Source of the DNA: Notolepis coatsorum
Taxonomy: Eukaryota; Chordata; Actinopteri; Aulopiformes; Paralepididae
Direction: 5' to 3'
Assembly: GCA_963971535.1 (NCBI GenBank)
Contig: OZ020585.1
Span: 158,039,849 to 158,103,848, forward strand
Length of the DNA: 64,000 nucleotides
Part shown: in pieces, positions 1-64,000 of the stretch
Layout: every line of letters begins with the position of its first letter
Position numbering within the stretch: the stretch's first letter is position 1
Translations under genes and position numbers: made by a program
Notes under the pieces: model-generated
Told to the model about the DNA's origin: nothing
Databases searched by the model: none
What the model saw: only the letters and a program-made list of their open reading frames with translations

Positions 1-3000
1 GCAGAGCCAGTAGGACTGACATAACACAGTGCTCCGAGCAGAGCTAGTAGGACTGACATAACACAGTGCTCCGAGCAGAGCCAGTAGGACTGAAATAATA
101 CAGTGCTCCGAGCAGAGCCAGTAGGACTGTACTAACACAGTGCTCCGAGCAGAGGACTGAAATAACACAGTGCTCCGGGCAGAGGACTGAAATAACACAG
201 TGCTCCGAGCAGAGCTAGTAGGACTGACATAACACAGTGCTCCGAGCAGAGCCAGTAGGACTGACATAACACAGTGCTCCGAGCAGAGCTAGTAGGACTG
301 ACATAACACAGTGCTCCGAGCAGAGCCAGTAGGACTGAAATAACACAGTGCTCCGAGCAGAGCCAGTAGGACTGAAATAACACAGTGCTCCGAGTAGAGC
401 CAGCAGGACTGAAATAACACAGTGCTCCGAGCAGAGGACTGAAATAACACAGTGCTCCGAGCAGAGGACTGAAATAACACAGTGCTCTGAGCAGAGCCAG
501 TAGGACTGAAATAACACAGTGCTCCGAGCAGAGGACTGAAATAACACAGTGCTCCGAGCAGAGGACTGAAATAACACAGTGCTCTGAGCAGAGCCAGTAG
601 GACTGTAATAACACAGTGCTCTGAGCAGAGCCAGCAGGACTGAAATAACACAGTGCTCCGAGCAGAGCCAGTAGGACTGTAATAACACAGTGCTCTGAGC
701 AGAGCCAGCAGGACTGAAATAACACAGTGCTCCCAGCAGAGCCAGCAGGACTGAAATAACACAGTGCTCCCAGCAGAGCCAGTATGACTGTAATAACACA
801 GTGCTCCCAGCAGAGCCAGTAGGACTGAAATAACACAGTGCTCTGAGCAGAGCCAGTAGGACTGTAATAACACAGTGCTCCGAGCAGAGCCAGTAGGACT
901 GAAATAACACAGTGCTCTGAGCAGAGCCAGCAGGACTGAAATAACACAGTGCTCTGAGCAGAGCCAGTAGGACTGAAATAACACAGTGCTCCGAGCAGAG
1001 CCAGTAGGACTGAAATAACACAGTGCTCAGAGCAGAGCCAGCAGGACTGTAATAACACAGTGCTCTGGGCAGAGCCAGTAGGACTGAAATAACACAGTGC
1101 TCCGGGCAGAGGACTGAAATAACACAGTGCTCCGGGCAGAGGACTGAAATAACACAGTGCTCCGGGCAGAGCCAGCAGGACTGAAATAACACAGTGCTCA
1201 GAGCAGAGCCAGTAGGACTGTAATAACACAGTGCTCCGAGCAGAGCCAGTAAGACTGTAATAACACAGTGCTCTGAGCAGATCCAGCAGGACTGAAATAA
1301 CACAGTGCTCCCAGCAGAGCCAGTAGGACTGAAATAACACAGTGCTCTGAGCAGAGCCAGTAGGACTGTAATAACACAGTGCTCCGAGCAGAGCCAGTAG
1401 GACTGAAATAACAGTGTTCTGAGCAGAGCCAGTAGGACTGCAATAACACAGTGCTCCGAGCAGAGCCAGTAGGACTGAAATAACACAGTGCTCTGAGCAG
1501 AGCCAGCAGGACTGAAATAACACAGTGCTCCCAGCAGAGCCAGTAGGACTGAAATAACACAGTGCTCCGAGCAGAGCCAGTAGGACTGTAATAACACAGT
1601 GCTCTGAGCAGAGCCAGCAGGACTGAAATAACACAGTGCTCCCAGCAGAGCCAGTAGGACTGAAATAACACAGTGCTCCCAGCAGAGCCAGTAGGACTGA
1701 AATAACACAGTGCTCTGAGCAGAGCCAGTAGGACTGTAATAACACAGTGCTCCGAGCAGAGCCAGTAGGACTGAAATAACACAGTGCTCTGAGCAGAGCC
1801 AGCAGGACTGAAATAACACAGTGCTCAGAGCAGAGCCAGCAGGACTGTAATAACACAGTGCTCCGGGCAGAGGACTGAAATAACACAGTGCTCCGGGCAG
1901 AGGACTGAAATAACACAGTGCTCCGGGCAGAGGACTGAAATAACACAGTGCTCCGGGCAGAGCCAGCAGGACTGAAATAACACAGTGCTCAGAGCAGAGC
2001 CAGTAGGACTGTAATAACACAGTGCTCCGAGCAGAGCCAGTAGGACTGTAATAACACAGTGCTCTGAGCAGAGCCAGTAGGACTGAAATAAAACAGTGCT
2101 CCGAGCAGAGCCAGTAGGACTGTAATAACACAGTGCTCCGAGCACAGCCAGTAGGACTGTAATAACACAGTGCTCCGGGCAGAGCCAGTAGGACTGAAAT
2201 AACACAGTGCTCCGAGCAGAGCCAGTAGGACTGTAATAACACAGTGCTCCGAGCAGAGCCCAGCAGGACTTAAATAACACAGTTCTCCCAGCAGAGCCAG
2301 TAGGACTGAAATAACACAGTGCTCCGAGCAGAGCCAATAGGACTGAAATAACACAGTGCTCAGAGCAGAGCCAGCAGGACTGTAATAACACAGTGCTCCG
2401 GGCAGAGGACTGAAATAACACAGTACTCCGGGCAGAGGACTGAAATAACACAGTGCTCCGGGCAGAGCCAGCAGGACTGAAATAACACAGTGCTCAGAGC
2501 AGAGCCAGTAGGACTGAAATAACACAGTGCTCAGAGCAGAGGACTGTAATAACACAGTGCTCCGGGCAGAGCCAGTAGGACTGTAATAACACAGTGCTCT
2601 GAGCAGAGCCAGTAGGACTGAAATAAAACAGTGCTCCGAGCAGAGCCAGTAGGACTGTAATAACACAGTGCTCCGAGCACAGCCAGTAGGACTGTAATAA
2701 CACAGTGCTCCGGGCAGAGCCAGTAGGACTGAAATAACACAGTGCTCCGAGCAGAGCCAGTAGGACTGTAATAACACAGTGCTCCGAGCAGAGCCCAGCA
2801 GGACTTAAATAACACAGTGCTCCGAGCAGAGCCAGTAGGACTGTAATAACACAGTGCTCCGAGCAGAGCCAGTAGGACTGTAATAACACAGTGCTCCGAG
2901 CAGAGCCCAGCAGGACTTAAATAACACAGTGCTCTGAGCAGAGCCCAGCAGGACTTAAATAACACAGTGCTCCGAGCAGAGCCAGTAGGACTGTAATAAC

Positions 3001-3430
3001 ACAGTGCTCCGAGCAGAGCCAGTAGGACTGTAATAACACAGTGCTCCGAGCAGAGCCCAGCAGGACTTAAATAACACAGTGCTCTGAGCAGAGCCCAGCA
3101 GGACTGAAATAACACAGTGCTCTGAGCAGAGCCAGTAGGACTGTAATAACACAGTGCTCCGAGCAGAGCCAGCAGGACTGAAATAACACAGTGCTCCAAG
3201 CAAAGCCCAGCAGGACTGAAATAACACAGAGCCAGTGGGACTGTAATAACACAGTGCTCCAAGCAGAGCCCAGCAGGACTGAAATAACACAGTGCTCCCA
3301 GCAGAGCCCAGCAGGACTGAAATAACACAGAGCCAGTGGGACTGAAATAAAACAGTGGTCCAAGCAGAGGACTGAAATAACACAAGTGCTCCGGGCAGAG
3401 GACTGAAATAACACAGTGCTCTGAGCAGAG
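1..3430. repeat. 37-bp minisatellite array
   Basis: About ninety head-to-tail copies of a unit reading roughly GAGCAGAGCCAGTAGGACTG plus AAATAACACAGTGCTCC (37 bp). A 30-bp variant lacks CCAGTAG, and a 38-bp variant has CCCAGCAGGACTT. Copies differ at a few fixed positions (AAATAAC/GTAATAAC, CCGAG/CTGAG/CCCAG/CCGGG), so higher-order blocks such as three 30-bp variants in a row recur. Because the repeat rarely makes a stop in several frames, it yields long meaningless open frames of up to about 675 codons. I read it as a non-coding VNTR. Confidence 0.95.
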
Positions 3431-3564
3431 CCAGTAGAGCCCGTAGAGCCAGCAGCCACATCACATAATCCATGCAGACTAAAAATAAAGCTGCTCAGGC
3501 AGAGGATGCTCTGCTCGCTGCTGTGGAGGCAGTGCTGTTTGATACTTACCGTAGGAGTGAGCGA

Positions 3565-3622
<58 letters not shown>

Positions 3623-3684
3623 TATTTACAGTATAAGTGTGTGTGTGTGTGTGTGTGTGTGTGGTATTTACAGTATGAGTGTGT

Positions 3685-3727
<43 letters not shown>

Positions 3728-3757
3728 TGTGTGCGTGCGTGGTATACATTACAGTAT

Positions 3758-3809
<52 letters not shown>

Positions 3810-4723
3810 TAGCAGAGGACTGAAATAACACAAGTGCTCCGGGCAGAGGACTGTAATAACACAGTGCTCCGGGCAGAGCCAGTAGGACTGAAATAACACA
3901 GTGCTCCGAGCAGAGCCAGTAGGACTGTAATAACACAGTGCTCCGAGCAGAGCCCAGCAGGACTTAAATAACACAGTGCTCCGAGCAGAGCCAGTAGGAC
4001 TGTAATAACACAGTGCTCCGAGCAGAGCCAGTAGGACTGTAATAACACAGTGCTCCGAGCAGAGCCCAGCAGGACTTAAATAACACAGTGCTCTGAGCAG
4101 AGCCCAGCAGGACTTAAATAACACAGTGCTCCGAGCAGAGCCAGTAGGACTGTAATAACACAGTGCTCCGAGCAGAGCCAGTAGGACTGTAATAACACAG
4201 TGCTCCGAGCAGAGCCCAGCAGGACTTAAATAACACAGTGCTCTGAGCAGAGCCCAGCAGGACTGAAATAACACAGTGCTCTGAGCAGAGCCAGTAGGAC
4301 TGTAATAACACAGTGCTCCGAGCAGAGCCAGCAGGACTGAAATAACACAGTGCTCCAAGCAAAGCCCAGCAGGACTGAAATAACACAGAGCCAGTGGGAC
4401 TGTAATAACACAGTGCTCCAAGCAGAGCCCAGCAGGACTGAAATAACACAGTGCTCCCAGCAGAGCCCAGCAGGACTGAAATAACACAGAGCCAGTGGGA
4501 CTGAAATAAAACAGTGGTCCAAGCAGAGGACTGAAATAACACAAGTGCTCCGGGCAGAGGACTGAAATAACACAGTGCTCTGAGCAGAGCCAGTAGAGCC
4601 CGTAGAGCCAGCAGCCACATCACATAATCCATGCAGACTAAAAATAAAGCTGCTCAGGCAGAGGATGCTCTGCTCGCTGCTGTGGAGGCAGTGCTGTTTG
4701 ATACTTACCGTAGGAGTGAGCGA

Positions 4724-4789
<66 letters not shown>

Positions 4790-4851
4790 TATTTACAGTA
4801 TAAGTGTGTGTGTGTGTGTGTGTGTGTGTGGTATTTACAGTATGAGTGTGT

Positions 4852-4904
<53 letters not shown>

Positions 4905-4934
4905 TGTGTGCGTGCGTGGTATACATTACAGTAT

Positions 4935-4975
<41 letters not shown>
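2690..4975. repeat. Tandem 1.16-kb duplication of minisatellite, unique spacer and GT array
   Basis: The block at about 2690-3811 is repeated at about 3849-4975 with an offset of 1159 bases. Each copy holds the same order of 37/38-bp minisatellite variants, the same 130-bp non-repetitive stretch (3440-3567 and 4599-4727, starting near CACATCACATAATCCATGCA), and the same three-part GT array broken by GTATTTACAGTAT. The two spacers look identical by eye, so the duplication is recent or homogenised. The spacer has no clear ORF. Confidence 0.88.
3564..3812 (+). repeat. (GT)n microsatellite, first copy
   Basis: Four GT runs separated by GTATTTACAGTATAAG or GTATACATTACAGTATGAG interruptions. It closes the first unit of the 1.16-kb duplication and ends in GTGGTAGCAGAGG, where the minisatellite resumes. 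Confidence 0.95.
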
Positions 4976-4976
<1 letters not shown>

Positions 4977-5172
4977 TATTTACAGTATGAGTGTGTGTGT
5001 GGTACTTAGAGTATGAGTGTGTGTGTGTGTGTGCGTGTGTGTGTGGTATTTACAGTATGAGTGTGTGTGTGTGTGTGTGTGTGAGTGTGCATGTGTGTGT
5101 GGTATTTACAGTATGTGTGTTTGTGCGTATGCATGTAAAATGTGAGTTACAGTAATAATGTGTGTGTGTGTG
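4724..5172 (+). repeat. (GT)n microsatellite, second copy
   Basis: Same structure as the array at 3564, but longer, with additional GTATTTACAGTATGAG-type interruptions out to about 5120. It decays into single-copy sequence near 5172. Confidence 0.95.
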
Positions 5173-6406
5173 TCTAAGTAAAAGTGAGAGGCTTCATTTA
5201 CTGTACGATGACTCATAAACACCTTCAACCACCTCATGTCCAATATGACGACTCAGAGCTGCGTGTCTGTATAACCACCTCTGTTTGGAAAAACGGTTGT
5301 CACAATAATAAACAACATATTAAAATAATGTTGAACGAGCACTGAAGAGAAGTAATATAAATAGCTTTGTCCGAAAGCGAGTAATTAATGATTGAATTAA
5401 AGACTTTCCGATGAGGGTTCCCCCCTGTACTTGTTACCTAGCAACTGCAAACTGCCACAGAATAAAATTATGTTCTCACAATGCGAGGACTCTGATTTAC
5501 AGGCCGTCATTTAAATCTGCCATGTTTTTCACAGGAAGGTTTTAATTTATGCATTCTTTTTCGAAATAGCCCCCTGCTCACTGACATCCACAGAACGTGT
5601 CAGTAGAAGGGGTTTAATGTCTTTATACAGTATTCATGTCATTTCATAACCGTTGTTTGCCGTTTTCATGGGTTGTGTTTTAAATCTGTGTTCTTGGTTG
5701 TGAGATATGTTGCACTGCCTCCACCGAATAGTCAGTAAACAAAGTGTGTTGGCAGCATTTGAGATATATGCTGTAAATATAAATATATAAATGTACAGTA
5801 TACTGTATGTATACAGCACTATTGTACATGCTATCACACAGAGTTATATGGGTAGAGTATGAGGTAGGTAGTTATGATTACTATGATTACTATGATTACA
5901 GTGTACTAGGACAGTTGTGGACAGTGAAGGCAGTATGTTCCATATTTTGCAGGTTACACTGTTTTATCTTCAGGAATAAGGAGTCAAGTGAAGAGACTGA
6001 AACACTAGAGACTCCGTCTCTCATGGATTCACATGTCATTAATAATGTAACCTGGAGGCCTGACGCAGGCAGACCCGGGCGATGGAGAGGGGACCTGGGG
6101 CAAGTCCACGTCAGGGGGTAAAGCAACCAAGCTATATATGTGTCAGACTTAGCACGTGAAAAGAACCCTGATCAATGAGTGTAGACAATCAGGTGAACTC
6201 AGTTGATAAGGTTTATTAGCTTACATGGAAGGCAGGAGAATTGGCGTGGAGAGACCCAGCTAAAAAAAACGGTCCGGGGGGTCCCACAAACGGACTCCTC
6301 TCACAAGGGAAAACGATGGTCTATATAGGTCTGGGAGTGGGTGTGTTCAGATGAGGGGGATGAGGTAAGAAAGGGGGGTGGGTGAGTTAGTTAGTGGGAC
6401 ATAGAC
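5173..6406. other. No gene seen; AT-rich single-copy-like DNA
   Basis: I see no convincing ORF, RNA gene or element ends here. Local features are a short (GATTACTAT)3 run near 5876-5900, an AT-rich stretch at 5765-5815, and a GC-richer stretch at 6050-6120. Open frames of 60-105 codons have no recognisable motif. Confidence 0.6.
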
Positions 6407-6724
6407 CAGGGGTTCTCAAACATTTTCATACTGCGACCCCATTTTATTTAGGATTTTTCTTTTGGGACCCCACACTTAATGTATCGCATATTTTCGTGGA
6501 ATGTGAAATTAACGTGGTCATGCATATTTATTAGATCATTTAATTACAGCACTATGTTATCAATACACATTTATAAAACGAGGCATATTTAGCCAAAATA
6601 TGTTGCCAGAACATAAATCTTAAAAAAATATATTATTTTTCTTAAAAAAAAAGAATGTTGTCAATGCACTGTCACCTACCCGCGACCCCAATTTGGGTCG
6701 TGACCCGTAGTTTGAGATCCACTG
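6407..6724. mobile_element. Non-autonomous hAT element (MITE)
   Basis: Imperfect terminal inverted repeats start CAGGGGTTCTCAAAC and end GTTTGAGATCCACTG. They are flanked by a perfect 8-bp target duplication, ACATAGAC, at 6399-6406 and 6725-6732. An 8-bp duplication with CAG...CTG ends is the hAT signature. The 318-bp interior is AT-rich with no transposase ORF. Confidence 0.92.
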
Positions 6725-6732
6725 ACATAGAC

Positions 6733-7008
6733 GATAGGTGGGGGGATGGGGGAGGGTAGACAGGGGTATTCGGGAGGCCAGTAGGCTGTTTGTGGGGGAG
6801 GGAGGGGGATTACAATTTGGGATGGCGGGGGATATACAATTATTCCACACACGCCATATAAGAGCCATAATGCACTTCACCTGCATGCATTATTGATGCT
6901 GTAGAAGAAAAAAGCAGTGTTCCAACCTTCACTTACCCTCACAGGAAGGGGCACAGCCTCCCTCCAGCTCATCTGCAGGGAACTGATGGAAGTAAATGTT
7001 GTAGCATA
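6733..7008. other. G-rich unassigned DNA
   Basis: A purine-rich stretch with several runs of three to six G (6739-6830), then ordinary sequence up to the TGTAGATA array. No ORF with recognisable content. The G runs could form a G-quadruplex on the plus strand; that is inference. Confidence 0.5.
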
Positions 7009-7455
7009 CTGCAGATCTGTAGATACTGTAGATCTGTAGATAATGCAGATACTGTAGATTTGTAGATAATGTAGATACTGTAGATCTGTAGATAATGTAG
7101 ATACTGTAGATAATGTAGATATTGTAGATACTGTAGATACTGTAGATCTGTAGCTAATGTAGATACTGTAGATACTGTAGATACTGTAGATAATGTAGAT
7201 CTGTAGATAATGTAGATCTGTAGATAATGTAGTTATGTAGATACTGTGGATAATGTAGATCTGTAGATTATGTAGATAATGTAGTTCTGTAGATATGTAG
7301 ATACTGTAGATCTGTAGATAATGTAGATACTGTAGATCTGTAGATAATGTAGATAATGTAGTTAATGTAGATATGTAGATCTGTAGATAATTTAGATCTG
7401 TAGATCTGTAGATAATGTAGTTCTGTAGATACTGTGGATAATGTAGATCTGTAGA
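7009..7455. repeat. TGTAGATA/TGTAGATC degenerate short-unit array, left part
   Basis: A run of 8-10-bp units of the form GTAGATACT, GTAGATCT and GTAGATAAT. The same unit set continues at 8805-9325, so the two arrays were probably one before the intervening sequence was inserted. Confidence 0.93.
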
Positions 7456-7459
7456 TTAA

Positions 7460-7888
7460 AGGGGAACTATCTTATAAATGGCCTTTTTGAGTGTTTAGCA
7501 TTGTTTCCTAGCTATGTGAACTTATATTAATATGATCTATGTCTCAAAATTCTCATATTGGCGCATTCTTCCAATTCTCCTCTCACAATATTCACCCTCA
7601 CTGAACTGAGTCATTTGAAAATGTGCGCGATTTGTGATGTCAGAGAGACACCGCTGCATGATAATGGAGAGGTGCAGGATGAGCTGCACACAGTTCTGTA
7701 CCCACTCCACACAGTCAGCTCAAAACGGCTCGAGATCTTGAGGTAGAAAAATGCTGTTTTTGACGACTTGATTAGAAATACAAAACAATGAATAAAAAAA
7801 ATATATATATTACAGAGGTGTTCCATAGACTCACAGGAATTGTGTAAAAGTGCCCAAATAGTGAAAGAAATAGTAAAATAGTTCCCCT
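7460..7888. mobile_element. MITE with AGGGGAACTAT termini flanked by TTAA
   Basis: Terminal inverted repeats AGGGGAACTAT and ATAGTTCCCCT bound 429 bp, with TTAA on both sides (7456-7459 and 7889-7892). The element sits at the end of a TGTAGATA array. TTAA would suit a piggyBac-type insertion, but the outer sequence can equally be read as a TA duplication with longer ends (mariner-like). I leave the superfamily open. No transposase ORF. Confidence 0.75.
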
Positions 7889-7892
7889 TTAA

Positions 7893-8373
7893 AATAATAT
7901 AAATAATGCAGGACCTGTTGCAGAGGTCTTTATTCGGCATGCAACAACACTCAATGTTTTAGCGGTACACACACAGCGGTTAGTTTTTAGCACACACACC
8001 GGAACACACACGCATGCATTGTCTCTTTAGAATCGCCGATGCGATTCGTCTCTGCGATTACCCATCCCGTCGTCCTTCCCCCCCAAGGGCAGCCGGGAGC
8101 AGACAGGCGTCAACGTGAGCCGCGCCAGGGGACCAATCCAAGTGCTCCTGTCCGTCTTCGTCAAGGACGCCACAGCGTTAGCGATCTGTTGTTGTGCATG
8201 TTTTTCCATTGGGTTTATCTTATCGGGGGGGAAACCCTTGCGAGCACGGGGAGAACATGCAAACTCCACACAGAAAGGCCTGGGAGATACCCCACCTGGG
8301 TACCTGGCATCATGGAAACCTGGTCCCCAAGCGGGAATCGAACCCTGGACCTTCCTGCTGTGAGGCGACAGTG
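7893..8373. repeat. Dispersed teleost-type repeat, fragment
   Basis: The part at about 8215-8370 (ACGGGGAGAACATGCAAACT, then AATCGAACCC and TGCTGTGAGGCGACAGTG) has the form of a very common fish interspersed repeat that I recognise by its wording but cannot assign to a named family. Overlapping open frames of 63-112 codons in it are not conserved-looking. 7893-8214 is unassigned. Confidence 0.5.
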
Positions 8374-8780
8374 TTGAATGAATGAATGAATGAAAACTTT
8401 ATTTAACAGATTGCAGAATGGGTACAATACAGTACGGCTCAATACATACAATTGTTAAGGGGATGCAGACCTGAGAAAGACGTTTGTCTTGTTTCCATCA
8501 GGGTCCCCCATTTTCAATTCATATAGACATTTATGACATACACAACATACATGACATTTATGGCATAGGGACATATAGGTATTTAGTACTGATACATTTG
8601 TGACATAACGGTATTCAAATATACAGTACTGTTACCCCTAGATCCTGACAGAGTATATACATATGATGGGGAGGGGACTGTACATTAGGAGGGGGTGGGT
8701 GGGTGGGAGGGAAATATACATACGGCGGGGAGGGAATATATACATGCGGTGGTGAGGAGACTGTCTATTAGGAGGTTAAC
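8374..8780 (-). mobile_element. Dispersed repeat family A (retroposon 3'-end-like), copy 1
   Basis: It begins with (TGAA)n followed by TTTATTTAACAGATTGCAG. Another copy, starting TTTATTAACAGATTGCAG, lies at 44667-44870 in the same orientation. The tetranucleotide run reads as a 3' tail on the minus strand, as in LINE-mobilised elements. No ORF. Confidence 0.6.
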
Positions 8781-8804
8781 CACTACACCACCGTGCTGCC
8801 CATT

Positions 8805-9325
8805 ATGTAGATACTGTAGATAATGTAGATCTGTAGATAATGTAGATCTGTAGATACTGCAAATACTGTAGATACTGTAGATCTGTAGATACTGTAGATA
8901 ATGTAGATAATATAGTTAATGTAGATCTGTAGATAATGTAGATCTGTAGATAATGTAGGTAATGTAGATCTGTAGATACTGTAGATAATGTAGATACTGT
9001 AGATAATGTAGATGCTGTAGATAATGTAGATAATATAGTTATGTAGATATGTAGATAATGTAGATCTGTAGATAATGTAGTTAATGTAGATACTGTAGAT
9101 CTGTAGATAATGTAGATCTGTAGATAATGTAGATACTGTAGATCTGTAGATAATGTAGATACTGTAGATATGTAGATAATGTAGATCTGTGGATACTGTA
9201 GATAATGTAGATCAGTAAATAATGTAGGCTGTAGATAATGTAGATCTGTAGATAATGTAGATCTGTAGATACTATAGATATGTAGATCAGTAAATACTAT
9301 AGATCAGTAGATACAGTAGATACGG
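8805..9325. repeat. TGTAGATA/TGTAGATC degenerate short-unit array, right part
   Basis: Same units as 7009-7455 (GTAGATAATGTAGATCT and variants), decaying into GTAGATACAGTAGATACGGG at the right edge. Confidence 0.93.
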
Positions 9326-9481
9326 GGAAATCCCACTCTTGTTTTCTTTCCTGTGGGTGTTTTTTAACAACAAAGGACCTCTATATATAACGCTGTGGGG
9401 TCAATTATATAAACAAGGACCTGGAACAACAGTGCTGAACACACCATGTTTGTAATTAAGGAATGTCGTGATTTTGAAGTC

Positions 9482-9560
9482 GAGTCAAGTGTTCCTTTAT
9501 TAATCCCCTTAGGGGAAATTCAAGTGTCATAGCAGCATGGGGGGGGGGGGGGGGGGTAGT
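9482..9560 (-). mobile_element. LINE 3'-tail fragment with poly-G tract
   Basis: CTTTATTAATCCCCTTAGGG then AAATTCAAGTGTCATAGCAG matches the LINE tails at 54484-54775 (plus strand) and 55272-55600 (minus strand). It runs into 18 consecutive G at 9539-9556. Confidence 0.7.
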
Positions 9561-9834
9561 GATAATAAAAGAACATGGAACAAAGTGCAAGTAATGATTA
9601 TACTATACACATAGTGGCATGTTGGTCTATGAGCAGCTCCATGATGGAGTATCTTTCTCGTTGCCATACATCGTCGTAAAAGACTCATCACCAGTTAGTG
9701 AATAATGTATAATGAAATGCACCGTATGAAAACATATTATGAAATGAATTAATGGACCTCTTGAACCTCCTTATTTCCTTCATATTATGCTATTTTTAAA
9801 CTGGGACCCTATTTTTCCATAATTTGGTATGCAA

Positions 9835-10279
<445 letters not shown>

Positions 10280-10448
10280 AATGAATAATAGGGACAACAA
10301 TTGTTGTAAATGGTCCAGTATTGAGAGATGGGTTTAGCCAGTAGCTGCAAAACAGGCTGAATGTAAAATTGAATCACACAATGTAATCACACAGGGGACT
10401 TATGCAGATCAAAAAGCACCCTCTGAAAGAATGCAACAAGCTCGTTAA

Positions 10449-11680
10449 CCCTTGTGCGCTGCTTATTTATTTATCTTATTTTGGTGTTAACAAAAACTCT
10501 GGGACCCGGTGTGTAACTCAGTACCAACCACCACAAAAAATAAGGATTATTATCCAGTTTTGTTTTGTACTTCATTACTAACTTATTACCTCATCATAAC
10601 CAGTCCCCATATCAAACATTATTTTATATGGCCCCCATTATGGCCCCATGACACAATATACAAATTTCTTCACTCGAAAATAGGATTATATTCACTCGTG
10701 CTGTTCCCCATATTGAAGAAAATGGGTAAATATTTATGCAATCTGAATATGAAGACACTTTATTGAGTAAACTGCTTTGTGGGTTTTAGAACTGTATTAT
10801 GGAAATAAATCAAGGAACAAAACAACTCCACCTCCCTATTGCTCTGTTCCTCCTCTCCCTCTCTACCTCCCTATTGCTCTCTTCCTCCTCTCCCTCTCCA
10901 CCTCCCTATTACTCTGTTCCTCCTCTCCCTCTCCACCTCCCTATCACTCTCTTCCTCCTCTCCCTCTCCACCTCCCTATCGCTCAGTTATTCCTCTCCCT
11001 CTCCACCTCCCTATCACTCTCTTCCTCCTCTCCCTCTCTACCTCACTATTGCTCTCTTCCTCCTCTCCCTCTCCACCTCCCTATCGCTCAGTTCCTCCTC
11101 TCCCTCTCCACCTCCCTATCACTTGCTTCCTCTTCTCCCTCTCTACCTCCATATTGCTCTCTTCCTCCTCTCCCTCTTCCCCTCCCTATCACTCTCTTCC
11201 TCCTCCCCCTCTCCACCTCCCTATTACTCTGTTCGTCCTCTCCCTCTCCACCTCCCTATCGTTTTCTTCCTCCTCTCCATCTCCACCTCCCTATCACTCT
11301 CTTCCTCCTCTCCACCTCCCTCTCACTCCTGCTCTTGTTCCCATGAAGGGGGGGGGGGGGGTGAAGTGTCTAGTCAAATATAAACATTGATTGAGCTACA
11401 TGTGATCCACAGAGCTAGCTGTAGCATTTCTACAGTATGAAGCAAACTGATGTCTATAGCCATTTTTCTATACCGGGTCCGTTTGGACCCTAACACCACA
11501 GATGTAACTTTTTTTCTAGAAGAAGAATTGGCTAAAATGGTAAACATGAGTGTTTTTGTGTTTAAATAGCCACCATGAGCACATACTCTAAGCCTTGTTC
11601 CGATAAAAAAAACTAAATGGCAATTATTGCATTTTACATTTTTGAAACGAGTCCGTTCGGACCCTAACACCACACAAGGG
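10449..11680. mobile_element. piggyBac-like non-autonomous element
   Basis: The ends CCCTTGTGCGC and CACACAAGGG form short inverted repeats, each flanked by TTAA (10445-10448 and 11681-11684). Termini beginning CCC plus a TTAA target duplication are the piggyBac signature. Near the right end, two GTCCGTTTGGACC / GTCCGTTCGGACC palindromes, each followed by CTAACACCAC, look like subterminal motifs. The interior carries a pyrimidine-rich minisatellite and no transposase. Confidence 0.78.
10830..11330 (+). repeat. Polypyrimidine minisatellite
   Basis: About thirteen copies of a roughly 37-bp unit, CTCTCCCTCTCCACCTCCCT plus ATCACTCTCTTCCTC. The plus strand is almost all C and T. It lies inside the piggyBac-like element. 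Three overlapping Ser/Pro/Leu-rich open frames are by-products of the repeat. Confidence 0.93.
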
Positions 11681-11987
11681 TTAAACGTGTCTGAGAACAT
11701 GGTGTGAAGGATCCCACAGAGAGAGATCGACAGAGAGAGACCTTGAAGTAACAATTTAATTCATATGGCAAATTGATTTGATACTAAGTTACACAAATAC
11801 AGCTGTTGGTCTGAAACACACACACTCTGTCTCACATGACCTCTCAGGGGCCCTTGGTTTTTGTGTAACCTGATTAACCTGTTAAGCCTTAAGGTCCCCC
11901 TTATTTCTTTTCTAACCCACACAATACCTCACACACACACAAAAACCCCACTCTCACCGATATAGACACACTCACATGGCTATTAGA

Positions 11988-12738
<751 letters not shown>

Positions 12739-13690
12739 AGTCAAGTCAAGTAATTTATTTATAGAGCACATTTAAAAGCTCGAGAGCCAACCAAAGTGCT
12801 GTACAGTACAGTCAAAGCATAAAATCAATGTCCTATAAAATACACAAATATAAAAAGGCACAACAGGACAGGACAGTACAAAAGGACAAGCGGATAGGGG
12901 AGCACAAAGTACAGTATAGCACACCGGGGACAGAGGAGCACAAGAAGAGATACAAGAGGGAGGGGGCAGGATAAAATTGCATGGGACTGTGTGGGTTAGG
13001 GTGTCCGAGAATCAGGATTAATCGAAGGCTAGGGAATAAAAGTGGGTTTTTAAACGGGCCATAATGTCTCCAGCGTAGGGGCAGATCGAATCTCCAGGGG
13101 AAGCTGGTTCCATAATTTGGGGGCTACGGCTTTGAAGGAGCGATCGCCTCTCTTTTTTAGTCTGGTGCGGGGGGGGGGGGGTAGCCGAGCCTGGTTGGAG
13201 GATCTTAGTGACCTGGGTGCTACGTAGGGGGTGATGAGCTCGGTGATGTATAGGGGTGCTGCACCCGATAGTGCCTTGAAGGTGAGGAGGAGGATTTTGA
13301 AATCTATTCTAAGTGTAGGGAGGCTAGGAGTGGCGTGATGTGCTCTCTCTTTCTGGTGCCGGTAAGGAACCTAGCTGCAGAGTGCTGGACCATTTTGAGG
13401 CGGGACATGGCTGCCTGACTGATGCCGGTGTAGAGGGCATTGCAGTAGTCAAGGCGTGATGTGATGAATGCATTGACTACTGTTTCCAGGTCGACGGGTG
13501 AAAGGATTGTTTTTATTTTACTGATGTTGCGGAGTTGGAAGAAGCATGACTTGACTACGGCATTTACCTGCCGGTCGAATTTGAGCTCTGGGTCAAAGAT
13601 TACACCCAGGCTCTTGACGTGGGGTTTGCGGTGGGTGGAGAGTTGTCCTAGGCTGTTGGAGAGTGTTTGGGTGGAAGAGGGGGGGGCCAA
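12739..13690 (-). pseudogene. LINE reverse-transcriptase C-terminal remnant and 3' UTR
   Basis: On the minus strand, 13690 to 13304 reads 128 codons with LINE C-terminal hallmarks (SLGVIFDPELKFDRQV, ITSRLDYCNALYTGI, LKMVQHSAARFLTGT). The homologous reading continues through frame changes to about 13030 (FKILLLTFKALSG; FKAVAPKLWNQLPLEIRSA), followed by a 3' UTR that ends near GTCAAGTCAAGTAATTTATT at 12739. The RT catalytic part is missing (5' truncated). It belongs to the CR1/L2/Rex-like broad group; I cannot fix the family. Confidence 0.85.
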
Positions 13691-13925
13691 ACAAAATTAT
13701 CTCTGTTATGTTCATTGGCATACTATCAACACCACTGTTAGGCACTGCACATAACATACAATCAATTAAAAACAATACACTACCTTCCATTGTTTGGGGC
13801 TCTTGTTACAGTTTTTTACGACTGCTTTGACGCATTTTGCACATCAGAGTTTCAATGTGCAAAACTCAAAATGCTAATTGCTAAACTGACTTTAAAAATG
13901 CATACTCTAAGATACTAAATGCTAT

Positions 13926-14376
13926 TGTTGTGGCTGATGGTTGTTTAACACAGCAGGAGACGATATTTCCAATTTTAACAAGTAGGTAATTTATTTAGGA
14001 GAAGAAGTTTTAACAGCAAAAGCTATGGCTCAGTAGACGGTCACCACAGTTGAAGGAAAACACTCTAACTCTCAATCCCCCTGCTTGTCCCCTAAATCCC
14101 CTCTCAGTCCTGCCCCCACATGACAGATATGATGACGTGTCATATCATGTCAGATATGACATGACGTACATTAAGATGACACGTAGATTTAACATCGGAG
14201 AGAGATAAAAACATTAAGAACATCGAAGAGAGATAAAGACATTAAGAAGAACATAGATTTAGATAAAAACATTAAGAACATCGAAGAGAGATAAACAAGA
14301 TATGATGTACACACACGATATGATGTAAAACATTAAGAACATCGAAGAGAGATAAAGATTTAGTGAGATGTGTGTG

Positions 14377-14411
<35 letters not shown>

Positions 14412-14985
14412 ATGTGTGTGTGTGTCTGTGTGTGTGTGCGTCTGTGTACAGACGTGTGTGTATTGTATGTGTGTATTGTGTGTGTGTGTCTGTGTGTGTG
14501 TGCGTCTGTGTACAGACGTGTGTGTATTGTATGTGTGTATTGTGACACAGGGAATGTGTGTGTGTGTGTGTGTGTGTCGGTGTGTATGTCGACTGTGTGT
14601 GTCTGTGTGTGTGTGTGTGTGTGTCTGTGTGACTGTGTGTGTCTGTGTGTCTGTGTGTGTGTGCTGTGTCTGTGTGTGTGTGCTGTGTATGTGTGTGTCT
14701 GTGTGTCTGTGTGTGTGTGCTGTGTCTGTGTGTGTGTGCTGTGTATGTGTGTGTCTGTGTGTCTGTGTGTGTGTGCTGTGTATGTATGAAAGAGAGAAAA
14801 GACACAAGATTAGAGCACACGATATGATGTACTGAAATGTCCATCTGCCTATCTTGAGGTTGTTTTAAGAACATCAGCCAGACTGTCGCCCTAGTGTCTT
14901 TGAGCCCTGCTAGTTGACCTATATTAAACTAGTCAAGACTAACCCCTTTCCTACCTCCACCCCCGTATACACATTTTCCACAACA
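13926..14985 (-). repeat. ERV 3' LTR
   Basis: 1060 bp, TGTTGTGG...CCACAACA on either strand (a perfect 8-bp terminal inverted repeat). An unusual feature is a GT/CA microsatellite-like block of about 420 bp (14369-14788), with repeats of TGTGTACAGACGTGTGTGTA and of GTGTGTGCTGTGTCTG. It also carries tandem variants of ACATTAAGAACATCGAAGAG at 14210-14355. An AATAAA on the minus strand lies 65 bases from the LTR 3' end. Confidence 0.96.
13990..13995 (-). terminator. ERV LTR polyadenylation signal
   Basis: AATAAA on the minus strand (TTTATT on plus) inside CTCCTAAATAAATTACC. Its position near the downstream end of the LTR is where R-region poly(A) signals lie. The same signal is in the 5' LTR at about 25751-25756. 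Confidence 0.7.
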
Positions 14986-15000
14986 TTCCCCCATTTGGGG
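14986..15000 (-). promoter_or_regulatory. ERV polypurine tract
   Basis: Minus strand reads CCCCAAATGGGGGAA immediately before the 3' LTR TGTTGTGG. The GGGGGAA directly at the LTR boundary is the expected plus-strand primer site. Confidence 0.85.
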
Positions 15001-15949
15001 CTATCCCTAGTCCCACCCAAATCATATAACCAAGAAAATGTGAACGTCTAACTAAACGAGAAACCACAATTATATAATAAAAGTTTAAATGCCTAATCTA
15101 AACCAGAAACCTTACTTCATTCACTGGACCCCTAACGGACCAACAAAGGCTGACTACCGTTCTTACCAAAACACAAAACCGTTCCAAACAAGAGTAATAA
15201 TAAAACATCAACAAAATACCCCAATTTATAATCCTAACCTGACAGACAAATCCCCCCAACCTCCACCGCTTACCAAATGAGCCACAGTTCCGGCCGGAAA
15301 CCGCGACTCTCATCAGGGAAAGGAGAAGTTGACCGTCAGAACTAAACATAGAACATCCCTCCCAAAAAAAAAATGACATTGTCTCTTCCATAACATTGAG
15401 TCCTAGTGTCCATCGCTCAGCCCCCCTTCCATGCCCACGCCATAGTCTCCTCACCGTATTGCCAAAAAGTCACATTTTGCCAATACCGCAACCACCACGC
15501 CACACCTCCAGTCCCCGTAGAAGCATGTCCCCATGCCTGGACGGGAGGCGCTGGTCCCGACCTCACCACGTGTCCCCCCATCTTCGACGGGAGGTGCCCA
15601 TCTTGCCCACTGCGTTAGCCCCCCCCCTTTGTCCCTCCAGTCCCCAGAACCGATCCCCAGACCACTTCTTCTCAATGCTTCCTCAGGCTCAGAACCGACA
15701 CTCTGCCGATGCCCCTTCCCATTCCGGTTTGACCAGGACCACGAGTAAAATAAACAAAAAATAATAAAAAAATAAAAAATAATGCAATGATTTTCAATGG
15801 TTGCAATCTCTATGCCGAAGGATCATTAGAAAATCAGACTAAAATTCCTAGTTAAAGGAATAAACCAACAAAACTGCACTCAGACCATCCCCCGTCACTC
15901 TTAAAGGAAAGAACCAACAAAAAGAAAATGTCCCTACCTCACCATACCC
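15001..15949 (-). other. ERV region between env and PPT, no assigned gene
   Basis: About 950 bp separates the env stop from the polypurine tract, much more than in simple gammaretroviruses. The longest minus-strand open frame (15098-15454) is 118 codons if opened from a GTG, with the first ATG at codon 22. It has no motif I recognise. The stretch could be an untranslated 3' region, an acquired sequence, or a small accessory gene. I cannot choose from the sequence. Confidence 0.5.
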
Positions 15950-17935
15950 CTAATCCTCTATCCCCTCGTCTCCCTCTAAGGCAGCATAAAGCTGAGGACA
16001 TGGCCCGATTTGTGGCTCAATCTCTTTCTGTCCCACCATCAGCATTTGGCTCGTTACGTGTGAAGTTACCAGCCTACCCAAGAGAGGCATACCACAACAG
16101 AAAAGGAGAACCAATATCAACCCTGCCACCCCAATGGATATCCCCGTCTGCATCACTATGCTTCCCCACTGTCCCAATCTTTCCAACACCCCACTCCCCC
16201 ACCATTCTTCATTCCGGCCAGAATTCCCCCTCAACTCCTCCCTCAAATCCTTCAGCTTAGCCATGGCCTCGGAGAACTTTCCCCCTGGCCCCACATTCGT
16301 CGGAATGAATGTGCAGCAGTACTGTCCAAACATGGAACAGACTCCACCCTTCTCCGCCATTAACCAGTTCAGAGCCTGTCTATTCTGCCACGCCACCGTA
16401 CTGGTCGCGTGCATCTGGTCCCCCATTGCATCCAACGCCTCCTCGGTGTAGTTGAGATACCGCTGCTGATTGTAAAACAAATAGTTGATCCACCCGGTGT
16501 TCTTATTGACCGATATCCATGGCAGAATAGACTCAAACCCTGCCGCAATCTCATTCTTAGCCATGAACTCGGCTGGAATGCCCCTTGGCTGTCCTATGCT
16601 GTCCAGATACACCCTTGGGTCTGCCTTGTAGCTACGCTTCGTTCGAGAGATAGGAGACTCAGAAGGTCCTTCCGTCACTGATAATGGTAGGACCACCATT
16701 GGCATGATCGCCTGAACCCGGGCACATCTACCTGACCAATCTAAAGGAAGTGTATTCCTCAACCTCCTACCGCCGCAGAGCCAGTATTGGTCCGCCAGTG
16801 CCATATCCTGGACATGAAAAGGGCAAGCTACAGGCCGTGGGTTGGTATCCACTCCCTTTAACACGACCCCGTGTCCACACTTTCCTTCTTTCGTGCAGTT
16901 AGTCGTGATGCTCCAAATAGTAGTGCACCGCCCCTCTGCCACCTCCCCTACGTCCCGGGTCCCCTCCTTTTGCAAGCACTCGAAATCCTTGGTCAGCCAT
17001 AGTTTGACACCTCTGGGTATTGGCAACCCCGTCGCTACCCCCTGCACACGTACATCCAATTTCCTACAACGTTCCCGCATAGTGACATCCTTGAAATCCG
17101 TGACGTTTCCTGCCGCCTTAAAACGACTAGAGCCGAGAAACCCCAAACACTCTGCCTCGCACCAAGAGCGACTATTATGGGGCCCCTCCCATGCCTCTGC
17201 GTCCCTGTCACACTGAGCCCAACTGAACTTCGTGCCCTTCACCAGCAGCCTATCCGGACGTGCCTTGGAGCAGACATAACAATCCTCTATTTGATTCTGC
17301 GCGCTCGTGTACTGGACCCACTTAAACCACTCATTCCCTAAAGCCGCCCTATACATCGGGTCAGCCTCCGGGTCTTCCTCGTCATAGTCATAGTCGCCCC
17401 CATCTTGTTCCCCGGAAGGAAGCAAACCCCTCAACCTGGCCCAGAGTGAGCCCACTGAGTCCCTCAACGTTCCGGCTGTCCTCTGGAACATATCCTGTCC
17501 CCCCACCTCTTCCGACTCAGCGTCCTTGACCTCCCTTTTTCCCCTCACCCCTGTCCCCTGTGCCTGGTTCGGGACAGGCTCAACCCTCCTATCTACCCCC
17601 ACAACCCGATCCTCGTTAGTATAATGGTAAGTATCCCCGCCTGTAACGGGGGAATGGTCAAAATCAAAAACATGCCCTTGCGGTCCTACGGGAAACACCC
17701 CTTTTGGTTGTAGTCTTATCTTCTCCCCCCCTTCCTCGATGGAGGGCAGAGGGGGCGCCTGATTCTGAGCCTGGTCATGAAAGCCTGCCGGTACTTGAGC
17801 CTGAGCGGGACCCCGTGGGACTCCTACCCACTCAAACCCGTCATCCTCAAGGACGGGTCGACCGTGACGGTTCTCAATGACGTCGTTGTGCCCGGCCGAC
17901 CGTCCGCACACTGCTGCCAACATCTGCGGGAGCAT
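15950..17935 (-). CDS. env: ERV envelope glycoprotein (Env)
   Basis: 661 codons from the first ATG, no internal stop. SU carries a CYVC motif at residues 219-222. RTKR at 431-434 fits a furin site separating SU from a TM subunit of about 227 residues. In TM a CX6CC motif spans 533-541, preceded by the heptad region after the putative fusion segment. One membrane span lies near 594-617, with a cytoplasmic tail of about 40 residues. CXXC with CX6CC is the gamma-type covalent Env arrangement. N-linked sites include NVT, NCT and NYT. The ATG overlaps the pol TGA by one base. A hydrophobic run begins about three codons upstream of this ATG, so the signal peptide and true start probably come from a spliced upstream exon. 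Residues about 97-111 are encoded by DNA antisense to a tRNA-Asp-like sequence. Residues 40-190 are Gly/Asp/Glu/Pro-rich and unlike a folded receptor-binding domain. The protein acts in membrane fusion and entry; whether it is expressed is unknown. Confidence 0.93.
   Translation of the reverse strand: MLPQMLAAVCGRSAGHNDVIENRHGRPVLEDDGFEWVGVPRGPAQAQVPAGFHDQAQNQAPPLPSIEEGGEKIRLQPKGVFPVGPQGHVFDFDHSPVTGGDTYHYTNEDRVVGVDRRVEPVPNQAQGTGVRGKREVKDAESEEVGGQDMFQRTAGTLRDSVGSLWARLRGLLPSGEQDGGDYDYDEEDPEADPMYRAALGNEWFKWVQYTSAQNQIEDCYVCSKARPDRLLVKGTKFSWAQCDRDAEAWEGPHNSRSWCEAECLGFLGSSRFKAAGNVTDFKDVTMRERCRKLDVRVQGVATGLPIPRGVKLWLTKDFECLQKEGTRDVGEVAEGRCTTIWSITTNCTKEGKCGHGVVLKGVDTNPRPVACPFHVQDMALADQYWLCGGRRLRNTLPLDWSGRCARVQAIMPMVVLPLSVTEGPSESPISRTKRSYKADPRVYLDSIGQPRGIPAEFMAKNEIAAGFESILPWISVNKNTGWINYLFYNQQRYLNYTEEALDAMGDQMHATSTVAWQNRQALNWLMAEKGGVCSMFGQYCCTFIPTNVGPGGKFSEAMAKLKDLREELRGNSGRNEEWWGSGVLERLGQWGSIVMQTGISIGVAGLILVLLFCCGMPLLGRLVTSHVTSQMLMVGQKEIEPQIGPCPQLYAALEGDEGIED
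17610..17653 (+). pseudogene. tRNA-Asp 5'-half-like sequence, antisense inside env
   Basis: The plus strand reads TCCTCGTTAGTATAATGGTA then AGTATCCCCGCCTGTAACGG and GGGA. This matches the 5' half of vertebrate tRNA-Asp(GTC), recalled from general knowledge, at 40 of 44 positions. Differences are at tRNA positions 15, 20, 36 and 40. The D arm, the A box (TTAGTATAATGG) and the anticodon arm are present. The anticodon position reads GTA instead of GTC. The homology stops just after the anticodon stem: no variable loop, T arm, B box or 3' acceptor follows. It is therefore a tRNA fragment, not a tRNA gene. Env translation runs through it in frame on the other strand. Confidence 0.85.
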
Positions 17936-18300
17936 CAGCAGGCACCTTCCAGTTGCCGTCTCGGACCCTCCATGTCGGGTTCTGCATAACTGCGATCGAT
18001 TGTATCCCCCAAGAGATCGCCGCTGGCCTTTATGCAGTGATTGAAGTGGAACCAGGTCGCTGATCCTTTGACTTGGACTGCCGTTCCAGTCGATCGGATC
18101 ACCTCATACGGGCCCTCTCTCCGGGGTGATGACCACTTTCTCTTGTGGACCTTTACGAAGACCAGGTCCCCAGGGATCAGTCTCGGTTTGGTGGCTTCCT
18201 TCTCCGCCTCCTTCACCCCCTTTTTCTCCTTTCTCTGCTCCTGTCGAAACACAGCTTCATGTATTTTAGTCACTTGCTGAAGATATTTTTTCAGATCTTG
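17935..18300 (-). pseudogene. pol: ERV integrase C-terminal domain, cut off by an in-frame TAG
   Basis: The pol frame resumes directly after the TAG at 18301-18303 and stays open for 121 codons to a TGA at 17935-17937. It contains the SH3-like integrase C-terminal domain pattern (PGDLVFVKV, WSSPRREGPYEV, FHFNHC) after a Lys/Glu-rich linker. It is in the same frame as the rest of pol, so the break is a single stop codon, not a frameshift. Without this domain an integrase would be expected to be defective, unless the TAG is read through at some level. Confidence 0.88.
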
Positions 18301-21300
18301 CTAAAAAATATCTAATGCCGGGCCCCTAGCCAGGTGTCTAAATGGCGGTGCTGGCATGCTGCGGCCTGTAAGCATTTCATGCGGTGTTAGCTGTGTTTGG
18401 CGGTTTACGCTGCTTCTAATAGCCATCAGAGCAAGTGGCAAAGCATCAATCCAGTTAAGCTTAGTTTGCATACAGATTTTCAACAGTTTGTTTTTAATGA
18501 CCAGATTGGCCCTTTCCACCTTCCCCTGCGACCCGGGACTATAGACACAGGAAAGGCGCTGTCTTATACCTAATTTCTGCATCAGCCCTTTAACCACCTT
18601 GTCGATGAACTCGCGGCCATTATCGCTTTGTAATATCGTGGGAATTCCAAATCTCGGAATGACCTCGCGACACAGGAACTTGATCACTGTGTCCGCGTTC
18701 TTGTGTTTAGATGGAATGGCCTCAATCCAGCGACTAAAGCAGTCCTCTACTACCAGGAGGTATCGTTTGCCCTGCACTGGCGTTATCATATCTGTATAGT
18801 CCATAATCAGATGTCTGAATGGTCCCTCAGGGAGGGGTGTGTAAGCCGCCACTGTCGGTACTCCTTTGCGCACATTGCCCTGTAAGCATGTTAAACACCT
18901 GGCTAGTGTAACGTCAATTTGTGCCTGAAGCTTTGGGGACCAAAATCCCATTTTCGTGATTCGTTTCAGGGTCTCTGCTCTTCCACAGTGATCAACACCA
19001 TGAGCCTCAGGTATCACCAAGGACAGAAGATCGATGGAGGCGACTATCAAACCGTTATGACTCCTCCACAGACCATCTGCCCCCCTTACAGCCCCCCTCT
19101 CCGTCCACGACTGTTTCTCGGCCTGCGTGGCTGAGTCCTGAAGATCACTCAAATTATCCTCAGTTACCTCAGTCGTCAGTTCGGCCGCAAACATCAGAAC
19201 AGCCGTGGACGGCACCGCAGCCGCCGCCTTCGCGGCCTCGTCCGCCGCGTTGTTTCCCGTCGTCACAAAGGACAGGTCTTTTCTGTGTGCCTGGCACTTT
19301 ACGATAGCAATGCTTTTGGGCAACTTTACAGCCTGAATAAGCGCCACAACCTGCTTGTGGTGAAGGATCGGTGAGCCGTCCGATTTCTTAAAGCCTCTTG
19401 CCTTCCAAATGGCCGCGAATAGGTGGCATACGCCATGCGCATACGCAGAGTCTGTAAAGATGTTAACCGTGCGATCTTTAGCTATTATGCATGCTTCTGT
19501 TAGTGCTATTAGTTCTGCAAGCTGGGCCGAACATGGTTGCATGCATTTTCCGGCCTTTCTTGTTAGTGTTTCTCCGTTAGGTTTGCACTGTACGACGGCG
19601 TATCCTGACCTTAAATTTTCCCCCTCCCGATAGCAGGACCCATCCACAAAAAGTGAGAGTTCTGCTATCGCAAGCGGGTCGACTCCCAAATCAGGACGGA
19701 GTTTCACGAAAGCCTGTACCTCCACCTCGCACTCATGCGGTTGACCCTCGCTCGGGAGTGGTACCAGATCCGCCGGGTTACTGCCGTGGCATGTTTTTAT
19801 CGTAACGTCCGAGTACTGCAGGAGCCTCATGTAAGCCTGTTGCCGTTGGCTGGTCAGAACAAATTTGCCTCTTTCAATCAAGTTTGCCAATTTGTGATGT
19901 GTCCAAATGCAAATGTCATATCCCATTGTCACGGCCGTTGCCTTCTCATACATCAAATGTGCTGCGGCCAGGGCCTGATAACAAGGTGGCAGACCCTGCT
20001 CTACCGGCGAAAGAGCTCTAGAGTAATATGCTATCGGTTGTTTTTTCCCACTCACCCCCTGTGTTTGAGTCAGGACAGCTGTCGCATGCTGCGCTCTATG
20101 TGAGACGAATAGGTGGAAACACTTCTCATAATCCGGCAGCGCCAGGGCAGGGGCCTGTAACAACAGACGCTTAATGTTTATGAACGCGTCCTCCCCCTCC
20201 TCGGTCCATGTCAAGGGAGCGCGAAGCTTGTCTGTACCCGCCTCTTTTATCATCATCCTCAACGGCGCTGTCGCTATCGTATAGTCCTCCACCCACTCAG
20301 AGCTGTACCCAGTCATCCCTAAAAACGTCATCATCTGTCGGACCGTCAATGGCCTAGGTGCCTTGGATACAGCTTCGAGTTGCGTGGGTGAGATGTTTTT
20401 TATGCCCTTTTGAATGACGCGAGACAAGTACTCAACTTTTGGCTGGCAGTACTGCAGTTTTGAACGGGATGCCTTGTGGCCTCCCACGGCAAATCCACTC
20501 AAAACTTTGATGGAGTCCTCATGGCACTGCTGACGTGTATCCGAGCAGATTAGAATGTCATCTGCATACAGTAAAACCGTGCTGAGTAGTGTGTCGCACA
20601 CTCCTTGCAAGTCTTCCTTGAGCGCCTTCGAGAAGTAATGCGGCGAGTGCGCGAACCCTTGTGGCAACCGGGTGTAAGAGTATTGTTTCCCCCTGTGGGT
20701 AAAAGCAAACAGATACTGAGACTCTTTTTCCAATGGAACACTGAAGAATGCCTGCGTGAGATCAATGACCGTATAGTACTGCGAGCTACTCGGGATGTTT
20801 GTCAGGAGGGTGTGTGGATTAGCGACTTCCGCCTCTGGTCCAGACACCACGTCGTTCACCGCCCTCAAATCGTGTACCAGTCTGTACCTAGCCCTGTCCG
20901 CCTTTAGCACTGGGTGGATAGGTGTATTACATCTGGATTTGAAAGGGACGAGCACTCCCCCCTTTAACAGTCCCTCAATCTGATGTGATATAGCTTCCTC
21001 CGACTCTGGCTTCATTGTATACTGTCTGATAAAGGGTGGTCTACAACCCTTCTTTAACCTGACCTTCACTGGCTGTGCCGACAATATTAGACCCACATCT
21101 GTGTCGTGTTTTGACCACAACCGTTCCGGGGTGCGCGCCAACATGTCCTGTTCCAGCAAAGCATCCGCCTCTGGAATAACACAAGGGTCTCCTGGTAATC
21201 TGATTACTTGCGGTTTTGCCAAAACTGAAAAGGAAATCATTATTTTTATGAAACTCCCATCTGCGCTGTTCCAAATTAGCGGAGATTCCGTGGAGACCCA

Positions 21301-22098
21301 CCTTTGAGTCTCGGATTCCTGTATCATTGAACCTAGATGTTCGGATTCGTAACCAGGATTTATTCTCAGAGTGATGTGTGGGGCGGCGTCTCTTAGTCTA
21401 TGTTGTTCCCGTAGATACTTACCCGTGTTAACCCTCAACGCCGCGCCCTGTCTCCCTACAATTATCGTAGATGAGTTAATCTGCACCTGCTCGGGCTGTC
21501 CCTGCAACCATGCCTTGTTCCTAACTAGGTCACTATTCGTCAAATATTGTAGTGTGCAATGTGCCTCCATGTTTGTTTGTCTAGACTGAGGCAGTTGGGT
21601 TTTCAGAAATGGCTCCCAGGGGTCACAGACCCTTTGCAGCTCTGCATCTATGTTGCCCAGCCAGAACACAGTGGCCTCTTTCTCCCCCGTCTTTTGTAGC
21701 ATCATTTGGTACACGTCTTGTTCAATTTGAATCCCCTCAGGCGTACATAGGATTTTACAGCCTAGTTTACACATTGCATCTCGTCCCAAGAGATTGCGCG
21801 GGGTGCTGTCCGAAATTAATACAGGTATTGTTATGGTCTTGTTGTTATACGTCATAGAGATTGGATCTGATGTGGGTATTAATTGTGTTTTTCCCGAGAA
21901 TCCGACCGTCCGAACATACTGTCCAGACTGGGGTAAGTGAGCGGCGTATTTTTGCTTTATGCAGGAAAAACCTGCTCCAGTGTCTGCCATCATCTCTGTT
22001 AATTTGCCCTCCACTAGGACCTGCAGAATAGGTTCTTGCTCAGCTCCCTTGGAAACCACAATCATTTGATTTCCCCCCGTCGCATTCTCTGGGCACCC
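18301..22098 (-). CDS. pol: ERV Pol: protease, reverse transcriptase, RNase H, integrase
   Basis: Same frame as gag, entered through the gag UAG; the first ATG is at 22065. Numbering from that ATG: protease with ADTGAG (Asp28-Thr-Gly) and the LLGRD segment near 93; reverse transcriptase with LPQGF at 467-471 and catalytic YADD at 500-503; RNase H with Asp808 (FVDGS), Glu857, Asp872 (TDSAY) and Asp942; integrase zinc-binding His1022, His1026, Cys1057, Cys1060; and the catalytic triad Asp1089, Asp1148, Glu1184, with 35 residues between the last two. All key catalytic residues are present. The ORF ends at TAG 18301-18303 in the linker before the integrase C-terminal domain, making this Pol truncated. 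Length and order match gamma-like retroviruses. Confidence 0.95.
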   Translation of the reverse strand, partial: GCPENATGGNQMIVVSKGAEQEPILQVLVEGKLTEMMADTGAGFSCIKQKYAAHLPQSGQYVRTVGFSGKTQLIPTSDPISMTYNNKTITIPVLISDSTPRNLLGRDAMCKLGCKILCTPEGIQIEQDVYQMMLQKTGEKEATVFWLGNIDAELQRVCDPWEPFLKTQLPQSRQTNMEAHCTLQYLTNSDLVRNKAWLQGQPEQVQINSSTIIVGRQGAALRVNTGKYLREQHRLRDAAPHITLRINPGYESEHLGSMIQESETQRWVSTESPLIWNSADGSFIKIMISFSVLAKPQVIRLPGDPCVIPEADALLEQDMLARTPERLWSKHDTDVGLILSAQPVKVRLKKGCRPPFIRQYTMKPESEEAISHQIEGLLKGGVLVPFKSRCNTPIHPVLKADRARYRLVHDLRAVNDVVSGPEAEVANPHTLLTNIPSSSQYYTVIDLTQAFFSVPLEKESQYLFAFTHRGKQYSYTRLPQGFAHSPHYFSKALKEDLQGVCDTLLSTVLLYADDILICSDTRQQCHEDSIKVLSGFAVGGHKASRSKLQYCQPKVEYLSRVIQKGIKNISPTQLEAVSKAPRPLTVRQMMTFLGMTGYSSEWVEDYTIATAPLRMMIKEAGTDKLRAPLTWTEEGEDAFINIKRLLLQAPALALPDYEKCFHLFVSHRAQHATAVLTQTQGVSGKKQPIAYYSRALSPVEQGLPPCYQALAAAHLMYEKATAVTMGYDICIWTHHKLANLIERGKFVLTSQRQQAYMRLLQYSDVTIKTCHGSNPADLVPLPSEGQPHECEVEVQAFVKLRPDLGVDPLAIAELSLFVDGSCYREGENLRSGYAVVQCKPNGETLTRKAGKCMQPCSAQLAELIALTEACIIAKDRTVNIFTDSAYAHGVCHLFAAIWKARGFKKSDGSPILHHKQVVALIQAVKLPKSIAIVKCQAHRKDLSFVTTGNNAADEAAKAAAAVPSTAVLMFAAELTTEVTEDNLSDLQDSATQAEKQSWTERGAVRGADGLWRSHNGLIVASIDLLSLVIPEAHGVDHCGRAETLKRITKMGFWSPKLQAQIDVTLARCLTCLQGNVRKGVPTVAAYTPLPEGPFRHLIMDYTDMITPVQGKRYLLVVEDCFSRWIEAIPSKHKNADTVIKFLCREVIPRFGIPTILQSDNGREFIDKVVKGLMQKLGIRQRLSCVYSPGSQGKVERANLVIKNKLLKICMQTKLNWIDALPLALMAIRSSVNRQTQLTPHEMLTGRSMPAPPFRHLARGPALDIF

Positions 22099-22101
22099 CT
22101 A
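22099..22101 (-). promoter_or_regulatory. Gag-Pol UAG readthrough stop
   Basis: gag ends in TAG followed by GGG on the minus strand, and the downstream frame is identical to the pol frame without any shift. A UAG followed by a purine between in-frame gag and pol is the classic suppression arrangement of gammaretroviruses. I therefore read this stop as regulatory rather than as a lesion. A pseudoknot 3' of it was not modelled. Confidence 0.82.
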
Positions 22102-23919
22102 GTGATTACCCCCCTGGTTTCGGGGCCCTCCTGTCTCCCCCTGGTCGTGGGGCCCTTGTGACTCCCCCTGGCGCACGGGTCTTCCATACTCCGAGCCGGG
22201 ACGGTATGGTTGCCTACATCTCATTTCCCTGTGTCCCTGCATGCCGCAGTTCCAACAGTGGAAACGGGGAAACTGTTGTTCGTTCCCCGGTCCCTGTGTA
22301 AACCGTGGGCCTGATTGCCCATTCCCTGCCTGCCGCCTGGACGCCTGGTTCTGTGAACTATAGCCATAGCTTCTCACTACCTGAGGTGCAGGCGGGGGTC
22401 CCTGGTCCTGCATGGGTGGAGAGGTAGCAGATGACACCATTACTGCCTGCAACCTCCTTTGGGGCAGCAGTTGTTGCTGAGTTAACTTCCTTGAGTCATT
22501 TCTATCCTGATCCCTGACTTTCTGCTCCTGAGCCCTTTGCTTCTCCACACTATGTGTTACATGTGCACAGAACAAAGGATAAGTCATGTCCATTAACCCC
22601 ACCACGTCTTCCAGTCTATTCTTAACCACCTCTGGAAGCCCTCTCATCACACTTTCTCTAAACATCGCTCTCTGCAACGGGTCAATTTCTGGGTTGTGTC
22701 CTAGCTCACCTCTCCACTCCTTCAGTATTTTGTTCACATAGGTGCCAGGCCCTTCCGTCTCCATTATGGGGTTGCCCGCCAGTTTTGCCGGATTAATACG
22801 TGATGGATATTGATTCCTGAGTTTGTACCACAACGCCGCTCTATGCGCGTTGAATATGTCTCCATCATGGGCCTGCGTGTCGCATGCCACTCGCATCGAT
22901 GTATCACCCATGATGTCCCGGCAGGCACCAATTCCTAGCAAGCGCGTCAACAGGGATTTGACGTCACCCACTGCTAGCAGAAAAGATGACGTATTTTCCT
23001 CAAACTGCGTGATCCACCTGGAGGCTCCTTCTGAAAGGTCCGGTAGCCTTGCTATTATGCCATCGATGTCTAGAGGTGACCATGGCATGTGAAAGATATC
23101 GTTCCCCTTTATTAGCAGGGGAAACTGGCCTGTACTTGTCACACTTCCCAGGAATGTAGGGGCGAAAGTCAGGGTTCCTGTAATGTTTCCTTTCTCCTGT
23201 GCTGGTTTCGTGTCGTTCTCATCTTCCTCCTCAGTCAACAGTTTGGTGTGGCCACACGCCCCGTGTTTCCCTGATGTCTGCTGTGCCACATTTTGACGGG
23301 CCTCTTCCTCTATCTTCCTCCCGACTCCCTCCCTCTGCCTGCCCAGGTTCTCTACCTCCTCTTCCTCTGCATCATACAACTTCCGACGTACTGTCTCGCC
23401 ATATGCCGCCAGGACTTTCGGATAGAGATCCTGCGGGGTCAGTTTGGGGGGGGTATCTCGCCTAAGGGAGGTCTCTGATCTAGCGGAGGTTTCTGACCTA
23501 GCGGGGGTTTCTGACCTAGCGGGTGTCCCTAATTCCGTCTCCTCATATTCTCCTCTTATTGTCACAGTGCCCACCGGCAATTGCGTGACATAAGGTGGGG
23601 ATGTTGGTTTCCCTATATCCGACTCTCTCTGATTTAGCGCTAAAGCTTCCTGCCTGTATGCTCTCCCCTTCTGGGCGTAGAGCTTCATTACCCCCAACTC
23701 TTCTGTCCTCTTTTTCAACCTCTTTTTGCTGCTGTCGCCTGGCTTGTGGTTACGAATCATTACATTCATCTCTTCGCATACGTCGAGATCAAAAGTACCT
23801 CCGGAAGGCCATTTTGTGTCCCCGGCCTTTGTACGCCTCTGCCAACGGACACCTACCTTGAGAATTAGGTTCTTTATGAGCGGGTTCCGGTCTAACAGTA
23901 TGTCCTCTGCTGTATGCAT
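22102..23919 (-). CDS. gag: ERV Gag polyprotein
   Basis: 605-606 codons; the ATG at 23919 is the first in frame after an upstream TAA. The N-terminal matrix-like part is basic (residues 20-90). It lacks a Gly2, so no myristoylation signal is seen. Residues 131-156 hold three to four PARSET-type hexapeptide repeats, visible in DNA as an 18-bp repeat at 23470-23525. An LYPKVL at 165-170 fits the LYPXnL late-domain pattern. A capsid-like region spans about 265-480. A single zinc knuckle CX2CX4HX4C (CWNCGMQGHREMRC) lies at 555-568, followed by a Gly/Gln-rich tail. One knuckle rather than two is gammaretrovirus-like. It forms the virion core and packages RNA. Confidence 0.93.
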
Positions 23920-24234
23920 CGTTGTTTAGTGTGTATGTGTGTTTATTGTGTTGTGTGTGTGTGTGTGTGGTTGTACTTCAGCTACTACTACTCTACAACT
24001 ACTACTCCAGGACACAGTTAACCTAGATCTACTACTACTCTACAACTACTACTCCAGGACACAGTTAACCTGGATCTACAACTACAACTACCACTCCAGG
24101 ACACAGTTAACCTGGATCTACTACTCCAGGACACAGTTAACCTGGTTCTACTCTACAACTACTACTCCAGGACACAGTTAACCTAGATCTACAACTACAA
24201 CGCTACTACAACTCGGTGTGTGTGTATGTGTGTG

Positions 24235-24271
<37 letters not shown>

Positions 24272-24441
24272 CAGTGTGTGTGTCTGTGTGTGTGTGTATG
24301 TGTGTATGTCGGTGTGTGTGTGTGTTTGTTGTGTGTGATTGTGTGTGTGTGTGTGTGTGACTGTGTGTGTGTGCGTCACAACCCGCTGTCTACCGGGACA
24401 CAGGAATGTGTGTGTGTGTGTGTGTGTGTGTCGGTGTGTGT

Positions 24442-24473
<32 letters not shown>

Positions 24474-24494
24474 CTGTGTGTGTGTGTGTGTGTG

Positions 24495-24525
<31 letters not shown>

Positions 24526-25666
24526 CTGTCTGTGTGTAGTGACTGTGTGTGTGTGTGTGTCTGTGTGTGTGTCGGTGTGTGTGTGTGTTTGTGTGTGATT
24601 GTGTGTGTGTGTGTGTGTGACTGTGTGTGTGTGACTGTGTGTGTGTGCGTCACAACCCGCTGTCTACCGGGACACAGGAATGTGTGTGTGTATGTGTGTG
24701 TCTGTGTGTGTGTGTGTGTGAGTGTGTGTGACTGTGTGTGTGTGCGTCACAACCCGCTGTCTACCGGGACACAGGAATGTGTGTGTGTGTGTGTGTGACT
24801 GTGTGTGTGTATTGTATGTGTGACTGTGTGTGTGTGTGTGTGTGTGTGTGACTGTGTGTGTGTGCGTGTGTGTGACTGTGTGTGTGTACGTGTGTGTGAC
24901 TGTGTGTGTGTGTGTGTATTGTATGTGTGACTGTGTGTGTGTGTGTGTGTGTGTGACTGTGTATGTGTGCGTGTGTGTGACTGTGTGTGTGTGCGTGTGT
25001 GTGACTGTGTGTGTGTGTGTGTGTAGGCCCAATAGTGCAAACAAGCTAGAGTCTCGTCTCACGCTGCCCAAATTGTTTTTTTTTTTTACTCTCTGCTCAT
25101 ATTATCACAGCTAGCCTCTCTGTAGCAACAACTTCACAAGCCAATAAGAAAACGAACAATAGTGTATCCGTAAACGTAATTAGTTTGACACAGAGAATGC
25201 CAGCTGTAATAGTGTGTTTTGAATAACAGCAGAGCGGCACCGGTTTTTGTTTTGAAAATTGAGAGTCTTATCTACAGAGGACAGAAGGCACAGTTATAAC
25301 AAGGAAGTGGGGAATGTGGAGAGTGTCGTAAAGGGATCAGGGAAAGGGATCAGGGAGAAGTTTGAACAGATGGAGAAAAATTTGACCAGAGGTCGAAAAC
25401 ATGCAATTAAAATTGATTAGTGGCGCACTTATAGCCTGTTAAAAGAGGAATCGCCCTAGTGTAAACACCTCACCACTCGTGTTCGTTTTAGCCGTCCATC
25501 CAGACCTCGTCACACAGTCAGCTCAACTTTTTCCTCCCTCAGAATCTCTTACGGATATTCTAATCAAAAGCAAAAATGCTCACCTGTGTTTGTTTGTCGA
25601 CACCGCCAGAATTTCTACGGGAGAGGTCCGGAGCTGGCCGTGTGAGGGGGCCCGGCAGGGCGGTCT
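23920..25666 (-). repeat. ERV 5' leader with GT arrays and short tandem repeats
   Basis: A 1.75-kb untranslated stretch between PBS and gag. 23975-24210 has five copies of CCAGGACACAGTTAACC within CTACTACAACT-rich repeats. 24216-25025 is a GT/CA array broken three times by CGTCACAACCCGCTGTCTAC plus CGGGACACAGGAATGTG. The GACACAGGAATGTGTG part resembles the GT block of the LTR (GACACAGGGAATGTGTG), hinting that the leader repeats spread from the LTR or vice versa. 25026-25666 is non-repetitive. No minus-strand ORF of note. Confidence 0.85.
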
Positions 25667-25684
25667 ACAGGTCAAGGGTCACCA
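25667..25684 (-). promoter_or_regulatory. ERV primer-binding site
   Basis: TGGTGACCCTTGACCTGT on the minus strand, two bases inside the 5' LTR. The first nine bases TGGTGACCC equal the complement of the tRNA-Trp 3' end as used by avian alpharetroviruses. The remaining nine do not match tRNA-Trp without a gap, so the primer tRNA is uncertain. Confidence 0.7.
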
Positions 25685-25686
25685 AA

Positions 25687-26135
25687 TGTTGTGGCTGATG
25701 GTTGTTTAACACAGCAGGAGACGATATTTCCAATTTTAACAAGTAGGTAATTTATTTAGGAGAAGAAGTTTTAACAGCAAAAGCTATGGCTCAGTAGACG
25801 GTCACCACAGTTGAAGGAAAACACTCTAACTCTCAATCCCCCTGCTTGTCCCCTAAATCCCCTCTCAGTCCTGCCCCCACATGACAGATATGATGACGTG
25901 TCATATCATGTCAGATATGACATGACGTACATTAAGATGACACGTAGATTTAACATCGGAGAGAGATAAAAACATTAAGAACATCGAAGAGAGATAAAGA
26001 CATTAAGAAGAACATAGATTTAGATAAAAACATTAAGAACATCGAAGAGAGATAAACAAGATATGATGTACACACACGATATGATGTAAAACATTAAGAA
26101 CATCGAAGAGAGATAAAGATTTTGTGAGATGTGTG

Positions 26136-26170
<35 letters not shown>

Positions 26171-26742
26171 ATGTGTGTGTGTGTCTGTGTGTGTGTGCGT
26201 CTGTGTACAGACGTGTGTGTATTGTATGTGTGTATTGTGTGTGTGTGTCTGTGTGTGTGTGCGTCTGTGTACAGACGTGTGTGTATTGTATGTGTGTATT
26301 GTGACACAGGGAATGTGTGTGTGTGTGTGTGTGTCGGTGTGTATGTCGACTGTGTGTGTCTGTGTGTGTGTGTGTGTGTGTGTCTGTGTGACTGTGTGTG
26401 TCTGTGTGTCTGTGTGTGTGTGCTGTGTCTGTGTGTGTGCTGTGTATGTGTGTGTCTGTGTGTCTGTGTGTGTGTGCTGTGTCTGTGTGTGTGTGCTGTG
26501 TATGTGTGTGTCTGTGTGTCTGTGTGTGTGTGCTGTGTATGTATGAAAGAGAGAAAAGACACAAGATTAGAGCACACGATATGATGTACTGAAATGTCCA
26601 TCTGCCTATCTTGAGGTTGTTTTAAGAACATCAGCCAGACTGTCGCCCTAGTGTCTTTGAGCCCTGCTAGTTGACCTATATTAAACTAGTCAAGACTAAC
26701 CCCTTTCCTACCTCCACCCCCGTATACACATTTTCCACAACA
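25687..26742 (-). repeat. ERV 5' LTR
   Basis: 1056 bp, same ends and internal order as the 3' LTR. Differences seen: one substitution just before the GT block and three GT-length changes. On the minus strand it reads TGTTGTGG...CCACAACA and should supply the promoter. I did not find a convincing TATA box, so the start site is not called. Confidence 0.96.
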
Positions 26743-26977
26743 CTATGCTTACATATCAAGTGCAAAACTGTTAATACAAAGTGCAAAACTCTAAATCATA
26801 TGCTCCAGTCTCAGAATACAGCCACCTAATACTACATCAATGTTCAATTGCTTATTGCTACACAGGCAGATCACTAAATCAATTCCAACAGGTGTTTGTA
26901 CTAATGTCTCATTACCTTCAACAGCCTTGCCCAGGTGAGTAGCATTGCAATACAATTGATAATATCTTCACCACTAC

Positions 26978-27555
26978 ATAAAAGGAGCTGATCGTGGATT
27001 ATAGGAGAGGACAGCAGGAGACACACACACCACTGATGATTAACGGGGCTACCGTGGACAGGGTGAGCAGCTTTAAGTACCTGGGGGTCCACATCTCAGA
27101 GGATCTGACATGGTCAACACACATAGACACAGTAGTAAAGAAGGCGAAACAGCGCCTCTACCACCTGAGACAGTTAAGGAAGTTCAGAGTATCGGGGAAG
27201 ATACTCCAGTCCTTCTACTCAGGAGCTGTAGAGAGCATCTTGACTGGAAACATCACTGCCTGGTATGGAAACAGCACGGCACAAGACAAGAAGGCCCTAC
27301 AGAGAGTGGTGCGCTCAGCCGAGCGTACCACGGGTATTGCACTACCTCCCCTGCAGGTTCTATACAACAAGAGGTGCAAATCCAGAGCCTGCAGGATAAT
27401 GAAAGACCCTCACCACCCCAATAACAGCCTGTTCCAGCTGCTGAGGTCAGGCAGACGCCTGCGAACCCCAGCTACTAGGACAGAGAGGCTTAGGCTCAGC
27501 TTCTTCCCCCAGGCCATCAGAGTCCTGAACAATGAACATTGAGTACCACTGTAAC
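26978..27555 (+). pseudogene. L2/CR1-type LINE RT C-terminal fragment, copy a
   Basis: Open for about 188 codons to a TGA at 27540-27542, covering the C-terminal LINE segment (FKYLGVHISEDLTWSTHI, RLYHLRQLRKFRVSGKI, LTGNITAWYGNSTAQD, FFPQAIRVLN). The FADD catalytic box is missing because of 5' truncation near 26978. It is nearly identical to the minus-strand copy at 34747-35985. Its 3' UTR is interrupted at 27555 by a solo LTR and resumes at 28988. Confidence 0.9.
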
Positions 27556-28987
27556 TGTAACTGAGGGGTACAATTCCCTGACTGTATTACTAGATATGAT
27601 ACTTACTACCACTACCTTTGTACTTAATATTCGGCCACCCAGTACACGGCATAAATATATTATCATAAACACTCTCACGTAGATGAAACGGATCCAACAC
27701 AAATGTACGAAGTCGAAACAGGTCTTTATTTCTACACAGCGATGGTGTGTAGAACAAGCACTTAATCACTTAATTACATTTATGAATTGAAATAGTATGC
27801 ACTTTTATGGCAAAGAGTATTCGTCGGTATATCAATAGAGAATGTCCAATCTCTGAAGGCGCAGGTGGTAAATATACGACCTGGAATAGTTAAGGAATAA
27901 CAGCAATGATACTTTAATGATTATATACTAGATACACTAGAGGGGGTTAATCCGGTCGCTTGTAAGCCGACAGGAGTAGGAGGGGGGGGGGGTAGAATCC
28001 GGCTGCCTCGTCCGGCCAAGGGTATCCCAGGTGAACCCACTGTAGTGCCGTTCAATGCGCCGGCGATCCTTGGACCACAGATGAAAGCAGGTGGACTCTT
28101 TGTGGGCCGGCTCTCTCCGGTCCACGGGGGAGAGACGTGAAGCGACCTCGTCTTGCAGAGCGTCTCCTCACCTTGCGTCCTCTCCAGGGGGGGGGGGTTC
28201 CAACACACGGCAGTGTCGGGGGTCTTTATCCATGGAATAATCAAAGTATACAAAGCATAATCCGTGCCTGGGAAGGCGGGCTGTCGTCGGTAGAATAATC
28301 CGGTATACAGGTCCACTCGCTCGTCGGCTCTGGGGCTCCTCGGGTGCAGCTTCACATGGGGTCAACCACCCTGGGTAAGCAGCCAGTTCTCTGCCCGAAA
28401 CGATGGGGTACTGACTACGGTAGTATTCTCACCGCACGAAGCACTATATATTAACAGACTATTATTAGCTTAATAGACTACGTCCAACTCGACGATATAG
28501 TGCCAAATATGACTATTCAAATATTAATATACACGATGTCTCAATACCGATGGTAGGCGAACTTGGCCTTACTCCCACACGTGGCGTCGCGGGGAGGCTT
28601 TACGTCTGTGACTCTATTGGAGGGTAAGAAACTGGACTGAAAAGAAAGTCCTACTTTAGTAGCGCAGTATATATACGCACTATGAACAAATAGTCCCATT
28701 AGTGGTGCGGTAGCCAGATTCCTACGCGGAACTAGGACTTGTTCGTACATGTGGAGCGGTACGTTTGAACTGGGTCTGAGGGGTATGGCAGCCTGGCACC
28801 AAGGTCTCGACCAATAGTAGAATGGAGACTATTATGGGATGTTCAGTAGGCTAGAATGGATATTCAATGCATATTGTACAAGGAATATACAAGGGATATC
28901 AGGGAATATTAGAGAATATACAAATACAATTAAATATATATATATAAATAAATATATATATTCGGTTTAATCTGGCCCTTCACAACA
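27556..28987 (-). mobile_element. Solo LTR, 1.43 kb, inserted in a LINE 3' UTR
   Basis: The minus strand starts TGTTGTGAAGGGCC and ends CCTCAGTTACA, flanked by a 5-bp duplication GTAAC (27551-27555 and 28988-28992). The flanks join up to match the uninterrupted 3' UTR of the LINE copy at 34747-35985, which serves as an empty-site reference. A TATATATAC box lies at about 28668-28676, and AATAAA (minus) at 27725-27730 is about 170 bases before the end. No PBS, PPT or coding DNA: a recombination-derived solo LTR of an unnamed retrovirus-like family. It starts TGTTGTG like the ERV LTR, but the rest is unrelated by eye. Confidence 0.85.
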
Positions 28988-29102
28988 GTAACACTTTAGC
29001 ATGAGCGGGCACACACTCAGGCCGCACGCACCCCACTTATTGCCAATAGGAAAGGCCACTTTAAATTAGTATTAGCAACAGTAACAGTGTATTGCACTAC
29101 TA
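28988..29102 (+). pseudogene. LINE copy a, 3' UTR beyond the solo LTR
   Basis: ACACTTTAGCATGAGCGGGC and CACTTTAAATTAGTATTAGC correspond to the reverse complement of 34970-35085 in LINE copy b. Homology stops at GTATTGCACTAC, so the terminal part of the 3' UTR was lost. Confidence 0.85.
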
Positions 29103-29182
29103 TTACTACTACTGTTAATAAGGAATGTTTTATATTGAAATGTGTGCTCTTGAAAGAGGAAGCTGGAAATTCACATATTATG

Positions 29183-29698
29183 TGTTATAACTGTAATAGT
29201 AACAATGGTTTAGTCTTAAAATGAGTTGTAAAGAATTACTGTTTGTAGCTTGGCAGTTAGGAAAGCCACGCCTCCATTTTCAAAGTCAAACCGAAACTGT
29301 TGTGGATTGGAGGAAAACCTGAGATGAGGTCACTGGCTGTGATGTCATCACCCTGGAATCTGGCCTGCTATAACTGGGCAGGACTGTGAGAAAGGAGATC
29401 ATTGAGACTGCAGAAGAAGATTGAACAAAGCCTCGACCACTCTACATATCTACGCCGCTATACACAGAACGAGATCACGGACGACGGTGTTGACAATACC
29501 ATTGAACATTTTTGTTAAAGTATTTTGGAGAGCCAATGCAAACCTTGAATTATTGTAACCATCCAGTGTTTTTGAGCAACAGCAAGAGTTTTTATAAAGC
29601 AGCCATCGTCTTGCTTCTGTTAATAAACTTGCCACAAATCAGGAGCGCTTGTCTGGACAACCCGTTTTTAAGAAGACTATAGGTTTGCGTTTATAACA
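29183..29698 (+). mobile_element. LTR-like segment
   Basis: 516 bp bounded by TGTTATAA...TTATAACA (a perfect 8-bp inverted repeat with TG...CA ends). A TATAA lies at 29369-29373 and AATAAA at 29622-29627, spaced as in a U3-R-U5. I find no matching target duplication (TTATG against ACGCT) and no adjacent PBS or PPT. It may be a recombined solo LTR, a remnant, or chance. Confidence 0.5.
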
Positions 29699-30595
29699 AC
29701 GCTAGTACATAGAACATTGTATCATTAAAAGGATACTACAAAGGTAACCAAGCGAAAAAATATGCTTCAGTATGCTTGAACAGAGTTAAACAGAAGTCAT
29801 CACTTGTTATCTTATAGATTGTTAGGTAGCCAGCTAATCTCCTCTCCAGACCTCCATCACACGCTAATGCCATTGCTATATAATCAGGACAAAACATGGT
29901 ATAACGTCGCCCAAAAGAGTTCCCTAAAACATTCAGATCAGTTCATGAGCTGAAGGAAAACTACATTTAAGTTAGCTACTTAGTCAACACCCTTGGAAAT
30001 TATGAATTTGGAAGTTGTCTGGTTGATTTAACAACTGAGCTAACGTTAGCTATCTGCTCCGTCTGAAATTCAAATTTCATGGATATATCCTTGGGTAAAT
30101 TTTTTTTTGTTTATTAACATTTATTCAACATAATAATAGCAATACATTTCATTTGTAGTGCATTTTACATTTGGAACCAAATCTCAAAGTGCTAAGATTT
30201 GACACCAATACAACGTCAAAACTGCCTGCTTGCTAATGCTAGCTAACTGGAGCTGATTTGCAGACAGGAAAGCAACCAAAAATATTGTCTGTGCGGAACC
30301 CTTATCCCCAACACATAGTTCCGCCCCACCTAGAACATTTTTCACTAGCCACACTCCTGCAATTGAGTCTATCCATCACAAACAGTGTCTGAGGAAGGCA
30401 CGCAGCATCGTCAAGGACAATCACATCACATCTTATTGATAACTTAGCTCTGGGTTCTTTACCCTGGTGGCAGCGCCTCCCATCACACAGTGTATTTGAG
30501 GTATTTTTCATCACACATTACAAAGTGAATGAAGAACTAGCTGAGCTAAAAGAGGCACTGTCACACAATACTAAGTCAATGGAGAGCTGAGCTAA
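29699..30595. other. No gene seen
   Basis: AT-rich sequence without element ends or a convincing ORF. Longest frames are about 70 codons, in no recognisable family. Confidence 0.5.
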
Positions 30596-30848
30596 ATGGT
30601 AAATGGTGCATTTATATAGTGTTTTATCCAAAGCGCTTTACAATTTTGTTCCTCACATTTTAACCGCTTATTCACACATTCACACACCGACGGCGGAGGC
30701 GACCATGCAAGGTGCCAACCTGCTCATCATGAGCAATTAGGGGTCTTGCTCAAGGACACTTCAACACGCTGCCGGGAGGAGCGGGAATCAAATCGGGAAC
30801 CTTCCGATTACCAGACGACCACTCTACCTCTTGAGCTACTGTCGCCCC
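30596..30848 (-). mobile_element. tRNA-derived SINE, copy 1
   Basis: Read on the minus strand, a pol III A-box region (around TAGCTCAAGAGGTAGAGTGG) is followed by a B box (GGTTCCCGATTTGATTCCC at 30783-30800), a body with GAGCAAGACCCC and GATGAGCAGGTTGGCACC, and a tail TGCACCATTTACCATTTAG. Homologous copies lie at 44877-45140 (plus) and 54256-54466 (minus), with a scrap at 50067-50100. Confidence 0.82.
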
Positions 30849-30849
30849 C

Positions 30850-31300
30850 AAAATCAAATCTAAAATCTAAAATCAAATCAAATCAAAATGTATTTGTAAA
30901 GCCTGCAATCACAAGTTAATGTCCCCATGGGCTGGACAAGTCTTCTTTAAACAAGTCAAGAAGAAACATCACAATAAATCAAGAAAAGAAAAAAAAATAG
31001 AAAGAAATCCAAAATAAATGTAAAATAAATAAATGCAACACTCCCAGACATACCCCAGTGAAGGTATGGAAAAACTCACAAAAAAACTAGCAATAGGAAA
31101 AGAAAGCCTACAGGCAATGTGGAGGAGAGAAACGTTAGAGGGGGGAATCCCCTTTCTTGGATGTCAGTGATAGTAGTGTTGCTATGGATGATCGATGGGT
31201 AGAGAATAAAACAGGCAAAATAGTTGGTACGTATATGTGTAATAACACACAAATATGTACATGCAATAGCAACTGGGGTACATAAGAACATTTTTGAAAG
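30850..31300. mobile_element. Dispersed repeat family B, copy 1
   Basis: AATCAAATCAAAATGTATTT leads into GTTAATGTCCCCATGGGC and TTCTTTAAACAAGTCAAGAA, then ACTCCCAGACATACCCCA and AGGAGAGAAACGTTAGAG. The same order occurs at 52575-52985. It runs into the assembly gap. Superfamily unknown. Confidence 0.7.
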
Positions 31301-31500
31301 NNNNNNNNNNNNNNNNNNNNNNNNNNNNNNNNNNNNNNNNNNNNNNNNNNNNNNNNNNNNNNNNNNNNNNNNNNNNNNNNNNNNNNNNNNNNNNNNNNNN
31401 NNNNNNNNNNNNNNNNNNNNNNNNNNNNNNNNNNNNNNNNNNNNNNNNNNNNNNNNNNNNNNNNNNNNNNNNNNNNNNNNNNNNNNNNNNNNNNNNNNNN
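31301..31500. other. Assembly gap (200 N)
   Basis: Exactly 200 N, probably a fixed-size placeholder. Frames drawn through it are meaningless. Confidence 1.
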
Positions 31501-31579
31501 TATTCTAAAAATAACTACAAAGGCACTCAGATAGATTTGGGCAAAGCCCAACCCCAGTTCATCACAGTCTAGGCTAAAA

Positions 31580-32004
31580 GACCTACCATCTGACAAAAAA
31601 CGTATAAATAAAATCATTAAAAAGGCTGGCTCAGTGATTGGCCTCCCTCCTGATTCCCTGGAGATTATCATAGCCTAGCGAACTAGAACTAAACTGAACA
31701 CCATTTTATCCTTTGAAGGCCACCCTCTGTTAATTATTTTTGATGCTCTGCGAAGCTCATTCAGTGATAGGTTGTTGATGCCTCAATGCTCTACTGAGCG
31801 ATTGAGAAGGTCCTTTGTTCCTGCTGCGGTTACATTTTTTAACGAACACCGTTAGCACTGTGTTGAGAGGCTCTCCTAATGTGTTGTGTATCCTGTATTG
31901 TATCATGTAATTGTTTTTTTCATGTTTGTGTATTTGTATTCGCTCTGGTGGCAAACCATGTTTCCCCTCGGGGATTAAGAAATAACCCATTACCATACCA
32001 TACC
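31580..32004 (+). pseudogene. LINE C-terminal remnant with CATAC tail
   Basis: The plus strand encodes KKAGSVIGLPPDSLEIIIA, then a TAG, then RTRTKLNTILSFEGHPL and STERLRRSFVPAAVTFFNEH up to a TAG at 31853-31855. The last motif is the common LINE C-terminal signature. The 3' UTR ends in (CATAC)n at about 31990-32004. It is a different family from copies a and b. Confidence 0.8.
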
Positions 32005-32065
32005 ATCTGATGACAGGACTCTAGGTGAGGCTCAGACAAAGACCTACCATCTACAGGACTCCAGG
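32005..32065 (+). repeat. Left remnant of a CTACCATCTGATTACAGGAC minisatellite
   Basis: One and a half units (ACCATCTGATGACAGGACTC, GTGAGGCTCAGACAAAGACC) that are otherwise found 5.8 kb away at 37866-38180. Suggests one array split by later insertions. Confidence 0.75.
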
Positions 32066-33609
32066 GCTGGACTGGGACCAAAAATCGGCCCTGTAATTTT
32101 TGGCCCAGACTGGCCCACCATAATCGGTCGGACACCACCCACCAGTACACCATCCTTGCGGTTATCGTAAAAAGGAATAAGGGTTTTACCTTATAAAACC
32201 ATCTATCTAACTTACTCTGCGTTGTGTTTCTAAATTCACCTTAAAACCTATTTACTGATAAACCCAACACGGTTTGTAAGACGGCGGCGAAGCAGGAGAA
32301 GGAAGAGGATTCTATTTCTCAGATCTGTTTTAATTCAAAGTCAAGAAGTACAAGATATTCTCTGAGTCCAAATGAGTATACTGTGCAATAATATTTGATA
32401 GAAGCAAACACTATGCCGTTTGTCATCAAATACCAGACTAATCGAACACAATTAAAAAGAATGGTCTTCAATGTAGGCTCGATGGTCGAGTCGATCTGTT
32501 GTTTTTCTCTGTTGTCTGATGACAACAAAAGGATTCTTTTCTCGTTTCAAAGAGCTTCTTCCTCGTCTGTTTCTCGTTTGCCGTCCTCTTCCACTGGTGG
32601 GCGTGGTTTGTTCTCTTCTGTGTTTCCTTGTGTTTCCCACACCCCCTTTTATCAATGAGCCGAAACTCCTCAACGTGAGGTCATCAGTGACCTCACACAA
32701 ATGGTTTCATCCAATCACCAACATTCACAGTTCAAATCTCAATGTAGGTGGGACTTTCTAAAAAGTATTTAGTTCTAAATGAAATTCACTGTTTGTCTCA
32801 TCAGTCTAGTTTTATAGCATTTTAATCGTTCCTTTTAGCTTAAGTTAAACAGCTACTAACAGTTTATACTTAGTTATCATTCAAATATGTCCCACTTGAT
32901 TCAACCAAGGCTCAGTTACATACTTCAATGATTCTTCTCCTATATATAACATTGTTTCATCTCATTCCATTCATCAACCTTTATACAGTTCAACAGTAAT
33001 AATTGCAAGTTATTTTCACATTAATTGTAAGTATATTGAACCAGTAAAAATACATTTAAGTTATTGAAAGATAGTTGTCTACTTGAAACCTCATCTATAC
33101 CATTCAGACCAGTTGTCTGCCTTCTGTGTCACCAGGCAGCTGGGTAAGAGATAACAACTACATGAGATGCGCTTTGACCCTTTGTTTGACCCTTTTGGCC
33201 CACACCCGTTTGTAAACAGAGTCTCTGTTGACCGTCCTGTAACTAGACCCTCCTAGTTACAGCTGCCCTGAAGGAGACATGTTCTTTTATCGCTCTCAGT
33301 GGATAACAGAAGAGTGTGACTTCTTCCCCCACTGTCCCAACTGCTGACAACACTTGTATGTAAATCCACCTCTGTTGTGGGCACAATGTCAATCAATCTC
33401 TGTAAACACACACACAATCTATGAACTATATCACTCTAGTTCTCACCAGTATATTTGATTTCCAACTGTTACACTTTGACTGTTTCTAAAAGACTAGAAA
33501 CATGATTCATTCATTTTGCACATGACTTAATGATTATTACTGAGTTCCTCTCTTATCTTGCAGACACAGGTTCTAGGCAGGATGTAGCCTTGAGAGTTTT
33601 ACTCTCAAT
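32066..33609. other. Unassigned; begins with a possible element end
   Basis: The first bases CAGGGCTGGACTGGGACC resemble a transposon terminus, and CCAGTCCAGG near 37855-37864 resembles its inverse. The remainder is AT-rich with no ORF of recognisable type (frames of 70-87 codons around 32395-32760 look random). Confidence 0.45.
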
Positions 33610-33901
33610 TAGGGATGTCCGATATTATCGGCCGACCGATATTATCGGCCGATATCGGCAGTAAAATGTGATATCGGAAAATATCGGTATCGGTTTAAAA
33701 AAAGAAAAAAACAATAACAATATTTGTTATATATATATCCAGTGAAATGATTAGTTACCTGAAATTATTCCGTTTTTTGGGGTGGGAAACCCTGCATATA
33801 TCGGTATCGGTTGATATCGGTTGATATCGGTATCGGAAATTAAGAGTTGGACAATATCGGAATATCGGTATCGGTAAAAAAGCCAATATCGAGCATCCCT
33901 A
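33610..33901. mobile_element. Non-autonomous hAT-like element rich in ATATCGG
   Basis: Ends TAGGGATGTCC and GAGCATCCCTA, flanked by the 8-bp duplication CTCTCAAT (33602-33609 and 33902-33909). The 292-bp interior is full of CGATATCGG and GGTATCGG repeats and can fold on itself. A related, longer element lies at 46998-47691. Confidence 0.9.
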
Positions 33902-33909
33902 CTCTCAAT

Positions 33910-34746
33910 TGATCCTTTATGACTTGCAGAGGACAGCTGTTTCTGACCCTCTGTACTTAAACCTTCTTCCTAGGGACATATCCCAACATGTGTAGGAGCT
34001 ATATTTATCAAATTCTACGACACGGTCCCCTTAAATATGCGTACCTACTGTACTATTCCCCCAAACCACTACAAAGCTGGGTAGTAAGTGCCATGGACAA
34101 GTGGACCAGTGCAAGTGGACCAGTGTACTCACTCACTCTTGGCTGAATCTTGTTTTGGGTGGTGATGTAAAAACATCTGCATCATAGCAGGCTCAGGATG
34201 GGCAAAGTAGTCTATAGCCTGTTCATCCGTCTCTTTCCTCCACAACCTGGCTTGACTAGACATAAAGAGAGAGATGATTACAATTAACTGGTACATTCAG
34301 GTCAAGAATTGTTGGAATTCCCTGACAAAGATGTGCAAAAAGCTGTACAATTTAAACAATACCATACTGGTAATGAGCAAATAGTTGTTTATTCAATGAA
34401 TGCATGGAGCTGTTCCATCTTATTTCATTTGATACTAACTACTCAGCTCATACAGATTTCAAGTATTCAAATATCAATGATGAATATTGCATAAGGTTTA
34501 CACAGTTAATAGATCACCTTCTTGTTTTATATTCATGTTCAGAGAGGAGTAATAGTTAGATCTTTGTATGTGATTTATATGGCAATTAAATCAATGGTGT
34601 GCTTGTTTGTTTGGGGAGTTTGACATACAGTTAATGTGCCTACCACGTGAAGGTGCATGATCAATGGACAGCACAAAAACAATTTGTGTAGGTGGAGACT
34701 AGAGCTACCACAGATAGTAATAAGTTATAAGAGTAAGTAATCCATA
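33910..34746. other. No gene seen
   Basis: Single-copy-looking AT-rich DNA. A 61-codon frame at 34309-34494 has no motif. Confidence 0.5.
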
Positions 34747-35985
34747 CAAGTCAAGTCAAGTCAAGAGTTTTAATTGTCACGGCATACAGGTATACAATGA
34801 AATGCGGGTGGTCTTGCCCGCAACGATGTGCAATACAGTGGTACATATAATAGAATCAAAAGAAGAAACAACATTGTGCAGTAACAGATAGCAGGTAACA
34901 TGGAGTGACATCTCGGTATCTGTACATAGTTATTTACAGCGCATGTGTGACATGCTAGTTAGCTTTGGTAGTGCAATACACTGTTCCTGTTATTCTAATT
35001 TAAAGTGTCCTTTCCTTTGGCCATAAGTGTGCGTGTGTGCGACATGAGTGTGTGCCCGCTCATGTTAAAGTGTTAAGTGGCTGCTCGTGTGTGAGCGTGC
35101 ACAGTGTGCGTGTCGTGTGTGTGTTCATGTGTGCTTGTGTGTGGACAGTTCAATGTTCTGAGCACTCAATGTACATTGTTCATGGCTCTGATGGCCTGGG
35201 GGAAGAAGCTGAGCCTAAGCCGCTCTGTCCTAGTAGCTGGGATTTGCAGGCGTCTGCCTGACCTCAGCAGCTGAAACAGGCTGTTATTGGGGTGGTGAGG
35301 GTCTTTCATTATCCTGCAGGCTCTGGATTTGCACCTCTTGTTGTATAGAACCTGCAGGGGGGGTAGTGCAATACCCGTGGTACGCTCGGCTGAGCGCACC
35401 ACTTTCTGTAGGGCCTTCTTGTCCTGTGCCGTGCTGTTTCCATACCAGGCAGTGATGTTTCCGGTCAGGATGCTCTCTACAGCTCCTGAGTAGAAGGACT
35501 GGAGTATCTTCCCCGATACTCTGAACTTCCTTAACTGTCTCAGGTGGTAGAGACGCTGTTTCGCCTTCTTTACTACTGTGCCTATGTGTGTTGACCATGT
35601 CAGGTCCTCTGAGATGTGGACCCCCAGGTACTTGAAGCTGCTCACCCTGTCCACGGTAGCCCCGTTTATCATCAGTGGTGTGTGTGTCTCCTGCTGTCCT
35701 CTCCTATAATCCACGATCAGTTCCTTGGTTTTGCCAATGTTCAGGAGCAGGCTGTTGTCCTGGCACCAGCGTTCCAGTACCTCCACCTCCTCCCGGTAGG
35801 CCTTCTCGTCATTGTCCGAGATCAGCCCCACCACCACCGTGTCATCTGCGAACTTCACTATGGAGTTGGAGCTGAACTTGGCCACACAGTCGTGTGTGTA
35901 GAGTGAGTACAGCAGGGGGCTCAGAACACAGCCCTGGGGGGACCCGATGCTCAGGGTGATGGTGTTGGAGGTCTGACCCCAAGAG
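34747..35985 (-). pseudogene. L2/CR1-type LINE, 5'-truncated, copy b
   Basis: Minus strand: RT motif SIGSPQGCVLSPLLYSLYTH (from about 35973), then FADD (about residues 12-15 of the 239-codon frame starting at 35885), then the C-terminal region shared with copy a, stop at 35166. A 3' UTR of about 400 bp ends in an ACTTG-type tandem tail (34747-34765). One open frame covers everything present, so it is young, but the N-terminal endonuclease is absent. RT of this type nicks and primes at the target and moves its own RNA. Confidence 0.92.
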
Positions 35986-37092
35986 AGAGAGAATCTGTCA
36001 CAGTGGTGTCAGGAGAACTGCCTCTCCCTGAACGTCAGCAAAACAAAAGAGATGATTGTGGACTTCAGGAGGTCGGGGGTCAAGGACTACAGCCCCCTCA
36101 GCATCGACGGGGCACCGGTTGAGAGAGTGACCAGTTTCAAGTACCTCGGAGCCCACATATCCGAGGACTTGACATGGACCACACACATTGACAGTGTTGT
36201 GAAGAAGCCACGACAACGCCTCTACTTCCTCAGGCGCCTAAGGAAGTTCCAAGTCAGTCAGAAGATCCTTAGGAACTTCTACTCATGTACAATAAAGAGC
36301 ATCCTGACTGGCAACATCACCTCCTGGTTTGGGAATAGTACTGCACAAGACCGTAGCAAACTACAAAGAGTGACACGTTCAGCCGAACGCACAATTGGAG
36401 GGGGGCTTCCCACCCTCCAGAACATTTACAACAAGCGGTGCAGGGGGAAGGCTAAGAGAATCATCAAGGACTCCAGCCACCCGAACAACTGCCTCTTTGA
36501 ACTGCTGCGGTCAGGCAAGCGATACCGGAGTCTTAAGGCGAGCACAGAAAGACTCAGAAGAAGCTTCTATCCCCAGGCCATCAGGCTGCTAAACGAACAA
36601 TAAACACTATGCAACAACCATCAAATGCACACAGCACACACACCCACACGCACACACTCACTTAAACAAACAACACACTGCAGCACCCACTCTCCACACT
36701 TTAGATCACACAAACACACTTTATATTTATTGATAAAGGATTTTCACTACAACTCATACACCTACTGTAAATTGTACCTAAATTGCACCTCATCCCATTT
36801 CTGCCTTGCACTATATAGTATTGTATATTAGTACACTGCATAGTATATTGTATATTATATGGTAACTCAGTTACGTTTATTCTGCATCGAACATTGTACA
36901 TATGTCTATACTGAACACTGTGACCTAATTTTTTTACTTCTAATTTACATGCTATACTATGTTATTTTATTTCATAATTATCTTGTCTTGCACAGTCTCT
37001 GGAGCGTAACAGTAAGAAGCATTTTGTATAAAAGTAATCTGTACTTCTGTATGACAACTATTAAAGAAACTTGAAACTTGAAACTTGAAACC
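35986..37092 (+). pseudogene. Second L2/CR1-type LINE, head-to-head with copy b
   Basis: The plus strand is open from about 35986 (QWCQENCLSLNVSKTKE) to a TAA at 36601-36603, about 205 codons: FKYLGAHISEDLTWTTHI, LTGNITSWFGNSTAQD, FYPQAIRLLNEQ. It begins just after the FADD region (5' truncation) and has a 490-bp 3' UTR ending in (GAAACTT)n near 37067-37092. Protein similarity to copy b is clear, but the DNA and 3' tail differ, so it is a separate subfamily. The two RT fragments point away from a shared junction at about 35986. Confidence 0.9.
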
Positions 37093-37504
37093 TTGGAAAT
37101 AAGTGTTTTAATGAATGCTTTTAGGTGATATCCTCAGGAATACAAATTGGTCAAGATAATTTGTTTTTATGATGTGTTTTTAATTTCCAAATACAAATCT
37201 AATCAAATCAAAAAAGCAGCTTTTGCAGTTGAGCTACAGGTGTTGTATATTATACAGCCTTTTCATGCATCTTTATCAAGGGAACCCTTATCCTAATGAT
37301 TTTTTAAATAATATTATGATGATACGATATGGACCTAGTAGTTGGGTCATCTGTGGCACTTTGTTTTTCAATGGATTTGTCATCTAGGAGGGTTAATAAA
37401 CAAATTTAGCCGGGGTGTATTTTTAAAAAAGGCGGGGGAAATTTGTGAGAGACCAAAATCCAAAATGGCTGCTGTGGAAATAAACTTTTTAATGGTTTGA
37501 CCTA
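37093..37504. other. No gene seen
   Basis: AT-rich DNA without recognisable features. Confidence 0.5.
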
Positions 37505-37760
37505 CAATGATGCACAATACATGGTACCAGCCCCCTCTCAGTCATGTACCAGCCCCCCCTCAGTCATGTACCAGCCAGCCCCCTCTCAGTCATGTACCAG
37601 CCCCCTCTCAGTCCTGTATACCAGCCCCCTTTCAGTCATGTACTAGCCCCCTCTCAGTCATGTACCACAGCCCGCTCTCAGTCATGTACCAGCCTCATCT
37701 CAGTCATGTACCACAGCCCCATCTCAGTCATGTACCAGCCCCCCTCTCAGTCATGTACCT
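37505..37760 (+). repeat. 22-23-bp minisatellite
   Basis: About eleven copies of CATGTACCAGCCCCCTCTCA GT with small length changes. Proline-rich open frames here are repeat artefacts. Confidence 0.93.
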
Positions 37761-37865
37761 TTTTTCTTTTTTATACATATATATTTTTTTATCAAATCAT
37801 AACGGCCCAAATATGCGTCGGCCCACCGGGCAAATGGCCGGTATGCCAAATGGCCAGTCCAGGTG

Positions 37866-38180
37866 GTGAGGCTCAGACAAAGACCTACAGTACCATCTGA
37901 TTACAGGACTCTAGGTGAGGCTCAGACAAATAGAATAGAATAGAAATACTTTTATTATCCCGAGGGAAATTTGACACTGCAAATCGCTCACATTAAACAT
38001 TTAGACAGAAGAAATAAGACAAATTGCCTAAGAATAAGAATAGAATAAAATATACAGTACAAATACAATACAAAGACCTACCATCTGATTACAGGACTCT
38101 GGGTGAGACTCAAATACCTACCATCTGATTACAGGACTCTAGGTGAGACTCAAAGACCTACCATCTGATTACAGGAGTCT
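37866..38180 (+). repeat. CTACCATCTGATTACAGGAC minisatellite with an inserted LINE tail
   Basis: Units of about 40 bp (CTACCATCTGATTACAGGAC then TCTAGGTGAGGCTCAGAC). Between units, 37930-38075 holds (AATAG)n followed by ACTTTTATTATCCCGAGGGA, a LINE 3' end read on the minus strand. Confidence 0.85.
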
Positions 38181-39353
38181 CTCTTTCTGCCCCGTTTTTA
38201 ATTTCTTAAGAGTGTAGGACTAATTAATGTAGGATGACCAACACTCTCTAAATCTCTGCTAAGGTGCTGGAACCCTCAAGTCCAAACTGAGAGAATACCT
38301 TTCCACACACTTGGATCTATGCAGTGTTTCATTTTATTTTGAGCTTCAGACTTTCATCAGAGCATACACAATTCAATAATAGACCATTATGGTCTGAGGA
38401 GGAATCATTATTGAATCATGTATGGTCTGATGAAGGTCTGATTAAAAACTCAAAATAAAGTGAAACTATTTCACTATTATTTAATTTAGTGGAAGTTAGA
38501 AACTTGACAGAATGGATGATACTGATTATTCTGATGTCAAGTCTCACACAGTTAGAATTTCCCCACGGTAAACAGTAATGTCATTCTGTATCATATCTGT
38601 AACCAGAAAACTGATTCCTTGAATTTTTGAGATTCAATAAATGGGGTTTCTTGTCAATTAAACAATGTTGTCGTTTTCTAATTATGAGTTGTTATGGATG
38701 TGTTAGCAGAGGGCCCAGGCACAAACAGATACGAGGTAGAGGTAGATATGGATTGTCAAAAAGTGAGCACTGCTCCTTTAATTTGAACACTTCGAGCCAG
38801 GGGTGAAGTGTAACCAAAAATAATCCAATTGCAAACAAGGGCAGCAACAAAGATATTACAAAAATTGACTTTACTTCAAAAAGGGTAGCAACCAAAACAA
38901 GGGATCTCATAAATGAGAGCAGGTACAAAAACAACAGAGGAACCACAGCAGAGCTGGTAGGGGAAGGCACAACTAATCTACAAAATAAACACTAAGAAAA
39001 CGAGACTGTAAAAACGAAAACAAAGACGACAATACAAACTGAAAAACTAGACTTACTGAAAAATAGGGAGACAAGGAACGAATGACAGCGCAAGGACGAG
39101 GGTAACAGCAAGGACAGGATACTCAGGAACATCAAGACAGGGATCTCAAAACAAGGAACTCCAAATAATGAACCGACAACAAGAGTAGGGAAACACACAC
39201 CAGATATAGGGGGAACAATTAACACTAGAGAGACAGCAGGGCAATTAGCAAAACAAGACACACATGAGGGAAAGGCAGAACTAACACAGGGCTACAGGAA
39301 AACACAAGACCAAACACAATGGGGAATATAAACAGGGAAGCACACAGAACTAA
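38181..39353. other. No gene called; transposon-like 3' region on minus strand
   Basis: 38691-39353 read on the minus strand is T-rich and follows directly on the repetitive ORFs at 39354-42227. It ends GGGCCCTCTGCTAACACATC / CATAACA, reminiscent of an LTR end, but I found no partner LTR or target duplication. Frames of about 90 codons (38692-38970, 38992-39261) are Leu/Phe/Ser-rich and unconvincing. Confidence 0.4.
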
Positions 39354-42227
39354 CTACACAAGAAGACTGAACACTAGACAGAGTAAACAAAACAACATAC
39401 AATGAACTAATAAATAACAATTAACAAGGGAACAAGAGACAATGTAGCAGGGGAAGGGCACAGAGAGACATGTAGACATTGAATATACACCAGTGCACCA
39501 GGAGGGTATGCATGAGGGAGACAAGGGGAAGTTCGAAACGGGGACAGAGGGCCGATGAGGGGGTCGAGGGGAACTGGTAGCAGGGACAGAGGGCCGATGA
39601 GGGGGTTGAGGGGAACTGGAAATAGGGACAAAGGGCCGATGAGGGGTTCTGGAGCAAAGGGGCAAGGGTGACAGGCCCGGAGTAGGACCCCAGACAGGGG
39701 ACCCTCCAGGCACCGGACTCGGGACCGGACCAGACGAGCCGGAGCAGAGGTGTGAAGGAGACGACCTCGGAGCAGGACCCCGGACGGGGACCATCCCAGG
39801 CGCAGACCTCGGGACCGGGCACAGAACCCCGGATGGGGGTCTCTGCAGACGACGACCACGGAGTAGACCATGGAGTCGGACTGGACCAGATGAAGAGCCG
39901 GGACCAGACGACGAGCCGGGACCAGATGACGAGCCGGGACCAGATGACGAGACGGGACCAGATGAGGAGACGGGACCAGATGAGGAGACGGGACCAGACG
40001 AGGAGACGGGACCAGACGAGGAGACGGGACCAGACGAGGAGACGGGACCAGACGAGGAGATGGGACCAGACGAGGAGACGGTACCAGATGAGGAGACGAG
40101 ACCAGACGACTCTCCAGGTGCAGATCGACCACGGCGTATACCACGGCGTGGACCACGGGGCAGGGCTGGACCAGATGAGGAGCCGGGACCAGGAGACTCC
40201 CCGGGGACAGGAGCAGGAGCACGACCCGGACTAGACGTCAGGGTCTTCCCGGGAGCCGGAGGAACAGGGGCAGCTAGAGCTGCTCTAGCAGGGGCTAAAC
40301 TGGCAGTAGAGACTGGGTTAGCTACCTGGGTAAAGCTAGCTGCTAGGGCTACACTAGCGGGGGCTAGGCTGGCAGTAGCAGCTGGGTTAGCTAGCTGCAG
40401 GGCCTGTACAAGCTGCGGAGGGTGCACTAGCCGAGAGGGTTCGGGTGCTAGCTGTAGGTGCTAAACTAGTCGGCGAGGCTAAGGCGCTAGCAGCAGGGGC
40501 TCTAGCGGACGCGACTGAAAGGCTAGCAGCAGGGGCTCTAGCGGACGAGACTGGTGCTAGCAGCAGGGGCTCTAGCGGACGAGACTGAGGTGCCAGCAGC
40601 AGGGGCTCTAGCGGACAAGACAAAGGTGCTAGCAGCAGGGGCTCTAGCGGATGAGACTAAGGTGCTAGCAGCAGGCGCTCTAGCGGACAAAACAAAGGTG
40701 CTAGCAGCAGGGGCTCTAGCAGACGAGACAGAGATGCTAGCAGCAGGGGCTCTAGCAAACGAGGCTGAGGAGCTAGCAGCAGAGGCTACATTAGCATTCC
40801 GGAGTAAGCTAGCAGGGGCTGAGCTAGCAGTGGGGGCTGTGCGAGTAGCCTGGGCTGAACTAGCTGACGGGGCTACTCTAGCAGCTGAAACCATGCTAGT
40901 CTTCTTAGCCTTGCTAGCCTTCTGAGACCTGCTAGCTGTCCGTGCTACGCTAGCAGACGGGGCTAAAGTGTTAGTCGGAGTAACATGGGTATAACCCATC
41001 CTGATAACTGAAGGGGCAGAAGGTTCTAGCAGGATAGTTAACACTGGCTGGAGGACCAAGGAACTGAGACCAGATAAACTGGGGCCATAGGGAACGAGCT
41101 GGCTGACGGGGCAGTCCTAGCTGTTGAGGCCTGGTTAGCTGCAGAGGCTAAGCTATCAGACGGGGCTGTACTAGCTGTTGAGGCCTGGTTTGCTGCCGAG
41201 GCTAAGCTATCAGACAGGGCTGTACTAGCTGTTGTGGCCTGGTTAGCTGCAGAGGCTAAGCTATCAGACGGGGCTGTACTAGCTGTTGAGACCTGGTTAG
41301 CAGCAGGGGCTAAGCTATCAGATGGGGCTGTACTAGCTGTTGAGGCCTGGTTAGCTGCATGGGCTAAGCTAGCAGATAGGGCTGGACTAGCTGTGGAATC
41401 CTGGTTAGCTGCAGGGGCTAAGCTAGCAGACGGGGCTGGACTAGCTGTGGAAACCAAGAGATTAGCCGACAGGGCGGCTTCAGGGAAACTGACCTTGCTA
41501 GCTGAAGGGGCAGTCCTAGCAGTGGGAAACGGGCTATCTGATGAAGCTACGCTAGCAGTAGGAACTGTAGTAGCAGTAGCGGCTGGGCTAGCCGTGGAAA
41601 CCAAGAGTTTAGCCGACAGGGCGACTCCAGGGAAACTGACCTTGCTAGCTGAAGGGGCAGTCCTAGCAGTGGGGAACAGGCTAGCTGACGAAGCTACGCT
41701 AGCAGTAGGGACTGAACTAGCAGTGGGGAACAGGCTAGCTGACGAAGCTACGCTAGCAGTAGGGGCTGAACTAGCAGTAGGGAACAGGCTAGCTGACGAA
41801 GCTATGCTAGCAGTAGGGAACAGGCTAGCTGACGAAGCTACGCTAGCAGTAGGGACTGAACTAGCAGTAGGGAACAGGCTAGCCGACGAAGCTACGCTAG
41901 CAGTAGGGACTGAACTAGCAGTAGGGAACAGGCTAGCTGACAAAGCTACAAGGGCTAGGCTAACCACAGGGGCAGGGTCAGCTATAGGGCTAACAGGCAG
42001 GGCTGAGGTACCCTAGCAGGTGAGACTATGCTGGTGGTTGAGGCCTTACCCGCAGTAGGGGCTTGACTGGAGGCTGGAGGCTGGAATAGGCACTTTATCC
42101 AGTGTCTGCCATACTCCTCCAGCTGTGGGGCCAGCTCAGGGTGCCACTCCCTGAGAGAGTAGAGCAGACGCAAAACATCCTTCCTCTCCTCCAAGGAGGA
42201 GGAAGGTAAATCCCCCAGTCTGAACAA
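39354..42227 (-). pseudogene. Ala/Ser/Thr/Pro-rich repetitive ORF series, unrecognised
   Basis: Four minus-strand open frames follow one another in different phases: 42227-41982, 41967-41038, 41059-40538 and 40427-39354. The first begins with non-repetitive sequence (LPSSSLEERKDVLRLLYSLR, EWHPELAPQLEEYGRHWIKC). The next two are built of units such as PTASVASSASLF, STAPSDSLASAANQA and SSARAPAASTF. The last contains a (SSSGPV)n block and a Pro/Ser-rich tail with HRPSVP repeats. DNA across 40270-42010 is dominated by GCTAGC/GCTAGCAG. I do not recognise the family. It could be a decayed low-complexity gene, a transposon ORF, or an expanded repeat that happens to be open. The frame changes argue against a working single gene, unless they are assembly errors in repeats. 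Confidence 0.45.
39895..40115 (-). repeat. 18-bp minisatellite encoding SSSGPV units
   Basis: About twelve copies of GGGACCAGATGAGGAGAC and variants. Read on the minus strand each encodes SSSGPV, part of the ORF series around it. Translation of the plus strand (TRRRDQ) is a shadow. Confidence 0.9.
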
Positions 42228-42568
42228 GAGACAAGGGGAAGTTCAGATGGATGTCCAGCAGGGGGAGGTACAGATGGGAAATGTCTGTGCAAAGGTGGGG
42301 GTAAATGTGGGGGTTGTTGAAGAGTACAGGCAGGGGGGAAGGGTCCTAGAATAGGCAGAGGAATATTGTTCATGAGTGGCGGGAGACCATGGGAGAGAAT
42401 GTGAAAAGGGGGGGGGCTCTTGAGGAGTACAGACATGGGAGAAAGGTCCAGGGACAGGTGGACCCTTACATGAGTAAAGGAACTATTTGAGGTGTAGTTT
42501 GACCGACTGTCAACTTCTCACAGAATGTTTAGAATCGTCATGTTGGCTGCATGTCCTGCTTTGCATCG
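42228..42568. other. No gene seen
   Basis: G-rich plus strand with an interrupted poly-G stretch near 42409-42417. May be the 5' flank of the minus-strand repetitive ORFs. Nothing recognisable. Confidence 0.4.
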
Positions 42569-43078
42569 GGTGTAGTGAGTGTGTAGATCTATATACCTCC
42601 TTTTAGACTATAGGGTGTAGCGAGTGTGTAGATCTATATACCTCCTTTTAGACTATCAGATGAAGTGAGTGTGTAGATCAATATACCTCTGTTTAGAATA
42701 TAGGGTGTAGCGAGTGTGTAGATCTATATACCTCCTTTTAGACTATCAGGTGAAGTGAGTGTGTAGATCAATATACCTCTGTTTAGAATATAGGGTGTAG
42801 CGAGTGTGTAGATCTATATACCTCCTTTTAGACTATCAGGTGAAGTGAGTGTGTAGATCAATATACCTCTGTTTAGAATATAGGGTGTAGCGAGTGTGTA
42901 GATCAATATACCTCCTTTTAGAGTCAGACTATAGGGTGAAGTGAGTGTGTAGATCAATATACCTCTGTTTAGACTATAGGGTGTAGCGAGTGTGTAGATC
43001 AATATACCTCCTTTTAGACTATAGGGTGAAGTGAGTGTGTAGATCAATATACCTCATTTTAGACTATAGGGTTAAAAA
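42569..43078 (+). repeat. 45-bp minisatellite (GTGTAGATCTATATACCTCC unit)
   Basis: About eleven units with a strict 45-bp period (starts at 42581, 42626, 42671, 42716). Two variants alternate: TGTAGCGAG...ATCTATATACCTCC and TGAAGTGAG...ATCAATATACCTCTG. The 45-bp period keeps a 15-residue repeat open on the minus strand, but nothing suggests translation. Two decayed units recur at about 43225-43290. Confidence 0.92.
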
Positions 43079-44106
43079 ATCACAAACGCTTTAAATAGCT
43101 TCTTGGGAGACATGGCACATGTACACAATTTGTATGATGATCCCTACGATGATGACATGTATCGTATCGTGTGTGTATAAATTCCAAGATTCAAATTTTA
43201 ATTCAAATTCAAATATATTCTAATTCAAAGTGTGTAGATCAATATACCTCCGTTTTGACTATAGGGTTAAGTGAGATCAATATACCTCCTTCTGCCCCAG
43301 CTAACCAACTAACACTAGGGCAGCTGTCAGCTAATTAATAATTCCTTGAAATCAAAAGAAGATACGACAGCCTCCCTCCTGGACTATTCCTGTAAAGGTG
43401 TAATTTAAAACATCGTCGTCGTCTACTAACCCGACGGCCCGGGTCGAGACCAACCATCCCCCTGGAGGCTAAAAGATTAGCTCAGTATCTCACCCTGACA
43501 TTTAAACCTGCGACCGCAGCCTCCTGTTCTCTGACAAAGGCCGACAGACTGTCACACAGCAGGAGATGTGTTCCTGTGAGGCTCCAGGGGCAGATAGCCG
43601 GCACACAGACTGCCTGGACCAACCCGTCTCAAAACAACACAACCTACCACCGCTTCATGTATGGCATTGGCACGGTAATGTTTTGGACAAAAGTGTTCAG
43701 TAGCGTTAAAGGAACATGCCTATCTTTCTACTGAACGCACAGAGAGGAAACTAGTATCTATCTTCTTGTCTCTCTCTGGAGAAGACGTTAAGCTAATTTC
43801 CCAAAATGTTGGCGTGTTCCTTTAAATGTGTGTATGTGATGATGTGATGTGAGTTATGCGATGCAATGGTACAGTATGTTGTTATGTTATGTTATGTTAT
43901 ATTATATATCTTCTGAAGCAATGTAATGCCCATTGGCACCTGAACATTAGTCTACCACCCAGGTTATATATCCTTATCGTATCCCTACCTCCAGTGATTT
44001 GTTTCATTCAGCAAATCTGGAGCATTGTCTGCGCTACAAGAAGTGAAGATGCATGCCAACCCCCCAGACGCCAGCACGGCATGCTGGATCCAACAGACAC
44101 TTGCAT
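43079..44106. other. No gene seen
   Basis: Mostly single-copy-looking DNA, except the stray minisatellite units near 43225-43290 and a TTATG run at 43878-43900. No ORF with recognisable content. Confidence 0.5.
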
Positions 44107-44597
44107 AGTCCTGGATTGATTTTCAGGACTTGTGACTCGACTTGGACTTGAGCACTGATGACTCGGACTTGGACTTGAACATTGACTGCATTCGGACTCG
44201 GAAGGTGCAGGGGAGGACTTGGACTTGTTAATTGATAAAAAAAAAAATACAGTTATTTATTTGTAATTGTTTTTGTAAAAGAAAAAAGAAAAGAAAAAAT
44301 AAGATATTGATGGCTAGTGCATTTGTTTGGCTATTGTGTCACAAAGTAAATAAACTCCCTTTGAAACAGTGACCGCTGTGTCATTTATGTTTAATGTAGA
44401 CCTTTTTTTATTTGTATGTCAGCTCTTTGACTCAACCTTGGAGTGGACTCAACCTTGATGACTTGGACTCGGACTCGGGGTAATGGGGTCTCGGACTCGA
44501 CTCAGGCTCTTCTTTGGTGACTCGGACTTGTACTCGGACTCGAACACTGGGGACTCGAGACTAGATATTTAGTGACTCGACTACAACACGTGCCACA
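44107..44597. mobile_element. Non-autonomous hAT-like element rich in GACTCGGACTTG, copy 1
   Basis: Closely similar to 46342-46828 (TTTTCAGGACTTGTGACTCG, GATATTGATGGCTAGTGCAT, TCAACCTTGATGACTTGGAC). The left terminus is lost. The right end reads GACTACAACACG. Full of GACT-rich direct and inverted motifs. Confidence 0.82.
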
Positions 44598-44666
44598 GCA
44601 GATGAGCTCTGTTGTGTTTCTTGAGCATGTACACTCGCTACACCGACCAGTAGAGCAATGCTTCCT

Positions 44667-44870
44667 CTGTGGTTGATTGATTGAACATTTTATTAACAGA
44701 TTGCAGAATGGGTACAATACAGTACAGCTCAATACACACAATTGTTAAGCAGATGCAGACCAGAGAAAGACGTTTGTCTTGTTTACATCAGGGTCCCCCA
44801 TTTTCAATTCATCATAACATATATGACATACATGACATACAGATAGACAGTACTGCTACTAGTCAACATC
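44667..44870 (-). mobile_element. Dispersed repeat family A, copy 2
   Basis: GATTGATTGAACATTTTATT then AACAGATTGCAGAATGGGTA, AGAAAGACGTTTGTCTTGTT and CAGGGTCCCCCATTTTCAAT, as at 8374. Confidence 0.65.
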
Positions 44871-44876
44871 CCTCAG

Positions 44877-45140
44877 CTAGTGGCTCAGGAGGTAGAGCGG
44901 TCGTCTAGTAATCAGAAGGTTCCCGATTCGATTCCCACTCCTCCCAGGCAGCGTGTCGAAGTGTCCTTGAGCAAGACACTTAACCCCTAATAGCTCCCGA
45001 TGAGCAGGTTTGCACCTTGCGTGGCTACCTCCGCCATCGGTGTGTGAATGTCTGAGTGAATGGGTGAATGTGAGGAACAAAATTGTAAAGCGCTTTGGAT
45101 AAAAGTGATATATATAAATGCACCATTTACCATTTATTTT
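44877..45140 (+). mobile_element. tRNA-derived SINE, copy 2
   Basis: A box TGGCTCAGGAGG (44881-44892) and B box TTCCCGATTCGATTCCC (44929-44945) form the pol III promoter of the tRNA-like head. The body has CTTGAGCAAGACACTTAACC and CGATGAGCAGGTTTGCACC. The tail is TGCACCATTTACCATTTATT. The 3' part shared with the other two copies defines the family. Confidence 0.85.
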
Positions 45141-45220
45141 ACCAAGAGGAGCCCAGCGAAGGGTCAGAGAGAATAAAAATTACTAAAAGAAAGTATCTAA
45201 AACTCTGCTAACAACCAGTT

Positions 45221-45640
45221 TGTAACGTTTGGGTCTTTTACTCTCTCTTAGGAGTAAAAGCTCCTAGCGCCACCCTGGAGTATTTCACCCTCTCTATTCT
45301 TCCAGGTTGTCCTGATTGCTGATTGACGCCTGCTGTGTGTTTGACTCTTTATAATGGCCTTGTGTTTATTCTCTCATTTGTCAGTTCTTCATCTAACGTT
45401 ACCGTGAGTAGCTGTCTACGGAGAGTTGTGTCGCTCCAGGCCTGGAGGATGCGGCTGCCGTGTGTTTGATTATTGTTTAATTATTATTTAGTTTGTTTTT
45501 CTTTTGTATGATACCAGTATCGCTCTTGATGTTTCAAAAATAAAAGGAAACACTGTTTTTTGGTGAGAAGAGCAACTACCGTCTCCGCACCTTTCTTCTG
45601 TACTGCATTTGGGTTCAACACACCTACCTGAGTCGTAACA
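45221..45640 (+). mobile_element. Solo LTR of a Ty3/gypsy-type element
   Basis: 420 bp, TGTAACG...CGTAACA, with a perfect 5-bp duplication CAGTT (45216-45220 and 45641-45645). TTTATAAT at about 45348-45355, 31 bases later TTGTCAGTTCTTC, then AATAAA at 45539-45544. Length and the GTCAG(G/T)TCTTC element match the LTRs of the gypsy element at 57817, so it belongs to a related family. Confidence 0.9.
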
Positions 45641-45645
45641 CAGTT

Positions 45646-46341
45646 AGCCAGAAGGTTTGGTAGCCATCTTAGCAAATATCATCAATAGAGGGAAATTGTT
45701 CATTTTGGCTCAAAATATGCTGACCATCTGTTCCACTCTATTCCAGAGCCCCAAGGCTGGGCTCATGTTTAATGTATCCGTGCTAATTACATAATGGCAA
45801 TACAATGGCCATCTCTCTCAATTGCCATGTCTCTCAATGGCCATGTCTCTCAATGGCCATCTCTCTCAATGGCAGATCTCTCTCTCTCTTCAGTGAAAAC
45901 CATTTGAGGACCGATACCTCACCTCATAGAAGTCCTGTATGTCTCTCTATGAAAGCCTCAAATCCACTCTGTATTGCAATAATTTGTTCCATCCATACTT
46001 GATGGTGAAATGGGGGGTAATAGGAGTCATTATACTGTATGGAGAACGCAAATGATAAAGTCTCCCTACTCTTATTAATGAAAGGTTCAATGTTACAATG
46101 GAGCTCGACCTCTGCACTTTGCAATGGAACATGCAGCGAGCATATAGCATAATATAATATGTATCAACGATTTGACCACATTGGTGCAGTATTTATAGTC
46201 TATATAAAGCCTCTAGGAAGTGAAGTGTGACCCACTCTAATGTGATTATTCTCCTGAGGATAATGGAGTTCATTATGGAAGTGGAATACAGTATGTAACG
46301 GGCCTTGCTTTCACATGAAAACAGACTTATATACTGTACCA
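45646..46341. other. No gene; short (ATGGCCATCTCTCTCA)n run
   Basis: 45803-45885 has four to five imperfect copies of CAATGGCCATSTCTCTCA. The rest is unassigned AT-rich DNA; frames of about 65 codons show no motif. Confidence 0.55.
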
Positions 46342-46828
46342 CAGTGTTGTAGTACTCGAGTCCAGGACTGATTTTCAGGACTTGTGACTCGACTTGGACT
46401 TGAGCACTGATGACTCGGACTTGGACTTGGACTCAAGCATTGACTGCATTCGGAAGGTGCAGACTCGGACTCAGACTTGTTAATTGATAAATACAGTATT
46501 ATTTTTGTAATAGGCCCTAATCATGTGGCATAAGATATTGATGGCTAGTGCATTTGTTTGGCTAAAGTAAAGTAAATAAACTCCCTTTGAAATGGAGACC
46601 GCTGTGTCCTTTATGTTTAATGTAGACCTTTTTTTATTTGTATGTCAGCTCTTTGACTGCCAGAGTGGAGTGGACTCAACCTTGATGACTCGGACTTGGA
46701 CTCAGACCAGGGTAATGGGGACTCGACTCGGACTCAACTTGGGCACTTCTTTGGTGACTCGGACTTAGACTCGGACACTCGGGACTCGAGACTCAGACTC
46801 AAGATTTAGTGACTTGAGTACAACACTG
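46342..46828. mobile_element. Non-autonomous hAT-like element rich in GACTCGGACTTG, copy 2
   Basis: Ends CAGTGTTGTAGTACTCGAGTC and GACTTGAGTACAACACTG are inverted repeats. Flanks CTGTACCA and CTGTACAG (46334-46341 and 46829-46836) agree at six of eight positions, a decayed 8-bp duplication. 487 bp, no ORF. Confidence 0.85.
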
Positions 46829-46858
46829 CTGTACAGTACACACCCAGCATATAAACCC

Positions 46859-48180
46859 AGAATCAGAATGGGCTTTATTGTCACATCCATGTTCTGTTTC
46901 AGCATAGAGGGGTGAAAGTCTTTGTTCTTGGCTCCTCTGCCTAACAGCATCATCAACATAAATGAGTACAAAAAATGTGCACTAAAATAGTAATAATTAG
47001 GGATGTCCCGATCCGATCACGTGATCGGGATCGGGGCCGATCACGTGATTTTCCGAAGATCGGGATCGACAAATTTTTTTTTTTTTTTTTTTTTTTTATT
47101 CAACAAACATGACCATGTTCACGTCTTAAACTCATACTGAGGCCTTAGTTTTGGTTTTAAATTGCATATCATCATTCATTTATTTATTGTCACAGAGCAG
47201 AAGAATTTTGCCAAAACAAACCAATAGTATCCAGCTGCAGAACGGCAGACCAGCCACAATCTCAGACCCAAATAATTTTTATTTAAATTTTTTTTATCCC
47301 AATTTCTCACATTACATTCACCCTGAATGTTGACGTTATCCAGGTGAAAAGTTAACTTCATAAATCATTTGATGTATAATTAAATCAAAGGAAATGCGTT
47401 TGGGTCTGAGAGTGTGGCTGGTCTGCTGTTCTGCAGCTGGATACTATTGGTTTGTTTTGGCAAAATTCTTCTGCTCTGTGTGACAATAAATAAATGAATG
47501 ATGATATGCAATTTAAAACCAAAACTAAAGCCTCAGTATGAGTTTAAGATGTGAACATGGTCATGTTTGTTGAAAAAAAAAAAAAAAAAAAAAATTTTGA
47601 TCGGATCGGGAAATATCGGTATCGGTAGATACTCAAAATCACATGATCGGGATCGGATCGGGAGCAAAAAAACGTGATCGGGACATCCCTAGTAATAATA
47701 TTTCAAAATTAGCAGCATAGCGATGATAAAAAATTGCATTAATTTACAATACGATAGTAAAGTACACGATAGAGCATGGCGGTTGCAAAGCGGCAGTAGA
47801 ATCAGTGATAAAGTAGCTCTGGCTCCGTTAATTAACAAACACTGCGTGGGTGTAGTGTGTACAAATCAGTAAGGTGTGCAAATCAGTAATGTGTGCAAAT
47901 CAGTAGCAGAGATACACTGCATTACACCAGTCATAGACCGGTAGCCTGTTATTTGTTCACGAATCTGATTGTCTGAGGGAAAAAGTCTGCTGCTCCGGGC
48001 ATCGAGGCTGTGGCACCGTTTGCCAGATGGCAACGGCTGAAACAGTTTGTGGTTGGGGTGGCTGGAGTCCTTAATAATCCTGCAGGCTTTGCTGACACAC
48101 TGACCGTTTTCTTCACTAGTGTGTGAACGTCCCAGTTCAGCATAACGGACAGTGTCGGTGGTTCTGCTGTGTACGACACT
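46859..48180 (-). pseudogene. Old L2/CR1-type LINE 3' region split by a foldback element
   Basis: Minus-strand reading at 48100-47950 gives SKACRIIKDSSHPNHKLF and LPSGKRCHSLDARSSRLFP across a frame change, the LINE C-terminal block seen in copies a and b. The 3' UTR runs to 46859 (AGAATCAGAATGGGCTTTAT on plus is the usual reverse of such tails). 46998-47691 is an insertion within it. Confidence 0.8.
46998..47691. mobile_element. Foldback hAT-like element with ~280-bp inverted arms
   Basis: Ends TAGGGATGTCCCGATC and GATCGGGACATCCCTA, with an 8-bp duplication GTAATAAT (46990-46997 and 47692-47699). Inside, 47097-47290 and 47395-47575 are near-perfect reverse complements (for example CAAACATGACCATGTTCACG against GAACATGGTCATGTTTG), so the whole 694 bp can form one long hairpin. 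Termini carry GATCGGGATCGG repeats. Confidence 0.93.
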
Positions 48181-48274
48181 GGGATGAGAGAGAGAGAACC
48201 CTCTCTGAGCCGTGTTTATACTGTAGCGACCCTGGGATTTGGGTCATTGGTCGGCCGGGCTGCGTGTAGCTTTA

Positions 48275-48940
48275 TGCCAAGCAAGCAGTGCAAAAATTTA
48301 CCGTAGTGGCATGCAGTAATGCGCCTTTCATTTTCGCGGAAATAGGCTGTCTATTGCCATTCTCTTTGACAAACTCTAACCTTAACCAGCTCCTTAACAA
48401 CGCCTAAACTTAACCGTTCTAACCTTAACCAACTCCGAAACAATGCCTAACCTTAACCTTAACCTTAACCATGCCTAACCTTAACCATAGAAATTATATT
48501 GCCATTCTCTTTGACAAACTCTAACCTTAACCAGCTCCTTAACAGCGCCTAAACTTAACCGTTCTAACCTTAACCAACTCCGAAACAATGCCTAACCTTA
48601 ATCGGCGAAAGAATACACGTTAAAAAAAAATCACGTTAAAAAATATTTTCGATGGGATTCGAACTCGCCAGCAAACAAGCCATAGGATCCACAGCCATGT
48701 GTCCTTGCCAATTGAGCTATTTGTTGGATACTGAATAAGGGGCGGTGACTTATATATATTGAGCTCCGCTCGTGTCGCATGCGCGGGCACCTCGCGCGAG
48801 CACGCCGGCGCACGCACGCACCTGAGCGAGCACGCCGCCGCCGGTGCACGCACGGTAGCATTTGTCTGAAAAGAAGGGCGCTTTACCGCACTAGCGTGCG
48901 GTGACGAATGCGGAAGCATTTTTGCACTGCTTGCTTGGCA
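48275..48940. mobile_element. Harbinger-like MITE
   Basis: Perfect 22-bp ends, TGCCAAGCAAGCAGTGCAAA AA and its reverse complement, flanked by TTA (48272-48274 and 48941-48943), the PIF/Harbinger target duplication. Inside is a 144-bp-spaced direct duplication (TTGCCATTCTCTTTGACAAA at 48355 and 48499) rich in CTTAAC, and a tRNA-like segment on the minus strand. No transposase. Confidence 0.87.
48654..48719 (-). pseudogene. tRNA-like segment (A and B boxes)
   Basis: Minus strand: TAGCTCAATTGG (A box) then GAGTTCGAATCCC (B box) about 53 bases on, with an enlarged middle part. Acceptor pairing is poor, so it is a tRNA-derived or SINE-head sequence rather than a functional tRNA gene. Confidence 0.65.
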
Positions 48941-49188
48941 TTAACGTACAGGCGGCCGGCGTGTCGCTCTGCGCTCTACCAGGGGCTGACCTGGGAAAGG
49001 TATAAGAGGGTGTGGCACCTAGGGTGCGCTCTCTTGACACATGGGAACTTATAGCGATGAGTCTTCCGGTTACGTGCAGAGGTGATGCATCCTGTCAATT
49101 GTACCGAAGCCATATCTGAAGTTGTAATAAAGTGAGAAATAACAACAGCCTTGAGAGTCGCCAATAACGAACAAGTTTGTTACAATAC

Positions 49189-50280
49189 TAATAGCTAAGT
49201 TAGTATTTAAGTTACTGACATTCTGAGTCATGTTTGGCTATTAGCTAGTATTTGGCTTAACCTCTCGCTCACCTACCCAGGCACGTGTTACACTGTAACT
49301 TACTTTGACGGAACACCAAGTATTTATTTATTGATTTGCAGGAGAGACAAGTCTGGCACTTTGTGTGAAAGGCCAGTTCAGACTATGAGAGACAAGTCTG
49401 GCACTTTGTGTGAGAGGCCAGTTCAGTCTATGAGAGAACGCGTTGCATCTGTGACACTGTTGTTCTCTATATTTGTTCTGAGCAGGATAGTCGCCGTGGG
49501 CCAAGCAGCAAACCTCACCCACCCACTCACCCACTCACTCACTCACCCAGTCACTCAGTCATGGACGTTCCGTGAGGGACATGGAGTCAAACACAGATCA
49601 TGTGCTTCTAACGACGTTCTCCTGCACCAACGCGGTGCCAACAGAGTGTGGAGAGAGCTCTGGCTCTGCCAGACTCAGTGACGCCTTTCTCTGCATCCCC
49701 CTGAATCCTCCTCGATTTGCATTATAAAGCGTTCAATTGCAAGATTAACATCAAAGCTGCCCACAGCTGCTGAGAACCACTCTGCCGCGCAGAACGGGAT
49801 GTGCAGATGGATCCGCGCATCGCCAGAGGCTGCCTCACTTTAGATCAGCACGGGAAGAACCAGTGTGTCGGCTCATCGATTCGTTTTAAAACACAAACTG
49901 TGAAACACATGAAGGCTTGCATGTTAACAGGAAATAAACTTGAAAGAAATATGAGTAGATTCTCACCTTAATCACTGATGCACAGAAATAACAAAGGAAA
50001 AGTTGAAGAGGGTTAATTGTCCGTGAATTGGTTTATCAATCAATCATTAGTTATTTTCATATTCAATTGAGTGCCAACCTGCTCATCGGGAGCAATGCTG
50101 CAGCCTCAACCCTTAAATCCTTGGACTCTATATATCCTTTATGAGAAGGTTGGTTGGTCCTCAATGATGGAGAGGCACAACAAACACTGGTATTTGTTCA
50201 TTTATAAGGCCTTTATTGGTAAGCTACCTCCTTATACTACATCATTATTGGAATGGAATGTTGGAACCTAGTAGGAAGAA
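49189..50280. other. No gene; short 45-bp duplication and SINE scrap
   Basis: 49342-49434 holds two 45-bp units (GAGAGACAAGTCTGGCACTT...). 49513-49555 is CCCACTCACTCACTCA-type simple sequence. 50067-50100 (GTGCCAACCTGCTCATCGGG) is a SINE fragment. A 116-codon plus-strand frame (49331-49681) spans the duplication and looks fortuitous. Confidence 0.55.
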
Positions 50281-51303
50281 TCAAGAATCAAGAGGTTTAT
50301 TTGTCACATACATACCAGGGCATACAGTGAAATGCGGGTGGTCATGCCCGCATTGATTGTGCAAAATACAATAATAAAAATAGGCATAGAAAAAAAATGT
50401 AATAGGTAAGACACAAGATATGCATGGTAAAAAAAGACATGCTAAGTTCCTGAGAAACTCGTTCCTATATACACTACTATACAATTTACTATTTTAACTC
50501 CAATGTATCTAAACTATACTATAGAGTACCTCCTTCCTTTAAAGTGACTTTCTATTTTTTAAAGTGACATTTTGTTTAAAGTGATTGTTTTAGCGGTTGC
50601 CGCATGAGTGTTGTGTGTGTGTGTCTGTGTGTGCTCATGTGTATTTGTGAGTGGAGAGTTCAGTGTTCAGTGTTCTGATGGCCTGGGGGAAGAAGCTGAG
50701 CCGGAGTCTCTCTGTTCTTGCATCGTGTGACCATAGGCGCTTGCCTGACCGCAGCAGCTTGAACAGGCTATTGTTGGGGTGGTGGGGGTCTTTCATAATT
50801 CTGCAGGCTCTGGATTTGCACCTCCTGTTATATAAGTCCTGCAGGGGTGGTAGTGCAATACCCGTAGTATGCTCTGCTGAGCACACCACTCTCTGGAGTG
50901 CCTTCCTGTCCTATACCGTGCTGTTTCCAAACCAGGCAGTGATGTTTCCAGTCAGAATGCTCTCTACAGCCCCGGAATAGAAGGAGTAGAGTATATCTTC
51001 CCTGATACTCTGAACTTCCTTAGCTGTCTCAGGTGATAGAGCCGCTGTTTCGCCTTTTCCACCACAGAATCTATGTGTGTAGACCATGTCAGGTCCTCTG
51101 TGATGTGGACTCCCAGGTACTTGAAACTGCTCACCCTGTCCACGATAGTCCCGTTTATCCACAGTGGTGTGTGTGTCCCCTGCTGTATTCTCCTAAAATC
51201 CATGATCAGCTCTTTGGTTTTACCAATGTTCAGGAGTAGGCTGTTATCCCGGCACCAGCATGCCAGTTCATCAACCTCCTCCCGATAGGCCTTCTCGTCA
51301 TTG
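50281..51303 (-). pseudogene. L2/CR1-type LINE, 5'-truncated, frameshifted, copy c
   Basis: Minus strand: the C-terminal RT region is broken into several frames. 51203-50964 gives DRVSSFKYLGVHITEDLTWS and RLYHLRQLRKFRVSGK; 50889-50635 gives ALPPLQDLYNRRCKSRACRI and LSFFPQAIRTLN. The 3' UTR ends at 50281 in AATCAAGAATCAAGAG. Same family as copies a and b but older. Confidence 0.88.
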
Positions 51304-51544
51304 TTTAAGGAAAGATGGGTAGAGGGAGATCATCAAAGGGATGGGGGAAGGGTCTTATCTCCCACAGTTGCATCCTCCAACATCATCCTCCATCCATCAA
51401 TCTTCTACACTGCGGATGCAGAGGTGCACTCAATTTGATTGAGTGCACGTCTAGCCCCGTGACTGTCTGCAAGAGTGTCAAACTTGAGTGGCAAGTAATT
51501 AAGAGCATGAGTAAGTATCAATGTAGTATCCACTCAGTGGATGG

Positions 51545-51715
51545 TGTTTTACACCCTAAACTACTAGAATGTCTGATCACTAAGTGTGTCTGACTCTCAC
51601 CTAAACTACTAGAATGTCTGATCACTAAGTGTGTCTGACTCTCACCTAAACTACTAGAATGTCTGATCACTAAGTGTGTCTGACTCTCACCTAAACTACT
51701 AGAATGTCTGATCAC
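51545..51715 (+). repeat. 45-bp minisatellite (GTCTGATCACTAAGTGTGTC unit), left part
   Basis: Four units, GTCTGATCACTAAGTGTGTC TGACTCTCACCTAAACTACTAGAAT, period 45. Interrupted by the hAT element at 51716. Confidence 0.95.
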
Positions 51716-51976
51716 CAGTGTTGGGACTAACACGTTACAAAGTAACGTGTTACAGTAACGCCGTTACTTTTGGCGGTAACTAGTACTCTAACGCATTACT
51801 TTTGAAATTCAGTAACGCAGTTACCGTTACTGAATGGTTCGTTACTGCGTTATTTTAATGTAGATTGTTAGCGAGCGGTAGCGATCCAGCGCAGTCTTCC
51901 TCTCCTGTCTGTGTGTCACTTCACATGCGGGGACACGCTGTGCTGTGGGCGTGTTTTGTTTACTATAGTCCTGACT

Positions 51977-52239
51977 GTCATGGCGGCGCCCACTACTCAC
52001 GTGGATATTCTCACTATTTCTCTTTTGTCGAGCACAAAGAAAAGAACCTTTTAGTTCAATGTAATTTGTGTTTTGGCTCAAAGATCCTATCTACTGCCCA
52101 TGCTTCAACCAGGACTCATCCGAAGCCACTCGCCACCCGCTTTCAGGGATCTACAGTAGTTATACCAGGCGGCACACGGCAAATGGGACGGAACACTTTT
52201 TCCAACTACTTGGAGAGAGAATATACAAAATGGAAATGA
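51977..52239 (+). pseudogene. hAT transposase N-terminal (BED finger) remnant
   Basis: The plus-strand frame reads HYFSFVEHKEKNLLVQCNLC then LSTAHASTRTHPKPL and FSNYLEREYTKWK. CxxC after an aromatic-rich start, followed by a His-containing stretch, fits the BED zinc finger at the start of hAT transposases. The DDE catalytic and dimerisation parts are absent. Confidence 0.6.
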
Positions 52240-52574
52240 GCTAAAGAAAATGTTTGAGGGGCTGGACTAACGTTACATCTCGATCACCGCAGACTTTGGT
52301 GAGTTCAGTGATGTGAATGCAAATTAATGGAAACTCAAGTTGATCAACAGATTTTGACTGTAAGAATCTGCCAGGGAATCTCATCAATACTAATCAAACA
52401 ATATAAATATAGTCCTTTCATGCACAATTGATATCCTAACTATTCTAACGTTGCAATGTACGATTGATATCTTAAACAACGTTGCAAGACGGTTATAATG
52501 AAACGCTCCGGCGACATCAAGGCTGTTCCTTCAACCTAAGCAGTGATACAATTAGGCATGGTGCATTTCTTATT

Positions 52575-52985
52575 AAATCAAAATCAAATCAAATTTATTT
52601 ATAAGGCCCAACAACACACGTTAATGTCCCCATGGGCCGTACAGGTCTTCTTTAAACAAGTCAAGAAGAAAACATAACAATAAGTCAAGAACAGAACAAG
52701 GACACCATAAGGTCCAACAAATTTAAAATAAATGCAAATAAATGAAAGAATGCAAGCACTCCCAGACATACCCCACGCGAAGGTAAGGAAAAACTCACTA
52801 AAACCTAACAATAGGTAAAAATGCTCCACAGGCAGTGTGGAGGAGAGAAACCTTAGAAGGGCCATTCAAGGGGGGATCTCCCTTCTTAGATGTCGGTGAT
52901 AGTAGTGTTGCAGACGGACAGTTGGTAAGCATGCACTCAAGTGTATAGTAGCAACTGAACATTTTGAAAGATTAAAGATAGAGCT
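52575..52985. mobile_element. Dispersed repeat family B, copy 2, nested in hAT
   Basis: AAATCAAATCAAATTTATTT, GTTAATGTCCCCATGGGCCG, TTCTTTAAACAAGTCAAGAA and GCACTCCCAGACATACCCCA as at 30850. Followed by two tandem copies of GCAACTGAACATTTTGAAAG at 52942-53030. Confidence 0.72.
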
Positions 52986-53495
52986 GATAGCGATAGCAAC
53001 TGAACATTTTGAAAGATTGAAGATAGAGCTGATAGCGAATCTATTTGAGGCACAGGGGCGGCGCAGAGAGGGTCGCATCCTCCCCGTCTTAATCACGGGA
53101 CATTCAACACTCCGGTCATTGCTCAGGGACAGCCGGAGACAGGGAGATAGGGGGCGGCGCAGAGAGAGTCGCGAACTCCCCGACATCATCGCGGGACGTC
53201 CGGCACGGATTATTATGTCGGGACTCGGGACATTTGTGTTTGTGTCAGATTTGTGTTTGTATAGACCACATTGCTTAGCAGAGTTCAGTCATGTGAATGG
53301 AAACTGTCAAGTTGATCAACAGATCTGTAAGGGCATGGGAGCAATCTTATTTCTTTTTGTAACTAAATAGTTACTTTTCACAGTAACGCATTACTTTTGG
53401 GTGTAAGTAACTAGTAAAGTAACATAGTTACTTTTGAAATGAAGTAACTAGTAAAGTAACTGAGTTACTATTTTTCAGTAACTAGCACAACACTG

Positions 53496-54190
53496 CTGAT
53501 CACTAAGTATGTCTAGTAGAATGTCTGATCACTGTAAGTGTGTCTGACTCTCACCTAAACTACTCGAATGTCTGATCACTAAGTGTGTCTGACTCTCACC
53601 TAAACTACTCGAATGTCTGATCACTAAGTGTGTCTGACTCTCACCTAAACTACTAGAATGTCTGATCACTAAGTGTGTCTGACTCTCACCTAAACTACTA
53701 GAAGGTCTGATCACTAAGTGTGTCTGACTCTCACCTAAACTACTAGAATGTCTGATCACTAAGTGTGTCTGACTCTCACCTAAACTACTAGAATGTCTGA
53801 TCACTGTAAGTGTGTCTGACTCTCACCTAAACCACTAGAAGGTCTGATCACTAAGTGTGTCTGACTCTCACCTAAACTACTAGAATGTCTGATCACTGTA
53901 AGTGTGTCTGACTCTCACCTAAACTACTAGAAGGTCTGATCACTAAGTGTGTCTGACTCTCACCTAAACAACTAGAATGTCTGATCACTAAGTGTGTCTG
54001 ACTCTCACCTAAACTACTAGAAGGTCTGATCACTATGTGTGTCTGACTCTCACCTAAACTACTAGAAGGTCTGATCACTAAGTGTGTCTGACTCTCACCT
54101 AAACTACTAGAATGTCTGATCACTAAGTGTGTCTGACTCTCACCTAAACTACTAGAATGTCTGATCACTAAGTGTGTCTGCCACTCACAT
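53496..54190 (+). repeat. 45-bp minisatellite, right part
   Basis: About fifteen further GTCTGATCACTAAGTGTGTC-type units. Some are 48 bp because of a CTGTAAG variant. The open minus-strand frames of a 15-residue repeat are artefacts of the 45-bp period. Confidence 0.95.
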
Positions 54191-54255
54191 AAACCCCAGA
54201 GACTACAGCGTATAATGTACAGTATGACGTATATCATGCCAGTTAGGATACCTTA

Positions 54256-54466
54256 TAAATGGTAAATTGTGCATTTATATATCTCTTTTATCCAAAGCGC
54301 TTTACAATTTGGCAACCATACAAGGTGCCAACCTGCTCATCGGGAGCAATTAGGGGTTAAGTGTCTTGCTCAAGGGCACTTCGACACGCTGCCCCGGAGG
54401 AGCGAGAATTGAACTGGGAGCCTCCGGATTACCAGACGACTGCTCTACCTTCTGTGTATACTGTAT
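54256..54466 (-). mobile_element. tRNA-derived SINE, copy 3 (internally deleted)
   Basis: AAATGGTAAATTGTGCATTT to GCTCTACCTTCTG. It lacks the ACATTCACACACCGACGG part found at 30596, so it has an internal deletion of about 60 bp. Confidence 0.82.
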
Positions 54467-54483
54467 ACTTTACTTACTAATAG

Positions 54484-54775
54484 TATATATTCAGATTCTA
54501 AGTGTTATTGACCATATTTATTGTAATATATAATATAACTGATAGGACATACAGACCTTTGATTACACTGCCTACTTGCTCATATGCTTATATTCAGAGT
54601 TCATTATATTGTTTACACTGCTTATTTAAACTTTTCTACTGTACTATAATTGTATTGCTTATATGTATGTCTTCTACTATTACCCTGCCCGTACCTGTAC
54701 CTCCCCTCCCCCATGCTGCTATGATGCCTGCTTTTCCCCCAAGGAAATTCAATAAATTAACTTATCTTAAATCTT
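54484..54775 (+). mobile_element. LINE 3' UTR fragment, plus orientation
   Basis: ATAACTGATAGGACATACAG, CTACTTGCTCATATGCTTAT, GTACCTGTACCTCCCCTCCC and CCATGCTGCTATGATGCCTG match the reverse complement of 55272-55600. Ends in AACTTATCTTAAAT. Confidence 0.8.
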
Positions 54776-55271
54776 CACCTGTGTGGCCATTTTGGTGTTA
54801 TTGTGTGACAATTTCATTATATTTATTATTTTAGTAATTGTCTCTAACCCTGTCACTACCACACTACCAAAGGGTTAACCCTTCCACTGCCACACGACAA
54901 ATGGTTAAATTCTCATTGTGTGTGCTGCCATTTTGTTGCCTCCATTCCCCCGTGCTGGTAGTCCAGAGTACCTACCGTCCAGACCCTCCTACCGGCTGCT
55001 ACGACCACGTGGGGGGTCCTCGTCACCAGGCGGTGCTACGTTCAGGCCACCAGTAAGCAGTCTGAAATTAGGAGTTTCTCTACCCCCATATGCCGTTGTG
55101 TTTTCACACTTTGTAATCAAATTTTCAAAGAAAGATTCACTACTGTTACACCATCTGCTGTCCTGCTGTGTTACTGTAGTCCAGGTCGATCTCTTGACCT
55201 GTGACACTATGCTGACAGTTCAGTGTGAAGGTAAGTCTGAAAAAACCAAGTCACGCAGTGAATGTAAGTCA
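54776..55271. other. No gene seen between inverted LINE tails
   Basis: About 500 bp, including GTCACTACCACACTACCAAA and GGGTTAACCCTTCCACTGCC. A 122-codon plus-strand frame (54918-55286) has no motif. Confidence 0.5.
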
Positions 55272-55600
55272 ATGAATCAGGATTAAGATAAGATATTCCT
55301 TTATTGATCCCCTTGGGGGAAATTCAGGCATCATAGCAGCATGGGGGAGGGGGGAGGGGAGGTACAGGTACATGGTAATAGTAGAAGACATGATAGAGGT
55401 CATAAAATTATAGTACAGTAGAAAAGTAAAAAAGAAAATAGGCAGTGTAATAAACAATATAACTATATAATTAACTCTGAATATATGCATATGAGCAAGT
55501 AGGTAGTGTAAATCAAGGTGCAGATGAGGGTCTGTATGCCCTATCAGTTATATTTGCATTACAATAAATATAGTTACAATAGACACTATAATCTAAATAT
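55272..55600 (-). mobile_element. LINE 3' UTR fragment, minus orientation
   Basis: AAGATAAGATATTCCTTTAT (tail), TGATCCCCTTGGGGGAAATT, CATCATAGCAGCATGGGGGA and so on; inverted partner of 54484-54775. Confidence 0.8.
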
Positions 55601-56278
55601 ATACTATTCTTAGTATATTTGTAATTTGGTATCGACACCATGGCCACACTGGAACCATATGCTAATTTAATTAAAGACTTGAAACAAGTCGTATACAGAG
55701 ACTCTCACCACACGGCAACTGATCCATCCAGCAATGCTCTTAAATAGTTAGAAGATATTGTGTTCAGCACCACCTTAAAGGGGCATTTCACCAAAAAGAA
55801 TGTGGATTTATTTTGCACATCATTTCACACATCCATAAAGTTTAAACATTGACACAAGGTTGTACATTTTTGCACACATTCATTAGTGTGGGTGACCTGG
55901 CGAAGCCAGGTTGCAACCACACTATAGTAATCTATACTATTTTTATTTATTCTTTATTCCGCCGATTTCGGCTTGCTCCAACTCGCGTTGCTATTACTTT
56001 TCGGAAAGTTTCACCGCACCGTTTGGCTACAAATCGACTTTATAATATTTTATTTTCAGCTTTTATAGTTTCACAAACACACATCAAGACAAATCACAAA
56101 CACAAAGAAAATAAAAAATAAATAAAAAGAACACAAACAGTATGTTGCCAGACACTGTCACATCAATGAACAAACATACACCATGTCATATGCTATACAC
56201 TAAGGACGCAAGGGGCTGATTCTCTGACATATATACACATACATATATATATACATATATATATACACACATACATAG
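55601..56278. other. No gene; small hairpin and TA/CA-rich stretch
   Basis: 55889-55922 contains GTGACCTGGCGAAGCCAGGTTGC-like pairing (CCTGGC gaa GCCAGG) within AGTGTGGG...CCACACT. 56220-56278 is an ACATATATAC-type simple sequence. The stretch from about 56045 may be the L1 3' UTR on the minus strand. Confidence 0.5.
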
Positions 56279-56819
56279 TAGTGTTGTCGAAAATATCGAA
56301 AAATCGACACATATCGATTCTGAATACCCAAAACTGTTTCAGTACTCATTTCCCGAAATATCGACACCTAATCATTTATAAAAAAAGATAAAATAAAAAA
56401 AAGGAAGTTGCATTGTTCACTTCAATACCCGCAATAGTACAGCAGTCCACACACACACATGTGCATTCAGTTAAGTCGGAACATGACTGCAATACAAACA
56501 GTTCAGCCCGTCAGGCACATGCAACACAGACCAGTGTTTACATCTGTCTGCCTGAGAAAACACCATGCTCTGCAACAAAAAACGATTGAAGTGAGATGAA
56601 CAGTTATTTCCAAATGTATGATCTAAAGATAAACAAAGGGTTTCAAAAGTGCCATATCTATCCTCTCATACAGTACCAGAGAGAAGCTGAGGAGAACCAA
56701 CCAGCAACAGAAGCAAAACCTATCAAAAAAAATTCTAATTTAAGATTGAACCTTTTTCCCTGTGGTATCGAAAAAGGTATCGCATCGAAGCTCGAAATTC
56801 CACTATCCTGACAACACCA
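56279..56819. mobile_element. Non-autonomous hAT-like element with ATCGA-rich ends
   Basis: Ends TAGTGTTGTCGAAAAT and CTGACAACACCA are inverted repeats. 8-bp duplication ATACATAG (56271-56278 and 56820-56827). 541 bp with AAATATCGAAAAATCGACAC subterminal repeats. Inserted next to, probably in, the L1 3' UTR. Confidence 0.92.
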
Positions 56820-56861
56820 ATACATAGTACAGAAAATACACAGGAGGACATTGAGAAGCAC

Positions 56862-57656
56862 TTATGTTCTAGCTAAGCATTCCAAAAAGGGACCCCATAT
56901 CATTTCAAATTTGTTCAAGGTCTCAGACCTACTGTGACGAATGCTTTCCAGCTGCAGAGAGGAGACCATCTCAGTGAGCCATCTTTTAAAATTTGGAGAC
57001 GACGTGTCTTTCCATTCCTTCAGGATAATTCTTTTGGCCACAGCCATACCAAACATCAGGGCCTCCTGCTCATTGTAAGGTAATTCTGCAGTGTTAGCTG
57101 AACAGCCGAGTAAAGCTAGAAGGCAGTCTGGGGCAATCTCTCTTTTGTACGCCTTGGTATACCAGTCAAAAATGTCTACCCAGTACTTAAATAGCTTGGG
57201 ACAAAACCAAAACGTATGTGAAAGATTACCCTCTGCGGACATGCAACGATCACAGATAGGCGATACAGAGGGATAGATTCTATGCAGTTTGGTTTTAGAG
57301 TAATGTAGTCTGTGAATGACCTTAAACTGTATAAGTTGGACTCTGGCATTAATAGAACATTTATGTATCCTGCTAAGTCCCTCCTCCCACATCTCATCAG
57401 AGATTTCCATACTAAGCTCTGTGGACCATACATCTTTAATGTGGTCGGAGGAAGCCATAGATTGGACAGAGAAATATGAAACAAAATCAGAGATCAGGTG
57501 TTTTGAAACTGGTGATCGGCTCATGAGATTATAAAACTGGTAATCAGCAGGACATGTCTCAAAGTCTGGGATATTACTGCGGACATAATTTCTAACCTGC
57601 AGGTAACGAAAGAAGTGTGAGCTTGTAAGATTAAACTTAGACTTAAGGCGAGACAC
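56862..57656 (-). pseudogene. L1-clade LINE ORF2 C-terminal part
   Basis: 264 codons open to a TAA at 56862-56864. An FFRYLQVRNYVRS-type segment lies near residues 15-27. The diagnostic L1 ORF2p C-terminal zinc-knuckle-like motif CDRCMSAEGNLSHTFWFC (CX2CX8HX4C) is near 137-154, followed by YWVDIFDWYTK and MAVAKRIILKEWKD. Endonuclease and RT are missing; the frame begins abruptly at about 57656, beside the GAGACACTGCAGG motif. Intact frame over the part present. Confidence 0.9.
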
Positions 57657-57816
57657 TGCAGGTGAATAGGCAAATATCCTTTTTTTGTTGATTTTGAGAT
57701 TTTGTTATATTTTGCTTCCTAAACATGTCTTCTATGAAACTAGTGACAATAAAACGTCAATAACACACATTTAGTTGTTTATTTTACTTAATTTTGCCTT
57801 ATTGCATCCATAAATG

Positions 57817-58234
57817 TGTTACGTTCTGGACACCGACTGTGGTCGGTGACCACCCACATTCCTGGCATATGTCACTGGGCTTGTCACCTGCCATTTCCCT
57901 GTCAATTAGTGCTGTCACTTAGGGGTGGTTCCTGATTGGCTGTCACGGGGGTGTGTGCGGAATGTTGGTATTTGGTGTCTATGTAACATACCTCTCTTCT
58001 GCTTGTTCATTGTCAGGTCTTCACTAATTGCGTTCGGGGATAACGCGGACGGTTCTACTCTGGACCTCCAATAAGCTCCCATTTACCTTATTTTCCACTT
58101 GTGCTTTTAGCACTTGTCTCTCTTAGAATTTACTCTGTGTTCTTACTATTAAAGTCGAACCTGTTCAAGAGTAAACACTCTCTGTCTCTGTGATTGCCTT
58201 CACCCATTGGAATTCACCTACCTCCATTCTGACA
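57817..58234 (+). repeat. gypsy 5' LTR
   Basis: TGTTACGTTCTGG...CATTCTGACA. ATTAAA at 58148-58153 can serve as poly(A) signal. A weak TATA-like CTATGTAACATA lies about 31 bases before the predicted transcript start at 58012. Confidence 0.96.
58012..58022 (+). promoter_or_regulatory. Predicted transcript start / self-primer in LTR
   Basis: GTCAGGTCTTC is the exact reverse complement of the 11 bases right after the LTR. In Tf1 the first 11 bases of the mRNA anneal to the PBS, so R most likely starts here. The same element is at 62876-62886 in the 3' LTR. Confidence 0.75.
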
Positions 58235-58245
58235 GAAGACCTGAC
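58235..58245 (+). promoter_or_regulatory. gypsy self-priming primer-binding site
   Basis: GAAGACCTGAC directly abuts the LTR end GACA. No tRNA-type PBS beginning TGG is present there. Perfect complement of 58012-58022. Confidence 0.8.
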
Positions 58246-58257
58246 CATCAGAATTCC

Positions 58258-61200
58258 ATGGAGGCCATCATGGAGTTGCTCCAGGCGCAGGGAGCAGCCC
58301 AGACACGGATGGAGGAACATCAACAGCTGGTCAGCGGCGAGTTAATCCGACTCAACGGGGTCGTCGGATCATCCCAAGCGGCGGCACAGTCGGCGTTGGC
58401 CACAGCCCGACAAGCCCAAGAAGGAGTGGCTGGTGTTCAGGCGGCGACGGGAGAAGCAGCGCTCCACGCAGAGGAGAGTCGGGGGGTGTTCGGGGTCCAG
58501 GCACGGTCCCACGAGCCACATCTGCAGGCGCCCGCTCGCTATGACGGATCACCGGATGGTTGTCGGGAATTCATCACCCAGTGTCTACTCGTTTTCCGGC
58601 TTCAACCACGATCATTTCCATCGGGGACAGCGCAGGTAGCGTATATTATCACACTGCTCACCGGTCAAGCTCTCTCCTGGGCTACGGCGGAATTAGAGGC
58701 GGGGGCGATAATCTGCGACAGTGTGGACGCCTTTACCCGGGAATTGAGAAGAGTATTCGATACTTCCCGGGTACTCTCGATCTTCGAGGCTGGTGGTCGT
58801 CTTCTCGACTGCCGGCAGGGCCTCCGCACGGTCGCAGCTTACGCTATCAATTTTCGGATCTTGGCTCGGGAGACAGCTTGGGCGGAGAACGTCTGCGTGG
58901 TTCTGTTCGTCAGGGGACTCTCAGCGCGGATGCGAGATGCGCTCTCCGCGCGTGAGATCCCCGAGCAGCTGGAAGTGCTGATCAACACCACCATCAAGAT
59001 GGACAATCGGCACCGGGAGAGGGAGAAGGAGCATGTCAACAACACCCAGGTATGTTTTCCTTCTTCTCCTGGTGTTGATAATTCCATGCATTACACGAGT
59101 GGGCCACTGGGTGATGAATCCATGCAGCTTGGAGCGCTGTCGTTCTCGGACGACGAGAGGCAGCGCTTCATCAAAGAGCAACGCTGCTTCCGGTGCGGCC
59201 GCACCGGTCACCGCTTCGGCAGCTGTCGGGTCCAGGCTGTATCGGCTCGGCGCCAATCGGGAATGGAAGGTGCGCCGTCGGGCTTTGAGAAAGCGCCAGC
59301 AGGTGGGCTCATTCCTGCCAAAACCACGGATTCTCGTACATTTTTTGAGGTGGCGATCAACTGTGGGGGTGACATTAGGGAAACTAAGGCTCTCATTGAC
59401 TCAGGGGCGGCGGGCAATTTTATTCACGTGGGATTGGTGAAGGAGTGGGGAACCCCAGTGGAGGATTTAGGGGTTCCCTTACCAGTTTATGCCCTGGACG
59501 GTCGGCCTCTGGGCAGTGGGAGCGTCACCCAGCGCACTGTTCCTTTACACATCCGGGTGGCGGGTGGGGAGTGGGAGTGGGTTACATTTTTTGTCATCTT
59601 TTCCCCCTATTCTGTCATGGTGTTGGGTCATCCCTGGTTGTCGTCATGTGTTCGTGTCATTAATTGGAGCACGGGCGAACTCTCAACGGCGGCCGACGTC
59701 AAGTCGACCGTCAGCGGGAGTTTGCCCAAACCCTTGTCTCCCCCCCCCTCTTCTCTTTTGTCTCCTCCCTCTTTCTCCAGGATGGTGGGGAGCGTGGCAG
59801 ATTCTGATCTACCCTCTAATCCCGATTTGATAGGGGTGCCTGAGATCTATTGGGACCTGGCGGACGTTTTTAGCAAGACGCGTGCTAAAGCACTTCCGCC
59901 TCATAGATCATACGACTGTCCCATTAATCTCCTACCCGGTACCTCCCCGCCTCACGGGCGAATGTTCTCTCTCTCACGCCCCGAAACCTTGGCCATGAAC
60001 ACCTACATAGAGGAGGCATTGCTTGCGGGGCACATACGCCCTTCCACTTCCCCTGCCGGCGCTGGCTTCTTCTTTGTTGATAAAAAGGATGGGGACCAGC
60101 GCCCATGCATTGATTATAGGGGATTGAATGACGTTTCCATCAAGAACCGGTATCCTTTACCCCTCATGGACACGGCCTTTGAGTGCTTACAGGGGGCACA
60201 GGTCTTTTCTAAACTTGACTTACGTAATGCATACAACCTGGTCAGGATTAGAGAGGGAGACGAGTGGAAGACTGCATTTAACACACCCAATGGGCACTAT
60301 GAGTATTTGGTCATGCCCTTTGGTTTGGCTAATGCTCCGGCAGTCTTCCAAGCCCTGGTTAACGACGTGCTGCGAGACTTGATTGGGGTGTCGGTGTTTG
60401 TCTACTTAGATGATATCCTGATTTTTTCTCGCGATATGGTGCAACACCAAATGCACGTTCGGGAGGTGCTAGACCGTCTCCTCAAGCATCAACTATTCGT
60501 TAAGGCTGAGAAGTGTGTGTTTCACACGGACACCGTGTCCTTCCTGGGCTTTGTGTTGACGAAGGGCGATCTGCGCATGGATCCAGCCAAGGTGAGTGCA
60601 GTTTTGGACTGGCCACGACCTTCGTCGCTCAAGGGGTTACAACGGTTTTTGGGCTTTGCAAATTTTTACAGGCGCTTTATTCGCAACTTTAGCGCCTTAG
60701 CCAATCCTTTAACAGCTCTCACTAAGGCCTCTCTCCCTGGCTTTGAATGGTCGCCTAGGGCTGAGTCGGCCTTCTGCGATCTTAAACGTCGTTTTACATC
60801 CGCTCCTGTATTGATCCGCCATGACGCGGAGGTTCCGTTCATTGTGGAGGTGGATGCCTCTGACGTCGCGGTGGGGGGGGTGCTCTCTCAGAGATGCTTA
60901 AAGGATGGGAAAGTGCACCCGTGTGCTTTTTTTTCTCGCCATCTGTCACCAGCCGAGCGTAATTACGATGTGGGTAATCGGGAGTTATTGGCGATCAAAT
61001 TGGCACTGGAGGAGTGGAGACATTGGTTAGAGGGGGCGGCACATCCTTTCATTATTTGGACTGATCATAAGAACTTGGCTTACATCCAAGGGGCTAAACG
61101 CCTTAACGCTCGCCAGGCCAGGTGGACGTTGTTCTTCACACGATTTCGATATACCATCTCCTATAGACCCGGCTCCAAGAATATCAAACCTGACGCGTTG

Positions 61201-62649
61201 TCGCGCCAGTTTGATCTTCCTGGTCGGGAGGAGCAGCCCCATCCCATTATTCCACCGGCCTTGATTTTGGCACCAGTGTCTTGGGGCATAGAGAAGGTGG
61301 TAAGGTCGGCAATAACGCGGGAGCCCGATCCTGGTGGGGGTCCTCCGGGACGGTCGTATGTTCCCAAGGTGGCGCGCTCACGCTTGCTACAGTGGGCACA
61401 TGCGTCATCCCTCACCAGCCACCCAGGGGCAACCAGGACCCTGGAATTTATCCGTAGGAGGTTCTGGTGGCCGACAGTGGAGGGGGATACGCGTTCCTTT
61501 GTGGCGGCCTGTCCGGTGTGCGCACGTAGTAAGACCTCTCGACGGGCACCGGCGGGTCTCCTCCGACCACTTCCTATTCCTAAACGACCCTGGTCACACA
61601 TATCTCTGGACTTTATTTCTGGTCTTCCCCTTTCGGACGGGTTCACCACCATCTTGGTGGTGGTGGATCGGTTCTCTAAGGCGGCTCACTTTGTCCCTCT
61701 CCCCAAGCTTCCCTCGGCCCGGGAGACTGCTGATTTAGTTATACAGCATGTCTTTCGGGTCAACGGGCTGCCAGTAGATATCGTGTCGGACCGGGGTCCT
61801 CAGTTCGCCTCCAGGTTCTGGAAGGCGTTTGCCGCCGGCCTCGGCGCCTCTGTCAGTCTGTCGTCTGGGTTCCATCCGCAGTCGAACGGGCAGACGGAGA
61901 GGGTCAACCAGGATTTGGAGGGGGTCTTGAGATGTTACGTTGCCGGTAGTCCGGCAACGTGGAGTAGGAGGTTGGCTTGGGCTGAGTACGCGCATAATAC
62001 CCTTCTCTCCTCTTCTACCGGTATGTCTCCCTTTCAGTGCCAGTATGGTTTTCAACCTCCTCTGTTTCCCGAGCAGGAGCAGGAGGCGGAGGTGCCCTCG
62101 GCCCAGGCACATGTGGCTCGCTGTCGCAGGACGTGGAAACAGGTTCGAAAGGCGCTACAGAAGGTTTCGGTTAGTACCCAACGGCAGGCTAACCGTAAGC
62201 GTCGTCCGGCTCCAGTTTACCGTCCAGGGCAGCGGGTTTGGCTTTCCACCCGGGATCTCCCTCTCCGGGTGGAATCCAAGAAGCTGGCTCCTCGCTTTAT
62301 AGGACCATTTAAAGTGATTCATCAGGTTAATCCAGTGGCTTACAAGCTACGACTTCCGAGCTCTATGAGGGTTCATCCGACGTTTCATGTGTCCCTGTTG
62401 AAGCCATTCCTCTCATCGCCCTTGGCCCCGCCACTGCCTGTGGTTCCTCCGCCCCGGTTTATTGGCGGTCAACCCATTTACACGGTGCGGAGGATACTGG
62501 GTTGTAGGCGGAGGGGTAGGGGGTTTCAGTTCTTGGTGGATTCGGAGGGGTACGGGATAGAAGAGCGTTCTTGGGTGCCTCAAAGGGATATTTTAGATCC
62601 CAGCCTGATCGTTGATTTCCGGCGGCTGAATCCCGAGGCTCCTAGGTGA
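58258..62649 (+). CDS. gypsy Gag-Pol polyprotein with chromodomain
   Basis: 1463 codons from ATG 58258; the frame is open upstream through the PBS but has no ATG there. Order: Gag with a capsid-like region at 90-250 and a zinc knuckle [14 protein letters not shown] at 310-323; protease DSGAAG (Asp381); reverse transcriptase with [14 protein letters not shown] (686-694) and YLDD (716-719); RNase H Asp866, Glu909, Asp936, Asp979; integrase zinc finger His1048, His1055, Cys1085, Cys1088; catalytic Asp1118, Asp1178, Glu1214; GPF module at 1349-1351; chromodomain about 1407-1456 ([26 protein letters not shown]). No frameshift between Gag and Pol, as in Tf1. Every catalytic residue is present. The chromodomain probably directs integration to particular chromatin. 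Confidence 0.97.
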
Positions 62650-62668
62650 ACGTCTGGTGCCGTTCGTC

Positions 62669-62677
62669 GGGGGAGGG
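62669..62677 (+). promoter_or_regulatory. gypsy polypurine tract
   Basis: GGGGGAGGG three bases before the 3' LTR (TAC|TGTTACG). Confidence 0.75.
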
Positions 62678-62680
62678 TAC

Positions 62681-63098
62681 TGTTACGTTCTGGACACCGA
62701 CTGTGGTCGGTGACCACCCACATTCCTGGCATATGTCACTGGGCTTGTCACCTGCCATTTCCCTGTCAATTAGTGCTGTCACTTAGGGGTGGTTCCTGAT
62801 TGGCTGTCACGGGGGTGTGTGTGGAATGTTGGTATTTGGTGTCTATGTAACATACCTCTCTTCTGCTTGTTCATTGTCAGGTCTTCACTAATTGCGTTCG
62901 GGGATAACGCGGACGGTTCTATTCTGGACCTCCAATAAGCTCCCATTTACCTTATTTTCCACTTGTGCTTTTAGCACTTGTCTCTCTTAGAATTTACTCT
63001 GTGTTCTTACTATTAAAGTCGAACCTGTTCAAGAGTAAACACTCTCTGTCTCTGTGATTGCCTTCACCCATTGGAATTCACCTACCTCCATTCTGACA
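62681..63098 (+). repeat. gypsy 3' LTR
   Basis: 418 bp, identical to the 5' LTR except for two transitions noticed by eye. ATTAAA at 63012-63017. Confidence 0.96.
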
Positions 63099-63104
63099 TA
63101 AATG

Positions 63105-64000
63105 TCCACATATTTAATGGGGAAGTGCCTCATTTGCATATATAAACATAAATTTCAGAAAACTTGCAATATATTTTTTCTTAGTTTATATGTACATAAC
63201 AAACTGGGAAAGTTTCATAGTGATATCTATTCAAATATTTTTTGCCTATTAGGGGGTTCTACACTGTACTACACTGTTTGTAGCCTGTGTGTAGTTCTGT
63301 TCAGTTCAATAACATCATTATTATTATTATTCAGTTATCAGGCATGTGTTTAGGTTGTCTATTACTAATGGTTTGATTAGGTTTTGTGTTTGTAAATATC
63401 TGTTAAAAAAAAAAGTATGGCATTTTACAATACAGAACTGAAGGCGTTTTCCCAAAAATTTGTTTTAAGAGTTTTTCCTCATACTCTGAGCCAGAAATCT
63501 CCACTGCAGTAGCACTCACATACACCAAACCTTCCAGTTCTATTCATATCTATGTTCTGAAGGTATTTACAGAAGGGTTTGTTGATATCGCATTCATACC
63601 CTGATTTATATCACATTTCATTCCTAAAAACATGGCGAAATATGGAATTTTACCATAAAAATTTACTGAATGGAGTATTTTCTGATTTATGGAGTGATAA
63701 AAAGAGATATCCAAAATCCCCTCTGTAATAACCTTTGGCTCTAATATGTCAACAAAATTAAACTATAATTTTGAAAATGGCTTTATCCAATGTTCAGATT
63801 TCTGTCCTGGAATTTTTTGCAAATTAGTGCATATTTAAGTAGATAATGCCTCATTTGCATATTTAAACATACAATTTCAGAAAACTTGTAATACAAAACA
63901 GTCTTGTCTTAATATAAGTAATCAACTGGGGAAGTTTCATTGTGATAGCTATTAGTTAATTATTTTACCCTATTCACCTGTAGTGTCTCCCCTTAAGTTC
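63105..64000. other. AT-rich DNA with a diverged ~140-bp direct repeat
   Basis: TGCCTCATTTGCATAT...AAACATA...TTTCAGAAAACTTG is found at 63127-63250 and again at 63848-63975, about 720 bp apart. The last 30 bases (CCTATTCACCTGTAGTGTCT CCCCTTAAG) are the inverse of 57646-57674. No gene seen. Confidence 0.6.

Follow-up and report, generated by a model that had tools for sequence, protein, structure and literature searches.

How does half of a cellular tRNA come to lie, in antisense, within an open env frame of a retrovirus? The question is raised by a block of 44 bases in the window, i.e. the whole 64,000-nucleotide stretch of DNA analysed here, which an earlier note had read as the 5′ half of tRNA-Asp(GTC), copied by reverse transcriptase (RT) and kept as coding sequence. 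The match is real and well above chance, and the block is probably a tRNA patch made by RT.

The provirus and its env frame

The block is located in a young endogenous retrovirus with near-identical LTRs, for which the following features were identified:

13926-26742, minus strand: provirus, with LTRs, target-site duplication, gag-like ORF, pol and env
25687..26742, minus strand: 5′ LTR, from the alignment of the LTR pair
13926..14985, minus strand: 3′ LTR, from the same alignment
13922..13925 and 26743-26746, no strand: the two copies of the target-site duplication CTAT, read off the flanks
14986..14996, minus strand: polypurine-tract-like AAATGGGGGAA, immediately upstream of the 3′ LTR, by eye
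25676..25684, minus strand: beginning of the primer binding site, TGGTGACCC, whose 9 contiguous nt pair with the 3′ end of tRNA-Trp
22099..23919, minus strand: gag-like ORF with one CCHC-type knuckle, by eye
18301..22065, minus strand: pol ORF with protease, RT, RNase H and integrase domains
15950..17935, minus strand: env ORF of 661 aa, gamma-type by TLV_coat (PF00429) and motifs
17402..17935, minus strand: env leader (residues 1-178), containing the tRNA block, with RGKR at 131-134

The alignment of the LTR pair spans 1062 columns, with 1053 identities, one mismatch and four gaps (8 gap bases), and the LTRs start with TGTTGTGG and end with CCACAACA. The ORFs follow one another on the minus strand in the order gag-like, pol and env. 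No Pfam match to the gag-like ORF was found at E 0.001. Among the best 60 of 292 matches to pol, the best solved chains for the RT were named 'Reverse transcriptase/ribonuclease H p80', a label of MLV/XMRV type, and the best solved chain for the integrase was PFV integrase. The pol ORF ends in a stop at 18303-18301 (minus strand) although the provirus is young; the same frame is open onward to about 17937, near the env start, and integrase C-terminal-like residues could be recognized by eye past the stop. Between the primer site and gag, a long leader at 23929-25040 consists mostly of short direct repeats and GT-rich simple repeats, an arrangement that looks unusual for a retrovirus.

The env ORF contained a TLV_coat domain (E 2.3e-10) and the features of a gamma-type Env, namely CXXC in SU (CYVC at 219-222), CX6CC in TM (533-541) and, between them, a furin-like site (RTKR at 431-434). 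The AlphaFold prediction of Env (4 sequences) had a mean pLDDT of 35.7 and says nothing on the structure of the leader, the part of Env in which the block is placed. The leader frame is open over 534 nt, and among dinucleotide shuffles only 23/5000 were open in the same frame and 55/5000 in any frame; this rarity supports coding, and the leader is probably translated. It may lie outside mature Env, because neither a homologue nor a signal-peptide-like segment was found: protein searches with residues 1-230 and 26-222, which detect only proteins with exact 5-residue words in common, had 5651 and 519 candidates, respectively, none of which matched at E 10; no homologue of the leader was found in the PDB or Pfam; and the best 17-residue mean hydropathy in residues 1-200 was 0.39, short of an N-terminal hydrophobic signal peptide. 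A spliced-in signal exon for env is possible. Gamma-type Envs carry a signal peptide and a receptor-binding domain at the position of this leader, as described in PMC9967133.

A whole-Env search, in which only the 7994 candidates with most words in common were scored, yielded three relatives, of which two come from assemblies ('lgn') and the third from the fish Denticeps, so that a ray-finned fish is the likely host. The alignment of the first (P0001) to env begins at about residue 181, and the N-terminus of the Denticeps relative (P0003) fits the leader no better than shuffles do (233/500). One of the three, P0002, gave a weak local alignment across the block, with 13/500 shuffles reaching an equal score; it is best read as chance, since the same stretch of P0002 pairs with env residues of about 290-330 in the full alignment. 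No relatives were found in IMG/VR by env protein, exact 35-mer, pol protein or env alignment, and the pattern matches there (2 in one search and 62 in another) failed confirmation.

The tRNA-Asp block

The block itself is a single feature:

17610..17653, plus strand: nt 1-44 of tRNA-Asp(GTC), 40/44 identical, ungapped; antisense to env

The tRNA-Asp reference (72 nt) is called tRNA-Asp(gtc) by ARAGORN; an identical sequence is printed in PMC4694795. Against this reference the plus-strand match, which the earlier note had counted as 40 of 44 bases with the minus strand open in env, was borne out on both points and proved to be free of gaps. The block differs by G to A at both nt 15 and nt 20, by C to A at nt 36 and by C to G at nt 40; the change at nt 36 gives GTA at the anticodon position, just as had been noted. 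The next best site for tRNA-Asp nt 1-44 on either strand of the 64 kb reached 24/44, and 100 first-order Markov resamples of the window, searched on both strands, gave a maximum of 27/44 and a mean of 24.6, so that the match clearly exceeds chance. For human tRNA-Arg, -Gln and -Glu (sequences from PMC12217144), the 5′ half reached 23-25/44 anywhere in the window, and the best plus-strand place for the tRNA-Glu half (24/44) coincides with the Asp block. The left edge of the block is exactly nt 1 of the mature tRNA, and the right edge is nt 44, just beyond the anticodon stem, where the match had been said to end. Combined, these comparisons support a tRNA-Asp origin of the block beyond chance.

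The remainder of the tRNA is absent to the right of the block, where the 3′ half and CCA (31 nt past nt 44) scored no better than in 594/1000 shuffles, and elsewhere in the provirus it reached 17-18/31, not above controls (17-19 of 30-31). Over the whole window, neither ARAGORN (bacterial setting) nor Rfam at the gathering score called any tRNA; with E up to 10, Rfam found no tRNA in 17500-17760 and one weak unrelated match (E 6.5). The blanks indicate that the tRNA half is below the reach of both tools. With no cloverleaf, no 3′ half and no call by either program, a functional or complete tRNA gene is rejected, in agreement with the earlier statement that the T arm is gone and the block is no longer a tRNA.

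As a side observation, the best match to the 3′ half and CCA in the window (22/31 at 8320-8350, minus strand) is outside the provirus, contains a B-box-like GGGTTCGATTCCC, and is perhaps part of a tRNA-related repeat. Elsewhere in the window, the translation of a long ORF at 58207-62649 was recognized by eye as that of a Ty3/gypsy-type retrotransposon, and at 132-4632 a large minisatellite-like array gives rise to long minus-strand ORFs that overlap.

On the minus strand, the block encodes SPVTGGDTYHYTNED, corresponding to env residues 95-109 rather than the 97-111 given earlier, with the third base of the codon for residue 109 coming from outside the tRNA match. Only one of the three antisense frames of intact tRNA nt 1-44 (frame 0) is stop-free, and this is the frame used by env; in the mutated present block, frames 0 and 1 are both open. 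Two of the four changes are synonymous, which is unremarkable (30% by chance), and G+C by codon position did not clearly set the block apart. Scaled from the LTR pair, with a single substitution over roughly 1054 aligned bases, approximately 0.02 post-integration changes would be expected in 44 nt, against the four observed. Given the near-identity of the LTRs, these changes probably arose before integration or at capture, or were already present in the donor or template tRNA; they could partly be host tRNA variants. The youth of the LTRs set against four changes argues against a fresh insertion into the present copy and for inheritance within the viral lineage.

The primer site begins with TGGTGACCC two bases inside from the 5′ LTR, and at 25665-25684 it agrees with tRNA-Trp over 9 contiguous nt and then diverges (10/20 overall). 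A complementarity of 9 nt is short for a working primer site, and the assignment of tRNA-Trp as the primer is weak. tRNA-Asp fits the primer site at 7/20; a fit of 10/20 is found only 19 nt further in, off the site. This fit of 7/20 indicates that tRNA-Asp is not the regular primer, and the reading of the block as a copy of a primer site is rejected for the same figure.

Origin of the block

We consider it probable that the block is an RT patch, made when the plus strand being synthesized in an ancestral virus jumped to a non-primer tRNA-Asp, ran off at the tRNA 5′ end and went back to the viral template. Its identity far above chance, its place inside the internal region of the virus and a tRNA that is not the regular primer are all as expected of a tRNA patch. 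According to PMC4997597, tRNAs other than the primer are packaged by retroviruses, and host RNA can be patched into their genomes. In the ancestor, the growing plus strand would have departed from its minus-strand template within env and been extended on a cellular tRNA-Asp that was packaged but was not the primer. Entry would have been near tRNA nt 44, on the variable-loop side of the anticodon stem, which may have bypassed the modified T arm; there is no special explanation for entry at nt 44 itself. Copying would then have proceeded to the mature 5′ end of the tRNA, with run-off and resumption on viral DNA, and would have left the complement of tRNA nt 44-1 in the viral plus strand. The viral plus strand is indeed complementary to the tRNA, which is the polarity of plus-strand copying, and a growing plus strand on a tRNA template, stopping at the tRNA 5′ end, accounts for both this polarity and the exact edge at nt 1. 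The patch could have been passed on because env stayed in frame, the frame being the sole stop-free antisense frame of the tRNA. It would have been inherited over further viral generations, acquiring the four changes, before the virus became a young germline provirus.

We infer the strand of the switch, the entry and exit steps, the passage through several viral generations and the presence of the block in an expressed Env leader. The block is likewise a putative insertion; a clean insertion of 44 nt shifts the frame, so we have to assume that bases were also lost or gained at one of its putative junctions. Of the earlier proposal that RT copied the tRNA at plus-strand synthesis, the polarity and the start at nt 1 fit, and the capture would have been by template switching. 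That proposal had allowed either a tRNA or a tRNA half as the template. Cleavage in the anticodon loop of tRNAs usually falls near nt 33-36, and a half produced in this way is the less likely template, because the match passes the usual cut and continues through the anticodon stem to nt 44. In a variant route, a 5′ half could have served as an internal minus-strand primer and been copied later, which would give the same product.

It is unlikely, by contrast with the RT patch, that a LINE copied a 3′-truncated tRNA-Asp into an older proviral copy as a tailless retropseudogene that later spread. Truncated tRNA copies made by LINEs occur in mammals, and LINE-like RT fragments were seen by eye in the same window; the block edges, however, show no target-site duplication (1 base in common there), the longest word common to the two 40-nt flanks is 5 nt and is away from the edges, a 44-nt insertion plus a duplication would need luck to stay in frame, and the provirus is too young for four post-integration changes.

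A somewhat smaller chance is given to a twofold claim, namely that the antisense tRNA-Asp half was recruited by a circulating retrovirus as lasting, selected Env-leader coding sequence and that the block also anneals host tRNA-Asp or its 5′ fragments. That the block has been kept as an annealing site for tRNA-Asp or a 5′ fragment, whether for second priming, packaging or as a small-RNA target, appears very unlikely. Its predicted duplex with tRNA nt 1-44 has −77.5 kcal/mol, as compared with −19.2 on average and −31.1 at the lowest in 200 shuffles, and two of the four changes lead to G-U pairs (16% expected for at least two among four random changes); but any antisense tRNA copy anneals, the exact complement reaching −94.7 kcal/mol, and the regular primer site lies elsewhere and is not Asp-like.

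The chance is just as slight that a tRNA-Asp-derived SINE inserted antisense in env and that the block represents its head. SINE heads begin at tRNA nt 1, as the block does, yet truncation of SINE copies usually affects the 5′ end and does not leave just the head, no 3′ half or B box adjoins the block (594/1000 shuffles being as good), and the block is single-copy within the 64 kb. Chance or common protein ancestry, in which ordinary env residues merely resemble tRNA-Asp and to which the weak P0002 alignment across the block might have pointed, has a negligible probability and is rejected: the block matches at 40/44 positions, a level that the 100 resamples did not approach (27/44 at best), and no leader homologue was found in two protein searches, the PDB or Pfam, with the Denticeps N-terminus matched equally well by 233/500 shuffles.

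Meaning and known systems

The host-tRNA patches in retroviral DNA that are described in PMC12220202 come from laboratory selections and cell lines. An endogenous provirus with an in-frame patch that apparently outlived its founding event would show that packaged non-primer tRNAs can supply new retroviral coding sequence. Because tRNA-Asp occurs in an HIV-1 case as well, the idea that certain tRNAs are preferred as donors can be put to the test. If the recruitment of an Env-leader peptide were true, a tRNA-born peptide would be a selected part of a viral surface-protein precursor. Unless conservation reveals such a selected role, the importance of the block is moderate. Among the titles and abstract openings covered by a literature search, none pointed to a tRNA patch in the env of an endogenous retrovirus, which is no proof of absence.

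Four known systems resemble the block in part. In Drosophila copia, priming is by a 5′ half of tRNA-iMet, so that there, too, a 5′ tRNA fragment interacts with the RT of a retroelement; in copia, however, the half is the regular primer at the regular site, whereas the present block is within env and the virus has a primer site that is not Asp-like. Defective interfering RNAs of Sindbis virus, reportedly described by Monroe and Schlesinger in 1983, are said to contain cellular tRNA sequence, reportedly that of tRNA-Asp, and are similar in that such sequence is retained in viral RNA. They differ in that Sindbis is an RNA virus, with the tRNA at the 5′ end of the RNA as a product of the viral RNA polymerase, not of RT.

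Closer cases are reverse-transcribed tRNAs joined to retroviral DNA, i.e. a MoMLV circle with tRNA-Gly between the LTRs (Colicelli and Goff 1986, cited after PMC12220202) and a tRNA-Gly beside an HIV provirus (PMC12220202). According to that source, both are at the end of the viral DNA and lack bases at the tRNA 5′ end (four in MoMLV and five in HIV), with CCA in the HIV case, whereas the block here is internal, with its 5′ end intact and the 3′ half absent. The same source describes HIV-1 revertants (HITME) in which 63 nt of tRNA-Asp or 65 nt of tRNA-Glu replaced a hairpin; the HITME study (2006) is also cited in PMC1819390. Together, the HIV-1 and MoMLV patches in PMC12220202 temper the earlier description of the block as unusual. 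HITME resembles the block in that a cellular tRNA (tRNA-Asp in one case) was patched into the interior of a retroviral genome. As known from the description, those were laboratory revertants in which an engineered hairpin in nef was replaced and the tRNA was later removed; by comparison, the block here is found in an endogenous virus, comprises the first 44 nt of the tRNA, and runs antisense within an open env frame.
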